Positions 1-64,000 of a stretch of 64,000 nt of DNA are shown one piece after another. The position numbers and the translations under genes were made by a program. Under the pieces are notes generated by a model that saw nothing but the letters and a program-made list of their open reading frames with translations, was not told the DNA's origin and searched no databases. Each line of letters begins with the position of its first letter. Position 1 is the stretch's first letter. The stretch spans positions 62,001 through 126,000 of the forward strand of contig NZ_FOXB01000004.1 in the NCBI RefSeq assembly GCF_900115615.1, written 5' to 3'. Source of the DNA: Hydrogenimonas thermophila. GTDB taxonomy: Bacteria > Campylobacterota > Campylobacteria > Campylobacterales > Hydrogenimonadaceae.

Positions 1-2
1 AT

Positions 3-95
3 ATAAAAAATTCATTAATGCATAAAGCACCTTGGAAAGAGTTAGGTATCAGCAGGGCTACTTGGTATAGAAAATATAAAAATAAAGCGATATGA
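3..95 (+). CDS. C-terminal end of an unidentified, probably DNA-binding protein (partial)
   Basis: The frame is open from the window edge to TGA at 93-95. Its last 30 residues contain WKELGISRATWYRKYK, which looks like the recognition part of a helix-turn-helix as found in resolvase-like and plasmid regulatory proteins. A start at ATG 18 would give only a 25-residue peptide without a clear ribosome site, so this is more likely the tail of a gene starting before the window. Confidence 0.45.
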   Translation: MKNSLMHKAPWKELGISRATWYRKYKNKAI

Positions 96-137
96 CTTTT
101 ATGTATTTTTATATAAGCCATTAAAGGAAGAGAAACA

Positions 138-572
138 ATGAAAGAAAAAGAGAGTTACAAAAGCATATTTACACTTACAGAACTTGCAGACTATTTAGGA
201 GTAACCAGACAAGCAATATCATCATACAAGAAAAACAATCCTAAAAGATTTGAACTTATATTACTTGGATATGCTGCTAAGAAGTTAGATATTAGCTATG
301 ACGACTTAAAAGAGCTGAATAAACTAAAAGGTTGCATTGTAGCAGATAATAAGAGGAATGATTATAGATATTTTTACAATATACAAGAGTTAGCAGATTT
401 TTTAGAAGTAGCATTAGATACAGTAAGAGCATATAGAAAGAAAGATACATCACCTTATAAAAGAAATGAATTAATAAAATTAGGATTTGCAGTATATAAA
501 CTAAATGTTAATTTTAATGATTTAATAGAATTTGATAATTATAAAAAATCCAAAGACAAGTTAAGCAAATAG
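138..572 (+). CDS. Small protein with two tandem helix-turn-helix-like repeats
   Basis: 144 residues with an AAAGGAAG ribosome site before ATG 138. Two copies of one unit of about 50 residues are visible: residues about 10-60 (LTELADYLGVTRQAISSYKK, then LILLGYAAKKLDISYDDL) and about 75-130 (IQELADFLEVALDTVRAYRK, then LIKLGFAVYKLNVNFNDL). The pattern helix-LGV-T-R/helix is that of Xre/MerR-type HTH motifs, and the duplication would let one chain touch two half-sites. A regulatory or DNA-structuring role in the element is inferred. It is followed by a perfect inverted repeat at its stop codon. Confidence 0.7.
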   Translation: MKEKESYKSIFTLTELADYLGVTRQAISSYKKNNPKRFELILLGYAAKKLDISYDDLKELNKLKGCIVADNKRNDYRYFYNIQELADFLEVALDTVRAYRKKDTSPYKRNELIKLGFAVYKLNVNFNDLIEFDNYKKSKDKLSK

Positions 573-607
573 ACAATATTTTATTAATATATATAAAAAT
601 ATTGTCT
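571..607. repeat. Perfect 12-bp inverted repeat after the tandem-HTH gene
   Basis: AGACAATATTTT at 571-582 is exactly reversed at 596-607, with a 13-bp AT-only loop. It begins inside the stop codon of the upstream gene and ends 7 bp before a -35 box. It has no T-tract, so it may be a weak terminator, or an operator for the promoter just downstream. Confidence 0.6.
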
Positions 608-613
608 AAATAC

Positions 614-642
614 TTGACAATCTAAGAAAAAATTGCTATAAT
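614..642 (+). promoter_or_regulatory. Near-consensus sigma70 promoter for the LPD29-like gene
   Basis: TTGACA (614-619) and TATAAT (637-642) are separated by exactly 17 bp, about 30 bp before the ATG at 674. This is the strongest classical promoter in the element and stands out because most other element genes carry a different motif. Confidence 0.85.
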
Positions 643-673
643 AACGGTAACAAAACAATAAAGGAGTTACCAA

Positions 674-1210
674 ATGGCATACATAGACAAAGAAACAGCA
701 GCTAAAATCAGAAAAGAGATAAGAGCAATCGCTAAAAAGTACGGTTGCAAATTAAGCGCAAAAGTTAGAGATTACAGCAGTTTTGATGTTGTGATTACAG
801 AGGGTGAACTTGATGTTGTTGCAGATTATCAAATCAGCGAAAACGAGTTTAAGAGAAACATTGTTAAAAAAATTGCAGAAAAAAGCCTTGAACTTGATGA
901 AAAAGCCTTTATTGCAGAGCTTGAAAAATTAGTGCAGGGAGTACCTTATCCATACGAATACCATAACTCATATATGAGATATGTGGATCTTCTAAAAGGT
1001 AAAATCAATATCCAAAATGCTCAAAATGTTTTTACGGGCAAAACAGGCAAAATGATAGCAGAAATTGAAAAAGCCATTAGAAAGATTGGTAATTGGTACG
1101 ATAGAAGCGATTCAATGACAGATTACTTTGAAACAGCATTTTATTACGATATAGATGTAGGAAGCTGGGATAAGCCTTACAAGCTAATCAAAAAAGCAAA
1201 AGCAGCATAA
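674..1210 (+). CDS. LPD29-like domain protein of mobile elements
   Basis: 178 residues, AAGGAG ribosome site. The N-terminus (MAYIDKETAAKIRKEIRAIA, then KLSAKVRDYSSFDVVI) and the C-terminal stretch (YDRSDSMTDYFETAFYYDID followed by GSWDKP) match my recollection of the 'large polyvalent protein-associated domain 29' family, small proteins common on plasmids and integrative elements. Its biochemical function is not established. It has its own strong promoter and is followed by a hairpin, so it is probably a single-gene transcript. It lies in the likely leading region of transfer, where genes expressed early in recipients are often found. Confidence 0.6.
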   Translation: MAYIDKETAAKIRKEIRAIAKKYGCKLSAKVRDYSSFDVVITEGELDVVADYQISENEFKRNIVKKIAEKSLELDEKAFIAELEKLVQGVPYPYEYHNSYMRYVDLLKGKINIQNAQNVFTGKTGKMIAEIEKAIRKIGNWYDRSDSMTDYFETAFYYDIDVGSWDKPYKLIKKAKAA

Positions 1211-1234
1211 GGGATAGCCAAACGGCTAACCCTT
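1209..1234 (+). terminator. Hairpin after the LPD29-like gene
   Basis: AAGGGATAGCC and GGCTAACCCTT pair over 11 positions with one mismatch around an AAAC loop, starting at the stop codon and ending in TTT. This looks like a weak intrinsic terminator. Confidence 0.6.
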
Positions 1235-1292
1235 TGAGACATGTATTATAGCGATGACATTATAGCAAAAACCAAATGAAAGGAGAAGAGAC

Positions 1293-1379
1293 ATGTATTA
1301 TAGCAGCGGTGAAAGTCCAATTGAGACGATTTTTGTAGCGGTAGTAGTTTTTAGTTTGCTTATTTTGGCACATATTTAA
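1293..1379 (+). CDS. 28-residue single-span membrane peptide
   Basis: ATG 1293 has a good ribosome site (AAAGGAG at 1279-1285). The peptide starts MYYSSGESPIE and continues with a stretch of hydrophobic residues (TIFVAVVVFSLLILAHI) long enough for one membrane span. A 17-bp copy of its start region (GAGACATGTATTATAGC) lies at 1236-1252 and again at 1288-1304; the first copy opens a 12-codon ORF (1241-1279) with no ribosome site. Function unknown. A small membrane toxin or a small regulator or subunit of a membrane complex is possible. Confidence 0.5.
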   Translation: MYYSSGESPIETIFVAVVVFSLLILAHI

Positions 1380-1390
1380 TGACACTCTCC

Positions 1391-1414
1391 CCCCGACTGC
1401 GAATGCAGTCGGGG
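1391..1414 (+). terminator. Perfect GC-rich hairpin after the 28-residue ORF
   Basis: CCCCGACTGC (1391-1400) and GCAGTCGGGG (1405-1414) form a perfect 10-bp stem with loop GAAT. It is much more GC-rich than its surroundings. There is no following T-tract, so it may work as a transcript-end stabilizer or a bidirectional barrier rather than a classical intrinsic terminator. Confidence 0.6.
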
Positions 1415-1452
1415 CATCGCCAAAATCTTCAAACCTTAATAAAACTTTAAGT

Positions 1453-1470
1453 CTAATATAAATATATTAG
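1453..1470. promoter_or_regulatory. Palindromic operator candidate of the toxin-antitoxin operon
   Basis: CTAATATA-AA-TATATTAG is a perfect palindrome with a 2-bp centre, 33 bp before the antitoxin ATG and overlapping a -10-like stretch. Toxin-antitoxin operons of this type are usually repressed by their own antitoxin or complex through such a site. Confidence 0.5.
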
Positions 1471-1503
1471 CAATACTACTTTAAGCAAGGAGGAGCTTTA
1501 CAA

Positions 1504-1710
1504 ATGCAAACAATCCAGATAGAGATAGAAGATCCACTATATAAAGAGATAGTAAAAAAAGGCATTGATATTAAAAAAGAGCTAGAGGAAAATATCCGTA
1601 AAATTGTTTATGCCAAAGAGTATAAAATGGCAGAAGAGATCAAAACATCATTGCAAGATTTAAAAGAGGGTAAGTCAAGACCATTGAGTGAGTTTTTAGA
1701 TGAGATTTGA
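1504..1710 (+). CDS. Antitoxin of a RelE/ParE-type toxin-antitoxin pair
   Basis: 68 residues, AAGGAGGAG ribosome site. The N-terminus (MQTIQIEIEDPLYKEIVKKG) can form the beta strand and helix of a ribbon-helix-helix-like DNA-binding region, and the charged C-terminal half (KSRPLSEFLDEI) would wrap the toxin. The gene overlaps the downstream toxin by 11 bp, the usual sign of coupled translation. Family unassigned beyond antitoxin. Likely autoregulated through the palindrome at 1453-1470. It would stabilise the element in its host. Confidence 0.75.
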   Translation: MQTIQIEIEDPLYKEIVKKGIDIKKELEENIRKIVYAKEYKMAEEIKTSLQDLKEGKSRPLSEFLDEI

Positions 1711-2029
1711 AACTCTTCCGTTATTTGAAAAACAGGTTAAAAGACTTTTGAAAAAATATCCACACATAAAAGAGGATATAAAAAACTTTGCTAATGATTT
1801 TACTGAACTGCACCAGAAAGCAACTCCTATTAAGAAGAGTATCTTTAAAGTTAGAATAGCAAACAGTGATAAAAACAAAGGTAAGAGATCAGGTTATAGA
1901 GTTTACTACTATTATAAAGTTGATGATGTTGTTTATTTGCTAAACATCTATGATAAATCTAAGATAGAGATGATAGATGAAAAGATTGTATTTGAAGAGA
2001 TAGAAAAATTTTTAGATAAAGAGTATTGA
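1700..2029 (+). CDS. RelE/ParE superfamily toxin
   Basis: 109 residues. FETLPLFEKQVKRLLKKYP at the start, the central basic strand region (SIFKVRIANSDKNKGKRSGY, then RVYYYYKVDDVVYLLNIYDK) and the C-terminal helix fit the RelE/ParE toxin fold, whose members cleave mRNA at the ribosome or poison gyrase. The sequence alone does not say which activity it has. Translation starts inside the antitoxin gene. Its position in the region predicted to enter recipients first suits a stabilisation module. Confidence 0.8.
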   Translation: MRFETLPLFEKQVKRLLKKYPHIKEDIKNFANDFTELHQKATPIKKSIFKVRIANSDKNKGKRSGYRVYYYYKVDDVVYLLNIYDKSKIEMIDEKIVFEEIEKFLDKEY

Positions 2030-2184
2030 TCCACAAACGAGCTATCAAAATAGCCCTGTAAAAAATCGCTCCAAAGCCAAAAATCACTTCTGGACAACCA
2101 AGCCACATATGAGCGGCTTGATCCGCCCTTTTTCTCTTTATAGCCAAAATTCCTCCTCAAAATTCCCGCTCTGTTGCTCTCCCA
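2030..2184. other. Gene-free stretch between the toxin gene and the oriT candidate
   Basis: No open frame with a ribosome site is seen on either strand. Minus-strand frames running through here look like chance readings. The composition is richer in C and G than the flanking genes, and it leads directly into the inverted-repeat region called as oriT, so it may form part of the transfer origin. Confidence 0.4.
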
Positions 2185-2224
2185 AGTCATAGACACCTTA
2201 CGCAAGCTTTGCTTGCTCAGGTGT
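2185..2224 (-). other. oriT: Candidate origin of transfer (oriT) with nic site
   Basis: Two nested inverted repeats: outer ACACCT (2193-2198) / AGGTGT (2219-2224) and inner GCAAGC (2202-2207) / GCTTGC (2211-2216) around a 3-nt loop. Read on the minus strand, the inner hairpin is followed by GTAAGG and then TGTCT|ATGAC. The R388 origin recognised by TrwC, as I recall it, has the same layout: hairpin, GTAT, TGTCT|ATAG. The element encodes a TrwC-like relaxase. The predicted nick lies between 2191 and 2190 on the minus strand, so the region to the left would enter the recipient first and the tra genes last. Confidence 0.5.
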
Positions 2225-2325
2225 AATCGAGCGTAAACCCCTTAACTGTGGGATTTAAAGCCATTCTTTCCTTTTGATATTCACCTAAACCGATTGATAC
2301 TTTTTTGAAAAAAAGCTTGTTAAAT

Positions 2326-2339
2326 CCCTATATTTAGGG
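2326..2339. repeat. CCCTATATTTAGGG palindrome-like motif
   Basis: CCCTA, TATT and TAGGG form a short hairpin motif. Close relatives occur after the coupling-protein gene (17,497-17,510) and beside the tRNA attachment site (27,986-27,998). The role is unknown; terminator remnant or recombinase site are both possible. Confidence 0.35.
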
Positions 2340-2369
2340 CTTGAAAGCGATTTTAAAAAATTAGCATTG

Positions 2370-2559
2370 TCAAGAACTAGTCAAGAATTAATCAAGAGCT
2401 AATCAGGAACGATGCAGAATTATCAAGAACTAATCAAGAATTACACAGAATAATCAAGAATTAGTCAAGAACCAATCAAGAACGATACAGAATAATCAAG
2501 AATTAGTCAAGAACTAATCAGGAATTTATCAAGAATGATATAGAATGTTCAAGAATAAA
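2370..2559. repeat. Array of 11-bp direct repeats (TCAAGAACTAA type), centromere- or iteron-like
   Basis: About 13 copies of an 11-bp unit (consensus TCAAGAAYTAR) lie head to tail over 190 bp; at intervals a 9-bp variant of the ACAGAATAA kind replaces one unit (four times). One unit per helical turn places all copies on the same DNA face. The array lies between the oriT candidate and the TraK/ParA-like operon. Its likely ligand is the HTH protein at 2605, giving either a relaxosome enhancer or a partition centromere. Confidence 0.8.
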
Positions 2560-2604
2560 GATATGTATTGATTATAAATAAAAAAGTAGTTAGGAGTTAA
2601 AAAA

Positions 2605-3237
2605 ATGGGCAGCAATAAAACAGCGATACAGTTTTTAAAAGAGTTTAAAAAACAGAATGAACCTAAAGTTGGTAAATCGATTTTTTGGAATTATGAACAT
2701 GAAATAAAAGAACTAATATCAGATGGCTATACAATAAGACAGATCCACCAATATTTAAAAGAATATCGTGAGTTAAGAGTATCAGAAAAAACTTTGTATG
2801 ATTTTATTCGAAGAAACCGAAACAAATTCTTTTCAGATGAACAACTGCAAAAATCACAAACCACTACAGCAGCTGCAGCACCATCAAAACAGATAGCTGA
2901 AAGCACAGAAGAACCATCATTAACTATTAATGAGCCTACTTCAAAAGATTTTGGAGAGTATTTATCTTGTTTTAGAGAGAGCGGAAGAGGCGAAGAAGAT
3001 AAGCTTTTAAGAAGTGAATTTTTAAAAGTGATGAAAGCAATAACTAAAGATCTAAAAAAAGATTTTGCAGCTATTAAATCAGAACTTAATAGTCATGATC
3101 TAGTTGGCTATTTCAAATATAGCTTAAAACAGATCAAAAAAGAAGATGATTTGATAACTCCTGCAATGTATCTGCATTTAATCGGAGATCATCATCCGTT
3201 AGAACCACTACCCGAACAAATTCCTACCAAACGATAA
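2605..3237 (+). CDS. TraK-like DNA-binding protein (first gene of a TraK/ParA operon)
   Basis: 210 residues. The N-terminal domain (about residues 20-75) has FWNYEHEIKELISDGYTIRQ, IHQYLKEYRELRVSEKTLYD and FIRRNR; this spacing of a helix, 'GY', a second helix and a final S-x-x-T-h-x-x-h-h-R-R segment matches my memory of IncP TraK, which binds next to the nick site. A low-complexity A/S/T/E linker (about 90-120) and a C-terminal helical domain follow. It sits directly after the 11-bp repeat array and ahead of a ParA-like gene, just as traK precedes traL in IncP. A ParB-like partition role is the alternative. Confidence 0.55.
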   Translation: MGSNKTAIQFLKEFKKQNEPKVGKSIFWNYEHEIKELISDGYTIRQIHQYLKEYRELRVSEKTLYDFIRRNRNKFFSDEQLQKSQTTTAAAAPSKQIAESTEEPSLTINEPTSKDFGEYLSCFRESGRGEEDKLLRSEFLKVMKAITKDLKKDFAAIKSELNSHDLVGYFKYSLKQIKKEDDLITPAMYLHLIGDHHPLEPLPEQIPTKR

Positions 3238-3252
3238 AAATATGTATATATA
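3237..3252 (+). promoter_or_regulatory. Element promoter motif before the ParA-like gene
   Basis: AAAATATGTATATATAAC lies 35-50 bp before ATG 3286. It is one of about ten occurrences of the shared AWATATGTATATA motif described at 6886-6900. Confidence 0.5.
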
Positions 3253-3285
3253 ACGAAACAAATTAATTTAAAAAAAGGAGATCAG

Positions 3286-4092
3286 ATGACACTTGTAGTT
3301 GCAAATACAAAAGGCGGAGTAGGTAAATCTATTATTTCTCACATGGTTTTACCAGTTCTTTTTTTAGAGGATGATAAGACGATCAATGTTTATGAAATTG
3401 ATGATAACAATCGCACTTCTTTAAAAAAGAATAGCGATAATCTAAACTTCAAGTCAATCAAAATAAAAGAAATGGAAGATGATATAGACAATGTAAAGAT
3501 GGATACCATTATAAATGATGATAGTATAGTTAATATAATTGATTGTGGTGGTGGCAACGACACAATTGCAATTCTAAATCATCTTGCAAAAAGTGATATG
3601 TATGGTTTAGTTTATATTGTACCAGTCAATGATGATATTGAACAGTTTGAAAATACTAAACAAACTATTGATTTGATCTATTCCAATGATAAAGAGGCAA
3701 GAATTTTTCTTATATTTAACCGAGCTCATTCAATCGATTTTCAAGATGTAAAGCAGCAGTTTATTGCTTTTTTTGGCTCAACACAATATGGCATTGAAGG
3801 TAGAATGAAAGATATTGAAGAGCGGATAGAGTCTGAATTTGTATTAAGAGATTCGCAGATTTATGGCATTTTAAAAAATATTTACAAAGTAACTTTGGCA
3901 GATGAGTATCCAAAACTTAAATACACAGTCGAAAAATCACGCGAGTTGCAAGAAGAATGGGCAAGACAAGCAAAAGAACAGGGGAGAGATTATTTTAAAA
4001 AGAAAATGAGTTATCTAAGATTTGCAAAGGATGTTTTAGATCTAGTAGATGAAATCAAGCCTCTGAAAAACATGATCGAAAGGATAGATTGA
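3286..4092 (+). CDS. ParA/TraL-like ATPase
   Basis: 268 residues, AAAGGAG ribosome site. The deviant Walker A motif KGGVGKS lies at residues 9-15 (TKGGVGKSIISHMVL), and VNIIDCGGGNDTIAIL is the Walker B region. Family members are P-loop ATPases that position DNA or protein cargo; IncP TraL is such a protein of about 240 residues. The C-terminal part is rich in charged helices. The gene has its own promoter motif and shares one base with the next gene (TGATG). Whether it serves transfer or partition cannot be told from sequence. Confidence 0.8.
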   Translation: MTLVVANTKGGVGKSIISHMVLPVLFLEDDKTINVYEIDDNNRTSLKKNSDNLNFKSIKIKEMEDDIDNVKMDTIINDDSIVNIIDCGGGNDTIAILNHLAKSDMYGLVYIVPVNDDIEQFENTKQTIDLIYSNDKEARIFLIFNRAHSIDFQDVKQQFIAFFGSTQYGIEGRMKDIEERIESEFVLRDSQIYGILKNIYKVTLADEYPKLKYTVEKSRELQEEWARQAKEQGRDYFKKKMSYLRFAKDVLDLVDEIKPLKNMIERID

Positions 4093-4433
4093 TGGATAGA
4101 AAAAATCTAGCTTTGGTTGATACAAAACAGATCAATGAGATGATCGATGAGTTGAGATACCTAGAGGGAACTTTAATCCCTCTACTTGGTGAAAATTCAT
4201 CACTAATAAAACGGCTTGAAAATATAGCGGTCCAGCTTGATAATGCAAATAGCAATTTGGATAAGTTGATTGGGGATAAGCTAAATGAGAGTTTAACAGA
4301 TATCACAATGGTAAACAAATTGCTATTTTATACGATAGTATCAGATCCAGAAGCTTTAGAAGATTCAGTTAGTTTTGCTAAAAAAGTGAAAGACAAGAAT
4401 TTTCTTGAATGGTTAAAACAAAAAGGGTTATAG
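4092..4433 (+). CDS. Small coiled-coil protein, third gene of the TraK/ParA-like operon
   Basis: 113 residues from ATG 4092, whose A is the last base of the upstream TGA. That coupling is why I chose it over the TTG one codon earlier. Heptad-like stretches (IKRLENIAVQLDNANSNLDK) suggest a coiled coil. No recognised domain. Position equals that of TraM in IncP, but I see no clear sequence match. The last codons and the following leader (4410-4453) recur in degenerate form at 5947-5991. Confidence 0.7.
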   Translation: MDRKNLALVDTKQINEMIDELRYLEGTLIPLLGENSSLIKRLENIAVQLDNANSNLDKLIGDKLNESLTDITMVNKLLFYTIVSDPEALEDSVSFAKKVKDKNFLEWLKQKGL

Positions 4434-4460
4434 CCCTCTATATACAAAAGGAGAATTGAC

Positions 4461-5939
4461 ATGAAAAAATTGATTATTAGTGGTATGGCAGCAGTTTCTA
4501 TAGTTTCTATGTTGCAGGCCGCAGGTAACTACTTTCCTACTCATGCTTGTGCTCATATCGACAAAAAGACAGAAAAGGTAAGAAAGGTAAATTTTTATTG
4601 CAAGGCATACGATGATAATGATGAGATCATAGACATTTTTAGAAAAAATGTTAAATTGCCTTATGAAGAGTTTAAAATATTTAACGGCATGCATCTTCAG
4701 TACAAAAACTATGGAAGTGGAGATACTATAACCTGTGCAGCTGATAGCAATAACAATAATTCAAAATTGTGTAATAGTATATTTTATAGCACAACTGCAA
4801 GCGATGCGGTAGCAAGTGCAATTTCTTCTCCATTTACTGCAATTTCAGGGTTGTTAACAAGCGCTGCAGAGGGCAAATATAATGGTGTTGTGAAAGTTAC
4901 GAAAACATTTGATAGAGAAAAGTTTGAAGAAGTCATTAACAAAAATAACTTGTATAAATATCAAGATATATATGAATCTATTTGCAAACGAAAAATAGAG
5001 TTAGAAAAAAAATATCCCTTTGCAAAGGGTAATGTAATATCAATATCAGATTTAAAAGATATAGATGATATAGCTAATTATGACTATATATCATTCTTTA
5101 ACACAAAAGAAGCAGAGCTTGAAAAAATAGTACAAAAGAGAGAGGAAGAACGCAAAGCGAGACTGGCCAAACAAGAGGAAGAACGCAAAGCGAGACTGGC
5201 CAAACAAGAGGAAGAACGAGCAAAAGAAGAAAAGGAAATAAAAAAGCTGGTGAAACAAGCTAAAAGTGGTGATTTTGAGGCACTATATAAAATTTATAAA
5301 AGATCACTAGGTAAATCAGCTACTATTACAACAGAAAATGAGTTTGGCGATAAAATGACTGTAAAAACTTGTAAGATATCAGTTTTGTCGCCAAATCCAA
5401 GTTTTATTGAAAAAGTTGCTTTGACATCTCTATTGTTGAATACTCATAGTATAGAAGTTCCTAAAACAGCGCTAGATTCTAATATAAATTCCCAAGTGGT
5501 TGCAGGAGTTATTTTAAAAGAAATTAAATGGGGGTGGTTGCCACCTAGAATTTCTGTAAATTCATCATCGCTCAATATTAAAGGGAAAAAATTGACTATA
5601 GATGTTGATGTTAATTTTATTGCAAATAAAATAGGAAATTATTTAAATCCAACAAATGCTACTACGGCAAAAAAAAGAAATATACTTTTGAATTCATTTT
5701 TGCTAACAAGAATTAATTATCCATTTAGCAAGATGGGGGGTAAATGTAATCCAGAATTGAATGGTGTTAGTATAGTTGAAAATTTAATAGTTATTTCAAG
5801 TAAATTTAATGATCCAAAAGCAAGTAAACTATTATACTTGTTTGCTAGTCAAGCTAGTTACAAAGATATTACAAAATATCTTTTAAGTGATCCTAATGTA
5901 AAAAAAGCTTTCAAAATGATTTTGGAAAAAGTTAAATAA
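4461..5939 (+). CDS. Secreted protein of unknown function with a charged repeat linker
   Basis: 492 residues, AAAGGAG ribosome site. A signal peptide (MKKLIISGMAAVSIVSMLQA, cut after about residue 20) predicts export. The N-terminal domain has several cysteines (HACAH, FYCKAYD, TCAAD). A central coiled-coil linker contains EEERKARLAKQ twice, encoded by an exact 33-bp duplication. The C-terminal domain (about 275-490) has two further cysteines and predicted beta content. I do not recognise a family. It is flanked by two copies of one leader sequence, which suggests it was inserted by duplication into the tra operon. Confidence 0.75.
   Translation: MKKLIISGMAAVSIVSMLQAAGNYFPTHACAHIDKKTEKVRKVNFYCKAYDDNDEIIDIFRKNVKLPYEEFKIFNGMHLQYKNYGSGDTITCAADSNNNNSKLCNSIFYSTTASDAVASAISSPFTAISGLLTSAAEGKYNGVVKVTKTFDREKFEEVINKNNLYKYQDIYESICKRKIELEKKYPFAKGNVISISDLKDIDDIANYDYISFFNTKEAELEKIVQKREEERKARLAKQEEERKARLAKQEEERAKEEKEIKKLVKQAKSGDFEALYKIYKRSLGKSATITTENEFGDKMTVKTCKISVLSPNPSFIEKVALTSLLLNTHSIEVPKTALDSNINSQVVAGVILKEIKWGWLPPRISVNSSSLNIKGKKLTIDVDVNFIANKIGNYLNPTNATTAKKRNILLNSFLLTRINYPFSKMGGKCNPELNGVSIVENLIVISSKFNDPKASKLLYLFASQASYKDITKYLLSDPNVKKAFKMILEKVK
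5142..5220 (+). repeat. 33-bp tandem repeat, 2.4 copies, in-frame
   Basis: Two identical 33-bp units (5142-5174, 5175-5207) and a 13-bp third start encode the 11-residue helix EEERKARLAKQ. The perfect identity points to a recent slip or a site that varies in length between strains. Confidence 0.9.
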
Positions 5940-5998
5940 ACTCTAGTGGTTAGAACAAAAAGGGATATAAAACCCATATATATAAAAGGAGCATAGTC

Positions 5999-6805
5999 AT
6001 GAAAATTAAAACTTTAGTTGTTGCTATTTTTATAGCATTTATTGTTGATAGTGCCAACGCATATTTAGAAGATATTCCGTCCATGCGTAAAGTTGGTAAT
6101 GCAGAAAGGGGATATAAGACTTTTATGGACGCTGGCTGTATAGGTTGTCATAGTGTAAAATCAACTGGTTTATCTGCAACAATGAAGCCTACAGAAGCTG
6201 CAGAATTATTAGGTGCTAATCCACCAGACTTAAGTAATGTAGGTTCAATTTTTGATTCTCATTTTTTAGCTGCATTTATTAAAAATCCAGCTCATGCTTT
6301 GAAAGTTGAGCATAAATTTACTGGTAAAAAAAAGTATCCATATCCAATGGTGCCGTTTCGTAGTATTAATGGCGACCTTGACCAAGAAGTTGCAGATATT
6401 GTAGCCTATTTAAAATATATTGCTAAAAAACCAGAAAATATTACTCCTAAAATGGCATTTGAAACAGCATGTGGACGTTGCCATTCGTTAAGAACTTTTA
6501 ATTGGACACAAATTGGCAAAAAGCCTAAATTTAACAAAAGAAGTAGAGAGCTTTCATTTGAATTAAAGGTAGCTGAATATCAAGAATATTTAGCTGAATA
6601 CCTTAGTAAATTACCGCCAGACCTTTCAGAGATAGCTCAAAAAAGGCAAAAAGAATATTTAAAACAATTGATTAAAGATCCTCAATCAAAAATACCAGGT
6701 ACTGCAATGCCACGTGTTGGAGTGACAGAAGAAATGATTAATAAAATAATTCAATACTTGTTTGAAGCGTCTTTTTCTAAAAATTTTAATCTACACGTAA
6801 AATAG
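5999..6805 (+). CDS. Dihaem cytochrome c resembling the cytochrome c1 (PetC) subunit of Campylobacterota
   Basis: 268 residues with a signal peptide (MKIKTLVVAIFIAFIVDSAN). Haem sites are C47-IG-C50-H51 and C158-GR-C161-H162; methionines in YPMVPF and GTAMPRVG are candidate sixth ligands. The order and wording (NPPDLSNVG, then LAAFIKNP; LPPDLSEIA, then LKQLIKDP) resemble the dihaem PetC of the epsilonproteobacterial bc1 complex. Unlike that subunit it shows no C-terminal membrane anchor, so it would be a soluble periplasmic electron carrier. A respiratory cytochrome is unexpected cargo between transfer genes. Confidence 0.75.
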   Translation: MKIKTLVVAIFIAFIVDSANAYLEDIPSMRKVGNAERGYKTFMDAGCIGCHSVKSTGLSATMKPTEAAELLGANPPDLSNVGSIFDSHFLAAFIKNPAHALKVEHKFTGKKKYPYPMVPFRSINGDLDQEVADIVAYLKYIAKKPENITPKMAFETACGRCHSLRTFNWTQIGKKPKFNKRSRELSFELKVAEYQEYLAEYLSKLPPDLSEIAQKRQKEYLKQLIKDPQSKIPGTAMPRVGVTEEMINKIIQYLFEASFSKNFNLHVK

Positions 6806-6810
6806 TAAAA

Positions 6811-6846
6811 AAGTAGGAAGAAAATTAATCTTCCTGCTTTTCTCTT
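6811..6846 (+). terminator. Intrinsic terminator after the dihaem cytochrome gene
   Basis: AAGTAGGAAG (6811-6820) pairs with CTTCCTGCTT (6830-6839, one G-U pair), followed by TTCTCTTTT. Confidence 0.8.
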
Positions 6847-6885
6847 TTAATAAATAAATCTTCCAAAAACTAACTACTCCAAAAA

Positions 6886-6900
6886 ATATGTATATAGATA
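6886..6900 (+). promoter_or_regulatory. Type copy of the element-wide promoter-like motif AWATATGTATATAGA
   Basis: ATATGTATATAGATA after an A-tract, 30-44 bp before ATG 6930. Close copies precede other element genes: about 2561, 3241, 10,559, 11,915, 13,233, 13,356, 18,050, 18,104 and 23,130. Campylobacterota sigma70 promoters often lack a -35 box and rely on AT-tracts with a TATA-like -10, so TATATA may be the -10. The conservation outside the hexamer is stronger than expected for that alone and suggests a dedicated activator or common descent of the cassettes. Confidence 0.6.
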
Positions 6901-6929
6901 TAACCAGATTCAAATCAAAGGAGTAGATT

Positions 6930-7775
6930 ATGAAAAAAATGTTATTTGTTAGTGGAGTAGTTGCTATTTTGTTGAATGGATGTGCTGTTGTTAATGATAT
7001 TCCAAGCCCAAAAGAGCTTTATACAAAAGCTTTTTATGCAGATAAAATAGATCCAACAGACATAAAAGCTTATGATGAATCTCATTATAAACAAGATGTA
7101 TTGTTTGCTATGCCAAACGCTCATACTTATCAAGAAGCTTTGCAACAATATAAACAATTGCTTTCTTCTGCAAGACCTATTTTTAATCGAAGATCTGCTG
7201 TGCTTGCAAAAAAATTAAATACTCGTTACCGTTCTGTTGGTGGGATGAGTTGTGAGTATTTTAAAACTTGGATTAATTATGATAAAGGCTTACCAGTTTT
7301 TGTTATGAAGCATGAGCTAGGACAAAATGTAGAATGTGTTCCTGTCAACTACAGATCTGATTCAGGCTACAATAGACTAGATCCTAAACAACAAATGGGA
7401 TTTTTATTTATAGACCCAAGTAAAAAAACAATTTACAGTGATAGAAATGCAGTTTTTGTAAAGTTTAAACCAAAAAAGATCGGTGATACTTATTACCTAG
7501 TTTTGGATGATACAAACATAAAAAATAGAAGCATATTATCGGAAGCAACGATGGTTGTTGCCAGTGGTGGTGATGTAATCATGAATGGCCAGTTTTTTAT
7601 GGACAATGATGAGCTGATGGAGCTTGTAAATTTAAGTTTCTTTGATGCACTTAGACAAAATGAAAAACATGCAGAAAATTTTGTTAATATACAAACAGGA
7701 AATGACTTAAATTATGTAGATTCTAGATCAGAATATTATCGACAAAAATATCTTGAATCTTTGAAAAATAAATGA
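6930..7775 (+). CDS. Predicted lipoprotein of unknown function
   Basis: 281 residues, AAAGGAG ribosome site. The signal ends in a lipobox (LLNGC, Cys18), predicting attachment to the outer membrane. The rest is a globular domain with two further cysteines (MSCEYF, VECVPV) and no recognised motif. The promoter, leader and first 18 codons resemble those of the beta-propeller lipoprotein gene at 10,600, so the two share a copied expression-and-export cassette. It is followed by a duplicated start region leading into the cytochrome fusion gene. Confidence 0.8.
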   Translation: MKKMLFVSGVVAILLNGCAVVNDIPSPKELYTKAFYADKIDPTDIKAYDESHYKQDVLFAMPNAHTYQEALQQYKQLLSSARPIFNRRSAVLAKKLNTRYRSVGGMSCEYFKTWINYDKGLPVFVMKHELGQNVECVPVNYRSDSGYNRLDPKQQMGFLFIDPSKKTIYSDRNAVFVKFKPKKIGDTYYLVLDDTNIKNRSILSEATMVVASGGDVIMNGQFFMDNDELMELVNLSFFDALRQNEKHAENFVNIQTGNDLNYVDSRSEYYRQKYLESLKNK

Positions 7776-7853
7776 AAGGCAAACTATGAAAAAGATAGTA
7801 GTAATGTTAATAATGAAAGGCAAACTATGAAAAAGATAGTAGTAATGTTAATG
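7772..7853 (+). repeat. 41-bp tandem duplication creating a coupled leader ORF
   Basis: 7772-7812 and 7813-7853 are identical except for the last base. Each copy holds AAAGG, a start codon and the first codons of the cytochrome fusion gene. As 41 is not a multiple of 3, the first copy yields a 14-residue ORF (ATG 7786 to TGA 7830) whose stop overlaps the true ATG 7827 (ATGA). Confidence 0.9.
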
Positions 7854-9689
7854 CTGATGGTAATTGGTGCTTTTGCTGAAAATTCTAGCATTTTTAATTA
7901 TGCTGAATATGAAAAAGCTTGCGAACAGGGTGATAGTGTTGCCTGTGTTGTATTGAGTAGTTATGAACTTATCATTAACAAGAATAAAGGTAGTTCTAAT
8001 AAATTAATTTCTAAAGCTTGTTGGAGCGGAGATCCTACTGCTTGCAGTATTATAAAACTTAATACTGGCAGATCATGTGATATTATTGAAGATACTGTAC
8101 TTTGTAATTTAACCAAAGAAGATAAATATTGTAAGTGTTTTTATGATAATTTTGCAAATATTAATTCAAAAGATAATAATTTTGCATTTATTTTAAAATT
8201 TATTTTAAAATTTCCAGTTCAAGTTGAAGATGGCCTGTTTTGGACAGGTGTTGAAATCATTGATTCATCTACTATACTTTTTAACTTTGAACTTAATGAG
8301 CAAACATTACAATTTATTAAAAAAGGGATGAATGAGAATCATTTAAATTGGAATGATGTTAAAAGAATAATTAAAAAAGAGGATTTGCTTAATTTGCAAA
8401 ATAAATTTATTTCAGAATCAGCTCTTGCAACAGGACTTCTGCTTTTTTTGAAAAAGGGAGGGAAAATTAAGTATTTATACAAAGATGAAAAAGGAAATGA
8501 ATTATTTAGTTACTATATAACAAAATACGATTTTGAACATCTTCCTGAACCAGCTTTAGCTAAACAGGCAGCAGCTATTTATGTTACATCAATTGAAAGC
8601 GGACACTATAGTTGTAATACTGAAATTACGAATGGATCAGGTGTTATGAATTGTGGTACTTTTCAAATCAAGTTTAGCTTGAAGACATATGATTATGATT
8701 TAGATAATACAGGTAATAATATTGCTGATTATGTTATTGAAGCTCCTTTTTCATACACACTAAATACACAAATTTCAACTATTTTGAAAAAGCGAGGTTA
8801 TAATATTGGAAGCAATACAAATACAATAACACCATTTGTAAACTATCTAATAGCAGTTATTGATAAATATGCACCAATGCTTTTTATTACTACTAAAAAT
8901 GACAATATTGGACTTCCAAGAAATAGAATGACTAACTCTAATGTTTTTAGATTTAAAAGTAAATTATATAAAGTTGCTGATGTTGCAAGCACTTTAACAA
9001 GATTAGCAAATAATGGTGAAACAGCAAAACTACAAAAGTTAATCGATCTCTTTTTGAGAGATACAATTTTAAAAGACAAACAAAATGAGCAAAATTATAA
9101 AAAAGTTCGTAATCGTAATAATTTAAAAAATACAAGTGTTCCGATTTCATCTTCTGATACTGATGATAATGGTAAATTGATATATTTAAATAAATGTGCA
9201 GGATGTCATGGTATCGATGGTAAAGGTGCTAAAGATAAAATTTCAGCGTATGGTATGAAAGGAGGAGAATATCTTATTAAAGAATTAAGAGATGATCTCA
9301 CAAAATATGGAACTATAGATGGAGTATTGTCAATTATACACAATGGAACCACTGGAGGTTTTGGCTATCCGATGGGTACAATGCCTGGAGGACTTCTTGT
9401 GGATGAAACAGCTGAAGAAGTAGCTAAGTATGTTGCTAACGATATGAAAAGCAAAAAGCCTACTGTATTTGTTCTATGTGCAGGATGTCATGGTGCAGAT
9501 GGTAAAGGTATGGGAGGGATGACCCCAAATCTTACAAAATATGGAACTATAGATGGTGTAGTTGATGCCATCAATCGAGGTAGTAAAATAAATAAATGGG
9601 TACAACCTATGCCATCTTTTAAAAATGAACTTACAGAAAAAGAGAAACGTGACGTTGCTGCTTATGTTCTTACATTTGGTAAAAAATAG
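7827..9689 (+). CDS. Secreted cysteine-rich/Sel1-like and CcoP-like dihaem cytochrome c fusion
   Basis: 620 residues with a signal peptide (MKKIVVMLMLMVIGAFA). Residues about 25-90 carry ACEQGDSVAC and ACWSGDPTAC, the paired-cysteine pattern of Helicobacter cysteine-rich (Sel1-like) repeats. A middle region of about 350 residues is unrecognised. The C-terminus has two cytochrome c domains of the cbb3-oxidase CcoP type: C457-AG-C460-H461 and C551-AG-C554-H555, each followed by a LTKYGTIDGV stretch and a methionine (GTMPGG, QPMPSF). CcoP-like domains carry electrons to oxygen reduction; here, fused to a large exported part, the partner is unknown. A terminator follows. Confidence 0.75.
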   Translation: MKKIVVMLMLMVIGAFAENSSIFNYAEYEKACEQGDSVACVVLSSYELIINKNKGSSNKLISKACWSGDPTACSIIKLNTGRSCDIIEDTVLCNLTKEDKYCKCFYDNFANINSKDNNFAFILKFILKFPVQVEDGLFWTGVEIIDSSTILFNFELNEQTLQFIKKGMNENHLNWNDVKRIIKKEDLLNLQNKFISESALATGLLLFLKKGGKIKYLYKDEKGNELFSYYITKYDFEHLPEPALAKQAAAIYVTSIESGHYSCNTEITNGSGVMNCGTFQIKFSLKTYDYDLDNTGNNIADYVIEAPFSYTLNTQISTILKKRGYNIGSNTNTITPFVNYLIAVIDKYAPMLFITTKNDNIGLPRNRMTNSNVFRFKSKLYKVADVASTLTRLANNGETAKLQKLIDLFLRDTILKDKQNEQNYKKVRNRNNLKNTSVPISSSDTDDNGKLIYLNKCAGCHGIDGKGAKDKISAYGMKGGEYLIKELRDDLTKYGTIDGVLSIIHNGTTGGFGYPMGTMPGGLLVDETAEEVAKYVANDMKSKKPTVFVLCAGCHGADGKGMGGMTPNLTKYGTIDGVVDAINRGSKINKWVQPMPSFKNELTEKEKRDVAAYVLTFGKK

Positions 9690-9693
9690 ATTA

Positions 9694-9725
9694 AAGGGGT
9701 ATAAGCTTTGTAACTTATACCCCTT
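9694..9725 (+). terminator. Strong intrinsic terminator after the cytochrome fusion gene
   Basis: AAGGGGTATAAG (9694-9705) and CTTATACCCCTT (9714-9725) form a perfect 12-bp stem with an 8-nt loop; a T-rich stretch follows only partly (ATATTATAT). Confidence 0.85.
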
Positions 9726-9768
9726 ATATTATATAATCTATGAAAAGACTAAGTAAAGAAAGATAAAA

Positions 9769-10113
9769 ATGATTAAAAAACTGATCACTATTACTGCAAT
9801 AGCATTGTTGCCAAATTTATTCACTGGTTGCTCTTTTGAGTTTCAGTTTAAAGAACAGAATGATACTATAGAGGTTTATGATGATATCGGACTTACAGTT
9901 GGAGTAGAGAAAGCATTTGTGACGGTAATAAGATACAACAAAAGTTTTGAAAGATATTCTGATAAAAAAGATGAACTAATAAAAATAGTAAAAAGCAATT
10001 TGTGTAGTAATCTAGAAAGGCGTGTTTTAATCGACAAATACGATATGAAAATTAAAGCATTTTTGCTCTTTAATGATAGAACTGCTGTTATTACCATTTA
10101 CGATTGTAATTAG
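9769..10113 (+). CDS. Small predicted lipoprotein of unknown function
   Basis: 114 residues. The N-terminal signal ends at LFTGC (lipobox, Cys21). The mature part has two more cysteines (SNLCSNLE, YDCN at the C-terminus) that could form a disulfide. No family recognised. It stands alone between a terminator and a gene-free repeat region, with a weak AAAGAAAG-type ribosome site. Confidence 0.65.
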   Translation: MIKKLITITAIALLPNLFTGCSFEFQFKEQNDTIEVYDDIGLTVGVEKAFVTVIRYNKSFERYSDKKDELIKIVKSNLCSNLERRVLIDKYDMKIKAFLLFNDRTAVITIYDCN

Positions 10114-10202
10114 AAAAGAAAAAATAGATTAAGAAACAATATAATAAATTAACTCCCCAAAAACTTTCATTTTCTTCTAGTATTACTTAAAATGTATTTT
10201 GT

Positions 10203-10301
10203 GTGTATCTAAACAATGGTTAATGTGTATCTAAGTAGTTGCTAGTGTGTAGTTAATGTGTGCTTTATGTGTAGTTAAGTAGTTAGTAAGTAGTTATACA
10301 A
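10203..10301. repeat. Second array of 11-bp phased repeats (GTGTAGTTAAT type)
   Basis: Nine consecutive 11-bp units start at 10,203, 10,214, 10,225, 10,236, 10,247, 10,258, 10,269, 10,280 and 10,291; five begin GTGT and most contain TAA near the end. The unit differs in sequence from the 2370-2559 array but has the same period. It lies in a gene-free stretch of about 485 bp (10,114-10,599). Confidence 0.65.
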
Positions 10302-10350
10302 AGTAATTCCTCAAATTTCCTCTCCAAAACATACAATTTGATATTTCTCA

Positions 10351-10392
10351 AGTGCGGTATTTTAAGAAAATAGTGCGGTATTTTGGGAAAAG
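10351..10392. repeat. 21-bp tandem repeat AGTGCGGTATTTTNNGAAAA
   Basis: AGTGCGGTATTTTAAGAAAA and AGTGCGGTATTTTGGGAAAA follow each other with period 21 (two helical turns). A third, more distant relative (GCGGCACTTTGGGAAAA) is at about 10,529. Probable protein-binding sites in the gene-free region before the beta-propeller gene. Confidence 0.7.
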
Positions 10393-10558
10393 ATACGATG
10401 CTTTGTAAAGTTTTCCAAATATATCTTGACTTTTTTATTAAATTATTTTGACTAAGTATGATTTTTTCGTAGTTATTTTTACTCAAAATGAATCTTCTGC
10501 AAAGATCTAACTGTTTTTAGAATACATAGCGGCACTTTGGGAAAAACTATCTAACTAA

Positions 10559-10573
10559 ATATGTATATAGATG
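10559..10573 (+). promoter_or_regulatory. Element promoter motif before the beta-propeller gene
   Basis: ATATGTATATAGATG, 27-41 bp before ATG 10,600. It identifies the in-frame ATG at 10,561 as promoter sequence rather than the translation start. Confidence 0.6.
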
Positions 10574-10599
10574 TAACTAATTTTCCAAAGGAGCAGATT

Positions 10600-11886
10600 A
10601 TGAAAAAAACATTTTTGTTGTCGATTGTTGCATCTATTGTGCTGAATGGTTGTAATAGCGATAGTGCTTTGACTACTACAACATCTATTGCAACAACTGA
10701 TCCAATTACAGTAGATGCAGATACTGTACCTCCAGTTATCAAGCTATTAGGTGATAATCCATTGACTGTGATTGTAGGTAGTGACTATGTTGATCCAGGA
10801 GCAACTGCTATCGATAATGTTGATGGTGCTGTTGGTGTTGATATATACAACACTGTTGATACTACCAAAGAGGGTGAATACAGTGTTATATATACTGCAG
10901 CTGATAGCAATAACAATATATCTAAAACAACGCGAACAGTAAAGGTTGTAGCTGCCGAAAACGACACACTCTACAACATTGTTTCTAGTCTGAAGTTAGT
11001 AGGATATGCTTCAGAAATTGCATTATCAAGTGATGGTACAAAGGCATATATAGCTGATGGTGCTAACGGCTTGCAAATAATCGATATTAGCGATCCTACT
11101 AATATTTCTATTATTAACAGTATTAATACAAGTGATGCATCCGCAATTGCATTATCATCTGATGGTGCAAAGGCATATGTAGCTGATGGTACTAACGGTT
11201 TGCAAATAATCGATATTAGCGATCCTGCTAATCTTTCTATTATTGGCAATATAGATTTGCCGGGCAATTTGTCAGGAATTGCATTATCATCTGATGGCAA
11301 CAAAGCATATTTGACTAATACTGTTAACGGTTTGCAAATAATCGATATTAGCGATCCCACTAATCCTTCTATTATTAGTAGTATTGATACTGAACATGCT
11401 TTGGCAATTGCATTATCATCTGATGGTGCAAAGGCATATTTAGCTGATGGTGCTAACGGCTTGCAAATAATCGATATTAGCGATCCTGCTAATCTTTCTA
11501 TTATTGGCAGTGTTAATACAAATGATACATACGCAGTTGCATTATCATCTGATGGAACAAAGGCATATTTAGCTGATGGTAGTAATTTACGAATAGTTGA
11601 TGTTAGCAATGCTGCAAATCCTGCAATCATCGGTAACATAAATGCATTAAGTTATATAACTGCAATTGCATTATCATCTGATAACATAGCATATTTAGCT
11701 GACGGCAACAACTTAAGAATAGTTGATATTAGCAATGCTGCAAACCCTGTTGAAATTAAAAACATTAGTATGTCTCCAGAAACACCACTAAGCGTAACCT
11801 TATCAAGTGATGAAACAAAAGTTTTTGCAGGATGTGCTAATTTTGCAGATGAAAATGGCTCACTAAAGATAATCAATCTACCTTAA
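10600..11886 (+). CDS. Surface lipoprotein with DUF5011-like domain and LVIVD beta-propeller repeats
   Basis: 428 residues from ATG 10,600, chosen for its AAAGGAG site and because it starts a lipoprotein signal (MKKTFLLSIVASIVLNGC). After a Thr-rich linker comes an Ig-like domain (VDPGATAIDNVDG, then GEYSVIYTAADSNNN) of the DUF5011 type. From about residue 135 there are six or seven repeats of AIALSSDGAKAYLADG-(ANG)-LQIIDISDP, the LVIVD propeller pattern. Such proteins act at the cell surface in binding or adhesion; the ligand is unknown. The near-identical DNA repeats create long spurious frames on the other strand and could recombine. Confidence 0.85.
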   Translation: MKKTFLLSIVASIVLNGCNSDSALTTTTSIATTDPITVDADTVPPVIKLLGDNPLTVIVGSDYVDPGATAIDNVDGAVGVDIYNTVDTTKEGEYSVIYTAADSNNNISKTTRTVKVVAAENDTLYNIVSSLKLVGYASEIALSSDGTKAYIADGANGLQIIDISDPTNISIINSINTSDASAIALSSDGAKAYVADGTNGLQIIDISDPANLSIIGNIDLPGNLSGIALSSDGNKAYLTNTVNGLQIIDISDPTNPSIISSIDTEHALAIALSSDGAKAYLADGANGLQIIDISDPANLSIIGSVNTNDTYAVALSSDGTKAYLADGSNLRIVDVSNAANPAIIGNINALSYITAIALSSDNIAYLADGNNLRIVDISNAANPVEIKNISMSPETPLSVTLSSDETKVFAGCANFADENGSLKIINLP

Positions 11887-11957
11887 AAAATAAAAAGAAT
11901 CTGCTCCACAAAAAATATGTATTCATAATGTAATAAATATTATTAAAGGAGCAGATC

Positions 11958-12176
11958 ATGAAAGTAGGATTTTTTGGTGGTTTATTGCTATTAGGTTTAA
12001 CTATCATTTTTGCAATGATAGCACTACAAAACAACAAGATAGCTAGAGAAATAGCAATAAAAAATTTTGGCTTAGATAAGCAAGCAATAGATCTAAATGA
12101 TACCAATCGAACTAAACAACAAAGCGATTTTGATCGCAAGTTTGAAGAGTTTGATAAAAAATTTGAAAACTTCTAA
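11958..12176 (+). CDS. Small membrane-anchored coiled-coil protein
   Basis: 72 residues, AAAGGAG ribosome site and a promoter motif at about 11,915. One hydrophobic span (GFFGGLLLLGLTIIFAMIAL, residues 4-23) is followed by charged helices ending in the repeat FDRKFEEFDKKFENF. Topology suggests an inner-membrane protein with its helical tail in cytoplasm or periplasm. The gene is 12 bp ahead of the next secreted protein, so the two are probably co-transcribed. Confidence 0.7.
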   Translation: MKVGFFGGLLLLGLTIIFAMIALQNNKIAREIAIKNFGLDKQAIDLNDTNRTKQQSDFDRKFEEFDKKFENF

Positions 12177-12188
12177 GGAGGCTTGAAA

Positions 12189-13220
12189 ATGAAAAAGATA
12201 ATAGCAATATCTTTAATTGTGGCAACATCGCTTTTTGCTGATTTATCTACCTCGACACAAAAGCAAGAGCAAAAATCTCAAAGTTTGAGACAACAGCAAC
12301 AAAGAGGCGAAACGGAACAATTGCAGCACAATAAGCAATTATCACAAGGAAAAGAAAAAAGTACATCAAAAAATATAACTCAAACCCTCAACAAAATAAG
12401 ATCCACTACTCATACAGTCTCTAAAAGCAGCAGCGGCACTTGGAGAATTGAGTTAAATCCAATCCCTTATATTCTTATGAAAATGAGAGATCTTGGCTGG
12501 AATGAAAAAGCCTTTTTTTTAACCAATAGAGATGTTGGAACTTCTTACTATTTAGATGATGACGAAGAGATTATCGATTTAAATGCTCAATCTTATTATG
12601 AAGCTAAAGCAAAGATGAGAGGGCGACTAGAAAAAGATGTGATGAAAAAAGTAGCATATTATATACAGCTACTTAATTTTACTGGACAGGTAGCAGAGTT
12701 AGCAGCTGATAAAATGCAGCATTATCCAAAAGCAAGTTTTGAAAATATTGAAAAGCTTGCAGAAGAAGCAGTATCTAAAGCATATAAAGAGATTCGACCA
12801 AAACGCATAAATATCTACGAATGCAGATTTGCAGGCAATAATGACAGCTATACTTGCAATAATGGGCAATATTCTTTAATTTTAACAGGTAGCGTACCAA
12901 CTCTTTTAAAAAATGGAATGGCTTATTATTCAAGCACAAACATCGGATTTGCAAAACCTACATTAACTATCACATTTGCTACAAACATAAATGACGCACT
13001 TTCAAAGCTTGAACAAGATCAGCAAACAGCCAGTATAGCTAAGATGATAAGAGAGTACACATCAAAATTAGAGAGTCAGGGTAAAACAGAAATTGCCCAA
13101 AAAATCAAAAGCAAATTTATAGAGAAAGCATTAACCGAGAATGTATCTAACACAGCTTCCGCAGTTGTAAATGCTATCAATTCTGCTTCTCCGGTTTCAG
13201 TTTTGAATATATTCAAGTAA
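12189..13220 (+). CDS. Secreted protein of unknown function, Gln-rich N-terminus
   Basis: 343 residues from ATG 12,189; the AAGGAGG site lies 7 bp before it, too close for the TTG at 12,183. A signal peptide (MKKIIAISLIVATSLFA) is followed by a Gln/Ser-rich segment (residues 20-70) and a mixed alpha/beta domain with two cysteines (YECRFAG, YTCNNG) likely paired in the periplasm. It may be a transfer accessory protein, given its place between cargo and mobilization genes, but no family is recognised. Confidence 0.75.
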   Translation: MKKIIAISLIVATSLFADLSTSTQKQEQKSQSLRQQQQRGETEQLQHNKQLSQGKEKSTSKNITQTLNKIRSTTHTVSKSSSGTWRIELNPIPYILMKMRDLGWNEKAFFLTNRDVGTSYYLDDDEEIIDLNAQSYYEAKAKMRGRLEKDVMKKVAYYIQLLNFTGQVAELAADKMQHYPKASFENIEKLAEEAVSKAYKEIRPKRINIYECRFAGNNDSYTCNNGQYSLILTGSVPTLLKNGMAYYSSTNIGFAKPTLTITFATNINDALSKLEQDQQTASIAKMIREYTSKLESQGKTEIAQKIKSKFIEKALTENVSNTASAVVNAINSASPVSVLNIFK

Positions 13221-13277
13221 GCAGTTTAAAAAATATGTATATAGATATAGAAAATTAAAAACGAGGAGGAAAACATT

Positions 13278-13352
13278 ATGGAATGGTTTTATCTATCTGT
13301 CTTAGCAGCTGCTGTACTTTTCGGAAGTTGGCTAAAAGCAAAAGGCTTTTAA
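13278..13352 (+). CDS. 24-residue membrane peptide
   Basis: ATG 13,278 follows a strong GAGGAGG site and an upstream promoter motif (13,233). The product is MEWFYLSVLAAAVLFGSWLK followed by AKGF: one hydrophobic span with a basic C-terminus. It is followed at once by another promoter motif (13,356). The dedicated promoter and ribosome site argue for real expression. Function unknown. Confidence 0.55.
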   Translation: MEWFYLSVLAAAVLFGSWLKAKGF

Positions 13353-13420
13353 AAAATATGTATATATACAGAAGAAACAATTCTTCTGTATCCAAAAAAT
13401 TAAAAAACAAAGGAGACAAC

Positions 13421-13762
13421 ATGTTAATCGAAATCAAAAACAAAGAGATGGTTAAACATCTTAAAAAATTGGCAGAGGAAGAGGGAGTTGAAGTAAATGA
13501 CATAGTAAATGATCTATTGGCATTTTCAATGGATAATGCAATCGCAACACTGGCGATGAGAAGAATCGAATACGCGCTGATTAATGAGATCATACCATCT
13601 ATTAAAAGTGCTCAAGTCAACATTTATGCTGCTAGAAACCAAATTACAAACATGCATGCAGATATCTTAGAGGATGCAGACCGTGCATTGGCAATTTCAC
13701 AAGAAGCTGGAAAATTGGGAGAAGAGGTTGTTTTTGATAACAGTGATACTGACGATGAATAA
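13421..13762 (+). CDS. Probable ribbon-helix-helix accessory DNA-binding protein
   Basis: 113 residues from ATG 13,421 (AAAGGAG site, promoter motif at 13,356; the longer frame from 13,283 overlaps the previous gene and lacks a ribosome site). The start MLIEIKNKEMVKHLKKLAEE followed by GVEVNDIVNDLLAFSM fits strand-helix-helix of the Arc/MetJ class, as in TraY/TrwA accessory proteins that help relaxases. The rest is helical with an acidic tail. It precedes the mobilization genes by one gene, which supports a relaxosome role. Confidence 0.5.
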   Translation: MLIEIKNKEMVKHLKKLAEEEGVEVNDIVNDLLAFSMDNAIATLAMRRIEYALINEIIPSIKSAQVNIYAARNQITNMHADILEDADRALAISQEAGKLGEEVVFDNSDTDDE

Positions 13763-13775
13763 AAAGAGGTGAGTC

Positions 13776-15404
13776 ATGAATTATAGTCAAAAATCTATAT
13801 ATGATACACCGCCTGCATATATGCAACATGGTGATCCATATAGTTTTAATTCAAACAATGGATCATTATTCGATAAATATAAATCAAATAGCAACTCTGC
13901 TATTGCTGCAGCAAATAATGGTGAGTATCATAAAGATGGAACATTGAGTATGGCAGGTGCATTGGTGGGTGCAAAGGTAGCAGGTAGCGTGCTGGCTGCA
14001 GGCGCTGCAGCTGTAGGTGGACCAACAGTTGCGCTTGCAGTGATTGGAACGGCGATGGGAGCCGGCGCACTGATGGGATTGTCTGGAAGCAAGTTGCTAA
14101 GTGCTAAAAACTTAATGAAAGTAGCGAAAGGTGTAACAAATATTGCAAAAGCAGGCGTTAGTTTTGCAAAGAAGAATGTTCCTTTAGAAAAAGATAAATT
14201 TGATTCTAAAGAACAGACAATAGTAAAGAAAAACCAAGCAGTCAACGTCAAAGAGCAGGTGCAAAAGTTCAAAAAAAACAAGGATGTAATAAACAAGTTC
14301 AACAAAGCTATTAAAGATATTAGAAGCGATTTTAAAAAAGGTAAAGATGTCACCAAAGACGTCAAAGAGCTTTACGAACACCGTCCACCATCTCGAAAAT
14401 CTCTCAAAAAGCTCCAAAATTTGGCAGCCGATAATATGATAAAACGATCAGCAGAACAAAATAACGGAGTAGTCGACAAAAAATTTATCAAACAAGAATA
14501 TCAAAAGCTTGGTAAAGAGCTTGGATGGAGTGAAAGTCGCGTGAAAGATGAAATTTCGTCAGTGGAAAGGAGAATTGAACATCATAAAGATAAACTTAAT
14601 ATAAAAGAGAACAACAAAATAAGTGGCAAATTTGGAGAGATAATCAACAAAGCCGCTCAACAAAAGTCGAAACAAAATCAATTTTCTTTTAGCACAAAGG
14701 AGCAAAAAGGGCTGGGAAAGCTACAACCGAGCCGACAAATGGAAAATGCAACTTTCAAAGCTGCTCAACAACAAGTACAGCAGACACAACAGACGGTTCA
14801 ACAACAGAAACCACAACAACAAAACGTAAAAGAAGATTTAAATCGAAAAAGCGTAGAGGCGGATCAACAGCAACAGAAAACTGAAGCTGCTAAAAAGTTT
14901 GATCAGAAAGTTGAAGCAGTTCAAAAAGACTTTGAAAGTGGTAAGGATGTAACACAGCAAATAAAAGATCTGCATAGTTTTAGAATACCAAAATCAGCTG
15001 ATACACAAAAGTTGCAACAAGTGACAGCAGACCATTTCATCAAACAATCGGCAGTTCAAAACAAAGGTTTTGTAAACAAAGATCAAATCAAACAAGAGTA
15101 TCAACAACTTGCAAAAGATAACAATTGGAGCAAAAGCAAGTTGAAAGAGGAGCTAAACTTTGTAGATAAACGAATTGAACATCATAAAGATAATTTGAAC
15201 ATAAAAGAAAATGGCAAAATGGCTGATTTTGTTTCATCTCAACAAAACCAAATGACAAAAGACCAAAGTCAGACAAAAACAGAGATGTCTGCAAAGATGA
15301 CAGACAAACAGCAAGCAGATAACAGAACAATAGATACTCATAAAATGGTAGCAGCTGCTAATAACCAAAATCAGCAGCAGCAAGACCAAGACAGAAGCAG
15401 ATAA
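13776..15404 (+). CDS. Element protein with a hydrophobic Gly/Ala segment and a duplicated helical domain
   Basis: 542 residues. Residues about 55-112 are Gly/Ala-rich and hydrophobic (GALVGAKVAGSVLAAGAAAV) and could insert in or cross a membrane. Two related domains of about 110 residues follow (around 165-285 and 370-480), sharing F-x-x-GKDVT, LYEHR/LHSFR, KQEYQ-L-K and RIEHHKD-LNIKEN. They are joined by a Gln-rich linker and followed by a Gln-rich tail. No family recognised. Its position upstream of the coupling protein suggests a part in transfer, perhaps as a secreted substrate or structural protein. Confidence 0.7.
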   Translation: MNYSQKSIYDTPPAYMQHGDPYSFNSNNGSLFDKYKSNSNSAIAAANNGEYHKDGTLSMAGALVGAKVAGSVLAAGAAAVGGPTVALAVIGTAMGAGALMGLSGSKLLSAKNLMKVAKGVTNIAKAGVSFAKKNVPLEKDKFDSKEQTIVKKNQAVNVKEQVQKFKKNKDVINKFNKAIKDIRSDFKKGKDVTKDVKELYEHRPPSRKSLKKLQNLAADNMIKRSAEQNNGVVDKKFIKQEYQKLGKELGWSESRVKDEISSVERRIEHHKDKLNIKENNKISGKFGEIINKAAQQKSKQNQFSFSTKEQKGLGKLQPSRQMENATFKAAQQQVQQTQQTVQQQKPQQQNVKEDLNRKSVEADQQQQKTEAAKKFDQKVEAVQKDFESGKDVTQQIKDLHSFRIPKSADTQKLQQVTADHFIKQSAVQNKGFVNKDQIKQEYQQLAKDNNWSKSKLKEELNFVDKRIEHHKDNLNIKENGKMADFVSSQQNQMTKDQSQTKTEMSAKMTDKQQADNRTIDTHKMVAAANNQNQQQQDQDRSR

Positions 15405-15415
15405 GGAGAAAAACT

Positions 15416-15601
15416 ATGAACACAAAAACACCAAGCAAACAGACAGAAGAGGGCTTTTTTGCAGCAGCAAAACAGCAGTCAGCGTACCAACAAAAAATGG
15501 AAGAGAGCTTAAAACGTAATCAAGTAAAAAACAAAATTCCATCAACTCAAAGTTATGAAAAGGGCTTTTATAATCAGCAAGATCAAGGTATGAGTAGATA
15601 G
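15416..15601 (+). CDS. Small Gln-rich hypothetical protein
   Basis: 61 residues, AAGGAG ribosome site 6 bp before ATG. The sequence is polar and probably disordered (FFAAAKQQSAYQQKMEESLK). It lies between the 542-residue protein and the coupling protein with gaps under 20 bp, so it belongs to the same operon. Function unknown. Confidence 0.65.
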   Translation: MNTKTPSKQTEEGFFAAAKQQSAYQQKMEESLKRNQVKNKIPSTQSYEKGFYNQQDQGMSR

Positions 15602-15617
15602 TATAAAAGGGCTAAAA

Positions 15618-17486
15618 ATGCATAAAATAGAAGATAAAATCAGATCGGCAGCAAAAACAGGTCTAGATCGTTCACTCGATAATAATCGATATCGTGCAAT
15701 GGAGAAGATCGAACACGAAACGCAGATGCGTTTGAAGGCTTTTGCTATTGAAAACGGGGTGTATTTAGCCCCGTTGTTAGTTTTAAATTTTGGATACTTT
15801 ATTTATGCAATATATCAAAATTCAATGTTGCCATACGGACAAGATTATCCAATTTTTTCATTTACTTTCTTATCTGTTTTTTTTATATCTATAGTATTGA
15901 CTTTTTTAAATTTAAAAGTTGTAAAACCTCTAATCTCTTCTAAAATTGAAAAACAGCAAGAAGAGCTTACAGAAGATGTTTATGTAAGTGGTAACAAGCT
16001 TATTAAGACGAAAGAGTTTAATAAACATATCGATAATTTTATTAAAGCAGAGTACAAAATCTCAGGTGATGAACGGGTAAAAGAACACTTTATTATCGAT
16101 ACTATCGAACTTGCGAATGATGATAAACAGTTTGAAAAAGATCCAGAAGCTATTAAATTGCCTAGAATTGCACTTTCAACTGGACTTTGTATATCGGGTG
16201 CGCCTGGCAAAGGTAAATCTGTTTTAATTAATCAAATAATTAAGCAGATACCAGATCATAACAATGTAAAAACCGTAATAATAGACGTAAAAGGTGAGTT
16301 CGTAGAGAAATTTTATAATCCAGATACAGATATTATCATATGCCCATCTGATCTAAGATCTTCAAAATTCTCTCTTTATAAGCTCATAAAAACCAAAATT
16401 GACACAGGTTCAATAGCTGAAATTCTAGTGCCAGACGACAAAAGCAGTCAAGATCCGCACTGGGTTAATGCTGCAAGAGCGGTAGTGGAGGGGTTATTAC
16501 TCTATGCTGCTAAAAATGAACTAAGTAATGAAGAGATCTATGAAACTCTTTCAAACTTAGAATTGTTGATGAAAATAAAAGATGACAGTGAAGTTTTTCC
16601 AATCGTAGCTAATTTCCTAAGAGTAGACAATAATGGAAATCCATCTAAAGAGAGTGAATCTATCATCTCAACCGCTATCAGAAAAGCTAAAGCATTGCAG
16701 TATTTAGCTTATTTAGATGACCTTGAAACTGAAGAAATCGAGTTTAAAAGATGGTTGAAAAATGGCAAGAGTGGAAAGCTATTTTTGCTATCAACTGAAA
16801 ACCTTAGTAAAGTTTTTGCACCGCTTTATGGAGTTATCACGAGCTATTTAATTTCTACAATCCTTGATGATAGAGACGATCTAAACCGTGATATTTACTT
16901 TATATTAGACGAGTTGCCACGACTTGGAAAAGCACTTGGTGAAAACCTTGAAAAAGGGCTTGCAGTAGGACGCTCAAAAGGTTTAAAATTTGTCATGGCA
17001 ATCCAAAATTTCGATCAGCTCAAAAAAGAGTTTGGTGATAAAGAAGCAGACGCGATCTTTGGAACTACTAACAGCTACATAGTTTTTCAAAATTTTTACG
17101 GAGCTCAATTTTTAGAAAAGTTGTTTGGCAAAACTACAGTCATAAAAAATAGTGAAAGTATCTCTTTCAGTGCCGAACCGATGGGAGATAGAATTACTGT
17201 AAGTCGGAGAGAACAGACGGAAGCACTTATAAATGACGCTAAAATTCAAAGGCTTGAAAAATTTGAATTTTTTGCAAAAATCGAGGGTAGTAAAGATGTG
17301 CTTAAAGCTAAGTTAGCACCAAAATTCATTAAGGGCAAAAAGGCAGAGCGATATTGTGAAAACCCTAAAATGTATATTCGCAATATGGAAGCAGATCGAG
17401 AGAGACGAATCAAAAAAATCAAAAACAGATTTGTTAATCTTGAAAATGCAAAATATAGAACAGGCTCAATTAAAGTCGAATTCTAA
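15618..17486 (+). CDS. Type IV coupling protein, VirD4/TrwB/TraD type
   Basis: 622 residues. Two membrane spans (about 46-66 and 79-100) precede a cytoplasmic motor domain with Walker A GAPGKGKS (about residues 194-201) and Walker B IYFILDELPRLG (about 424-435), then RSKGLKFVMAIQNFDQLKKE, which is characteristic of this family. It links the relaxase-DNA complex to the mating channel and pumps DNA. Together with a TrwC-like relaxase it forms a MobF-type transfer set. The gene ends the operon starting near 13,421 and is followed by a hairpin. Confidence 0.92.
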   Translation: MHKIEDKIRSAAKTGLDRSLDNNRYRAMEKIEHETQMRLKAFAIENGVYLAPLLVLNFGYFIYAIYQNSMLPYGQDYPIFSFTFLSVFFISIVLTFLNLKVVKPLISSKIEKQQEELTEDVYVSGNKLIKTKEFNKHIDNFIKAEYKISGDERVKEHFIIDTIELANDDKQFEKDPEAIKLPRIALSTGLCISGAPGKGKSVLINQIIKQIPDHNNVKTVIIDVKGEFVEKFYNPDTDIIICPSDLRSSKFSLYKLIKTKIDTGSIAEILVPDDKSSQDPHWVNAARAVVEGLLLYAAKNELSNEEIYETLSNLELLMKIKDDSEVFPIVANFLRVDNNGNPSKESESIISTAIRKAKALQYLAYLDDLETEEIEFKRWLKNGKSGKLFLLSTENLSKVFAPLYGVITSYLISTILDDRDDLNRDIYFILDELPRLGKALGENLEKGLAVGRSKGLKFVMAIQNFDQLKKEFGDKEADAIFGTTNSYIVFQNFYGAQFLEKLFGKTTVIKNSESISFSAEPMGDRITVSRREQTEALINDAKIQRLEKFEFFAKIEGSKDVLKAKLAPKFIKGKKAERYCENPKMYIRNMEADRERRIKKIKNRFVNLENAKYRTGSIKVEF

Positions 17487-17492
17487 TCCTCA

Positions 17493-17514
17493 AAAGCCCT
17501 AAATATAGGGCTTT
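17493..17514 (+). terminator. Hairpin after the coupling-protein gene
   Basis: AAAGCCCTA and TAGGGCTTT form a perfect 9-bp stem with loop AATA, 7 bp after the stop codon. Its core CCCTAAATATAGGG is related to motifs at 2326 and 27,986. Confidence 0.7.
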
Positions 17515-17524
17515 AAAAGCAGAA

Positions 17525-18025
17525 GTAACCAATCTATCGAACGTGAGTGACCAGCTGCAACCATTTTGTCGAACGTGAGAGCATTTTATCTGCTTTTTCA
17601 TATATTTTAAGTGCTTATTTATTAATATCTAAAAAATAAAATGAATAAAAGTATTATAAAATTAAATGCTATAGAATACTTATTCTATATAGTTAAAGAA
17701 ATTCAATTTTTTTACCAAACATTCGGTGTTAATGGTTGCAACTGCTATCTTATTCGGTGTTTACGGTTGCAGCTATAATTTTTTTGCAATCGTAACCACT
17801 TTTTCGAACGAGATGGACAATCGTAACCATTTTTTCGAATAGCTACTTTTAAAAGCATATTTTTAACTACTAAAATCTATATTAAACTACATTTTATCCA
17901 CATTTTTACTTGCAAATAACCTTTTAATCCACAAAAAACATAAGATTTTAATAGATTATTCCTAATCTATTGTTACGATTGCTTTCTTTACCTCTTCTAT
18001 TCCTAATTTGCAGTTACGATTGCTT
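17525..18025. other. oriV: Candidate vegetative replication origin (paired iterons, DnaA box, AT-rich tracts)
   Basis: Eight related repeats occur in four pairs. Forward: 17,525 and 17,557 (GTAACCAATCTATCGAACG type), 17,792 and 17,823 (GTAACCACTTTTTCGAACG type). Reverse: 17,721 and 17,752 (ATTCGGTGTTAATGGTTGCA type). A longer pair carrying TTACGATTGC is at 17,957 and 17,998. Most pairs are 31-32 bp apart, about three helical turns. A perfect DnaA box TTATCCACA (17,894-17,902) and very AT-rich stretches lie between them. No gene is seen from 17,487 to 18,217. A transcriptional control or second transfer region is the alternative. Confidence 0.55.
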
Positions 18026-18049
18026 CATATCCTCATAGTGTTGAAAATT

Positions 18050-18060
18050 TATGTATATAG
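18050..18060 (+). promoter_or_regulatory. Element promoter motif, first of two before the OMP genes
   Basis: TATGTATATAG at 18,050-18,060, and a second form ATATGTATAAGAG at 18,104. The second lies directly before the long stem at 18,115 and would place the stem at the 5' end of the transcript. Confidence 0.5.
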
Positions 18061-18114
18061 GTGAGCAACAAAAAAGAGAATCAAAATTTTTGCTGCTCAA
18101 AAAATATGTATAAG

Positions 18115-18193
18115 AGTAGAGAGCAAAAGACGAACTTTGACTCCTTTTAAAAATTTCGCGCAAAAAAAAGCTTGTAAGTCTTAGCTCTCTACT
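18115..18193 (+). ncRNA. Long stem-loop leader RNA candidate
   Basis: AGTAGAGAGC (18,115-18,124) pairs perfectly with GCTCTCTACT (18,184-18,193); AAGAC (18,127-18,131) pairs with GTCTT (18,178-18,182), giving a 15-bp stem with a small internal bulge and a 46-nt loop. It begins right after a promoter motif and ends 25 bp before the 25-residue ORF with its ribosome site. It could be a regulatory leader or a small RNA. Confidence 0.45.
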
Positions 18194-18217
18194 ACTAAAA
18201 GAAAGGAGAGGCAAACA

Positions 18218-18295
18218 ATGCTAACACTATTGACAATTTTGGCAGTAGCGCCAATCGTACCAGTTGTTCCATTGCTCCCCCTTGTTGCTCTTTAA
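18218..18295 (+). CDS. 25-residue hydrophobic proline-containing peptide
   Basis: ATG 18,218 follows GAAAGGAGAGG. The product is MLTLLTILAVAPIVPVVPLL followed by PLVAL: hydrophobic throughout, with four prolines. It precedes the outer-membrane protein gene by 51 bp and may be a translated leader peptide or a small membrane peptide. It is the third such mini-gene in the element. Confidence 0.45.
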   Translation: MLTLLTILAVAPIVPVVPLLPLVAL

Positions 18296-18346
18296 AAAGA
18301 GCCAGAACACAAATAAAAATAAAAAACAGATGGAGGAAAATTATAT

Positions 18347-18988
18347 ATGAAAAAGTTAACAGTCTCTTTAATAGCGGCAATTGCAATATCTGCAGCATCT
18401 GCAATGGCAAGTGATACAACATCATCAGATGCAATGACTGATGAACAAATTCCTACTCTAATTGCAGCAGGTGTAAATAGTAACAGTAGTGATGTATATG
18501 ATATGTCATTGATCACTGAAATATCGTTTGTGGATGCAAATATAAATCTTGCATTTGAATACAGTAAAGATCTCTTATCTTTTCAGGCCAATAAATTGGT
18601 AGCAAGTTATGTTTTCAATGATTCAACAACTTCATCAATTGGGGTGAATGCAGGCTTTTTCAAATTCTATGATTTTGATAACAAAGAGGAAGTAGCGGAG
18701 GACTGGGAAACAACTCAAATTAAAACAGTTCCAAAATGGAAATCCTCGCCTGTTGGCGGTATAACGGGTAGTGTTGTTTATAACATAAATGAAAAAGTCT
18801 CTTTTTTCTCAAAGGCTAGTATTGATCTAGCAGCTGATGATTTTGATACTTTCTTTGATGCACAAATTGCAGTTGCACATAAAGATGGATTGGTTGGAGG
18901 CATTAACTACAGAAAAACTGATCTCTTTAAATCTGAAAACAGCAGAGATATGACCACATTTTTTGTTGGTTATGCATTCAACTGGTAA
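18347..18988 (+). CDS. Small outer-membrane beta-barrel protein
   Basis: 213 residues with a signal peptide ending ISAASAMAS. The mature part shows alternating hydrophobic strands (LITEISFVDANINLAFEYSK, KLVASYVF, GGITGSVVYNI, GLVGGINYRK) and ends in an aromatic residue (FFVGYAFNW), the usual signal for barrel assembly, suggesting an 8-stranded OmpX/OmpA-like barrel. Its role on a mobile element could be surface modification or mating-related exclusion; this is conjecture. A good terminator follows. Confidence 0.75.
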   Translation: MKKLTVSLIAAIAISAASAMASDTTSSDAMTDEQIPTLIAAGVNSNSSDVYDMSLITEISFVDANINLAFEYSKDLLSFQANKLVASYVFNDSTTSSIGVNAGFFKFYDFDNKEEVAEDWETTQIKTVPKWKSSPVGGITGSVVYNINEKVSFFSKASIDLAADDFDTFFDAQIAVAHKDGLVGGINYRKTDLFKSENSRDMTTFFVGYAFNW

Positions 18989-18992
18989 AAGT

Positions 18993-19025
18993 AAAGCCCG
19001 TTCTAACATCAGATCGGGCTTTTTT
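18993..19025 (+). terminator. Intrinsic terminator after the beta-barrel gene
   Basis: AAAGCCCG (18,993-19,000) pairs with CGGGCTTT (19,015-19,022), with a T-tract to 19,025. Confidence 0.9.
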
Positions 19026-19040
19026 AAAAAGGAACTTCAG

Positions 19041-19199
19041 ATGGAAAATACTAAACAAAACAAAGATACAAAAAGAGATTATTTTCTCTTTAATAGCGTG
19101 GACGAATATTTAAACTATTTATATCAGCTACATGAAAATACAGGCCAGAATAAAAAGGAAAACTACTCTAAAAAAGAAGAAAAAAAGGCTTTAAAATGA
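19041..19199 (+). CDS. Small charged protein coupled to the relaxase gene
   Basis: 52 residues from ATG 19,041, after AAAGGAAC. The stop TGA overlaps the relaxase ATG (ATGA), implying translational coupling. FLFNSVDEYLNYLYQLHENT is a probable helix, and the C-terminus is very Lys/Glu-rich. The longer upstream frame overlaps the beta-barrel gene and terminator and is not credible. It may be a relaxase accessory factor. Confidence 0.6.
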   Translation: MENTKQNKDTKRDYFLFNSVDEYLNYLYQLHENTGQNKKENYSKKEEKKALK

Positions 19200-22100
19200 T
19201 ATCTACTCCTACATGGATTAATGCAAAATCAGCTTTACAATATCACGCAGATCAAAAGGACAACTACTATCAGAAAGAGGGCGATCTTGGCACTTGGCAA
19301 GGCAAAGGGGCAGAGGCATTAGGTTTTGCAGATGGAGAGGTCATTACCAAAGAGGATTTAGAGAAAGTCCTTTTTGGTAAAGATAAAGAGGGTAATCAAG
19401 TCCAAAAAACAAGATTAGATAAAGAGGGAGACCGTGCACGAGCAGGGCTTGATCTAACTTTTTCAGCTCCAAAATCTTTATCAATTGCTTATGAAGCTGC
19501 ACAGGCTTATGGTGATAAAGATGCAGCAAAAGCAATTAGGGAAGCTCATGAGAAAGCAGTTACAAAAGTTTTACAAAAAATTGAAGATAACTATGCTCAA
19601 ACCAGACTTACAGAAGATGGAATAACACGAAGAGTTGATACTAATAATTTAGTAATCGCTAAATTTACGCATGAAGTAGCAAGACCAGTAAGCGATGGTA
19701 ACAGTGTAACAGTTGATCCATCTTTGCATACTCATGCAGTAGTTATGAATATGACGCAAACTGAAAATGGAGAATGGAGAGCAATAGAGAGTAAAGCCAT
19801 CTTTCAAAACTACATCAAACTTGGCATGAACTATCGAACAGAGCTTGCAGCAAATCTTAAAGAGCTTGGTTTTGACATCCGAATTATAGACGCTAAAAAG
19901 GGCTTTTTTGAACTTAAAAATGTAGATGACAAAGTGATTGATGAATTTTCCAAAAGAAGCGAACAGTTAGATAAATTAACCAATGAACTAAAAGAGCAAT
20001 ATCCTAATAAAAGCGAAAATGAAATAAAGCAAATGGCAACTTGGAAAAGCCGAGAGTGGAAAGGTGAAATAGACAGAAAAGCAGTTTTGGAAGATAATAA
20101 AAGCAGATTAGAAAGTATAGGTTATAGCAAAGAAGATATTTTACAGCGAAATGAGCCTAAAGAACTTACAGATGAAGAAAAAGAGACATTAAAACAACAA
20201 CAAAAGGGAATTGCAAATAAAGCAATAACCAACGCTATTGAAGCAGTATCAAGTCAAGACAGTGTATTTACATCTGAAGATATTTTGGAAAAGGCGGGAA
20301 AATTTGCACTTAAAGATCAACTACCCTTAGACGCACTTAATAAAGCACTTGATAGAAACAAAGAACTTATTAAGCTAACCGATAACTACTACACCACAAA
20401 AGAGATTATCAAATCCGAAAAGAGCCTTATAAAAGCAGTTAAAGATAAAAAACACAAAGTTGCATCTGTTTTTACCCAGAAAGAAGCAAAAGAAGCTATT
20501 AAAGAATATTCAAGCCAAAAAGAAGAACAAACAGGTTACGGATTAACTGCAGGACAAAAGAGAGCAGCTGCACATATATTAAGTAAAAAAGACCTAGTTA
20601 TCGGCATTCAGGGCGACGCAGGAACAGGTAAAACGACAATGCTAAAAGCAGTTAACGAGCTTGTAGGTAATACAAAATTAATAGGACTATCTTATACCGG
20701 TAAAGCAGCAAGTGAGATCCAAAAAGCCACAGCCAGCAAAGAGGCTTTTAATAAAGCAGGGATACAAAGTCAAACGATAGCAAGGTTTTTATCTAAAGTT
20801 GACAAATTAGACGAAGCGGAACTTGTAGCATATAAAAACTCTAAATTGATAGTTGATGAAGCAAGTATGCTTGGAACTAAAGACGCTAAAAAGCTGATAG
20901 ATTTTGCAAAAAGAGTAGATGCACAAGTTGTTTTAATTGGTGATGTTAAGCAGCTAAAAGCAATTAATGCAGGATCTCCATTTGAACTATTGCAAGAAAA
21001 TGGAATGAAAACAGCGGTAATGTCAGAAGTGCTTAGACAAAAGGACGCTACATTAAAAGAAGCAGTAAGCCACTTGAACAACTATGACAGTGGAAAAGCG
21101 TTTGATGTACTTGATAAAAACGGACTTATAAAAGAAACTGAAAACGGTATAGAAGATGTAAAAAAAGAGTTTTTTAAATTTGATGACAAAGAAAATACGC
21201 AAGCAGTAGTATCTGGTAAAGAGAGCTACCGAGATAGTATTATTCTAACCAATACGAACAAACTCAAAGAAGAGCTTAATAATACGATTAGAGAAGAGCT
21301 TAAAGATAGAGGTGAAATAGGGAAAGAGGATTTTACATTTACAGTTAGAGAATCAGCCAGATTAAGACCGAGTGAAGTATATTTATCTGAAAGCTATAAA
21401 ACGGGTAATTCAATATTTATTCAAAAGAGCATTGATGATTCAATAAAAGCAGGTGAAGAATTTGAAATTATAGATGTAAACAATGAAAAAAATAGTATCA
21501 CTATTTCAAATAGTAAAGGTGATTTTAAACGAACTCTAAATCTTTCAAAATATGGAAATCACTTACAACAATATCAAGAACAGCAAAAAGATTTTTCAAT
21601 CGGTGAAAAGATAGTTTTTGAAAAGAACGATAAAAAGCTTGGAGTAAGTAACGGAGAGACCGCAATTATCCAAAATATCGATAAAGAGGGTAATTTAACA
21701 GTTGCAAAAGACGGACAGGAACTACAATTCAATATCAATAATTACAGTTACATAAATCACGGTTACGCTATCACTACTCATAAGAGCCAGGGGCAAACCG
21801 CTAAAAATGTAGTTGCATATATGGATAGTAAGATCCAAAATTTCAACTCTTTTTATGTAAGTGTAACCAGAGCAACAGACAATCTAAAAATCTATACTGA
21901 TAGTAAAGAGGATCTTAAAAAGTTTGTAGAGGTAGAACAAGAAAAGCTTAACGCAGTTCAGGCAGTAGAGAAATTAGCTAACAAAGAGGAAGAGTGGGGC
22001 AAAGAACAGGCAAATAAGATACCCGCAACACCTAAACAGCTACAAACCGCTAACAATATAGCAAAAGCCCTAAATTTAGAGTTTAACGAGACTTCAAAGT

Positions 22101-23125
22101 TTGCAACGGGGGAGTTCATAGAAGCTAATATTAAAGAGTATAAAAACTATTTAATGCAACAACCGGCAAGCGATAAACAGTTAGATTTTGCTAACAAAAT
22201 ATCTAAAACATTGGGGGTTGAGTTTAATGGAAACACCAGGGCAGAAACCAAAGAGTTTTTAGATAAATACAGCAAGGATTTTACAGAGTTTTTGAATGAT
22301 AGAACAGGCTATTTGATAAAAACAGATCCAAATAACCTAAACCAAAACGAAAAAGAAGAATACTATCAAAAGTATTATCATGAAATTAGTAGAAATATCG
22401 CTAAACAAGACATTAACAACATAGATCGACTATATGAACATCTTGAAAAAACAGACCCAGAAGAGCTTAATACAATTGGAAAAGGCATTAAGCTAGAGAG
22501 CTATAAAAAAGCTTTTAGGGTTACTAATAAAGAGATAGTAAACAAGCTAGCCGAAAAATATTTTGGAGATGATTCATTTTTAAAAGATGTTTATGCTAAA
22601 AAACCGCTTGAACTTGCAAAAGAATTAAATAATAATGGGATAGATTACAAACACGAAAAAGAGCTTGCAAAAGCGGATCTAATAGCTGAAAAATACGATG
22701 AGTACATAACCGATAAAATGGTAAACGCAAATGATGAAAAAGAGTTTAACGAGCTTTTAAAAAAAGAGCAAAATTTCAAAGAGTTTATAGATGATTACAA
22801 ACAAGAAAAACAAGACGAACACGACTATGATAAATTGATTGATAAAATAGATGAGCATATGCAAAATAAAGATCCTTACAGTGCTGCAAAACTGATAGAA
22901 GAGAATAAATATGTATTGAAAGAAGAAGATCTGGAGATAATGCAAATGCAGCTTGACAAAACTTTTGATGAGGCGATGGAGATGGAAACACCTAGAATTG
23001 AAAAACAGCTTAAGCAAGAAAAGAAGTATTGGAGTAGGGAAAATGAGAGCTTTTATAATGCTATAGCGGAAAATAAGGATAGCGAAAAACAAGAAGTTGT
23101 AGAGGATAATACGAATAGTAGATGA
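19196..23125 (+). CDS. MobF relaxase-helicase, TrwC/TraI type
   Basis: 1309 residues. N-terminal relaxase domain: candidate catalytic tyrosines Y16 and Y24/Y25 (QYHADQKDNYYQKEGDLGTW), motif LDLTFSAPKSLS, a FTHE histidine, and metal ligands around H178-T-H180 (DPSLHTHAVVMN), all close to TrwC of R388 as I remember it. The helicase domain has Walker A GDAGTGKTT (about 472-480), DEASMLG, and the late motif AITTHKSQGQTAKNV. The C-terminal 350 residues are helical and unassigned; the family is usually about 970-1750 long. It nicks oriT and unwinds DNA for transfer. Confidence 0.93.
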   Translation: MISTPTWINAKSALQYHADQKDNYYQKEGDLGTWQGKGAEALGFADGEVITKEDLEKVLFGKDKEGNQVQKTRLDKEGDRARAGLDLTFSAPKSLSIAYEAAQAYGDKDAAKAIREAHEKAVTKVLQKIEDNYAQTRLTEDGITRRVDTNNLVIAKFTHEVARPVSDGNSVTVDPSLHTHAVVMNMTQTENGEWRAIESKAIFQNYIKLGMNYRTELAANLKELGFDIRIIDAKKGFFELKNVDDKVIDEFSKRSEQLDKLTNELKEQYPNKSENEIKQMATWKSREWKGEIDRKAVLEDNKSRLESIGYSKEDILQRNEPKELTDEEKETLKQQQKGIANKAITNAIEAVSSQDSVFTSEDILEKAGKFALKDQLPLDALNKALDRNKELIKLTDNYYTTKEIIKSEKSLIKAVKDKKHKVASVFTQKEAKEAIKEYSSQKEEQTGYGLTAGQKRAAAHILSKKDLVIGIQGDAGTGKTTMLKAVNELVGNTKLIGLSYTGKAASEIQKATASKEAFNKAGIQSQTIARFLSKVDKLDEAELVAYKNSKLIVDEASMLGTKDAKKLIDFAKRVDAQVVLIGDVKQLKAINAGSPFELLQENGMKTAVMSEVLRQKDATLKEAVSHLNNYDSGKAFDVLDKNGLIKETENGIEDVKKEFFKFDDKENTQAVVSGKESYRDSIILTNTNKLKEELNNTIREELKDRGEIGKEDFTFTVRESARLRPSEVYLSESYKTGNSIFIQKSIDDSIKAGEEFEIIDVNNEKNSITISNSKGDFKRTLNLSKYGNHLQQYQEQQKDFSIGEKIVFEKNDKKLGVSNGETAIIQNIDKEGNLTVAKDGQELQFNINNYSYINHGYAITTHKSQGQTAKNVVAYMDSKIQNFNSFYVSVTRATDNLKIYTDSKEDLKKFVEVEQEKLNAVQAVEKLANKEEEWGKEQANKIPATPKQLQTANNIAKALNLEFNETSKFATGEFIEANIKEYKNYLMQQPASDKQLDFANKISKTLGVEFNGNTRAETKEFLDKYSKDFTEFLNDRTGYLIKTDPNNLNQNEKEEYYQKYYHEISRNIAKQDINNIDRLYEHLEKTDPEELNTIGKGIKLESYKKAFRVTNKEIVNKLAEKYFGDDSFLKDVYAKKPLELAKELNNNGIDYKHEKELAKADLIAEKYDEYITDKMVNANDEKEFNELLKKEQNFKEFIDDYKQEKQDEHDYDKLIDKIDEHMQNKDPYSAAKLIEENKYVLKEEDLEIMQMQLDKTFDEAMEMETPRIEKQLKQEKKYWSRENESFYNAIAENKDSEKQEVVEDNTNSR

Positions 23126-23167
23126 TTTTATGTATATATGTAGAAAACAAAAAATAAAAAAGGGGTA

Positions 23168-23341
23168 ATGATGGCAAAAAAAAGTAAAATGGAATATTTT
23201 AGAACTGAAATTGAAGAACTGATAAAAAAGGGAGTAAGTATAAGAAGTGCTTGGAAAATAATAAATTCAGAGCTTCCAGACTATGCTAAAATCAGTTATA
23301 TGGGCTTTTATAATTATGCAAAACAATTTAAAAAGAAATAG
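23168..23341 (+). CDS. Mini TraK-like DNA-binding protein
   Basis: 57 residues from the first of two adjacent ATGs (56 from 23,171), after AAAGGGG and a TATGTATATATG promoter motif at 23,130. MEYFRTEIEELIKKGVSIRS, then AWKIINSELPDYAKISYMGF has the same framework (helix, 'KGV/GYT-IR', helix, S-x-x-x-h-x-x-Y) as the N-terminal domain of the 210-residue protein at 2605. It thus looks like a free-standing DNA-binding domain of that family. It lies directly downstream of the relaxase gene. Confidence 0.6.
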   Translation: MMAKKSKMEYFRTEIEELIKKGVSIRSAWKIINSELPDYAKISYMGFYNYAKQFKKK

Positions 23342-23342
23342 A

Positions 23343-23849
23343 TTACCAGGAGGAAAATGCTATCCCTCCTATCGTTTCTTCTAACATATCAATAATCTTT
23401 TGTTTATTATAATTTATAAATTTAATATCTTGGTTGTCTAAAATATTTTTTACAAAGAATATAAATTTTTTTATATCTCGATTTGTGTAACCAGGATTTT
23501 TGGAAAAGTTTTTAAGTTGTTTAATTGTTTGTTTGAGACCAGTTTCAAAATATTCAATTGCAATTTCATAATTATATTCAACTTCATTTTCAATACAATA
23601 ACTAAGTTGGTCAATCAATATTTGTTTAGCAGAATTTGATAAAATAAATAGTTTTAAATATAATAATCTTTTATCATATGGTTCATTTTCTTTTTCATAT
23701 CTACCTATTTTTCCTGTTTCAAGAAATTCTTTTAAATCATTTTCTGTGAAATACTTATGTAATAATGCAATAATAGGTCTTTCTTCTTTTTTCCAATTGT
23801 AATATGTTTTATCAGAAATTGATAAAATAGATTTGATTATATCTTTCAT
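23343..23849 (-). CDS. Probable HTH repressor of the replication region
   Basis: 168 residues, read towards the mini TraK-like gene. The N-terminus (ILSISDKTYYNWKKEERPII, then LLHKYF and NDLKEFLETGKI) has the form of a helix-turn-helix regulator; the rest is helical and may form the dimer. It is divergent from the 205-residue gene at 24,022, and the space between them carries several AATGTAA sites. Autorepression and control of the replication genes is inferred from this layout. Confidence 0.6.
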   Translation of the reverse strand: MKDIIKSILSISDKTYYNWKKEERPIIALLHKYFTENDLKEFLETGKIGRYEKENEPYDKRLLYLKLFILSNSAKQILIDQLSYCIENEVEYNYEIAIEYFETGLKQTIKQLKNFSKNPGYTNRDIKKFIFFVKNILDNQDIKFINYNKQKIIDMLEETIGGIAFSSW

Positions 23850-23891
23850 TTTTACCTCTTTTTTGATTTTGATACATGTTTAGGAATTTAT

Positions 23892-23987
23892 AATGTAACT
23901 ATACCAAAAAAATTAATGTAATTGTTGACATTTTTTACACTTTTTTGTAAAATACATAATAATGTAAATAAATGTAATATTTACATT
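23892..23987. promoter_or_regulatory. Divergent control region with AATGTAA operators and a sigma70 promoter
   Basis: TTGACA (23,925-23,930), 17 bp, TAAAAT (23,948-23,953) form a plus-strand promoter for the gene at 24,022. AATGTAA occurs at 23,892, 23,915, 23,961 and 23,971 and in reverse (TTACATT) at 23,981, the last two making a perfect palindrome with a 3-bp centre. They flank the promoter on both sides, as expected of a repressor operator cluster. Confidence 0.65.
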
Positions 23988-24021
23988 AGCATAACATACA
24001 TAATACAAAAAAGGAGAAAAT

Positions 24022-24639
24022 ATGACAGCAGCAGAGACATTAAAATCATGTAACATAAGCACTGTTGAACAACTCATAAACAAAATAGATGCAGTTGTCG
24101 AAATCATGAAAGACGATGCAAAAAGAATCTGTATATCAAAAAAAATTGCAGTTGTAGATTTCGATTTTGCATTTTCTGTTTCAGCAGAAGCGACACTTAA
24201 GACGATTGAAAAAGGTGCAAAACTGCAGGGAGTTAAGCGTTTTCTAAACTGTCAAAATATCGATATCGCGGTAAATTGGTTATTACAACGTATAGTTGCA
24301 AACATTAAAAATACTTATGATAAAAGATATAAAATGCACTTTGAAAACAACGGGACATGTGAAATAAACGACTATACGTCAAAATACACTATCGATAAAC
24401 AAATAGAAACAGAAATCGAAAAAATGAAAAAGATAGATAAAGAGAAAATTAAGCAAGGCTTAAAAAAAGTTTGGAAAGAGGTAGACCATGATGATTTTGA
24501 TATAGCTGATTTTGTTGAATTATGTGAAAAACATGGCTTCAATGCAGAAGAAATTTTGGGGTTTAAGCCAATCGTAAACGCACAAATTAAAACACAGCAA
24601 GTTGAGAGTGGCCGCTCTCAACTTTTTTTCGATTTCTAA
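24022..24639 (+). CDS. Replication-region protein of unknown function
   Basis: 205 residues, AAAGGAG ribosome site. The protein is helical, with two cysteine-bearing segments and an acidic middle (TEIEKMKKIDKEKIKQGLKK). No family recognised. Its last codons (VESGRSQLFFDF) are encoded by an intrinsic-terminator-like hairpin and T-tract. It is 15 bp ahead of the helicase-like gene and controlled from the divergent AATGTAA region, which suggests a part in element replication or copy control. Confidence 0.65.
   Translation: MTAAETLKSCNISTVEQLINKIDAVVEIMKDDAKRICISKKIAVVDFDFAFSVSAEATLKTIEKGAKLQGVKRFLNCQNIDIAVNWLLQRIVANIKNTYDKRYKMHFENNGTCEINDYTSKYTIDKQIETEIEKMKKIDKEKIKQGLKKVWKEVDHDDFDIADFVELCEKHGFNAEEILGFKPIVNAQIKTQQVESGRSQLFFDF
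24601..24629 (+). terminator. Terminator hairpin inside the end of the 205-residue gene
   Basis: GTTGAGAG (24,601-24,608) and CTCTCAAC (24,615-24,622) pair around a short GC-rich loop, followed by seven T. It lies before the stop codon at 24,637-24,639 and 26 bp ahead of the helicase-like gene, so it should attenuate transcription into that gene. Confidence 0.7.
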
Positions 24640-24654
24640 AATAAAGAAAAAATC

Positions 24655-26421
24655 ATGAAAAATATAGCAAAAAACTGCAAAAAAATCAATGAAATTGATG
24701 TTGATACGATATCAAATTTAAATATTGAGCGTGCTGTTTTAAGTACAATTATCTTTGATCCAGTGCGGTATGAAGAGATTGCCGTACAGTTGAAACCGGA
24801 AGATTTTTACCACCCTTTTCATCAGCACCTTTTTGTAGCTATGGAGGAGCTTTTTAAGGGTGATCAGCCGATAGATGAAGAGTTTCTTAGGGAAAAATTG
24901 ACTCAGAAAAATCAGTTTGATGAAGTTGCTTTTTTGGATATTGTTGCATACACTAATCCGCTCTCAAATGCCAATGCTTACATAAAAGAGATCAAGGCAA
25001 AAGCACAAAAAAGAAAGCTACTTGATGTAACTACTACAACTAAAAAAATGGTAGCCGACGGTAACAAGCCAGGCGATATTGCAGCTAACATTATGCAGCA
25101 AATCGATGAAATATCTAAAGAAATTGATGTTGAAGTAGTTCAGAAAAAAATCGAATATATGCAATCAAAAAATAAAAAAATAGAGAAACTTAACCAATTA
25201 TTGCAGTCTCAATTTTTGAAGCTAGACGAAGAAAAAATAATACTTAACGAAATTGAAAAATTAAAAAAAGAGATAGGCTTAGACGAAGCACAGAAATGGG
25301 ATGATAACATTGATGATTGGCTTGATAGATTTGACCTTGACCCAGATGAACTTGAAAACATAGAAGTTGAATATTTAGTCGATAATCTTATTGTTAAGCA
25401 AGAAATTTCAATGATTTTTGCACCCGCAGGCACTGGAAAATCCCTTGGTGCGGTAGATATAGCTAATATGTCTCTCATAAACGAAAAAGTTGAGCGTGCA
25501 CTATATTTTGATTTAGACAACGGAGATGCGACACTTGCAGAGAGAAAAATACATGATTTAAAAAAACAGCACGGTAAAAAATTTAGATACTTTAGATCTG
25601 GTACAGATGACGTTTGGCGTGTGATACGCGAAATCTCAAAACGCGATCTAACTAATAGTTTAATTGTATTTGATTCAGCCAAAAATTTCATGCAGGGGAA
25701 AGACCGAGATAAAAATAAAGATGTATCACAGTTGACAGAAATTTTCAAGAGATTAAGAGATAAGGGAGCTACAGTTATTTTCTTGCACCATAGCCGAAAG
25801 CCACCTGCAGACCAAAATAAATTTGACCAAATATATTCAGGCAGCAGCGCATGGGAAGAAGACACATCTAATAGTTTTTTATTGATTAACAATCCACATA
25901 AAAATACTTTTATTTTTGTACCGCAAAAAAACCGGATTGGAAAAATAGAAGAACAAGCTTTTCAACATAAAGATAACCACACTTTACAAAAAGTAGAGCT
26001 ACAATGGGCAAAAGAGGATGAATTATATGAGAAAATCCGAGATGAAATAATTGATTTTATTGATACTTCCAAGAATAAGCCAACTTTTTCACAAATCCTA
26101 ACTCACCTAATGGAGATGGGCTTTTCAAAAAATAAATCAAATGAAGTGATCCAGTCCGGCAAAGGTAGGTATTGGAAAGTAGAGAAAGTGAAAAAGAATA
26201 ACAAAAGCCTATTTTTCATTATCGAACCAGAGACTGCAGAGACAAAATTTGAAATTATTGAATTTGAAGCAGATAACACGGATAAGTCGGACAAGTCCTA
26301 TTTTAGGGATTTCTCTAAGTCGGATAACTGCGGACAAGTGCGGATAACTGCAAACAAATCTAAGAATTATGTATCTGAACAGAATGATTATAGCAAAATA
26401 GATATACCAGTGCCAATTTAA
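24655..26421 (+). CDS. Helicase-type replication protein: DnaB N-terminal domain joined to a RepA-like ATPase
   Basis: 588 residues. Residues about 20-160 match the DnaB N-terminal helical domain (NIERAVLSTIIFDPVRYEEI, then LKPEDFYHPFHQHLF). A linker follows, then an ATPase of the RepA/AAA_25 type with Walker A FAPAGTGKS (about residue 258), Walker B SLIVFDSAKNF and IFLHHSRKP. The C-terminal segment (FIDTSKNKPTFSQILTHLME) resembles a winged helix. RSF1010-type RepA alone is a hexameric helicase of about 280 residues, so this is a larger arrangement. It probably drives replication from the element's own origin. Confidence 0.75.
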   Translation: MKNIAKNCKKINEIDVDTISNLNIERAVLSTIIFDPVRYEEIAVQLKPEDFYHPFHQHLFVAMEELFKGDQPIDEEFLREKLTQKNQFDEVAFLDIVAYTNPLSNANAYIKEIKAKAQKRKLLDVTTTTKKMVADGNKPGDIAANIMQQIDEISKEIDVEVVQKKIEYMQSKNKKIEKLNQLLQSQFLKLDEEKIILNEIEKLKKEIGLDEAQKWDDNIDDWLDRFDLDPDELENIEVEYLVDNLIVKQEISMIFAPAGTGKSLGAVDIANMSLINEKVERALYFDLDNGDATLAERKIHDLKKQHGKKFRYFRSGTDDVWRVIREISKRDLTNSLIVFDSAKNFMQGKDRDKNKDVSQLTEIFKRLRDKGATVIFLHHSRKPPADQNKFDQIYSGSSAWEEDTSNSFLLINNPHKNTFIFVPQKNRIGKIEEQAFQHKDNHTLQKVELQWAKEDELYEKIRDEIIDFIDTSKNKPTFSQILTHLMEMGFSKNKSNEVIQSGKGRYWKVEKVKKNNKSLFFIIEPETAETKFEIIEFEADNTDKSDKSYFRDFSKSDNCGQVRITANKSKNYVSEQNDYSKIDIPVPI

Positions 26422-26446
26422 GAGCTAGAGAGCTAGGAGGTGTAGC

Positions 26447-26686
26447 ATGATGTTAGCCCAAGAGCTTGCAGAAATTAAATCAGATATTCAGATTATTAAG
26501 CAGTTTGTAATGGATTTTCCGGAGTGGATTCCATTAAGCGATTCACTTGCCAAAGAGTACGGATACAGTGGTGTTGACGGCTTAAGAGAATGGTGTAAAA
26601 GAAACATTCACCCGTCACAGTTTCAAAAACGTGGACGCATTTACCATCTGCATAAGTCAGCCCTTTCAATTCTAAAAAAAGGATGA
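26447..26686 (+). CDS. Excisionase-like small DNA-binding protein
   Basis: 79 residues, AGGAGG site 6 bp before ATG 26,447 (a second ATG follows immediately). FPEWIPLSDSLAKEYGYSGV, then LREWCKRNIHPSQFQKRGRI, then YHLHKSAL has the winged-helix layout of Xis/AlpA-like proteins. It lies directly upstream of the integrase, the classical xis-int order, and would favour excision of the element. Confidence 0.65.
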   Translation: MMLAQELAEIKSDIQIIKQFVMDFPEWIPLSDSLAKEYGYSGVDGLREWCKRNIHPSQFQKRGRIYHLHKSALSILKKG

Positions 26687-26737
26687 AAGTGCTACCATTT
26701 CACATGCCCACAACCAGAAAGCAGAAAGGACTAAAAA

Positions 26738-27937
26738 GTGAGTCGTAGAAAAGGTTGTGCATACATCTGGGAAAGAAAAGATACCCGTGTTCTTTGGCTT
26801 TGTAGATATGTTAACAAGAAGCCTGTTCGAGTAAGCACTGGATTGCCAGATACAAAACAAAACCGCTTATTTTTAAACCGTAATGCTGAATCTGAATTTT
26901 GGCGTATTGCACTTGAACAAGGTAAAGTAGAACCAGATCAAATACCAAATAATTCATCTTTATCTATTATTATGCAGCAAGATCCAGCTATGCCAAAACT
27001 AAGAGAGTATGGCGAGTATACTTTAAATGCTACATTATCAGGTAGATCAACAAAAACTCAACAAGACGTTAAAAAGAAGTTTAACCGTATTTGTCTATAT
27101 TTTGGAGATGAAACGCCTATAAATTCAATTACAGCTACAATGATAGCAGAATGGCAAACTAAGCTTAGCCAGGGTAAAGTCTCTTATCAAAATGGAAAGC
27201 CATACTCAAATAAAACAATTATAAATTATCGTTCAGTTTTAAACACTATATTGAGTGCAGCAGTAGATGATGGATTAATACAACGCAATCCGATGGAGTC
27301 AAGAATAGCTAAAGCCCCACGGATTATTAAAAAAATTCCAACCGTCTATTCACTTGAAGAGATTCGAGCTTTACTTGAATCTTGTCGTCATTATGCCAAA
27401 AATGCACGCAATTTTCAAACCGAGTGGGCATGGAAACAGATGTTTTATATGCTAAAGCTTGGTTTTTTTACAGGGTTGCGGTCAGGAGAGCTAATAGCTC
27501 TGCAATGGCATGACATCAACTTTGATCAAAATTACATCCATGTCCAAAGGCGAATAAGAGATGGTGATGAAGATTTACCAAAAGGCTATAAAAAACGTTT
27601 TGTTGATTTATTGCCACAAGCAAAAGAGGTACTAAAAACTCAACAGTTGCTTACAGGACTTAAAAGTAAGTGGGTATGGCTAACTTATCAAGGCAATCCT
27701 TATTCATCTACTGATAGCTTGGATGAAATGTTTAAAAAGGCTTGCAGACATGCAGGTGTAAAAGTTGGTAAATTTTATAATATGCGTCATAGCTTTGCTA
27801 CATTGATGATAGAAAATGGAATGAGTGAAAGTTGGCTTATTCAAAATACTGGGCATGTTGATATATCAACAACCAGAGATTATTATTTTGGTAAAATAAA
27901 GCCTAATTTAGATGCAATTAATAAGCTTGTTGTATAG
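26738..27937 (+). CDS. int: Tyrosine recombinase (integrase) of the element
   Basis: 399 residues from GTG 26,738 (AGAAAGGA site). An N-terminal arm-binding region, a SAM-like core-binding domain (about 85-190) and the catalytic domain are visible: R248 in GLRSGEL, box II YNMRHSFAT with R350, TGH before the end, and the nucleophile in TTRDYYFG (Y382 or Y383). The usual first His of the H-x-x-R box is Tyr (Y347) here, a variant seen in some families. It reads towards the tRNA-Ser 3' end 70 bp away, which marks that tRNA as its attachment site. Confidence 0.93.
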   Translation: MSRRKGCAYIWERKDTRVLWLCRYVNKKPVRVSTGLPDTKQNRLFLNRNAESEFWRIALEQGKVEPDQIPNNSSLSIIMQQDPAMPKLREYGEYTLNATLSGRSTKTQQDVKKKFNRICLYFGDETPINSITATMIAEWQTKLSQGKVSYQNGKPYSNKTIINYRSVLNTILSAAVDDGLIQRNPMESRIAKAPRIIKKIPTVYSLEEIRALLESCRHYAKNARNFQTEWAWKQMFYMLKLGFFTGLRSGELIALQWHDINFDQNYIHVQRRIRDGDEDLPKGYKKRFVDLLPQAKEVLKTQQLLTGLKSKWVWLTYQGNPYSSTDSLDEMFKKACRHAGVKVGKFYNMRHSFATLMIENGMSESWLIQNTGHVDISTTRDYYFGKIKPNLDAINKLVV

Positions 27938-27985
27938 GTTTTATACACAGTTTATACACAGTTGAAAAATGAAGTGTTTGAAAAG

Positions 27986-27998
27986 CCCTATTTTAGGG
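27986..27998. repeat. CCCTATTTTAGGG motif beside the attachment site
   Basis: Together with flanking bases it can form a short hairpin, 49 bp after the integrase gene and 9 bp before the tRNA 3' end. Related motifs lie at 2326 and 17,497. It may terminate int transcription or be a recombinase or accessory-factor site. Confidence 0.35.
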
Positions 27999-28006
27999 GA
28001 TTGAAG

Positions 28007-28097
28007 TGGCGGACAGGGAGGGATTCGAACCCTCGGTACCCGCAAAGGTACGCACCCTTAGCAGGGGTGTGGTTTCAGCCAGCTCACCCACCTGTCC
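28007..28097 (-). tRNA. tRNA-Ser (anticodon GCT), element attachment site
   Basis: Read on the minus strand: acceptor GGACAGG (28,097-28,091) pairs with CCTGTCC (28,017-28,011), discriminator G and encoded CCA (28,009-28,007). The anticodon loop reads CTGCTAA, and GGTTCGAATCC is the T-arm. The long variable arm is typical of serine tRNAs. The 3' end faces the integrase, so the tRNA remains whole and the element lies on its 3' side. Confidence 0.95.
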
Positions 28098-28148
28098 GTG
28101 TAATGCTTAAGTGGGTGAAATTATAGCGGCTGAATCTTAATATTCTGC

Positions 28149-28292
28149 TTAAACAGCCTTGTATTGACTAGATTTTAGAATATTTTCCAGTAGCTTTTGA
28201 AGCTGTTCTGCCATTGCACTATTTTGTTTTTTTGCATCTTCAATGCGCTCTTTAAGCTTAACTACCAATTCTACCTTATCCAAAATTTTCAT
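28149..28292 (-). CDS. Small coiled-coil hypothetical protein
   Basis: 47 residues on the minus strand; AAGGAG lies 6 bp before the ATG. MKILDKVELVVKLKERIEDA, then KKQNSAMAEQLQKLLENILK is an uninterrupted amphipathic helix. No function is known to me. It is the first chromosomal gene past the tRNA and lacks the element's promoter motif. Confidence 0.65.
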   Translation of the reverse strand: MKILDKVELVVKLKERIEDAKKQNSAMAEQLQKLLENILKSSQYKAV

Positions 28293-28443
28293 AACAGCTC
28301 CTTGAAAATTTATATTTAAGGATGCTCATATATTGGCAACCTGTATATTTCAAGTAAGCAATAATTGTTCCTTTATATATAATACTATATTGGAAAGATT
28401 TAGATACAATGCTATAAATAGTTTTTGATTTAGGAGAGTTGTA

Positions 28444-28548
28444 ATGTTTCAGAAATATGCCCCACTGGTATTTGTTATACTTTTTGCACTGTTTGTAGGA
28501 TGGATGATTTGGGGGATGGAAACAGCAGTTCCACAAGGGAACTGGTAA
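28444..28548 (+). CDS. 34-residue single-span membrane protein
   Basis: ATG 28,444 after GGAGAG. One hydrophobic span (YAPLVFVILFALFVGWMIWG) follows a short polar start, and the tail is METAVPQGNW. The gene stands alone between convergent or unrelated genes. It may be a small subunit of a membrane complex. Function unknown. Confidence 0.6.
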   Translation: MFQKYAPLVFVILFALFVGWMIWGMETAVPQGNW

Positions 28549-28556
28549 AAAGTTTT

Positions 28557-29240
28557 TTATAGAGCTTGTAGAATTTTTTCTACTACTTTAGCTGGTTCTT
28601 CAGACTTATAGACAGGTCGTCCTACGACGATTATGTCTACTTTCTCTTTTTTTGCAGTTTCAATATCTGCAACACGTTTTTGATCGTCACTCTTTTCTCC
28701 AAATGGACGAATTCCCGGTGTCAAAGTTAAAAATGACTTATCTGTTTCATGTTTAATCATACTGCTCTCATAAACACTGCATACTACACCATCAAGTCCT
28801 GCCTGATAGCTTTGAAGTGCAAACTCTTTTGCTTTTTCTTCAATATCAGTTCCGTAAATCTCTTTAAAACTATGATAGTCAAATGAGGTAAGAGCTGTTA
28901 CAGCCAGTACAAGTGGTCTTTTTTCATATTTATCAAGACGTTCCATAACTGTTTGCATTGCCTTTTTACCAGCACTAGCATGAATATTGAACATATCTAC
29001 ATCCATTTTAGCTATCTCTTCAGCTGCATCAGCCATAGTATTTGGGATATCATATAGTTTAAGGTCAAGAAAAATTTTGAAGTTTGGGTTTATCTCTTTT
29101 ATTTTATCTAAAAAATCTTGTCCATCACGAATGAAAGAACGAAATCCGACTTTAAGCCAAATATCGTATTTAGCAAGTGTTTGGACGAGTTGAAGATTCT
29201 CTTTTGAAGAAGGAAGGTCTAGAGCGACGCATAGTTGCAT
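28557..29240 (-). CDS. pyrF: Orotidine 5'-phosphate decarboxylase
   Basis: 227 residues. The family signature is clear: VALDLPSSKEN at the start, the catalytic region FLDLKLYDIPNT (Lys-Asp network), FNIHASAG, and the phosphate-binding end VVGRPVYKS. It converts OMP to UMP, the last step of de novo pyrimidine synthesis, in the cytoplasm. Length is normal. It is separated from acs by 52 bp and may share its transcript. Confidence 0.95.
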   Translation of the reverse strand: MQLCVALDLPSSKENLQLVQTLAKYDIWLKVGFRSFIRDGQDFLDKIKEINPNFKIFLDLKLYDIPNTMADAAEEIAKMDVDMFNIHASAGKKAMQTVMERLDKYEKRPLVLAVTALTSFDYHSFKEIYGTDIEEKAKEFALQSYQAGLDGVVCSVYESSMIKHETDKSFLTLTPGIRPFGEKSDDQKRVADIETAKKEKVDIIVVGRPVYKSEEPAKVVEKILQAL

Positions 29241-29292
29241 AGTATTTCCTTTTTGGAAATTATACCACGTCGCTCCCCTTCCTTAAAAGGTT

Positions 29293-31254
29293 TTAGCCTA
29301 TAACACAGCTTTGAATTTTAGCAACAATGCTAGGATCTTCCAGTGTTGAGATATCTTGCTTAATCTCTTCACCTTTAGCAATAGCACGAAGAATTCGGCG
29401 CATTATTTTACCTGAACGTGTTTTAGGCAAGCCAGGAACAACTTTAATGGTGTCACATTTTGCAATATTTCCAATCTCTTTAGAGATTACTTGATTGATC
29501 TCTTTGGCAAGTTCTGCCTCTTCTCCAAAGCTATCCTCTACATCTTTGAGAACAACATAGGCAAATACACTTTCACCTTTGATGTCATCTGGTTTACCAA
29601 CAACTGCAACTTCTGCAACATGTGGGTGCTTTTTAATGGCAGCTTCTATCTCTGCTGTACCCATTCGGTGTCCTGAAACATTGATAACATCATCAACACG
29701 TCCTGTAATTGTGATGTAGCCATCTTCATCAATAATTGCACCATCACCTGAGAAGTATACAGGTTTACCATCTTTTTTGGCATCACCAAAGTAAGACTTT
29801 TTAAATCGTTCAGGATCGCCCCAAATAGTTCGGATCATACTTGGCCAAGGTTTAGTAATGCATAGAAGTCCTTGTTCACCAGGCTCTACAGGTGTGCCAT
29901 CACGCTCAATTACTTCTGCCATAATTCCAGGTAGCGGGAATGTTGCACAAGCTGGTTTAATAGGTGTAGCACCTGGTAGTGGACTAACCATATGACCGCC
30001 TGTTTCAGTCTGCCACCATGTATCAACAATTGCACAGCGTCCGCCACCAATTTTTTCATAGTACCACTTCCATGCTGGTGGGTCAATTGGTTCACCAACA
30101 GTTCCTAGAACTTTAAGTGAGCTAAGATCATATTTTTCAGGCTCATGTTCACCTGTTTTATGAAGTACACGAATTGCAGTTGGAGCTGTGTAGAACTGGT
30201 TAATTTTATACTCTTCAACCATTTTCCAAGCACGTCCTGCATCTGGATATGTTGGTACACCTTCAAACATAACAGTTGTTGCACCCATTGCAAGCGGTCC
30301 GTAAACAATGTATGTATGACCAGTGATCCAACCTATGTCTGCTGTACACCAGTATGTGTCATTCTCTTTGACATCGAAGACCCACTCCATTGTCATTTGT
30401 GCCCATAAAATATAACCTGCTTGTGCATGCTGAACACCTTTTGGTTTACCAGTTGATCCTGATGTATATAGCAAGAAGAGTGGATCTTCACTATCCATAA
30501 CTTCTGGTTCACAAGTATCTGCTTCAAGATCAATTAATTCATTGTAGCTGTAATCCCGTCTTTCAATCCAGGTAATATCTTCATGGTTTCTTTGAACAAC
30601 TAACACTTTTTCAACAGTGTCGCATCCCTCTTCAAGTGCAATATCAACTACAGGTTTTAGCATATATGGTTTACCTTTTCTGTAAGCACCATCAGCTGTA
30701 ATAACTAGTTTAGCTTCTGCATCAATAATACGATCACGAAGTGCTTCAGCACTAAATCCACCAAATACGACAGAGTGGATCGCTCCAAGACGTGCACATG
30801 CCAACATTGCATAAGCTGCTTCTGGAATCATTGGCATATAAAGAACAACGCGATCACCCTTTTTGATACCGAATCTGTTTTTAAGAAGGTTCGCAAAACG
30901 ACTAACATTACGGTAAAGTTCAAGGTAAGTAATGATTTGTTTATCACCACGGTCACCTTCAAAGATGATAGCCGCTTTGTTTTTGCGAACTTCAAGGTGG
31001 CGATCTATACACTGATAGCTGACATTAAGTTTACCGCCTACAAACCACTTATAAAATGGTGCGTTGGACTCATCAAGCACTTGTGTGAAAGGTTCAAACC
31101 AGTTAATCTTCTCTTTTGCCCAGTGGCCCCAGAATCCTTCATAATCCTCTTTTGCCCAATCAACCAATTCTTGATATTCACACATATTTTTAATACGTGC
31201 ATTTTTTGCAAACTCTCGGTTAGGTTTAAATATAGGCTTTCTCTCTTCGCTCAT
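29293..31254 (-). CDS. acs: Acetyl-CoA synthetase (AMP-forming)
   Basis: 653 residues, full length. The adenylate-forming motif [14 protein letters not shown], the WWQTETGG region, the hinge [20 protein letters not shown] and the C-terminal [10 protein letters not shown] with its acetylatable lysine are all present. It activates acetate to acetyl-CoA with ATP. It lies at the end of an acetate module (exonuclease, DUF294 protein, acetate permease, porin, two-component system), all on the minus strand, which fits acetate scavenging. Confidence 0.97.
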
Positions 31255-31265
31255 TATTTTCTCCT

Positions 31266-31880
31266 TTAATTTAGTGTTTTTAAATTTTTAAGTTTAATAT
31301 ACATCATAGCTGTCATAATTGCATCATTAAGAGCATCATGCTTATTTAGTTTTGGAATATCTAATGCTTTGAGCATTGCATCAAAACGTAAATCAACATG
31401 TTCTTGATGTATTGTGCCTACTTTTTTATCATAGTATAGCGCAGAAATTTCTATTAATTGATTAGGTAAAGTTATTCCTAAACTTTCTTTAAGCATTTTG
31501 TTGACCATAGCTACATCAAATTCCAGATAGTAACCAACCAGTGTTCTAGGTCCAATAAAGTGTAAAAAACGTGCTATAGCTTCATCTGCTTCTATAGCAT
31601 TTTTCATATCACAAGCTCTGATTTGGTGTATTTTTATACTTTCAGGGTTTATCTCACGGTTACATTTTATGTAAAGGTGAAGAGATGAACTAGTTAAAAT
31701 ACGATTGCCCTTAACCTTTACAGCACCAATTGAGATGATTTCATCACGCTTAACATCCAGCCCAGTTGTCTCTGTATCGAAAACAACCACTTCATCTTTA
31801 GGTGGTGTATCGAACAAAAAGGAATAGTGAGGGTCTTTTAATCTCTTTTTCATCCAATTGCGTTTAAGCCTATTTAGCAT
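31266..31880 (-). CDS. DnaQ-like 3'-5' exonuclease
   Basis: 204 residues. The exonuclease motifs are [11 protein letters not shown] (Exo I), [13 protein letters not shown] (Exo II) and [11 protein letters not shown] (Exo III, His-Asp pair). It belongs to the DNA polymerase III epsilon-like family, and is known to accompany DUF294 and acetate-permease genes in many proteobacteria; its role there is unclear. Its start overlaps the stop of the DUF294 gene by one base (TAATG), so the two are translationally coupled. Confidence 0.85.
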
Positions 31881-33688
31881 TACCCCACCATATTTAGTTT
31901 AAAGTGATAAGTAATGAACTTTTTCAGTTCACGCACTACCTTTAGTGCATCTTTTAACATGTCACGCTCCAGTTTGCTTAGGTTACGAATATCGACTCTA
32001 TTATCTGGTTTTTTCCCCTGTGCTATTTGCGACAGTTTATTTTGTAAAATAAATGTAAGAATGACATCAAATGATTCAATAAGCTCTGTTGCAAATTTTC
32101 TGTCAATCAGTCCGATTTCATTGAGCTCTTTGATTCGTTCAACTGTTGAAGTTACCTCAATTTTTTGCTCCAATGCCAATGCACGTATACCGTGCATAAG
32201 GATGAAACTACCTCCTTTTTTAAGATCAATCTGATCGTTGCCAAATCCTCCTAGCAATCCTAGAGGTATATCAAAACGTTCAACAGCCTGTGCAAATATA
32301 GCCAGTGCAGTAGGGTGGTTGCTTATTTTGTTAAAAAGATAGTGTCGTAAATCTTTAAGAAGCTTAGTATTGCCTGCTACACATTTAGCATCAACAAGGA
32401 TGGCTAGCTTCATCATTGCATCACTCTCTGGTATATCAACCCAATTATCAATTGCTTTTTTAAAATCTTGAAGAGGTTGAGACCACTCTGGATTACTGAC
32501 CATTACATTACCTGGACATTCTGGAAATCCCAAGCTTTGCAGTGCTTTGCTAAATTGGGTCATCTTCCCTTCAAGTCCATCAGCATAAAAATCATCTTTT
32601 ATAATGAGACCGTTGTCTTGATCAGTTCTGATGATCTGCTCCTCACGCCCTTCGCTTCCCATAACCATCAGTGCTACATTAGAATGCCACTCTTGAGGTA
32701 TGATGAGTTCAAATACTTTTGCAAATACTTTGGCATTGAGTTCGCTGATAATACGGGCAATATATCGTGCTTTTATGCCTTTATGATGAAGTGTTCGTAC
32801 AATGTTAACCATTCCATCCGTTGTACTTTTGAGTTCTTCAATGGAGCTTGCTTTTTCGATTTGAACACTTAGAAGGTAAGCATGGTTGGAAAAATAACTA
32901 AGTAAATCTATTTGCTCAATAGTGCCGCAAATATTTTTATTATGTGTGACAACAAGGCGTTTAATGCTATGGCGTGTCATCATCAGCAGGGCATTGAAAA
33001 GAAAGTCATCACGTTCTATTGTTATAAGTTTATAGGTTGCAATATTTGCAATCGGCTCTTGTAGTGAGACGCCACCTAAAATAATGTGATGTCTAAGATC
33101 ACTGTCTGTGACAATTCCTATATGCTGTTGATGCTTAACCAAAATAGCAGTTGCTTTTACTGCTTCCATACCAGCTACTGCTTTTACAATTGGAGTTGTA
33201 CCTTCGACAATGTATGGAGAGTGGATAAAAATATCACCAATACGTGCCGTAAGAAACTCAGTAAACTCTGTTTGCTGGCTCTGTTTGCGCAAAGCTTGTA
33301 GGCGTGTGGCTATATCTTCTAAATAAAAAGTTTTAAAAGCATCATTTGTTTTAATAAGCTCCAAAAAAAGTGTTTTTGGAATCTCATAACAAAGAAGCTC
33401 TTCAATCACACGGTAGATACGTTCATTTGAGTGTTGCAAAATTTCACAAGCACCTATAGTATCTAGTGCACCGAAATATTCGACATTTCCTTCCTTGTCA
33501 CTTGCTTCAACACTACCTTTGATAATAATAGAGATATTATCTGGTTTTTTATCTTCATTAAAAAGGATAGTATCTTTAGGGTAGTAGGCTATATCCATAG
33601 CACTCAACACCCGTTCTAACTCATTGTCAGATAGGGAGTCAAATGGGTGAATAGATATAAGAAAGGATTTTTGTTCAACAATACTCAT
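31880..33688 (-). CDS. Signal-transduction protein with cNMP-binding, CBS and DUF294 nucleotidyltransferase domains
   Basis: 602 residues. Domains in order: cyclic-nucleotide-binding-like (about 15-115), a CBS pair (about 150-270, with GIVTDSDLRHHIILGG), a nucleotidyltransferase core MGSEGREEQIIRTDQDNGLI (about 350-370) of the GlnD-like DUF294 class, and a helical C-terminal domain. Proteins of this layout sit next to acetate uptake genes and are thought to adjust carbon metabolism to nucleotide signals. The target is unknown. Confidence 0.88.
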   Translation of the reverse strand: MSIVEQKSFLISIHPFDSLSDNELERVLSAMDIAYYPKDTILFNEDKKPDNISIIIKGSVEASDKEGNVEYFGALDTIGACEILQHSNERIYRVIEELLCYEIPKTLFLELIKTNDAFKTFYLEDIATRLQALRKQSQQTEFTEFLTARIGDIFIHSPYIVEGTTPIVKAVAGMEAVKATAILVKHQQHIGIVTDSDLRHHIILGGVSLQEPIANIATYKLITIERDDFLFNALLMMTRHSIKRLVVTHNKNICGTIEQIDLLSYFSNHAYLLSVQIEKASSIEELKSTTDGMVNIVRTLHHKGIKARYIARIISELNAKVFAKVFELIIPQEWHSNVALMVMGSEGREEQIIRTDQDNGLIIKDDFYADGLEGKMTQFSKALQSLGFPECPGNVMVSNPEWSQPLQDFKKAIDNWVDIPESDAMMKLAILVDAKCVAGNTKLLKDLRHYLFNKISNHPTALAIFAQAVERFDIPLGLLGGFGNDQIDLKKGGSFILMHGIRALALEQKIEVTSTVERIKELNEIGLIDRKFATELIESFDVILTFILQNKLSQIAQGKKPDNRVDIRNLSKLERDMLKDALKVVRELKKFITYHFKLNMVG

Positions 33689-33707
33689 AAATAGTATCCT
33701 TCTTTCT

Positions 33708-33744
33708 AAAAAAGTAGCGATAAGTTTAAATCACTTATCGCTAC
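33708..33744 (-). terminator. Intrinsic terminator of the actP transcript
   Basis: GTAGCGATAAG (33,714-33,724) and CTTATCGCTAC (33,734-33,744) form a perfect 11-bp stem; read on the minus strand a T-tract follows (complement of A 33,708-33,713). It lies 8 bp after the actP stop and separates it from the DUF294 gene. Confidence 0.88.
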
Positions 33745-33751
33745 AAAATGA

Positions 33752-35398
33752 TTAGTGCGATACTGCCCCTTCAGCTCCGATCCCTGTTTGAGAGCGAATG
33801 TCTTGCGCTTCAAATGCTTCACGCTCTTTTTCGGCATCAGCACTTTTGTCTGTTACTGAGAAGAACCAGATACCTATGAAAGCAACAGTTACACTAAATA
33901 GTGCCGGATATTTATATGGGAATATAGCCTCATCAAACCCTAAAATCTGTTGCCATACAATAGGACCAAGGATAACCAGCATAACAGCTGTTGCAAGCCC
34001 CAAACTACCACCAATTACAGCACCGCGTGTTGTGAGATTTTTCCAAAACATTGAGAGGAAAAGAACAGGGAAGTTTGCCGATGCTGCAATAGCAAATGCC
34101 AAACCAACCATAAATGCAATATTCTGTTTTTCAAATGCAATACCAAGCAAAATAGCAACAATACCCATTGCAATAGTTGCAATTTTAGAGATGCGCATCT
34201 CTTGAACCTCATCTACACGACCACGTCTAAAGACATTTGCATAAAGGTCATGACTTATGGCTGAAGCACCTGCAAGTGTCAGACCAGAAACAACTGCAAG
34301 AATTGTTGCAAATGCAACTGCTGAGATAAATCCAAGGAAGAAGTTTCCACCCACTGCATGGCTAAGATGAATTGCTGCCATATTGTTACCACCGATTATC
34401 TTACCCGCTGCATCAAGGTATTGCGGGTTAGTTAAAACCATTACCACGGCTCCAAAACCGATGATAAATGTCAAGATGTAAAAGTAACCTATAAAACCAG
34501 TTGCATAAAATACCGACTTTCGTGCCTCTTTTGCATCTGCAACAGTAAAGAAGCGCATTAGAATGTGAGGAAGACCTGCTGTACCAAACATTAGTGCAAT
34601 ACCAAGACTAATTGCAGAGATAGGATCACTCACGAGACCGCCAGGGCTCATAATTGCATTATGGTTTGGATGAACTTCAACAGCTTTGGCAAAGAGTTCT
34701 TCAAAGCTGAAGCCAAAGTGTGCCATTACAGCGATTGCCATAAATGTTGCACCAGAAAGTAGTAGTCCTGCTTTGATAATTTGAACCCACGTTGTTGCCA
34801 ACATACCGCCAAATGTTACATATAGAATCATCAAAACACCAACCAGAATAACCGCCAACTCATATGGAAGACCAAAAAGGATTTGGATTAGCTTACCTGA
34901 ACCAACCATCTGTGCAATAAGATATAGAGTTACAGTTGCAATAGAACCAAATGCTGCAAGTGTTCGAATTGGAGTCTGTTTAAGTCGGAATGAAGCAACA
35001 TCGGCAAATGTATACTTTCCAAGGTTGCGCAGACGCTCTGCTACAAGAAAGAGAATAATTGGCCAACCTACCAAGAAACCGATAGAGTAGATAAGACCAT
35101 CATACCCTTTTAGATATACAAGACCAGAAATTCCTAGGAATGATGCTGCTGACATAAAGTCACCTGCAATTGCCAAACCGTTTTGGAAACCTGTAATTCC
35201 ACCGCCAGCTGTATAGAAATCTTTGGCAGTTTTTGTACGTTTAGCTGCCCAGTAGGTTATGCCCAGCGTTGCAGCAACAAAGACTAGGAACATAATGATA
35301 GCTGAAATATTGAGAGGCTGTTTTTGGACTTCACCTTCAATTGCACCACCTGCAAAAAGTGCCAGTGATGAGAGTGTTAGTAGTAAGACTTTTTTCAT
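33752..35398 (-). CDS. actP: Cation/acetate symporter
   Basis: 548 residues of the sodium:solute symporter (SSS) family: N-terminal leader span, then about 13 membrane helices. [20 protein letters not shown] and [15 protein letters not shown] form the signature region, and [16 protein letters not shown] is typical of ActP. It takes up acetate and related short-chain acids with sodium or protons. It overlaps the upstream DUF485 gene by 4 bp (ATGA), as in most yjcH-actP pairs, and is closed by a terminator. Confidence 0.94.
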
Positions 35399-35727
35399 GA
35401 AGCATCCTTTGCAAGCTCTTTTTCAAGTTCCTCTTTGACTTCACGGCTAAGATCATCAAATTCACTATTGGCACGTTTGACATAAACTCCTGTTAGCGCA
35501 AAAGCGATAATAATAATTGCTATACCGACAGGAATACCGACAGTTGTAACTTTGCCATCTCCAAGTGGAGTACCTAGCAGTTGAGGATCGAACGCTATGG
35601 TTAAAATGAATGCATAGTAGACCACTAGCATAATAATTGAAAGCGTCCAAGCAAAACTGCTGCGCTTTTTAACTAACATCTGATATTTGGGATTACTCCT
35701 AATATGCTCTATCATCTCTTTTGTCAT
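35395..35727 (-). CDS. yjcH: DUF485 membrane protein (YjcH family), ActP partner
   Basis: 110 residues with two membrane spans (about 28-48 and 65-88) and charged ends. The N-terminus [20 protein letters not shown] is the DUF485 signature. It is nearly always the gene before actP and may help the permease assemble or function. It is 16 bp after the porin gene, and so likely belongs to one porin-yjcH-actP operon. Confidence 0.9.
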
Positions 35728-35743
35728 AACGACTCCTTTTTAG

Positions 35744-37063
35744 TTAAAAGTTATAGTTTACAATGAAACGGTACTCATCCCAATCTATTCCAGGTTTAAA
35801 ATCTCTAGGAAAGTTTCCTCTAAATCTTAGTTGAAGATTTTGAATTCCTTTAGGGTAGTACTTAATATCAAATCCACTCTCTTTGGCAGTCCATGCTTTA
35901 CCTGTATCGTATGGATTGTTTTCACCAACATCAAAATTGCAGTAGTAGAGTGTAGCATTGGCATTTATACCCATATTTTGAAAGTTATAGTTTCCTGCAA
36001 CTTTCCAAGCATCAGTGTCTGCAAAGAATTGGTGTCGTGTAACCATTCCCTGTGTAAATGCAGGCATTCCACCCCAAGGGCTTGCTATACTGGAACCAAG
36101 TGGATTGTTACTATCTGAACCTGTTGTTGAGTAAGCAACATATCCACTGACATTACCAACTTTTGCTCCAACTTTTGCTCCAATATAGTCTGAATCAAAA
36201 TCTCCTGCAAGAGAGTCACCTGTATCACTTTCGTGTATATATTGAAGTGATGTTTTCATCTTTACGCTACCTATAGGAATAGCATAATCTCCTTGCAAAT
36301 AGACAATATTCATTATGTCGTGAGCATAATAGTCCCAAGCTTGGAGAGTCAGGTTTTTAACTCCACTATATTTGACAGCAGCAATTGAGACACCGTCAGT
36401 TTCTTTTCCAATAGCATATTCGCCCATATCAATGAATTCACCACTTTTATTATTTGCACCATATCCAGCTGTTAATGCCAATGCTTTATCTGATTCATTT
36501 TTTGTTTCAGTAAAATCTTTATAAGCATTAGAGAAAGTACCAGCGGCAAACTTTGTAACATGTGCTGCAATTAAGGTAGTATCTTTTAGATCTGTGTTTG
36601 TAAAAAGATAGGCTTCAAAGAGGTTTGGAATCATACGGGCATCATCGCTGCCAGCCATAGGAGTATCTAAACGTTGACGACCAGCTTTAAAGGCACTGTT
36701 TTTGTATGTGTACTTTAAGTATGCTTCACCAAGGATTGTATATCCCTCTTCATTTTCCCCAAAAAGTGTAGGATCCAGTGAAGCACCTGGCAGGTTATCT
36801 GAGCCTATTCCAAAGCCATTTGTTGTATAAAAGGCTGTACCAAGACTAAATCCATAATAAGGTGCAGTCTCATACTTCAAATGACCACCTGCTGCAATGG
36901 CTGATCTGTGAAGTGTAACTCCTCCATCGTAGTCTCTATCTATGTAGAAAACACGAACTTGACCACTTAGTTTTCCACTGCTAAATGCCTCTTCTAAAGT
37001 ATCGGCACCATAGGAAACTGTTCCAATAGCAGCAATAACTGCCATAGATAAAAGTTTTTTCAT
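35744..37063 (-). CDS. OprD-family outer-membrane porin
   Basis: 439 residues: signal peptide MKKLLSMAVIAAIGTVSYGA, then an N-terminal SGKLSGQVRVFYIDRDYDGG stretch, AGRQRLDTPMAGSDDARMIP in the middle and a terminal aromatic (FIVNYNF), which fit the OprD-like porins of Campylobacterota. Such channels admit small organic acids, here probably acetate, before ActP uptake. Candidate regulator sites lie upstream at 37,106-37,175. Confidence 0.85.
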   Translation of the reverse strand: MKKLLSMAVIAAIGTVSYGADTLEEAFSSGKLSGQVRVFYIDRDYDGGVTLHRSAIAAGGHLKYETAPYYGFSLGTAFYTTNGFGIGSDNLPGASLDPTLFGENEEGYTILGEAYLKYTYKNSAFKAGRQRLDTPMAGSDDARMIPNLFEAYLFTNTDLKDTTLIAAHVTKFAAGTFSNAYKDFTETKNESDKALALTAGYGANNKSGEFIDMGEYAIGKETDGVSIAAVKYSGVKNLTLQAWDYYAHDIMNIVYLQGDYAIPIGSVKMKTSLQYIHESDTGDSLAGDFDSDYIGAKVGAKVGNVSGYVAYSTTGSDSNNPLGSSIASPWGGMPAFTQGMVTRHQFFADTDAWKVAGNYNFQNMGINANATLYYCNFDVGENNPYDTGKAWTAKESGFDIKYYPKGIQNLQLRFRGNFPRDFKPGIDWDEYRFIVNYNF

Positions 37064-37105
37064 GCATACTCCTTATAAGTCTGTACAAGGTTATGCTAAA
37101 AATCA

Positions 37106-37175
37106 AGTGTAGCGTGAGTGTAGCAATTGAAATTTATGTGTAAATTTTGGAAGGAGATAAAAACTTATGTGTAAA
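37106..37175 (-). promoter_or_regulatory. Direct-repeat regulatory region before the porin operon
   Basis: AGTGTAGC occurs at 37,106-37,113 and 37,117-37,124, exactly 11 bp apart as for OmpR-type dimers. A second pair, TTATGTGTAAA, is at 37,134-37,144 and 37,165-37,175, 31 bp apart. The space between the regulator gene and the porin gene is the only long gap in this set, so it should contain the promoter. Confidence 0.5.
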
Positions 37176-37190
37176 AAAGTAACTTATTTA

Positions 37191-37850
37191 TTAACTGCGA
37201 TTTATGCGGTAACCTACACCACGAATGTTTACTATAAAATCCTCTTTTAGACTTTTTTTAAGACGACTTACTTCAGCTCTTATTGTAGCGTTATCAATAA
37301 TAGCATCATCCCAAACATAGTGGCGTAGCATTTCAAAATCAACTACATTTCCTTGATGAATAGCAAGTAGTTGAATTATCTGCATCTGTCTTTTTGTCAA
37401 TGGGACTGGTTCATTATCAAAAAGTAGGGTTTCGCTGGCTTTATCAAAACTGTAACGTTGACTAAGGCGTATATGCTGTTTGTCTCTAATTCCTAACAGT
37501 TGGTCTATTTTTTGTATGTGCAAAAGAAGTTCAGGTAGGTGAAATGGTTTTTTAAGATAGTCATAACATCCAAGTTCATATGCTTTTGCTATCTCTTCCA
37601 TTCCATGCATTGCACTTATAAAGATAGTTGGAGTTTGGATTTTTTCAGATTGAATTATTTCTAAAAGTTTTAAACCATCAATATTAGGTACACTTATATC
37701 TAAAATAAGTAGATCGAACTCCTCTTTTTTTAAACACTCCAATGCTGCATTTCCTTCAAAAAATGAAGTAACATCATGATTGTGAAGTTTTAGAAACTCA
37801 ACGATAGCATCGTTAAGCATCATTTCATCTTCAAGCAGTAGGATTCTCAT
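37191..37850 (-). CDS. OmpR-family response regulator
   Basis: 219 residues. The receiver has the acidic pair (LEDE), the phosphorylation Asp in FDLLILDISVPNIDG, the Ser/Thr in FISAMHG and Lys in YLKKPFH. The winged-helix output domain (about 125-219) ends NIRGVGYRIN. It overlaps the kinase gene by 20 bp. Its likely targets are the porin-yjcH-actP operon and perhaps acs. Confidence 0.92.
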   Translation of the reverse strand: MRILLLEDEMMLNDAIVEFLKLHNHDVTSFFEGNAALECLKKEEFDLLILDISVPNIDGLKLLEIIQSEKIQTPTIFISAMHGMEEIAKAYELGCYDYLKKPFHLPELLLHIQKIDQLLGIRDKQHIRLSQRYSFDKASETLLFDNEPVPLTKRQMQIIQLLAIHQGNVVDFEMLRHYVWDDAIIDNATIRAEVSRLKKSLKEDFIVNIRGVGYRINRS

Positions 37851-39447
37851 TACTTTTCCATTTTGAAATTATATAGGTAAATGTTACCACGTTTTCATTG
37901 TGTTGTAGTGTAACTCCAATCATATTGCGCTCACATATTCTTTTAACAATGTAAAGCCCAAGTCCAAAACCATTTTCATGTTCACTATCTTGATAAAAAG
38001 GTTCAAAGAGTTTTTCTATATTGGTAATCTCTTTGGCTTTATTACTAAAGCTTAGTCTAATTTCATCTTTTTCATTGCAAAGTCTTACAACAATTTCACT
38101 GCCAGGCAATGCATATTTAATAGCGTTTGATAAGTTATTATCTACAAGACGAGTAAATTCTTCTATATTCAACCATACTTTTTCGCTTTTTTGAAGGATG
38201 AGTTTAAATGACAATCTATTTGATTGAGCTATCTCATTGAAAAAGTCTATACGTTGACGAATAAATGGCTCAGGATCTATTGGTTCTTTTTCATATTCTA
38301 TACGATGATATCTTAAAAGATAACTTAAATCACCGTAAAGGTTGTGGATCATTTTGGCTGCTGCTTCAATCTTTTGTATGTAACGATTATCTTTCTCATA
38401 CATTTTCAATAGGTCAATTTGCGCCATTATGATGGCTAGAGGTGTGTTTATTTCATGAATAGAGGTTTTTATAAAAGCATCTTGGGCTTTTACAAGTTGT
38501 TCACTATACTCCTTTTGTTGTTGAAGTTTTGCTGTTTTTTTACGTACTTTTTCTTCAAGTGACAAATTAAGCTGAATTAATTCACGATTTCGTTGATGTA
38601 TGGTTTCAACCATATGGTTAACATAACTTGCTAGGGGAATAAACTCTTTAATCTTTATTCTATGTTTATTAATAACATTATAACGAGTGGCTGCAGCATT
38701 AAAAAACTCACTGAAAGTTTTGATCTCATCTTGAATAATTTTATTAATTAGTTTAATACCTGCAAATGCAAAACCAAAAAGTATGGCAGAAAGGGTTAAA
38801 ATCTCCATAACATATTTTATTAGGCGGTTCTTCATCTCTTCTTCTTTTTCTAGAACCATATTTTCAAGCTCTCCCATGTAAACTCCTGTACCTACCAGCC
38901 AGTTCCATGGTTTAAAAATTTCAGCATAAGATATTTTAGGAGAAAACTGTTTTGTAGAAGGCTCTTCCCATTGGTAATATAGGTATCCACCACCATTTTT
39001 TGCTTTTTGTATAAGTTCTTTAAGTATGGGAATTCCTGTTGGATCGGTAATTTTCAACATATTTTTCCCTTTAATTTCAGGTCGGTTAGGATCAAATACA
39101 TTGTAGCCATCTATTGTATATATGAAAATATATCTATTTGCTGGAAGATCTGTATAGAGCTGATTTATAGCATCAATAATATGTTGCTGTAACTTTTCTT
39201 TATCTAATGTATCTCGATAATTTTTATATTCATAAGTAATAAATTTTATAACTCTTTTTGTTTGATTTTTGATCTCTTCTTTCTTTTTTTTGAGATAATG
39301 GATTTTTAATTGTGTAACTTCAGTATTGAAATCTTTATACTCTTCATAAACTACTAAAGCAGTAAAAAGAAGGGCTAATAATAGCAGTGTAATTATTCCA
39401 ATAATATTTATATTATTAATACTTAAAATATGTTTCATATTCGACAT
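37831..39447 (-). CDS. Cache-domain sensor histidine kinase
   Basis: 538 residues. A membrane span (about 15-33), a periplasmic single-Cache domain (about 35-205; FIYTIDGYNVFDPNRPEIKG, then WNWLVGTGVYMGELE), a second span (about 212-232), a coiled-coil linker and the kinase core: H-box SIHEINTPLAIIMAQ, N-box VDNNLSNAIKYA, G-box GFGLGLYIVKRI. Cache domains of this form often bind small carboxylates. With the regulator next to it and the acetate genes downstream, sensing of acetate or a related acid is a reasonable inference. Confidence 0.9.
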   Translation of the reverse strand: MSNMKHILSINNINIIGIITLLLLALLFTALVVYEEYKDFNTEVTQLKIHYLKKKKEEIKNQTKRVIKFITYEYKNYRDTLDKEKLQQHIIDAINQLYTDLPANRYIFIYTIDGYNVFDPNRPEIKGKNMLKITDPTGIPILKELIQKAKNGGGYLYYQWEEPSTKQFSPKISYAEIFKPWNWLVGTGVYMGELENMVLEKEEEMKNRLIKYVMEILTLSAILFGFAFAGIKLINKIIQDEIKTFSEFFNAAATRYNVINKHRIKIKEFIPLASYVNHMVETIHQRNRELIQLNLSLEEKVRKKTAKLQQQKEYSEQLVKAQDAFIKTSIHEINTPLAIIMAQIDLLKMYEKDNRYIQKIEAAAKMIHNLYGDLSYLLRYHRIEYEKEPIDPEPFIRQRIDFFNEIAQSNRLSFKLILQKSEKVWLNIEEFTRLVDNNLSNAIKYALPGSEIVVRLCNEKDEIRLSFSNKAKEITNIEKLFEPFYQDSEHENGFGLGLYIVKRICERNMIGVTLQHNENVVTFTYIISKWKSNENPTA

Positions 39448-39624
39448 AAATATTACTTTTTATGTTTATTTTTGTTGTTAGAGTTTGATTGCTTACCCTA
39501 AAAGCTTAAATTATACATCAAAAAACCGATATTTTAATAAGAGTAACAGTTTTTAAAAGTATAATTCAAGGTTCAACACATAAATGTGAAAATGATAATT
39601 TAAATAGGGCAGAAAAGGTAGTGG
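39448..39624. other. Gap upstream of the Cache kinase gene
   Basis: A 177-bp AT-rich divergent space. It must hold the promoter of the kinase-regulator pair on the minus strand and of the 47-residue gene on the plus strand. I see no clear consensus boxes or repeats. Confidence 0.4.
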
Positions 39625-39768
39625 ATGAGTAATTTGACGAAAAGTGAACGTGAGGGTCTTAACGATCTCTTCTGTTACCTTGAAGTATCAAATTTTCCTA
39701 TACATAAACGTATTCTGCTTAAAATTAATCGTTTATTAATCTTTATAAAACTTTATATTATCCGCTAA
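39625..39768 (+). CDS. Small conserved-looking Campylobacterota protein
   Basis: 47 residues from ATG 39,625 after AAAAGG. MSNLTKSEREGLNDLFCYLE begins like a short cytoplasmic protein I associate with this phylum; the C-terminal part is basic and hydrophobic (KINRLLIFIKLYII). Function unknown. About 100 bp separate it from the cyclophilin gene. Confidence 0.6.
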   Translation: MSNLTKSEREGLNDLFCYLEVSNFPIHKRILLKINRLLIFIKLYIIR

Positions 39769-39867
39769 TCAAGTAAAATATCAGCTATCTGATATATTTT
39801 CTATGATACTCTACATTCTAATCTTCATTTTAAATAGTTGAAATAAAATATAAATCAAGGAAGTAAT

Positions 39868-40392
39868 ATGTTTGGAAAAAAATTAAAGACATACGATTAT
39901 GATCAAGATACACTGAATCAGTTTCAGTATGCAAAAATCAAAACAAACAAAGGTGATATTTGGCTTAAACTATATGTAGATGAGGTGCCAAATACTGTTG
40001 CTAATTTTGCTACACTTGCAAAAGATGGATTTTATGATAATCTAAAATTTCACCGTGTAATTAAAGGTTTTATGGCTCAAGGCGGTTGTCCTCACAGTGG
40101 TCCTGGAGGAAATCCAGCTAGAGTTGGTACAGGTGGTCCTGATTGGGCAATAGCTTGTGAAACTGAAAAAAATACCCATAAGCATGTAAAAGGAACAATT
40201 TCAATGGCTCATGCTGGTAAAGATACAGGTGGAAGCCAGTTTTTTATCTGCTTTGTGCCTTGTCCACATCTTGATGGTGTACATACTGTTTTTGGAGGTA
40301 TTGAAGATAGCGATGCTGACAGTATGCTTGTTCTTGATTCCATCAACCAAAATGACATAATTGAAACAATAGAGATTCACGCTTCAAGATAA
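39868..40392 (+). CDS. Peptidyl-prolyl cis-trans isomerase, cyclophilin type
   Basis: 174 residues with the cyclophilin core: FHRVIKGFMAQGG (catalytic Arg), GTISMAHAGKDTGGSQFFIC and LDGVHTVFGGI. No signal peptide, so a cytoplasmic folding enzyme catalysing proline isomerisation (PpiB-like). A good ribosome site (AAGGAAG) precedes it and a terminator follows, so it is probably expressed alone. Confidence 0.93.
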   Translation: MFGKKLKTYDYDQDTLNQFQYAKIKTNKGDIWLKLYVDEVPNTVANFATLAKDGFYDNLKFHRVIKGFMAQGGCPHSGPGGNPARVGTGGPDWAIACETEKNTHKHVKGTISMAHAGKDTGGSQFFICFVPCPHLDGVHTVFGGIEDSDADSMLVLDSINQNDIIETIEIHASR

Positions 40393-40399
40393 TTAAATG

Positions 40400-40425
40400 G
40401 CATACGCATAGTCGTATGCTGTTTT
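40400..40425 (+). terminator. Intrinsic terminator after the cyclophilin gene
   Basis: GCATACG (40,400-40,406) pairs with CGTATGC (40,413-40,419), followed by TGTTTT. Confidence 0.8.
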
Positions 40426-40462
40426 AAAGAACTACTCCCCTCACTTAGGACAGGACATAACA

Positions 40463-42373
40463 ATGTTTGGTTTTTATAGAGTTGCAGCCGCAGTACCAAA
40501 AGTCAGAGTAACTGATGTAAGTTTCAATATTGAACATATTATTGATTTATGGAAAATTGCTGCAAAAAATCAAAGTGCAGTCATACTTTTCCCAGAGCTT
40601 TCTGTTAGCAGTTACAGTTGTGCTGATCTTTTTTATCAAGAGACTTTGCATAGTGCAGTTGATGTTGGTTTATCCAAGCTTTTGGATGAATCAATCCATT
40701 TAGATACTGTTGCCATTGTCGGAGCACCTCTTTGGCATAAAAATCGTCTTTACAATTGTGCTGTAGTTATACAAAAGGGTCAAATTTTAGGTGTTGTGCC
40801 CAAAATTTTTGTGCCTGAGCATAAAGAGTATTATGAAAAGCGTTGGTTTTCTAGTGGAAAAGATGTGAAGAATGAGATGATCGAGGTTGCAGGTCAATCT
40901 GTGCCATTTGGTGTAGATCTGCTCTTTAAAAGAAATAGTGAGCTAATATTTGGCATAGAGGTTTGCGAAGATTTATGGAGCGTTGTACCGCCTAGTTCTT
41001 ATCAAGCTCTTGCAGGTGCAACACTTCTTTTTAATCTCTCAGCAAGTGATGAGATTGTCGGTAAAAGTGATTACCGAAAGAGTCTTGTATCTTCACAAAG
41101 TGCTAGATGTATGGCTGCTTATGTCTATGCCTCCTGTGGAGTGGGGGAGTCAACTACTGATGTTGTTTTTGGCGGGGATGCTATGATCGCTGAAAATGGA
41201 AGTTTGCTAGAGCAGGGTGAGCGATTTTTGGATGAGTCTCAAATAATTTTTGCAGATGTTGATCTAGCTAGACTTAAAATGATGCGTATTAGCGAAAGCA
41301 GTTTTAGCGATGGAGAGTGCAGAGAGTTTAGAATAGTAAATTTGTCTGATGTACCTCAAATAGTACAATTAAACAGATTTATAGACCCTCATCCCTTTGT
41401 ACCAAGTGATAAAAAAGTGCGTACCAAGAGATGTAAAGAGATTTTTTCTATCCAAGCAGCTGCTCTTGCCAAACGACTTGAACATATAGGCTCTGAAGTA
41501 TGTGTAATAGGAATTTCAGGCGGTCTTGATTCTACATTGGCACTTTTGGCGACATATAAAACTTATGAGATTTTAAAAAAGGACCCAAAAGATATTGTTT
41601 GTGTAACAATGCCTGGTTTTGGAACTACCGGACGCACTTTTGAGAATGCTAGAAGGCTTTGTGAAGGGCTTGGTGTAACTCTTAAAACGGTAGATATTAC
41701 CAATGCCTGTTTGGATCATTTTAAAGTGATAGGGCACGATCCAAATGAGCATACAATAGTTTATGAGAATGTCCAGGCAAGAGAACGCACTCAAATTCTT
41801 ATGGATTTAGCAAACAAGCTGAATGGAATTGTAATAGGTACAGGTGATTTAAGTGAATCAGCTCTTGGGTGGAGCACCTATAATGGTGATCATATGTCGA
41901 TGTATGCAATCAATGTCGGAATACCAAAAACCTTAATAAGATACCTAGTAGAGTGGGCGGCTGATACGCACCCTGATATTTCAGAAGTTTTACAAGATAT
42001 TCTTGCAACACCTGTAAGTCCTGAGCTTTTGCCTTCACAAGATGATGATACTATTTCGCAAAAGACAGAAGAGGTAGTAGGTCCATATGAGTTGCATGAC
42101 TTTTTCTTGTATCATATGATAAAAAGTGGAGCAACTCCGAAAAAGATTCTTTTTTTAGCCAAAGTTGCATTTAAACAAAAGTATGATGATGAGACTATTA
42201 AAAAGTGGTTGAAACTCTTTTTGTGGCGTTTCTTTTCGCAACAGTTTAAACGAAGCTGTATGCCTGATGGTCCAAAAGTTGGAACTATTGCTCTTTCACC
42301 AAGAGGTGATTGGAGAATGCCGAGTGATGCAGTAGTAAGTGAGTGGATCAAAGAGTTAGAGAGAGTTGAATAA
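40463..42373 (+). CDS. nadE: Glutamine-dependent NAD+ synthetase
   Basis: 636 residues. The N-terminal nitrilase-like amidotransferase domain (about 1-280) has the Glu (LFPELSVSSYS), Lys (GVVPKIFVPEHKEYYEKRWF) and Cys (FGIEVCEDLW) of its catalytic triad. The C-terminal synthetase domain has the P-loop GISGGLDSTLALL (about 352-364) and GTGDLSESALGWSTYNGDH. It makes NAD+ from deamido-NAD+ with glutamine as ammonia donor. It is followed at 1 bp by queH. Confidence 0.94.
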   Translation: MFGFYRVAAAVPKVRVTDVSFNIEHIIDLWKIAAKNQSAVILFPELSVSSYSCADLFYQETLHSAVDVGLSKLLDESIHLDTVAIVGAPLWHKNRLYNCAVVIQKGQILGVVPKIFVPEHKEYYEKRWFSSGKDVKNEMIEVAGQSVPFGVDLLFKRNSELIFGIEVCEDLWSVVPPSSYQALAGATLLFNLSASDEIVGKSDYRKSLVSSQSARCMAAYVYASCGVGESTTDVVFGGDAMIAENGSLLEQGERFLDESQIIFADVDLARLKMMRISESSFSDGECREFRIVNLSDVPQIVQLNRFIDPHPFVPSDKKVRTKRCKEIFSIQAAALAKRLEHIGSEVCVIGISGGLDSTLALLATYKTYEILKKDPKDIVCVTMPGFGTTGRTFENARRLCEGLGVTLKTVDITNACLDHFKVIGHDPNEHTIVYENVQARERTQILMDLANKLNGIVIGTGDLSESALGWSTYNGDHMSMYAINVGIPKTLIRYLVEWAADTHPDISEVLQDILATPVSPELLPSQDDDTISQKTEEVVGPYELHDFFLYHMIKSGATPKKILFLAKVAFKQKYDDETIKKWLKLFLWRFFSQQFKRSCMPDGPKVGTIALSPRGDWRMPSDAVVSEWIKELERVE

Positions 42374-42374
42374 A

Positions 42375-43454
42375 ATGTTAGTACATATTTGTTGTAGTGT
42401 TGACAGTCACTTTTTTTTACAGAAGCTACGGGAAGATTTTCCTAATGAACGGTTAGTTGGATTTTTTTACGATCCAAATATACACCCTTACAGCGAATAT
42501 AGATTAAGACTTTTGGATGTACAAAGAAGTTGTGATCGTCTTGGTATAGAGCTAATTGAAGGACCATATGATTTTGAAACCTGGATGAATGCAGTTAAGG
42601 GGTATGAAAATGAGCTGGAAAAGGGTGCTAGATGTGAAATCTGCTTTGATCGCAGATTTGAAGTTAGTGCAAAAAAGGCTCGTGAAATAGGTGAGAAGAG
42701 TATGACTACAACTCTTCTTGTAAGCCCAAAAAAATCGCAAGAACAGCTTAAAAGAACAGGTGAAAGATTTGCTAAAGATTATGGTGTAGAGTTTGTATAT
42801 GTAGATTACCGAAGCAAAGGCGGAACACAGTTACAGCAGCAGATAAGTAAAGAAGAAAAACTTTACCGTCAGGATTATTGCGGTTGTCTTTTTGGTTTGA
42901 CAATTCAACGTGAACAGCAAGGCAACTTAGCTGATGAACTCTTCTCTCCTGTTGATGGAAGAGTATTGCCAGGTTCAATTGAAGAGCGTCTTTCTATGTA
43001 TGAAAATCGTCTGGCTATTGAAGAAAAAAATCAAGACTATAAAATAGTACGTCAGAAGTTTCTTAATTACAGGCTTAAATTTGGCTGGGTAAAACATAAA
43101 AAGAAGACTTTGCCAAGCTACATTTTGCCATACTCAGTTATGAAAAGACGATATACTAACGGCAAAGTTGAGATGAAAATAGATGGGCTTTACTGGTTTA
43201 ACAGAGAAGAGATTAGGTTTATGACACTTGAAAATTACAATCAGCTCTCACAGTGCAGTTACAATAGTGTTAAAGAGCTTATTTTTAATCCGCCATCTTT
43301 TGAAACAGATATGCTTGTTAGAGAAAAAGCTGGATTAGGGCTTTGGGATCTCTCTCCAATGATAGTTTTAGAAGAGATTCCAGAAGGAAAACTGGAAATT
43401 TTGATAGAATCTGAAGCTTATAGAGATGTCAGAGAAAAATTAGTACTCTTGTGA
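42375..43454 (+). CDS. queH: Epoxyqueuosine reductase QueH (DUF208), with C-terminal extension
   Basis: 359 residues from ATG 42,375, chosen over TTG 42,366, which lies inside nadE. The iron-sulfur/metal cysteines are visible: HICCSVD near the start, CEICFDRR, and YRQDYCGCLFG. The enzyme reduces epoxyqueuosine to queuosine in tRNA. Typical QueH proteins are near 180-250 residues; here about 160 extra residues (from around 200) carry WVKHKKKTLPSYILPYSVMK and no known motif. Confidence 0.88.
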   Translation: MLVHICCSVDSHFFLQKLREDFPNERLVGFFYDPNIHPYSEYRLRLLDVQRSCDRLGIELIEGPYDFETWMNAVKGYENELEKGARCEICFDRRFEVSAKKAREIGEKSMTTTLLVSPKKSQEQLKRTGERFAKDYGVEFVYVDYRSKGGTQLQQQISKEEKLYRQDYCGCLFGLTIQREQQGNLADELFSPVDGRVLPGSIEERLSMYENRLAIEEKNQDYKIVRQKFLNYRLKFGWVKHKKKTLPSYILPYSVMKRRYTNGKVEMKIDGLYWFNREEIRFMTLENYNQLSQCSYNSVKELIFNPPSFETDMLVREKAGLGLWDLSPMIVLEEIPEGKLEILIESEAYRDVREKLVLL

Positions 43455-43493
43455 TAAAATAAGATAATTTTCAACCCAAGGACTGTTTAAAAA

Positions 43494-43940
43494 ATGATGG
43501 ATGTTGTACAAATTCAGAAAATTTTACCTCATAGATACCCTTTTTTATTGGTTGATCGTGTTGTTACTTGTAATAAAGGTGAGTCAATAGAAGCTTATAA
43601 AAATATCTCTATTAGTGAACCTGTTTTTGAAGGACATTTTCCTGGTCATCCAATCTACCCAGGTGTTATGATTATAGAAGGAATGGCGCAAGCTGGGGGA
43701 ATTTTAGCTTTTGAAAGTATGGATGAGAATGATCAAGAAGAGACTCAAGATAAAGTTGTCTACTTTATGAGTATAGATAAATGTAAGTTCAGAAACCCTG
43801 TACGACCTGGAGATAAACTTGTTTATAAACTTGAGGTTATTAAGCATAAAGGTGCTATTTGGGTACTTGACGGTAAAGCATATGTTGATGATAAACTTGT
43901 GGCGGAAGCAGAACTTAAAGCCATGATTGTTGATAAATAG
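43494..43940 (+). CDS. fabZ: (3R)-hydroxyacyl-ACP dehydratase
   Basis: 148 residues. [11 protein letters not shown] and the catalytic helix [20 protein letters not shown] (His and Glu) define FabZ. It dehydrates hydroxyacyl-ACP in fatty-acid synthesis. It begins the conserved run fabZ-lpxA-clpX-mreB-mreC known from Campylobacter and relatives; lpxA starts 15 bp later. Two adjacent ATGs open the frame. Confidence 0.96.
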
Positions 43941-43955
43941 ATTCGGTGGAAAATA

Positions 43956-44744
43956 ATGAGTGTTAAGATTTCACCACTTGCTATTGTAGAAGATGGTGCT
44001 CAGCTAGGAGTTGATGTTGAAATAGGTCCTTATGCTTATGTATCGGCTAAGGCAAAAATCGGTGATCGTACGACAATTGGGCAGTGTGCACGCATTGATG
44101 GTGATACAACAATAGGCAGTGACTGCCGTATATTCTCTCATGCAGTTGTAGGCTCAATTCCTCAAGACCTTAAGTTTCATGGTGAAGATGTTCAATTAAT
44201 CATTGGTGATCGTAATACAATAAGGGAATTTACACTGCTTAATCCTGGAACAGAGGGTGGTGGCAGTGTTACTAAAATAGGCAATGATAACCTTTTTATG
44301 GGGTATGTTCACGTAGCGCATGATTGTATAATTGGTGATCGCTGTATCTTTGCCAATGCTGCAACTTTAGCCGGTCATGTTGAGATTGGAAATGGAGTAG
44401 TTGTTGGAGGAATGACACCTATTCATCAATTTGTTAAAATAGGGGATCTTGCAATGATAGCAGGAGCTTCTGCTTTAAGTCAGGATGTACCTCCTTACTG
44501 TCTTGCAGAGGGTAATCGTGCAGTTTTAAGAGGATTAAATTTAACTGGGTTGCGCAGAGCACTCTCTCGTGATGCGATAAACCCATTAAGAGTAGCATAT
44601 AAAGAGCTTTTTGAGCGGGGTAAACCTTTAAAAGAGACAGCAGAAAAGTTGCTGGAGACCAGTGAGAGCGAAGAAGTAAAAAAGATGTGCCGTTTTGTAA
44701 TAGAGACAAAACGAGGCATTCCATATGAGAGGAATAATGAATGA
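43956..44744 (+). CDS. lpxA: UDP-N-acetylglucosamine acyltransferase
   Basis: 262 residues with left-handed beta-helix hexapeptide repeats ([20 protein letters not shown]), the catalytic His in [15 protein letters not shown] and the signature GLNLTGLRR. It starts lipid A synthesis by adding the hydroxyacyl chain. It shares 4 bp (ATGA) with clpX. Length is normal. Confidence 0.96.
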
Positions 44745-45961
44745 TAAATAGAAGTTGCAGTTTCTGTGGAGTTAATGAAAGTCAGGATAATCCACTTTTA
44801 GCAGGTAACAATGTATACATATGTAAAAATTGTGTGATATCTGCGTATAAAATTCTTTTTGGTGAGCTTGAAGATGAAAAAGAGGTTGTTGATAAGGAGT
44901 TAATGACTCCAAGAGAATTAAAAGCTGCATTAGATGAGTATGTAATAGGTCAAGAGCGTGCCAAGCGGATCTTTGCAGTAGCTGTTTATAACCACTACAA
45001 AAGAATTTTTAAACAGAACAGTCTTGAAGATGATGATACAGAGATAGCAAAATCAAACGTACTTCTTATTGGACCAACAGGAAGCGGTAAAACATTGATG
45101 GCACAATCAATTGCAAAGTTTTTGGATGTGCCTATAGCAATTGCTGATGCAACAAGTTTGACAGAAGCTGGTTATGTTGGTGAAGATGTTGAAAATATTT
45201 TAACAAGACTTTTGCAAGCTGCTGACGGTGATGTTAAAAAAGCAGAGCAGGGGATTGTCTTTATTGATGAAGTAGACAAAATTTCCCGTATGAGTGAAAA
45301 TCGCTCAATTACACGTGATGTTTCCGGAGAGGGTGTTCAGCAGGCTCTTTTGAAAATTATTGAAGGAAGTATAGTCAACATTCCACCTAAAGGTGGTCGA
45401 AAACATCCAAATCAGGACTTTATCCAGATAGATACATCAAATATTCTTTTTATATGTGGCGGTGCATTTGATGGTTTGGCAGATATTATTAAACGAAGAC
45501 TTGGCGGTAATGTTCTTGGATTTAACCAAGAGAAAAGATCTAAACGTGATGATGAGCAGATATTAAGTTTTGTTGAAGCAGATGATTTGGTTGCTTATGG
45601 GTTGATTCCTGAGCTTATTGGGCGTTTGCATGTTCTTGCAACTCTTAATGAGATTACAAAAGAGGATATGGTCAAAATATTGACTGAACCAAAGAATGCT
45701 CTAGTTCGACAATATAAAAAGCTTTTTGCAATAGATGGTGTTACTTTGACTTTTGAAAAAGAGGCTTTAGAAGCTATTGCAGAGTTGGCAATTAAACGCA
45801 AAACAGGTGCAAGAGGACTCAGATCTATTCTTGAAGAAGTTATGGTTGATATTATGTATGATTTACCTGAGTATGCAGGTTATGAAATTGTCATTACAGA
45901 AGAAGTTGTGACAAAAGGTGCCAAACCGCTGCATATAAAACAAACTAAAAAAAGTGCATAA
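44741..45961 (+). CDS. clpX: ClpX, ATPase subunit of the ClpXP protease
   Basis: 406 residues. An N-terminal C4 zinc-binding domain (CSFCGV, then CKNC), Walker [15 protein letters not shown], Walker [10 protein letters not shown], and pore-loop region [10 protein letters not shown]. It unfolds tagged proteins for ClpP. Translation is coupled to lpxA. Confidence 0.97.
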
Positions 45962-45993
45962 ATTATAAAAAATATTTTAAAGGCGGGTAGAGC

Positions 45994-47028
45994 ATGTTTT
46001 TGGATAAATTGATAGGTTTTTTTTCAAATGATATGGCTATAGATCTTGGTACAGCAAATACTCTTGTTTTGCTAAAAGGTGAGGGTATAATTATTAATGA
46101 ACCATCTGTAGTTGCTGTACAGACAAATAAATCCGGAGTAGAGCGGGTACTTGCTGTTGGGCATGAAGCAAAAGAGATGGTTGGAAAGACCCCTGGCAAT
46201 ATAAGAGCTATACGTCCTATGCGTGATGGAGTTATTGCAGACTTTGATATGACGGAGAAGATGATCCGATATTTCATTGAAAAAGCCCATCATCGCAAAT
46301 CATTTGTTCGCCCTCGTATTATTGTTTGTGTTCCTTATGGATTGACTCAAGTTGAACGTAAGGCTGTACGCGAATCTGCATTGAGTGCCGGTGCTAGAGA
46401 GGTATTTTTGATTGAAGAGCCAATGGCTGCTGCTATTGGAGCAGGACTGCCTGTAAAAGAGGCTCATGGTAACCTTGTTGTAGATATTGGCGGTGGAACA
46501 ACAGAGATTGGTGTAGTATCTCTTGGCGGTATTGTTATTAGCAAATCTATTAGAACAGCTGGAGATAAGATAGATAAAGCAATATCTGAATATGTAAAGA
46601 AAAAGTATAATCTTTTAATAGGTGATCGTGTCGCTGAAGATATTAAGATAACAATAGGAACTGCTATGCCTCTTGAAGAGGAGTTGACTATGACAGTCAA
46701 TGGTAGAGACCAAGTCAGTGGATTGCTTAACTCTATTGAATTGACAAGTGAAGATGCAAGAGAGGCAATGGCAGAACCTCTTAGAGAGATTGCTGAAGCA
46801 TTAAAAAGTATTTTAGAACAGGCTCGTCCAGATCTTGCCGGTGATATTGTTGAAAATGGAGTTATTCTAACTGGGGGCGGTGCGTTGATCAGGCTTTTAG
46901 ATAAATATCTTTCTGAAGTAGTTAAACTGCCTGTCTATGTTGCTGAAGAGCCGCTTCTTGCTGTAGCAAAAGGGACAGGACGGGCTCTTGAAGAGATAGA
47001 TCTTCTTCAGCAGCTTGCATATGAATAA
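45994..47028 (+). CDS. mreB: MreB, actin-like rod-shape protein
   Basis: 344 residues, with the actin-fold phosphate loops DMAIDLGTANTLVL and VVDIGGGTTEIGVVSLGG and the hydrophobic GIVISKS/LTGGGALI regions. It organises cell-wall growth in rod-shaped or helical cells. A good AAAGGCGGG-like ribosome site precedes it. It overlaps mreC by 8 bp. Confidence 0.97.
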   Translation: MFLDKLIGFFSNDMAIDLGTANTLVLLKGEGIIINEPSVVAVQTNKSGVERVLAVGHEAKEMVGKTPGNIRAIRPMRDGVIADFDMTEKMIRYFIEKAHHRKSFVRPRIIVCVPYGLTQVERKAVRESALSAGAREVFLIEEPMAAAIGAGLPVKEAHGNLVVDIGGGTTEIGVVSLGGIVISKSIRTAGDKIDKAISEYVKKKYNLLIGDRVAEDIKITIGTAMPLEEELTMTVNGRDQVSGLLNSIELTSEDAREAMAEPLREIAEALKSILEQARPDLAGDIVENGVILTGGGALIRLLDKYLSEVVKLPVYVAEEPLLAVAKGTGRALEEIDLLQQLAYE

Positions 47029-47791
47029 ATTTTTTTACCGCATACCATTTCTTGTATCACTATTACTGGGGGCTGGAGTATTAGTTTACTACAGTCCCTC
47101 TCTTCGTACATATATTACACTCTTTTCATCTAATGTTGAATTATTTTACCATTCAATTGCTCAGTCTATTTCAAATAAAGTTGAGTCTCATACTTTTCAA
47201 GCAAAAAAGATTGAAGAGTTAAAAGATGAGTTAAACTCATGCAAAAATAGCTCTTACATATATCGCAGTGATGCAGAACGATACTACTCTCTAAAAAAAG
47301 AGCTGTCACATAATAATGTAAATATATCAAATCAAATTGTACAACCACTTGGTTATGCTCAGTTAGGTAATTTTCAAAAGTTGTGGCTTGAAAAATTTAA
47401 AGATTATGATCCTAAATATATTTATGGTGTATTAAAAGAGGGAAATGCAGTAGGTGTTATTGTTGAGAGTCAAAACAGACCATTAATGATATTAGCAGGA
47501 GATCCTGAGTGTAATTTTGCTGTGTATATAGGAAAAGAAAAAGCTCCTGGCATTGCATTTGGATTAGATGCTCGTACTATGGTGGTTCGATATATTCCTG
47601 AATGGATAAAGATTAATGTTGGCGATAAAGTAGTTACAAGTGGCTTGGATCATATTTTTCCTATAGGAGTTCCTGTTGGAGAAGTTTTAGAAACAAAGAA
47701 GATGCAAGGATTTCAAGATGCGAAGATACGTCTTTACGGTGATACACTTCATCCAAATTTTCTTCATATAACTTACCCACTTAAAAGATAA
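47021..47791 (+). CDS. mreC: MreC, rod-shape periplasmic scaffold
   Basis: 256 residues from ATG 47,021 inside the end of mreB (TTG 47,015 is less likely). One N-terminal membrane span (PFLVSLLLGAGVLVYYSP), a coiled coil (about 45-80) and a periplasmic beta domain ending KIRLYGDTLHPNFLHI. It links MreB with cell-wall synthases. As in other Campylobacterota no mreD is adjacent. Confidence 0.92.
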   Translation: MNKFFYRIPFLVSLLLGAGVLVYYSPSLRTYITLFSSNVELFYHSIAQSISNKVESHTFQAKKIEELKDELNSCKNSSYIYRSDAERYYSLKKELSHNNVNISNQIVQPLGYAQLGNFQKLWLEKFKDYDPKYIYGVLKEGNAVGVIVESQNRPLMILAGDPECNFAVYIGKEKAPGIAFGLDARTMVVRYIPEWIKINVGDKVVTSGLDHIFPIGVPVGEVLETKKMQGFQDAKIRLYGDTLHPNFLHITYPLKR

Positions 47792-47907
47792 ATATGGCAA
47801 GTTTTAAGAGCTTTTTTAGTAAAATAGTTTTTTTGTATAACATATTATCTTCATTCGATGGTAATATGCTATGTAAAAATAAAAAATTTACTCAGGAGAG
47901 GTTATAG

Positions 47908-50900
47908 ATGCCCAAACGAGATGATATTAAAACGATATTGTTGATTGGATCTGGGCCGATCGTAATTGGTCAGGCTTGTGAATTCGACTACTCTGGAACG
48001 CAGGCAGCCAAGACGCTGAAAGAGCTTGGTTACCGTGTTGTGCTTATTAACTCCAACCCTGCAACGATTATGACCGATCCTGAGTTTGCAGATCGTACAT
48101 ATATTGAGCCTATTACCGAAGATGTAGTTGCCAGGATTATAGAAAAAGAGGGTGTTGATGCTATTTTGCCAACAATGGGTGGACAAACAGCACTCAATGT
48201 TGCTATGAGTATGCATGAAAAAAGTATGCTTGAAGGTGTTGAGTTTCTTGGCGCAAATCCAGAAGCCATTAAAAAAGGTGAAGATCGACAGGCATTCAAA
48301 GAGGCAATGATCAAAATTGGAATGGACCTTCCAAAAAGCCAGTATGCATACTCTATGGATGAAGCTATGAATGCTGCCGAAAATATTGGTTTTCCTCTAA
48401 TTATTCGTGCTTCATACACATTAGCAGGTGGCGGTAGCGGTGTAGCTTATAATATTGATGAGTTTAAGGCATTGGCTGCAGCAGGATTGGAAGCTAGTCC
48501 TATTAATGAGATTCTCATAGAAGAGAGTCTGCTTGGATGGAAAGAGTATGAGATGGAGGTTATCCGTGACAGAGAGGATAACTGTATCATAGTTTGTTCT
48601 ATAGAAAACCTTGATCCTATGGGTGTTCATACAGGAGACTCTATTACTGTTGCACCGGCATTGACACTAACTGATAAAGAGTATCAGCGTATGCGTGATG
48701 CAAGTTTCCAGATTTTACGTGAAATTGGTGTTGATACTGGTGGATCTAATGTACAGTTTTCTGTAAATCCTGAAACTGGGCGTATGATTGTTATTGAAAT
48801 GAACCCTCGTGTCAGCCGCTCTTCGGCATTGGCTTCAAAAGCGACAGGTTATCCGATTGCAAAAGTTGCTACGCTTCTTGCTGTAGGGTTTACACTTGAT
48901 GAGATTAAAAATGACATTACAGGTACTCCTGCAAGTTTTGAGCCGGTAATTGACTATATTGTTACAAAAATACCACGCTTTACATTTGAGAAGTTTCCTC
49001 AAGCAGACTCAACTTTGACAACTTCAATGAAAAGTGTCGGTGAAGTAATGGCAATTGGACGTACCTTTAAAGAGTCTGTCCAAAAGGCACTCTGCTCACT
49101 TGAAACAGGTCTTGTAGGATTTGATCCTGTAAATTGTGATGATGAAACACTGCGTCGTGAAATTCGTCGACCAAATGAGAAACGTCTGCTCTATGTAGCT
49201 CAAGCTTTAAGAGTTGGGTACAGCATAGAAGATATTCATGAACTAAGCAAGATAGATCCTTGGTTCTTGCATCAGATTAAGCAGATTGTAGATTTGGAAA
49301 AAGAGATTGACATTGAAATTCTTCAAAATCCTGAACTGCTTCGTAGAGTAAAAGCAGATGGTTTCAGTGATGCGATGATTGCGAAGCTTATTAATGAAAA
49401 AGATAATATGGATTTGAGTGAAAATGATATCTATGCAGCACGTAAAAAACATGGTATTGAGTTAGAGTATCATGAAGTTGATACTTGTGCCGCAGAGTTT
49501 AAAGCACTTACGCCATATTTGTATTCTTCTACAAATATAATGAAACTTCCACAGGCAATAGAGCCTGAAAAAGATAATGATGATAAAAAGAAAGTTCTAA
49601 TCATAGGTGGTGGACCTAACCGTATTGGTCAAGGTATTGAGTTTGATTACTGCTGTGTTCATGCTGCATTTGCTCTTGAAGATATGGGTGTTACTTCAAT
49701 TATGTATAACTGTAACCCTGAAACTGTTTCAACTGACTATGATACCAGTGATATTCTCTACTTTGATCCAATCGATTTTGAACATGTTAGAAATGTTATT
49801 GAGAGAGAAAATCCAGATGGAATAATTGTTCACTTTGGAGGACAAACACCTCTTAAACTTGCAAAAAAGATTACCTCTATTGGTGGAAAGATTATTGGAA
49901 CCAGTGCAAAGGTAATTGATGAAGCTGAAGATAGAGAGAAGTTCTCTAGTTTTATTAAAAATCTTGGACTAAAACAGCCTGCAAACGGTACGGCATTTAC
50001 CAAAGAAGAGGCATTTGCAATAGCATCAAATATTGGTTATCCGGTACTTGTGCGTCCAAGTTATGTACTTGGCGGTCGTGCAATGCGAACAGTTTACAAT
50101 GAAGGTGAACTGCGTGAATATATGGATGAAGCAGTTAGTGTAAGCAATGAGTCGCCTGTTTTGATAGACAAGTTCCTTGATCATGCAATTGAGCTTGATG
50201 TAGATGCTATTAGTGATGGTAAAGATGTATATATAGGATCTATTATGCAGCATATTGAAGAGGCTGGAATTCACTCAGGTGACAGTGCATGTTCTCTTCC
50301 AACTGTATCTATCAGCGATAAACTTGTAAAAGATGTTGAGAATCAGACTAAAGCAATTGCTCTTGGTCTTGGTGTAAAGGGACTTCTTAATATTCAGTAT
50401 GCAATATATAAAGATGAAGTTTACTTAATAGAAGTTAACCCTCGTGCAAGTCGAACAGTTCCATTTGTATCTAAAGCTACTGGTGTTCCTTTGGCTAAAG
50501 TTGCAACGCGTGTTATGTATAAAGGTGATTTGCGTGAAGCATTAAAGTTTTATGATACATTTAATGTTGTAACTGATGATGGAAATGTGCTTAAACCTAA
50601 GCTAAAAGATCATATTGCTGTTAAAGAGGCAGTTTTTCCATTTAATAAACTTTCTGGTTCTGACCTTATTCTTGGGCCTGAAATGAAGTCAACCGGTGAG
50701 GTTATGGGAATTAGCAAGTCATTTGGTATATCGTTTGCAAAGAGTCAGTTTGCATCTAAAAACCATCTACCTCTATCTGGTACTCTATTTATGTCTCTTA
50801 CAGATCACGATAAAGATGAGGCAGCAGAGATTGGTCAACTATTTATAGATTTAGGATTTAAAATTGTTGCAACATCAGGTACTCATAAAGTTCTATCAGA

Positions 50901-51177
50901 AGCAGGTGTAGAGTCTGAAGTTGTTTTAAAAATATCTGAAGGTCGTCCTAATGTAGAGGACCTACTAAAGAATGGCGAAATAGATATGGCACTGAATACT
51001 TCAGATAACAAATCTAGTAAAGATGATGCAAAAAGAATTAGACAGGCTGTTTTACGCTTCAATGTACCATACTTTACAACATTGGCTGCGGCAAGAGTAT
51101 CTGCTGCTGCTATTAAAGAGATGAAAATTGAGGGTGCATTAGAGCCAAAAGCACTTCAGGACTATTTGAGTGAATAA
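47908..51177 (+). CDS. carB: Carbamoyl-phosphate synthase large subunit
   Basis: 1089 residues, full length, with the two ATP-grasp halves (each opening with [18 protein letters not shown] / [17 protein letters not shown]), [36 protein letters not shown] and the C-terminal allosteric domain ([20 protein letters not shown]). It makes carbamoyl phosphate for arginine and pyrimidines with CarA. It is preceded by a 116-bp gap, so it has its own promoter, and its TAA overlaps the next ATG by one base. Confidence 0.98.
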
Positions 51178-51614
51178 TGAGAGGAGATTGGGTATATTTA
51201 ACTCAAACAGATACAACAGTAGGGTTTTTATCTCAATCACAAGATAAATTATGTACTGTAAAGGGAAGACCTTCAAATAAACCTTTTTTAAAAGCGATCA
51301 GTCGATTTGAAAATTTACACAGTGTCGGGCGGGTTCCCCGACGCTTTCGCTCTTATTTGCGTCGAAGCAAAAAAAGCTCCTTTATCTTGCCTAATGGACA
51401 ATCTTTCAGAAAAGTATCTGGCTCTCATAAAAGATTTATTGAACAGTTTGGATGGATGTATACAACTTCAGCAAATAAGCATGGTGCTAAGTTTGATGAG
51501 GAGTTTGCAAAAAGTGTATGCGATGTTATGGTAGAATCAGATAAAAAGCTTTTTGAGAGTGAACCATCTTCCATTTGGAGACTCTATAAAAGTAGAAAGG
51601 TAAGAATTAGATGA
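51177..51614 (+). CDS. Short Sua5/YrdC-like protein
   Basis: 145 residues. VYLTQTDTTVGFLSQSQDKL, then VKGRPSNKPFL is the YrdC/TsaC nucleotide-binding start, and MYTTSANKHGAKFDEEF matches its SAN-G motif. Family members make threonylcarbamoyl-AMP for the t6A modification of tRNA; this one is shorter than usual (about 180-200), as I recall for Campylobacterota. A second basic stretch (RRFRSYLRRSKK) is notable. Coupled to carB and to the next gene by 1-4 bp overlaps. Confidence 0.75.
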   Translation: MRGDWVYLTQTDTTVGFLSQSQDKLCTVKGRPSNKPFLKAISRFENLHSVGRVPRRFRSYLRRSKKSSFILPNGQSFRKVSGSHKRFIEQFGWMYTTSANKHGAKFDEEFAKSVCDVMVESDKKLFESEPSSIWRLYKSRKVRIR

Positions 51615-52060
51615 GCAAAATTATTACACTGCTGCTTTTTGGTCTTCTTTTTTGGTTAGTATTCGATTTTATTTTTTATGCAGGATTGATGGTTAACTAT
51701 ATAGAGAAGTATGACATTCCAATCTATTTCAATCAATTTTTTATTGAGAGTCAGCTTTGGTGGCTTTGGCCAATAGGCATATTGCTATATGGTGCAGTCT
51801 TTATGGTAAGAAACAGCAATATATCGAAAATTATATTTTACATACTCTCTTTTGGGCTTGCTGGACTGACTTGGATTCCTGAGTATGGAGATCTTATAGG
51901 TAAAGCTTTATTTGCAAAAGAGAATGTATCGTATCAGTTTAAAACATTTACTATAAAGAGTTCTACATTAATGTTTAGTTCACGTGGTTTGGATTATGTA
52001 CTGTTACCTGGTAAAAAGAGAGTTATAAAATATCCTTCTTCGTATAGAATTAATAAATAG
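51611..52060 (+). CDS. Small membrane protein, three predicted spans
   Basis: 149 residues. Hydrophobic segments at about 4-26, 50-70 and 76-94, followed by a soluble C-terminal part with YQFKTFTIKSSTLMFSSRGL. No family recognised. Its ATG overlaps the stop of the YrdC-like gene (ATGA), so it ends the carB operon. It meets the minus-strand kinase gene tail to tail after 10 bp. Confidence 0.8.
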   Translation: MSKIITLLLFGLLFWLVFDFIFYAGLMVNYIEKYDIPIYFNQFFIESQLWWLWPIGILLYGAVFMVRNSNISKIIFYILSFGLAGLTWIPEYGDLIGKALFAKENVSYQFKTFTIKSSTLMFSSRGLDYVLLPGKKRVIKYPSSYRINK

Positions 52061-52070
52061 TGATATAAAT

Positions 52071-54569
52071 TTACTTAATTTTAATATTGAAAACAGCTCC
52101 TTCCAAAATATTTTTTGCATTAATCTCTCCATTAAATTTTGTTTGTATAATATTTTTTGCTATAAAAAGTCCAAATCCTGAACTATTTTTTGTTTTGGAA
52201 ATAGTAGGTGTAAATATATCCTCAATATTTCCATCAATACCGCCACCATTATCTTTAACAGTTATGATGATAAATTTATCTTCTTTTCTTGCATCTATAG
52301 TAATGGTTGGGTTTTGGATATTACGTTCTTTAAAAATATTTTGAGCATTTGTAAAAAGTGTAAGTAGTACTTGTTCAAGTTGATTCTTATTACCTATTAT
52401 ACGCAAATCTTTTTCTATATTTTTATATATTGTAATATTATGTTCTTCTATACTATTATGTATAATTTCTAGAGTTTCATCTATAGCTTCTTCAATAGAA
52501 AAATACTCTTTCTGATCATTATCTTTATAAAAATTATTGAAAGTGTCAATTGTATTTGTCATAAATTGTATACTTCCTTTCATTAATTTTGTTATTCTTT
52601 TTAATTCATCTTTAGAAATATCTTGATTTAAAAATAGTTTAGAGTCTAAAAGCATAATCCAAGAAGATAATTCATTGAGTGGAGCTTTCCATTGATGTGC
52701 AATATTATTTACAATATTTTTCATTGACTCTTGTTTGTTATAGTAAAATAAAAGAGTTTCTTGTAACCTATTTTTTTCAATTTCTTGGTTTACTTTTTGT
52801 TTGAGTTTAATATTCCAAACTATTACAAATATAATTATTAATAGAGTAAAAGAGATAATTTTAATAATGAGCATATAATCAATATTAGATATATGTCTCA
52901 TAAACCATTTATTCATTAGTTCATTTTTCTCTTGTTCAGTGATGTTATTTATGCCTTTTTGTAAAATATCTCTTAATATTTCTTGTTGCTTATTTGTCGC
53001 TATTCGAAGTTTTACACTAAAATGTTTGTTTTTTACATCAAAAGCTGGTTTTAAATTGCTTATATTGTATTTTTGTATTGTATAGTTTAAAACACCTAAA
53101 GTATTCATGAAACCATCAGCTTCATTAAAAGCTACTGCCTTTAATCCATCAAGTGTATTATTTACTAACAGTACCTTTATTTTAGGATAATATTTTTGAA
53201 TTAACTCTTCTTCTGAGAACCCTTTTATAACTGCTAATATTTTTCCATTAAAATCATTTAAACTTTTGTATTTTTTTGCATTCTCTTCTCTTGTTACAAC
53301 ACTATCTATTACTTCTTTGTAAGGTGATGTAAAAGATAAAAACTTTTCTCTTTTCGGTGTTTTTACAATATTTAACATAACGTCTAATGAGCCATCTTTT
53401 AACATCTTTATAAATTCATTCCAACTATAACCATGTACATATTCAATTTTAATACCTATCTTTTTTGCAATCAAATTCATATAATCAATTGAAAAACCTT
53501 CTGCTTTTCCATTTATATTGTAGTTAAAAGGTGCCCAGTCTATTTCATTATGTACCTTTATAATTTTTTTTGAATCTAAATATTCCAACTCCTCTTTAGT
53601 TAATGGAATATTGTATCTATTCTCTCTAAAGATGAAATCTTTGTAATTAATTGTTTTATTTTGATCAACAAAACCTAGATTTTTAAAATTATCAACCATC
53701 AATTTGATTCTATTTTTGTCAATACTTCCTATAGGATATATATTTGGCAGCATAATACTTTCAACCTGTTTTGCCTCAAATATTAAAGCATCTTTTGTTT
53801 TATGTTGTGTATTGTACTTTTTAAGTATTAGTTCTATTACTTCATCTTTATGCTTCAGAGCATATTCCCACCCTTTTATAGAAGCATCTCTAAATTTTTT
53901 TACTCGTTTAGGATGATGTTTTACTTCTTCTTGTGATGTAAAAAGATTTAAATCATAAAACTCAGCTCCATATATAGTAGGATTTAAAAGATTATAAGGA
54001 ACTTTTGCTTTATTAAGATAGTAGATTTCATTAGTTGTAAAAATTGCCATTGCATCTACTTTTTTATCTATAAAATCTTGTACGTTAAAACTAGGAGGAA
54101 TATGAATAAAGTCATTAGATGTCAAACCAAACTTTTTAAACATAATTAGCATCATAGCACTATTAATATCGTTTCCAATCCCCATAACTTTTTTACCTTT
54201 TAAATCTGAAGGAAGACGAATATCTTTAGTTGTTACAATTGCTAAAGGGGACTGTTTAAAAAAGTTTGCAACAAAAACAATTGGCTTGCCTTTGAGATAT
54301 TCTGAAACTATATTTGCATAGGTGGTTCCATATATCCCTTCTTTACTGAGTACCTTATCAATAATGTTAATTTCAGGACTAAACTCTACAAACTCAACAT
54401 CAAGCCCTACATCTTTATAGTACCCTTTCTCTTTTGCTATATAAAATCCAGCATACTCAAACTGATGTTTCCATTGAAATTGCAAAGTGATTTTTTCTAA
54501 AGATTTTGCAAATAAAAAATTTGTTGCAAATATTAAAAAAAAGATTATTATTCTATATTTATTTTCCAT
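52071..54569 (-). CDS. Sensor kinase with NMT1/THI5-like and SBP3 periplasmic domains
   Basis: 832 residues. Signal-anchor (MENKYRIIIFFLIFATNFLF), an NMT1/THI5-like binding domain (about 25-310; LQFQWKHQFEYAGFYIAKEK, then GYYKDVGLDVEFVEF), a second amino-acid-type (SBP_bac_3) domain (about 325-545; HNEIDWAPFNYNINGKAEGF), a membrane span (about 555-577) and the kinase core with NIAHQWKAPLNELSSW, VLLTLFTNAQN and SGFGLFIAKNII. NMT1 domains bind thiamine pyrimidine precursors or similar small molecules. It overlaps its regulator gene by 22 bp. Confidence 0.88.
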   Translation of the reverse strand: MENKYRIIIFFLIFATNFLFAKSLEKITLQFQWKHQFEYAGFYIAKEKGYYKDVGLDVEFVEFSPEINIIDKVLSKEGIYGTTYANIVSEYLKGKPIVFVANFFKQSPLAIVTTKDIRLPSDLKGKKVMGIGNDINSAMMLIMFKKFGLTSNDFIHIPPSFNVQDFIDKKVDAMAIFTTNEIYYLNKAKVPYNLLNPTIYGAEFYDLNLFTSQEEVKHHPKRVKKFRDASIKGWEYALKHKDEVIELILKKYNTQHKTKDALIFEAKQVESIMLPNIYPIGSIDKNRIKLMVDNFKNLGFVDQNKTINYKDFIFRENRYNIPLTKEELEYLDSKKIIKVHNEIDWAPFNYNINGKAEGFSIDYMNLIAKKIGIKIEYVHGYSWNEFIKMLKDGSLDVMLNIVKTPKREKFLSFTSPYKEVIDSVVTREENAKKYKSLNDFNGKILAVIKGFSEEELIQKYYPKIKVLLVNNTLDGLKAVAFNEADGFMNTLGVLNYTIQKYNISNLKPAFDVKNKHFSVKLRIATNKQQEILRDILQKGINNITEQEKNELMNKWFMRHISNIDYMLIIKIISFTLLIIIFVIVWNIKLKQKVNQEIEKNRLQETLLFYYNKQESMKNIVNNIAHQWKAPLNELSSWIMLLDSKLFLNQDISKDELKRITKLMKGSIQFMTNTIDTFNNFYKDNDQKEYFSIEEAIDETLEIIHNSIEEHNITIYKNIEKDLRIIGNKNQLEQVLLTLFTNAQNIFKERNIQNPTITIDARKEDKFIIITVKDNGGGIDGNIEDIFTPTISKTKNSSGFGLFIAKNIIQTKFNGEINAKNILEGAVFNIKIK

Positions 54570-55228
54570 CCGATTTTACTTATATTGATAATTTTTTCTT
54601 TTCCTATTTTTCTTCTTAAGCTTCCAATAAGGTTCTTAATAGCACTGTCACTTATATAGTTGTCATTCCAAATATGAAACTCTAAATCATTGCGACTAAT
54701 GATCTTATTTCGATTTTTTAGAAATAGTTGTAATAAAAGATTCTCTTTTTTGCCAAGTTTTACTTTTATATTTTCTTCAAAAAGTTCAAGAGAATCAAAA
54801 TCATAATATAATTTAGAATCTAAAGTAACAATCTGTTGTGATCTAATTTTTTTTAAACATTTCAGCATACTTTGTTGGAAATTTACAATATCAAGAGGTT
54901 TTATAATATAGCCATCTATTTGAAGGTTTATAGCTTCCATAAGGTATTTGTTATCACTATATGATGTTAAAAAAACTATTGGAGTGCCAACATCATCTTC
55001 TCTAATCTTTTTTACAATAGCCATACCATTTAAACTGTTTTTCAATTCTATGTCCACCAAAATAATATCTGGGGAATTTTTAGCATATATTTCAAGTGCC
55101 TCTTCGTAATTTTTTGCAATATAAACATTTTGAAAAAATAGCTCAAATGATGAAGCATAGCTTTGACTTACAGACTCATCATCTTCTACATATAGCAGGC
55201 TTAATTTATATAATTCATTTAATTCCAT
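54548..55228 (-). CDS. OmpR-family response regulator of the NMT1-type kinase
   Basis: 226 residues. The receiver domain has YVEDDES, phosphorylation Asp in DIILVDIELKNSLNG, Thr in VFLTSYS and Lys in YIIKPLD; the winged helix has KKENLLLQLFLKNRNKIISR and ends ISKIGWKINIE. It overlaps the kinase gene. Two TTTGTTTTAAGACA direct repeats upstream, between it and the divergent hybrid kinase gene, are candidate binding sites. Confidence 0.9.
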   Translation of the reverse strand: MELNELYKLSLLYVEDDESVSQSYASSFELFFQNVYIAKNYEEALEIYAKNSPDIILVDIELKNSLNGMAIVKKIREDDVGTPIVFLTSYSDNKYLMEAINLQIDGYIIKPLDIVNFQQSMLKCLKKIRSQQIVTLDSKLYYDFDSLELFEENIKVKLGKKENLLLQLFLKNRNKIISRNDLEFHIWNDNYISDSAIKNLIGSLRRKIGKEKIINISKIGWKINIE

Positions 55229-55251
55229 AATTAAATTCTATCATATAAAAG

Positions 55252-55334
55252 TTTGTTTTAAGACAGCTAATTTGTTTTAAGACAAATCTTGAAACTTACT
55301 TTTTATTGCTACTATTTACATAAACTTTTATAAT
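55252..55334 (+). promoter_or_regulatory. Divergent control region with 14-bp direct repeats and promoter
   Basis: TTTGTTTTAAGACA at 55,252-55,265 and 55,271-55,284 (19 bp apart) lie between the regulator and the hybrid-kinase genes. TTGCTA (55,306-55,311), 17 bp, TATAAT (55,329-55,334) would drive the hybrid-kinase gene, with the transcript starting just before ATG 55,347. From 55,282 the sequence is closely repeated at 59,456. Confidence 0.6.
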
Positions 55335-55346
55335 AAAGATTTTTAG

Positions 55347-57896
55347 ATGCAAAACAGAATACGAAACTACAATCAACTTGTAGCAGATGAGACTATAGAA
55401 GACTACTCTTTACGATATGCTCCAAAAACCTTTAGAAAATGGTCTGAGTTTTTAATTGCAAATACTGCTATAGGGAGTATATCTTTTTTGGCTCTTGAGG
55501 CTATTGGAGCTTCCATTGCCCTACATTATGGGTTTACTACAGCATTTTGGGCAATTCTTACAGCTTCACTCATCATATTTTTTACAGCAATTCCTATTAG
55601 TTACTATGCCGCAAAATATAATATAGATATAGATTTGATTACAAGAAGTGCAGGGTTTGGTTATGTTGGCTCTACATTTACATCTTTGATATATGCATCT
55701 TTTAGTTTTATCTTTTTTGCACTTGAAGCTGCCATTATGGCGCAGGCATTGGAGGTTTATTTTGGTATTCCTTTAAGTTTTGGATATATAATTAGCTCTT
55801 TAGTAATTATTCCCATTGTTTTTTACGGAATTACTCTTATAAATAGATTGCAGTTTTTAACTCAACCCATTTGGCTTATTATGATGGTTGTCCCATACAT
55901 TGCCATACTATACAAAGAGCCAAATGCAATTTCTGCTTTCAAGTCTCTTACAGGAAATATATCTGGCAGTAATGAGTTTGATTTTTACTATTTTGGTATG
56001 GCAGTTGGAGTGTCACTATCTTTGATAGCTCAGATTGGAGAACAGGTTGATTATCTGCGTTTTATGCCACCACTTAAAAAAGAGAATAGATTTAAATGGT
56101 GGGTTTCAGTACTCATAGCTGGACCAGGTTGGATAATACTAGGTTTTTTAAAACAGATAGGTGGTATGTTTTTAGCATCTATGGTTTTATTGACGGGACT
56201 AAGTGCATATGAAGCTAAAACACCTATTGAGATGTACAATATAGGTTATCAATATATTTTTGATAATCCAGAACATGCTTTAGTTGCTGCTACTATATTT
56301 GTAATAATCTCGCAAATCAAAATAAATGTAACAAATGCTTATGCAGGTTCACTGGCTTGGTCAAACTTTTTTTCACGTGTTACACATTCCCACCCTGGTC
56401 GTGTTGTTTGGATGCTCTTTAATATAGGTATTGCATTACTACTTATGGAGCTTGGAGTTTTTGATGTTTTAGAAAAGGTTTTGGGACTCTACTCTAATGT
56501 TGCCATCGCTTGGATTGGAGCAATTTTTGCAGATTTAGTCATAAATAAACCTTTAGGACTGGCTCCAAAAGTTGTAGAGTTTAAAAGAGCATACCTTTAT
56601 AATGTAAATCCTGTTGGTGTTGGAAGTATGGGAATTGCATCACTTATATCCATATTTGCTTTTATGGGATATTTTGGGAGTTTAGCTCAAAGTTACTCTG
56701 CAATAATTGCCATGTTTATAGCCATATTACTCTCCCCAATCATAGCTATTTTGACAAAAGGTGAATATTATATAGCAAGAGAAAATATACATTTAAATAG
56801 TAAAAAAGTTTATGAAACTTGTAAAACTTGTAATCATGAGTATGAAATAGAAGATATGGCATATTGCCCTTTACATAATTCAAATATCTGCTCTTTATGC
56901 TGTTCTCTTGATTCTTTATGTCATGATATTTGTAAAAAAGATAGAGAACGCAGTATGCGAGATAAGATTGCTAAATTTGTAAGTACAATATTTAGAAACA
57001 CTATTTCAAAAGACACTAGCTTCAAAGTTTTTAATTTTTTTCTTCTATCATCGGGATTCTTTTTATTAATATGGATTACTGGATGGATGTCTTACTCTAT
57101 ACAAATAGATTTGATTCCATATGATCAAAGAGGATTGTTTAGAGAGTCTATAGAAAATTACTCTATGATAATTGGTATTTTAATGAGTATAGTTGCTTGG
57201 TGGATTTTACTTATTCAAGATAGTAAAGATAGAGCAGAAAATGAGTTGGAGTCAAGAAATACTAGTCTTGAGAATGAGGTTTTAATACGTACAGAAGCAG
57301 AACGTAAAGCTGAAGAAGCAACAAAAGCGAAAAGTAACTTTTTAGCAAATATGAGCCATGAGATAAGAACCCCAATGAATGGAATTTTAGGAATGTCTCA
57401 TTTAGTTTTGCAAACTGACCTTGATGATAAACAGAAAAATTACATACAAAAGATAGATAACAGTGCAAAATCACTTCTAGGCATCATAAACGATATTTTA
57501 GATTTTTCAAAAATAGAAGCAGGAAAACTGTCAATAGAGAAGATTGAATTCGATCTATTTAAAATGATAGAAAATGTAATAAATTTAATAGAATATAAAG
57601 CCCATGAAAAAAATATTGAATTAATAATAAGTTATGATAAGAGTTTAGGGAAAAAATATTATGGAGATAGCTTAAGAGTAAGTCAAGTTCTTACAAACTT
57701 ATTGAGTAATGCAGTTAAATTTACTGATGATGGTGAAGTTGGAATATATATTACAAAAATATATAAAAATCTATTAAGATTTGAAGTAGTTGATACAGGA
57801 ATAGGTTTAACATATGAGCAACAATCTAAACTCTTTAAATCATTTTCACAAGCAGATGGAAGTACCACCAGAAAGTATGGCGGAACAGGACTGTGA
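55347..57896 (+). CDS. N-terminal part of hybrid kinase: NCS1 permease-like domain, Cys cluster, HisKA/truncated ATPase
   Basis: 849 residues. Residues about 1-480 have some 12 membrane helices and the NCS1 (cytosine/purine/HMP permease) start [21 protein letters not shown] cysteine cluster follows ([16 protein letters not shown], then CSLCCS and CHDIC; about 492-530), which may bind zinc or an iron-sulfur cluster. Two more spans (about 560-580 and 607-625), a coiled coil and the HisKA domain with H671 ([14 protein letters not shown]) come next. The ATPase domain stops at GGTGL. Confidence 0.85.
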
Positions 57897-57926
57897 CTTG
57901 CAATATCTAAACAACTTGTTGAACTT

Positions 57927-59411
57927 ATGAATGGAAAGATTTGGGTAGAGAGTGAGTATGGAAAAGGAAGTAAATTTATATTTGAGATTGAATTAGAAGA
58001 GAGAGAAGATACTAAGCAGTTTAACCTGTTTAGTGATAAAAAAGTTTTAGTAGTAGATGACAATAAATCTTGGCATAGTATATTGGCAAATATATTGGAG
58101 ATGTTCAACATAAAAGTTGATCATGCATACAGTGGAGAAGAGGCAGTCAAAAAAGTTTGTAAATGCAAAGAGTGTTATGACCTAATACTTATGGATTGGA
58201 ATATGCCAAAAATAGATGGTATAGAAGCTACAAAAATAATACAAAAAGAGTTTAAAAAACATCCGGTAACAATCATAATGATCAGCAGTTTTAGACAAGA
58301 GAGTATTGCAAATTTGGCTAAAGATGTTGGTATTGATATATTTTTACAAAAACCAATAAATCCATCAGTTTTAAATGACATATTAAGTGGGCTATTTTTA
58401 GATGGAGTAGATATTAAAAACATAGATACAGTTAAAGAAGATACATTAAAAGATGATCTACAAAGTTTAAACGGTAGTTCCATCTTGATAGTAGAAGACA
58501 ATGTTATAAACCAAGAGATAATCATAGGTTTACTAGAAAACAGCGGTATAAAAATAGATATAGCAAATAATGGTGTTGAAGCAGTTGATATGTTTAACGC
58601 AAACAGTACCAAATATGAACTAATCCTTATGGATCTGCAAATGCCAATAATGGGAGGAATTGAGGCAACCAAAATCATAAGAGAGAAATATAAAGATATT
58701 CCAATCATTGCGCTAACAGCAAATGCAATGAAAGAAGATGTTGAAAAGACCAAGCTTGCTGGTATGAATGAACACTTAAATAAACCAATAGAAGTAGAAA
58801 AGCTATATGCAACACTACTAAAGTTTATCTCAAAAAAAGAGAGCTCTTCAGAGATTAAGACAAAAAAAGAGGAGATAGAGTTACCTGAGTTTACAAATAT
58901 AGATATAAGTATAGGATTAAAATATCTCTCAAACAACAAAAAACTCTATCTAAAAATTCTAAATGACTTTTATGAGAGTTATAAAGATGTAAAACTTGAA
59001 GAGTTGAGTGATGAAGAGTTTAAAAGAGTAACCCACACAATCAAAGGTTTAAGTGCAAATATTGGAGCTAACTCTTTACACACCATTGCTAAAGAGTTAG
59101 ATGTTACACAAAACAAAAGCCTACTTCCTGAGTTTTACAAAGAACTAAATGCAGTTATAGATGAACTTGAAGAGAAACTCTCAAAAATAGATAACCAAAG
59201 AGATTTCAAGCCTGAATTAGACACTGAAACAAGAGATGAGTTACTAGAAGCTCTTAAAGAGTATGCCAAAAAAAGAAGATCGAAACTTTGTAATGAAGTA
59301 TTGGAAAAACTTTTAAGCTACAAGCTTTCTAATGAGGATCAACAACTTTTTAATGAGCTTAAAAAGTTGGTGGATGGTCGTAAATATAAAATTATTGTGG
59401 AGATGATATAG
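57927..59411 (+). CDS. C-terminal part of hybrid kinase: end of ATPase, two receivers, Hpt
   Basis: 494 residues from the first ATG after the in-frame TGA, which has no ribosome site, so separate translation is doubtful. It begins MNGKIWVESEYGKGSKFIFE (last strand of the HATPase domain). Receiver 1 (about 33-150) has DLILMDWNMPKIDG; receiver 2 (about 185-300) has LILMDLQMPIMGG. The Hpt domain (about 330-430) has the phospho-His in THTIKGLSANIGA. A short helical tail follows. Confidence 0.8.
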   Translation: MNGKIWVESEYGKGSKFIFEIELEEREDTKQFNLFSDKKVLVVDDNKSWHSILANILEMFNIKVDHAYSGEEAVKKVCKCKECYDLILMDWNMPKIDGIEATKIIQKEFKKHPVTIIMISSFRQESIANLAKDVGIDIFLQKPINPSVLNDILSGLFLDGVDIKNIDTVKEDTLKDDLQSLNGSSILIVEDNVINQEIIIGLLENSGIKIDIANNGVEAVDMFNANSTKYELILMDLQMPIMGGIEATKIIREKYKDIPIIALTANAMKEDVEKTKLAGMNEHLNKPIEVEKLYATLLKFISKKESSSEIKTKKEEIELPEFTNIDISIGLKYLSNNKKLYLKILNDFYESYKDVKLEELSDEEFKRVTHTIKGLSANIGANSLHTIAKELDVTQNKSLLPEFYKELNAVIDELEEKLSKIDNQRDFKPELDTETRDELLEALKEYAKKRRSKLCNEVLEKLLSYKLSNEDQQLFNELKKLVDGRKYKIIVEMI

Positions 59412-59455
59412 CCATTATAAAAAAGTCTGTTTTGGGATTGCTCTATGATGTAAAA

Positions 59456-59490
59456 ACAAATCTTACAACTCACTTTTTATAGCTATTATA
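59456..59490 (+). promoter_or_regulatory. Copy of the hybrid-kinase control block before the GGDEF gene
   Basis: ACAAATCTTACAACTCACTT and the following TTTATAGCTATTAT match the block starting at 55,282 (ACAAATCTTGAAACTTACTT, TTTATTGCTACTAT) at most positions. A GTCTGTTTTGGGATTG upstream recalls TTTGTTTTAAGACA. Joint regulation of both genes by one factor is inferred. Confidence 0.55.
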
Positions 59491-59559
59491 TTAACAAGTA
59501 ATTAAGTAGTAACTTGATGAATAATTATAAAAAGAGAATAGAATTATAGTGGAGATAAG

Positions 59560-60447
59560 ATGGGAAGTAAAACTATTTTAATAGTTGATGATACTATTGC
59601 AAATCTTGATATATTGGTTGATTTATTAGGACAATATGACGTTATTGATGCAGTAAATGGAGAAGATGCTCTTGAGATTGCAAATGAAGAGAGTATAGAT
59701 CTGATTTTACTTGATATTATGATGCCAGAGATGGATGGATATGAAGTTTGTAAAAGATTAAAATCTAATGAAAAGACAAAAGATATTCCAGTAATCTTTA
59801 TTACAGCTAAAACAGATGAAGATAGTATTGAAAAGGCTTATGATATTGGTGGAGCCGATTATGTTACAAAACCTTTTAGACCAAAAGAGTTGTTATCTAG
59901 AGTAAAGAAAGAGTTAAAACTACAAGAGTTGATGAAAGAGTTAAAGCTTTTAGCATCAACTGATCCTATGACAAAACTCTACAATAGAAGGTATTTTACT
60001 AATGTGTCACAACATATTTTAGAGATAGCAAAACGAGAAAATCAAAGTTTATCTTTGGTTATGTTAGATATTGATAAATTTAAAAATATTAATGATACTT
60101 ATGGTCATCAAATTGGTGATGAAGTAATTATTTCGCTTGCAAATGAGTTGACTCAAAATCAAAGAAAAAGTGATATCGTCTCTAGATATGGCGGAGAAGA
60201 GTTTGTAGTATTGCTACCAAATACATCGCTGGAAGAAGCAATAGGAGTAGCTGAAAAATTAAGAGAAAAAATAGACTTAAAAACTATTAATTTAGATAAT
60301 TATGAAAAGTTGAAGTTTACTATTAGCCTTGGAGTGTCAGAAGTTAAAGTTTTTAATGAAAAAAATATAGAGAAAGCGCTTAAACGTGCAGATGATGCTC
60401 TTTATACTGCAAAAGAGAGTGGTAGAAATAGAGTTTGCTTTGTATAA
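59560..60447 (+). CDS. Receiver-GGDEF diguanylate cyclase (PleD/WspR-like)
   Basis: 295 residues. The receiver (1-120) has DDT, DLILLDIMMPEMDG and the Lys in YVTKPFR. The GGDEF domain (about 130-295) has the active GGEEF (SRYGGEEFVVLLP) and, five residues ahead, RKSD as an inhibitory c-di-GMP site. It should make c-di-GMP when phosphorylated, perhaps by the hybrid kinase upstream, whose promoter block it shares. Confidence 0.92.
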   Translation: MGSKTILIVDDTIANLDILVDLLGQYDVIDAVNGEDALEIANEESIDLILLDIMMPEMDGYEVCKRLKSNEKTKDIPVIFITAKTDEDSIEKAYDIGGADYVTKPFRPKELLSRVKKELKLQELMKELKLLASTDPMTKLYNRRYFTNVSQHILEIAKRENQSLSLVMLDIDKFKNINDTYGHQIGDEVIISLANELTQNQRKSDIVSRYGGEEFVVLLPNTSLEEAIGVAEKLREKIDLKTINLDNYEKLKFTISLGVSEVKVFNEKNIEKALKRADDALYTAKESGRNRVCFV

Positions 60448-60477
60448 TTTAATTGAAATGGAAGTTTGGTAATTTTG

Positions 60478-61359
60478 ATGAATGTATTAATTGTTGACGA
60501 TAAAAACAGTTATATTGATATGGCTATTGCTTTTTTAGAGGATATTGAAAATATAAAGTTATATACATCAATGAGCGGTAAAGAGGCACTTATAAAAACT
60601 ACTAAAGTAAGCTTTGATCTAATACTGCTTGATATTATTATGCCAAATATGGATGGATTTGAGGTATGCAAAAGATTAAAACAGCATCCACGTACAAAAG
60701 ATATTCCTGTTATATTTCTGACATCTGAAAATAGTTTAGATTTTATAATAAAAGCATTTGAGTATGGAGCTATAGATTATATAAACAAACCATTTACCGC
60801 TGAAGAATTAAGAGCAAGAGTGAATACTCAACTAAAACTATATAAAACGGTAAAAGAGCTTAAAGCAAAACAGAGTCAATTGGTACAATTGTCAATTATT
60901 GATCCGTTGACTAAAATATATAATTTTACTTATCTTAAAACTAAACTAAAATATTTATTAGATAATAAAGAAAGATTTTGGTTTATTCATATTCAAATTG
61001 ATAATTTAGGGAAAATAAGTAAAGTATTTGGACATAATCAAACTGAAAAATTGTTATTAGAGTTTGTAGAGGTTTTAAATGATATATTTGCAGATAAAAA
61101 TATGATTTTTCGACTATATGGTGCTCATTTTGGGGTGATTATACAAAATCAAAAAAAAGAGAATATAGAAAAACTTTTGAACTCATTTTTAATAGAAATC
61201 AAGAACTTGCTTAAAACAGTTACAAATGTAAATTGTTTTATTGTTGCAAATTTATCAAAAGAATCTGATTCTGTTTCTTCTTTGTTAAATCGTTCTGATA
61301 ATCTAATTCATAGACACTATATGTTAAAAGATAAATTACAATACTTAATTGAAGAATAG
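60478..61359 (+). CDS. Receiver protein with degenerate GGDEF domain
   Basis: 293 residues from ATG 60,478 (the TTG at 60,466 directly follows the GGAAG site and is less likely). The receiver is intact: VDDKNSY, DLILLDIIMPNMDG, FLTSENS, YINKPF. In the second domain the signature is FRLYGAHFGVIIQ instead of GGDEF, so it cannot be an active cyclase; it may bind nucleotide or pair with its neighbour. It starts 30 bp after the active cyclase gene. Confidence 0.85.
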   Translation: MNVLIVDDKNSYIDMAIAFLEDIENIKLYTSMSGKEALIKTTKVSFDLILLDIIMPNMDGFEVCKRLKQHPRTKDIPVIFLTSENSLDFIIKAFEYGAIDYINKPFTAEELRARVNTQLKLYKTVKELKAKQSQLVQLSIIDPLTKIYNFTYLKTKLKYLLDNKERFWFIHIQIDNLGKISKVFGHNQTEKLLLEFVEVLNDIFADKNMIFRLYGAHFGVIIQNQKKENIEKLLNSFLIEIKNLLKTVTNVNCFIVANLSKESDSVSSLLNRSDNLIHRHYMLKDKLQYLIEE

Positions 61360-61635
61360 ATTAATATATCTTTTCTTTTTTGAATAATTATAAGAGGAAA
61401 TCATAAATATTAATTCTTGATATCAAATATAAAAATATCTCTAATTGACAACTAAATATGCAAAATAGTACAATAGTTTAAAAAATGGATGAAATATTAT
61501 TTGAAAAAATAGAAATAGAAGAAGTAGAGATAATTTTAGTCTTATTTATAATTTAAGTTTATATAGATGAAAAGTTAGTCTAAAAGAAGTTGTTACTAAC
61601 TATAAAAAGTTTTTTTATATTATAGGAAATATTAT
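61360..61635. other. Gene-free stretch before metH
   Basis: AT-rich, 276 bp. A 23-codon ATG frame at about 61,484 has no ribosome site. I see no cobalamin or SAM riboswitch pattern and no clear promoter boxes. Confidence 0.4.
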
Positions 61636-64000
61636 ATGCAAAATATTCAACAGTTAATGAAAGATAGAATTTTAGTTATTGACGGGGCAATGGGAACTCA
61701 GATCCAGTCTATGGATATTCCAGAAGATGCTTGGGAAGGAAAAGAGGGGTGTAATGAGCTTTTAAATGCTACAGCTCCTGAACTGATTCGACAAATTCAC
61801 AAACGATATGCAATGGCTGGAGCTGATCTCATTAAGACAAACACATTCGGCTCAATGAATTGGGTGCTTGATGAGTATGAAATTGGTGATCGTGCCTATG
61901 AGCTTAGCAAAAAAGGGTGTGAACTTGTAAAGTCTGTATGTGAAGAGTTCAGTACGCCTCAAAAACCTCGTTTTTGTCTTGGATCAATTGGACCTGGAAC
62001 GAAACTACCATCTTTAAAGCATATAGAGTATGATGAAATGTATAGTGGCTATCTGGAGATGGCTAAAGGGATGATTGATGGTGGCGTTGATATCTTCTTA
62101 CTTGAGACGTGCCAAGATCCTTTACAGATTAAAGCTGCACTTCATGCTTGTGAAGATGCTTGCAAAGATAAAGAGGTTAAGACCCCGATTATGGTATCGG
62201 TCACAATTGAGCTGAGTGGTTCTATGCTTATTGGTACTGATGCAACAACAATTGCTACTATTATGGAGCCTTTTGATATTCTCTCTTTAGGTTTTAACTG
62301 CGGAACTGGTCCTGAACAGGTTGAAAAGCATGTTAAAACACTATCAGAGCTTTGGCATAAACCTATCTCTGTTCATGCCAATGCTGGATTGCCTCAAAAC
62401 CGTGGTGGTTACACTTACTACCCGATGGGACCTGAAGAGTTTAGTGAGTTGCAAAAAAGTTTTACTAAGTATGATGGTGTTACATTCCTTGGTGGATGCT
62501 GTGGAACAACACCACAACACATCAAAGCTCTATCTGACGCTGTTAAAGGTATGAAGCCTCGTCCAGCTACCGGATCTCATCCAACCTCTCTTGCATCACT
62601 CTTCAATACAGTTCCATTAATGCAAGATCCGGCACCACTGCTCATTGGTGAACGCTCCAATGCTACTGGCTCAAAGGCTTTTCGTGAGCTTTTATTGGCA
62701 GAAGATTATGAAGGTACATTAACGGTTGGACAGCAGCAGGTTCGTGCAGGAGCTCATGTGCTTGATGTTTCTGTAGGATTTGCAGGTCGGGATGAGACTA
62801 AAGATATGCATGAAGTCATAAGTCTTTATGCTCAAAAAATTCCATTGCCGTTAATGCCAGATTCAACACAGGTAAAAGGGCTTGAGACAGCTCTTAAGTG
62901 CATAGGCGGTAAGCCTATTATAAACTCTGTCAACCTTGAAGACGGAATCGAAAAGTTTGATGCAGTCTGCCAACTGGCAAAACGCTTTGGTACATCATTG
63001 GTCTGTTTAACAATTGATGAGCAGGGTATGGCAAAGACAGTTGAGCGCAAACTTGAAGTTGCTGAACGCATTTATGAGCTAGCTACTAAAAAGCATGGTT
63101 TAAAGCCTCAAGATCTTGTGTTTGATGTGTTGACCTTTACTGTTGGGTCTGGTGATGAAGAGTACCGCGATGCGGCCGTGCAGACAATAGAGGCAATTCG
63201 AGAACTTAGACGAAGACACCCTGAAGTTGGTACTACACTTGGACTTTCAAATATCTCTTTTGGATTAGATAAAGATGCAAGACCTTATCTAAACTCTGTA
63301 TTTTTACACCACTGTCTTGAAGCGGGGCTGACTTCTGTTATTATCAATGTTAAGCATATCATCCCTATGAACAGGATAAGCGAAGAGGATCGTAAGGTTT
63401 GTGAAGATCTTCTGTTTAATAACCAAGAAAATGGTGATCCTCTTTTTAAATTCATAGAACACTTTAGTAAAAAAGAGGCGGTTGATCAGGGAGCAGAAGA
63501 TGAAGCTTACCTTAAGATGAGTGATGAGGAGAAGATACATAAACTTCTGCTTGATGGTGATAAAGATAGGATGATTCCGCTTGTAGAAGAGGTACGCCAC
63601 CGCATCTCACCAGAAAAGATTGTCAATGAGATTCTTATAGAAGCTATGAAAGTTGTAGGTGATCTTTTTGGAAGTGGTCAGATGCAGCTTCCGTTTGTTT
63701 TGCAAAGTGCTGAGACAATGAAAGCTACAGTTGATTACCTAAACCCTTATTTGCCAAAGAAAGAGAAAGAGAGTGATACGACACTTATACTTGGTACAGT
63801 TAAAGGGGATGTTCACGATGTTGGTAAGAACCTTGTAGATATTATTCTTACCAACAATGGCTTTAAGGTTGTTAATCTTGGTATCAAAGTGGAACTTGAA
63901 CAGTTTTTAGAAGCTGCAAAAGAGCATAATGCAGATGTCATAGGTTTTAGCGGACTACTAGTTAAATCGACTCAAGTAATGAAAGAGAATCTTGAACAGA
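61636..64000 (+). CDS. metH: Cobalamin-dependent methionine synthase (partial, runs off the window)
   Basis: 788 codons are visible from ATG 61,636 (AGGAAAT site). Domains in order: homocysteine methyltransferase (VIDGAMGTQIQS; zinc ligands in GGCCGTTPQH), the methyltetrahydrofolate/pterin-binding domain (IGERSNATGSKAFRELLLAE), the B12 cap, and the B12-binding domain with GDVHDVGKNLVDI (His ligand of cobalt). The window ends inside that domain. It transfers the methyl group from methyl-THF to homocysteine. Confidence 0.97.
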   Translation, partial: MQNIQQLMKDRILVIDGAMGTQIQSMDIPEDAWEGKEGCNELLNATAPELIRQIHKRYAMAGADLIKTNTFGSMNWVLDEYEIGDRAYELSKKGCELVKSVCEEFSTPQKPRFCLGSIGPGTKLPSLKHIEYDEMYSGYLEMAKGMIDGGVDIFLLETCQDPLQIKAALHACEDACKDKEVKTPIMVSVTIELSGSMLIGTDATTIATIMEPFDILSLGFNCGTGPEQVEKHVKTLSELWHKPISVHANAGLPQNRGGYTYYPMGPEEFSELQKSFTKYDGVTFLGGCCGTTPQHIKALSDAVKGMKPRPATGSHPTSLASLFNTVPLMQDPAPLLIGERSNATGSKAFRELLLAEDYEGTLTVGQQQVRAGAHVLDVSVGFAGRDETKDMHEVISLYAQKIPLPLMPDSTQVKGLETALKCIGGKPIINSVNLEDGIEKFDAVCQLAKRFGTSLVCLTIDEQGMAKTVERKLEVAERIYELATKKHGLKPQDLVFDVLTFTVGSGDEEYRDAAVQTIEAIRELRRRHPEVGTTLGLSNISFGLDKDARPYLNSVFLHHCLEAGLTSVIINVKHIIPMNRISEEDRKVCEDLLFNNQENGDPLFKFIEHFSKKEAVDQGAEDEAYLKMSDEEKIHKLLLDGDKDRMIPLVEEVRHRISPEKIVNEILIEAMKVVGDLFGSGQMQLPFVLQSAETMKATVDYLNPYLPKKEKESDTTLILGTVKGDVHDVGKNLVDIILTNNGFKVVNLGIKVELEQFLEAAKEHNADVIGFSGLLVKSTQVMKENLEQ

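What the first reader, a model, noticed from the sequence alone, without database searches (positions are those of the whole stretch)
2185..2224. oriT candidate with an R388-like hairpin and nic context
Seen: on the minus strand, a GCAAGC-AAA-GCTTGC hairpin is followed by GTAAGG and TGTCTATGAC, with an outer repeat ACACCT/AGGTGT. Known (from memory): R388 oriT, cut by TrwC, has a hairpin followed by GTAT and TGTCT|ATAG. The element carries a TrwC-like relaxase. Inference: nick between 2191 and 2190 on the minus strand, with the toxin-antitoxin side entering first.
Basis: partly seen in the sequence, partly recalled or inferred. Interest (0 to 1): 0.75.

Follow-up and report, generated by a model that had tools for sequence, protein, structure and literature searches.

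The report
Transfer origin of a mobile island
This short DNA hairpin is very probably the place where a 36-kb mobile element of a Campylobacterota-type bacterium is cut to start its transfer to other cells; it is a new example of a known kind of site, but in this element and three relatives it faces the opposite way from usual and the exact cutting point may be shifted by two bases.

Summary
The hairpin and nic-like string are real and exactly where reported. The site is very probably the oriT of a 36.2-kb tRNA-Ser island that carries a MobF (TrwC/TraI) relaxase. The strongest evidence is comparative. In the three closest relaxase relatives with a readable flank (70%, 59%, 55% identity) the same core, TTGCG[TA]A[AT]GGTGTCTA, lies next to the StbA-like gene, on the opposite strand. 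In the closest relative the hairpin keeps its pairing with changed bases (GCAAGC/GCTTGC versus GCAAC/GTTGC). More distant Campylobacterota MobF elements carry hairpin + GTNNGGTST near their relaxase or ParA/StbA genes. In 64 kb this is the only strong hairpin+MobF-motif hit. Beside it lie 11-bp-spaced repeats, a StbA-like gene and a StbB-like ParA gene, as at R388 oriT.

The nick is not settled: MobF rules (9 nt after the hairpin, GTGT at 22-25) give 2193/2192; the R388-like TGTCT|A gives 2191/2190. Unlike R388, the nic strand points away from the repeats and stb genes in all four clade members, which also lack the TrwC residues that read G17 and T18. No VirB4-type ATPase was found, so the element looks mobilizable rather than self-transmissible.

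The parts
2219..2224 (-). distal outer repeat ACACCT, complementary to AGGTGT
   Evidence: sequence; ACACC conserved in 4 of 4 clade members
2202..2216 (-). hairpin GCAAGC-AAA-GCTTGC; 2202-2207 is the proximal arm next to nic
   Evidence: counterpart GCAAC-GAA-GTTGC in G511 keeps pairing with other bases; the hairpin itself is absent in G078 and G149, which keep TTGC
2193..2201 (-). GTAAGGTGT, the 9-nt region between hairpin and nic (positions 17-25 in R388 TrwC numbering)
   Evidence: matches the MobF consensus G17 T18 NN [G/T]21 G22 T23 G24 T25 (PMC4176350)
2192..2193 (-). predicted nick, reading 1: GGTGT|CTA (5' end at 2192)
   Evidence: 9-nt spacing as in R388, F and about ten other elements; inference
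   Evidence: R388 TGTCT|A identity, +1 purine, clade conservation ends here; inference
2367..2563 (.). about 13 copies of an 11-bp-spaced repeat (A/G)TCAAGAA(C/T), like R388 stbDRs; probable binding sites of the StbA-like protein
   Evidence: (lag-11 z = 5.0); R388 stbDRs PMC3098194
2605..3237 (+). StbA/TraK-like DNA-binding protein (DUF5338-like N-terminus)
   Evidence: Pfam PF17273 E 4e-4, below the curated cut-off; hhalign to R388/R46/NAH7 StbA over 69 N-terminal columns, probability 57%, E 1e-4; conserved next to oriT in G511, G078, G149
3286..4092 (+). StbB-like ParA-family ATPase
   Evidence: NCBIfam best hit StbB NF041292 E 4.4e-8, below its cut-off; 61% identical in G511
15618..17486 (+). 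TrwB/TraD-type coupling protein
   Evidence: PF10412 1.5e-60; TraD_Ftype 2.6e-51
19196..23125 (+). MobF relaxase-helicase (TrwC/TraI type), the enzyme expected to cut this site
   Evidence: PF08751 8e-73; MobF NF041492 above cut-off; Y18, Y26, H150, H161, H163 (TrwC numbering) all present
26738..27937 (+). tyrosine integrase of the element
   Evidence: PF00589 1.4e-21
28007..28034 (.). att core: 28 bp of the tRNA-Ser 3' end; second copy at window coordinate -8155 (contig C4:53845), giving a 36.2-kb element
1504..2029 (+). toxin-antitoxin-like pair on the predicted leading side
   Evidence: toxin: TIGR02683 RelE/ParE E 0.003, weak

Best explanation
This is the origin of transfer (oriT) of a 36-kb tRNA-Ser-integrated mobilizable element. 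After excision and circularisation by the integrase, the element's MobF relaxase (19196-23125) binds the proximal hairpin arm (2202-2207) and the adjacent GTAAGGTGT on the minus strand, cuts it within GGTGT|CT|A (2193/2192 or 2191/2190) and stays on the 5' end. The strand runs into the recipient toward lower coordinates: toxin-antitoxin and left-end cargo first; integrase and the relaxase and coupling-protein genes later; stb genes and repeats last. The nested hairpin helps rejoin the ends in the recipient. The StbA-like protein bound to the 11-bp repeats, with the StbB-like ATPase, balances maintenance and presentation of the element for transfer. Shown: sequence, conservation, gene content, att sites. 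Inferred: cleavage, nick position, protein-DNA contacts, transfer.
For: (1) The core TTGCGTAAGGTGTCTA occurs with 0-1 mismatches next to the StbA-like gene, on the strand opposite to it, in G078, G149 and G511; at most 1 of 3000 shuffles matches as well. (2) In G511 the hairpin is kept with other bases. (3) About ten further Campylobacterota MobF elements have a hairpin followed at once by GTNNGGTST on the strand opposite to the relaxase gene, in the intergenic region next to ParA/StbA or upstream of the relaxase. (4) Agreement with the R388 and F sites, confirmed in the R388 and F records, and with published MobF rules. (5) The MobF relaxase has all catalytic residues. (6) 11-bp repeats plus StbA-like and StbB-like genes, as beside R388 oriT. 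(7) It is the only strong candidate in the window.
Against: No cleavage or transfer data. G078 and G149 lack the inner hairpin; they have the proximal arm and a stem formed by the outer repeat. The sequence after the nick does not match R388 or F. The site points away from the repeats and stb genes, unlike R388. A plus-strand reading exists (GCTTGC TCAGGTGT|AAT), although only AGGTGT of it is conserved in all four. No VirB4-type ATPase was found in the genome, so transfer would need a helper. StbA similarity is weak.
Confidence: 0.88

Rival explanations
1. It is the oriT, but the cut is on the plus strand: hairpin, TCAGGTGT|AATCG, so that the stb genes enter first as in R388.
For: Plus strand GCTTGC-TCAGGTGT|AAT (window) and GTTGC-TTAGGTGT|AAT (G511) resemble GTCAGGTGT|A of G454 and G364, have a +1 purine, and would face the repeats as in R388, R46 and the G261 group.
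Against: Spacing would be 8 nt and G17 is lost. In G078 and G149 the plus strand reads CGCAAGGTGT|TG without a matching hairpin. Across the four clade members only AGGTGT is conserved on this strand, against 14 of 16 positions on the minus strand.
Confidence: 0.08
2. It is a regulatory or replication palindrome (operator, terminator or partition site) of the adjacent genes and not an oriT.
For: It lies between two gene sets beside partition-type genes and repeats.
Against: No T-run follows the stem on either strand; the conserved core is asymmetric (TTGCG..A.GGTGTCTA) and matches the MobF nic rules; matching sites lie beside MobF relaxases in distant elements.
Confidence: 0.04

Closest known systems
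R388 oriT (IncW, MobF11; TrwC, stbABC)
   Same: Hairpin then TGCGTA, TGTCTA string, 11-bp-spaced repeats, StbA-like and StbB-like genes adjacent, TrwC-type relaxase.
   Different: Nine-nt region GTAAGGTGT instead of GTATTGTCT; TGTCTA lies 2 nt further out; nic strand points away from the repeats and stb genes; relaxase lacks Asn182 and Asp183; no TrwA found beside it; integrated element without T4SS genes detected.
F oriT (TraI) and R46/pKM101 oriT (MobF)
   Same: TGC-GT..GGTGT: F GTGGGGTGT, R46 GTTAGGTGT, window GTAAGGTGT.
   Different: F and R46 have G or A after GGTGT; here CTA. Different accessory genes from F.
Other Campylobacterota MobF elements found here (G261 group, G344, G454, G364, G349, G278, G304)
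   Same: Hairpin followed directly by GTNNGGTST, in the intergenic region near StbA-like/ParA genes or upstream of the relaxase.
   Different: Nic strand points toward the repeats and stb genes where these could be placed; most keep Asn182.

Membership tests
MobF (TrwC/TraI) oriT | Inverted repeat 5' of nic on the nicked strand | tested here: met
   GCAAGC-AAA-GCTTGC, -5.8 kcal/mol, z -3.8
MobF (TrwC/TraI) oriT | G17, T18, T23 and GTGT/GTCT at 22-25, nine nt from hairpin to nic | tested here: met
   GTAAGGTGT under reading 1; not met under reading 2 (11 nt, A17 A18)
MobF (TrwC/TraI) oriT | Purine just 3' of nic (shown for TrwC) | tested here: inconclusive
   C under reading 1, A under reading 2 (PMC4176350)
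MobF (TrwC/TraI) oriT | Cognate MobF relaxase in the same element | tested here: met
   NF041492 234 bits against cut-off 100
MobF (TrwC/TraI) oriT | Site conserved beside related relaxases | tested here: met
   3 of 3 close relatives in which the flank could be read; the L025 contig is too short to tell
MobF (TrwC/TraI) oriT | Relaxase cuts the site | not testable with these tools
   needs a cleavage assay
R388 stb-type oriT module | 9-bp repeats with 2-bp spacers (11-bp period) next to stbA | tested here: met
   lag-11 z 5.0; spacings 11 and 20
R388 stb-type oriT module | StbA homologue | tested here: inconclusive
   hhalign probability 57%, E 1e-4
R388 stb-type oriT module | StbB-type ATPase | tested here: inconclusive
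   StbB best hit 4.4e-8, but 32.8 bits against a cut-off of 200
R388 stb-type oriT module | stb operon in the leading region | tested here: not met
   minus-strand nic runs away from repeats and stb in window, G511, G078, G149
Self-transmissible ICE | T4SS with VirB4/TraC ATPase | tested here: not met
   PF03135 and PF19044: none in the genome

The most novel reading that the evidence does not exclude
A MobF clade with a re-set cutting register: the relaxase has lost the TrwC residues that read G17 and T18 (Asn182, Asp183) and cuts GGTGTCT|A, 11 nt instead of 9 nt after the hairpin arm, at an oriT turned round so that the stb genes enter last.
Probability: 0.4. Interest if true: 0.6.

Novelty: new member of a known kind. 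Interest (0 to 1): 0.42.

Why it matters
One literature search turned up no MobF transfer origin from this bacterial group. The site, its three close counterparts and about ten more distant ones give ready test substrates for how MobF relaxases read DNA. The clade in which the reading residues and the nic surroundings have both changed is a natural experiment on relaxase specificity. The predicted entry order also says which genes reach a new host first.

Tried and rejected
A DNA search with 2030-2300 found only the window itself beyond chance-level matches. TGCGTANGGTGTCTA hits in five other class genomes and 26 viral contigs lack the ACACC arm and are chance. Scans of viral contigs for the relaxase or the full site found none. 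The region 17,480-18,350 has AT-rich inverted repeats without a MobF nic motif. The exact-shared-word test is decisive for G078 only, so a mismatch-tolerant test was used. A terminator was rejected for lack of a T-run. The search for matching hairpins used a motif that allows what R388 and F show, slightly widened (C at position 25) after seeing G278; the window hit does not depend on that widening.

Full report
Observation. The minus strand from 2224 to 2186 reads ACACCT GA GCAAGC AAA GCTTGC GTA AGGTGT CTATGAC, exactly as reported. It folds as single-stranded DNA into an inner 6-bp stem and an outer 6-bp stem (-10.1 kcal/mol, z -3.6). A scan for a stem directly followed by a MobF-type nic motif gave two hits in 64 kb. 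This one is the only strong hit (6 bp, 4 G/C, loop 3), and 60 random sequences gave none of that strength. The string TGTCTATGAC alone would not be convincing.

The element. The window lies in contig C4 of a 92-contig, 2.44-Mb genome. An integrase (26738-27937) borders tRNA-Ser (28007-28097). A 28-bp copy of the tRNA 3' end lies at window coordinate -8155, so the element is about 36.2 kb. It carries a MobF relaxase-helicase (closest solved structures TrwC and pCU1 TraI) and a TrwB/TraD coupling protein. It also carries a DUF5338-like gene, a ParA-family gene whose best NCBIfam match is StbB, a DnaB-like helicase, and cargo that includes a BsuBI/PstI-type restriction-modification pair. No VirB4-type ATPase was found in this genome or in G078, G149 and G344 with two models, nor in G511 with one. 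The element is therefore probably mobilizable with a helper, or uses an unrecognised channel.

Conservation. The closest relaxases with readable flanks are G511 (70% over the relaxase domain), G078 (59%) and G149 (55%). Beside their StbA-like genes, and on the strand opposite to those genes, stand: G078 AACACCTTGCGTAAGGTGTCTAAG; G149 CAACACCTTGCGTATGGTGTCTAAC; G511 TTACACCTAAGCAACGAAGTTGCGAAAGGTGTCTAACG. Against the window core TTGCGTAAGGTGTCTA they have 0, 1 and 1 mismatches; 0, 1 and 0 of 3000 shuffles do as well. In G511 the relaxase and the site are on different contigs, but the StbA-like gene and repeats lie beside the site. G511 keeps the inner hairpin with different paired bases. G078 and G149 keep only the proximal arm TTGC and the outer ACACC/GGTGT repeat. 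In TrwC the distal arm is much less constrained than the proximal arm (PMC4176350).

Wider family. Around the relaxases of more distant Campylobacterota elements a hairpin is followed at once by: G261 group GTTGGGTGT|G, G344 GTCAGGTGT|G, G454 GTCAGGTGT|A, G364 GTCAGGTGT|A, G349 GTCGGGTGT|G, G304 GTATGGTCT|G, G278 GTTTGGTGC|C. R388 is GTATTGTCT|A and F GTGGGGTGT|G; both sequences were confirmed in their records, while the F nick position is from memory. R46/pKM101 contains TGC-GTTAGGTGT-ATAGC. [quoted passage not shown]

Nick position. Under reading 1, GTAAGGTGT|CTA (2193/2192), spacing and positions 17-25 fit the MobF rules, but +1 is C. Under reading 2, GGTGTCT|A (2191/2190), 21-26 equal R388 TGTCT|A and conservation in the clade ends at that A, but the spacing is 11 nt and 17-18 are A A. 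The TrwC residues that contact T18 and G17 (Asn182, Asp183) are N and D in R388, R46, NAH7, the G261 group and G304. They are S-K, A-K, T-G and T-Q in the window, G511, G078 and G149. That change weakens the argument from G17/T18, so I leave the two readings at roughly even odds.

Strand and direction. The minus-strand core is conserved at 14 of 16 positions in all four clade members, while the plus-strand alternative shares only AGGTGT. With the minus strand cut, transfer proceeds to lower coordinates: toxin-antitoxin, left cargo, then through the joined ends to the integrase, relaxase and coupling-protein genes, with ParA, the StbA-like gene and repeats last. In R388 the nic faces the stbDRs and stbA. 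In R46 and the G261 group the predicted site also faces them. The window clade is the reverse in four of four.

Accessory module. Repeats 2367-2563 have an 11-bp period (lag-11 z 5.0), as do R388 (5.8) and R46 (7.8). G078 and G149 do not show a clear 11-bp period in the same test. The StbA-like family aligns weakly with R388/R46/NAH7 StbA over the N-terminal 69 columns (probability 57%, E 1e-4). In R388, StbA binds such repeats and StbB is needed for transfer (PMC3098194). The same roles here are inference.

Verdict. The exact nick and its reversed orientation are the open and testable points.

Noticed in passing
L101:5861-7576 and L101:10294-12147 (G511): The closest relative encodes two TrwB-type coupling proteins near one MobF relaxase.
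   Followed up: partly
window 12183-15404; L101:3877-4908, 8540-10268: Conserved proteins without any convincing family match (g12183, g13283, g13776) travel with TrwB and TrwC in window and G511, and at least in part in G078 and G149; possible transfer-channel or surface proteins.
   Followed up: no
window coordinates -8051 and 27939 (24 bp, TTTTATACACAGTTTATACACAGT): A second direct repeat just inside both att ends; possible integrase arm sites.
   Followed up: no
window about -4460 to 95 (L024:5538-10095); L126:7210-11743: A cassette of PAPS-reductase/DUF3440, small protein, ParB_N and SNF2-type helicase is shared between the window element and G511 but at different places relative to oriT.
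   Followed up: partly
window 5999-11886: Two cytochrome c proteins and an LVIVD beta-propeller protein lie between the stb-like genes and the coupling protein.
   Followed up: no
window 62001-63300: G+C rises to 0.42 with no ORF of 80 aa before 63304; an rRNA operon would fit, not checked.
   Followed up: no
L039 (G278), L093-L095: Other elements that lack Asn182 also have off-consensus sites (G278 GTTTGGTGC|C; G141a/G200/G354 ATTGGTGC or ATTGGTAC), a possible relaxase-nic co-change.
   Followed up: partly
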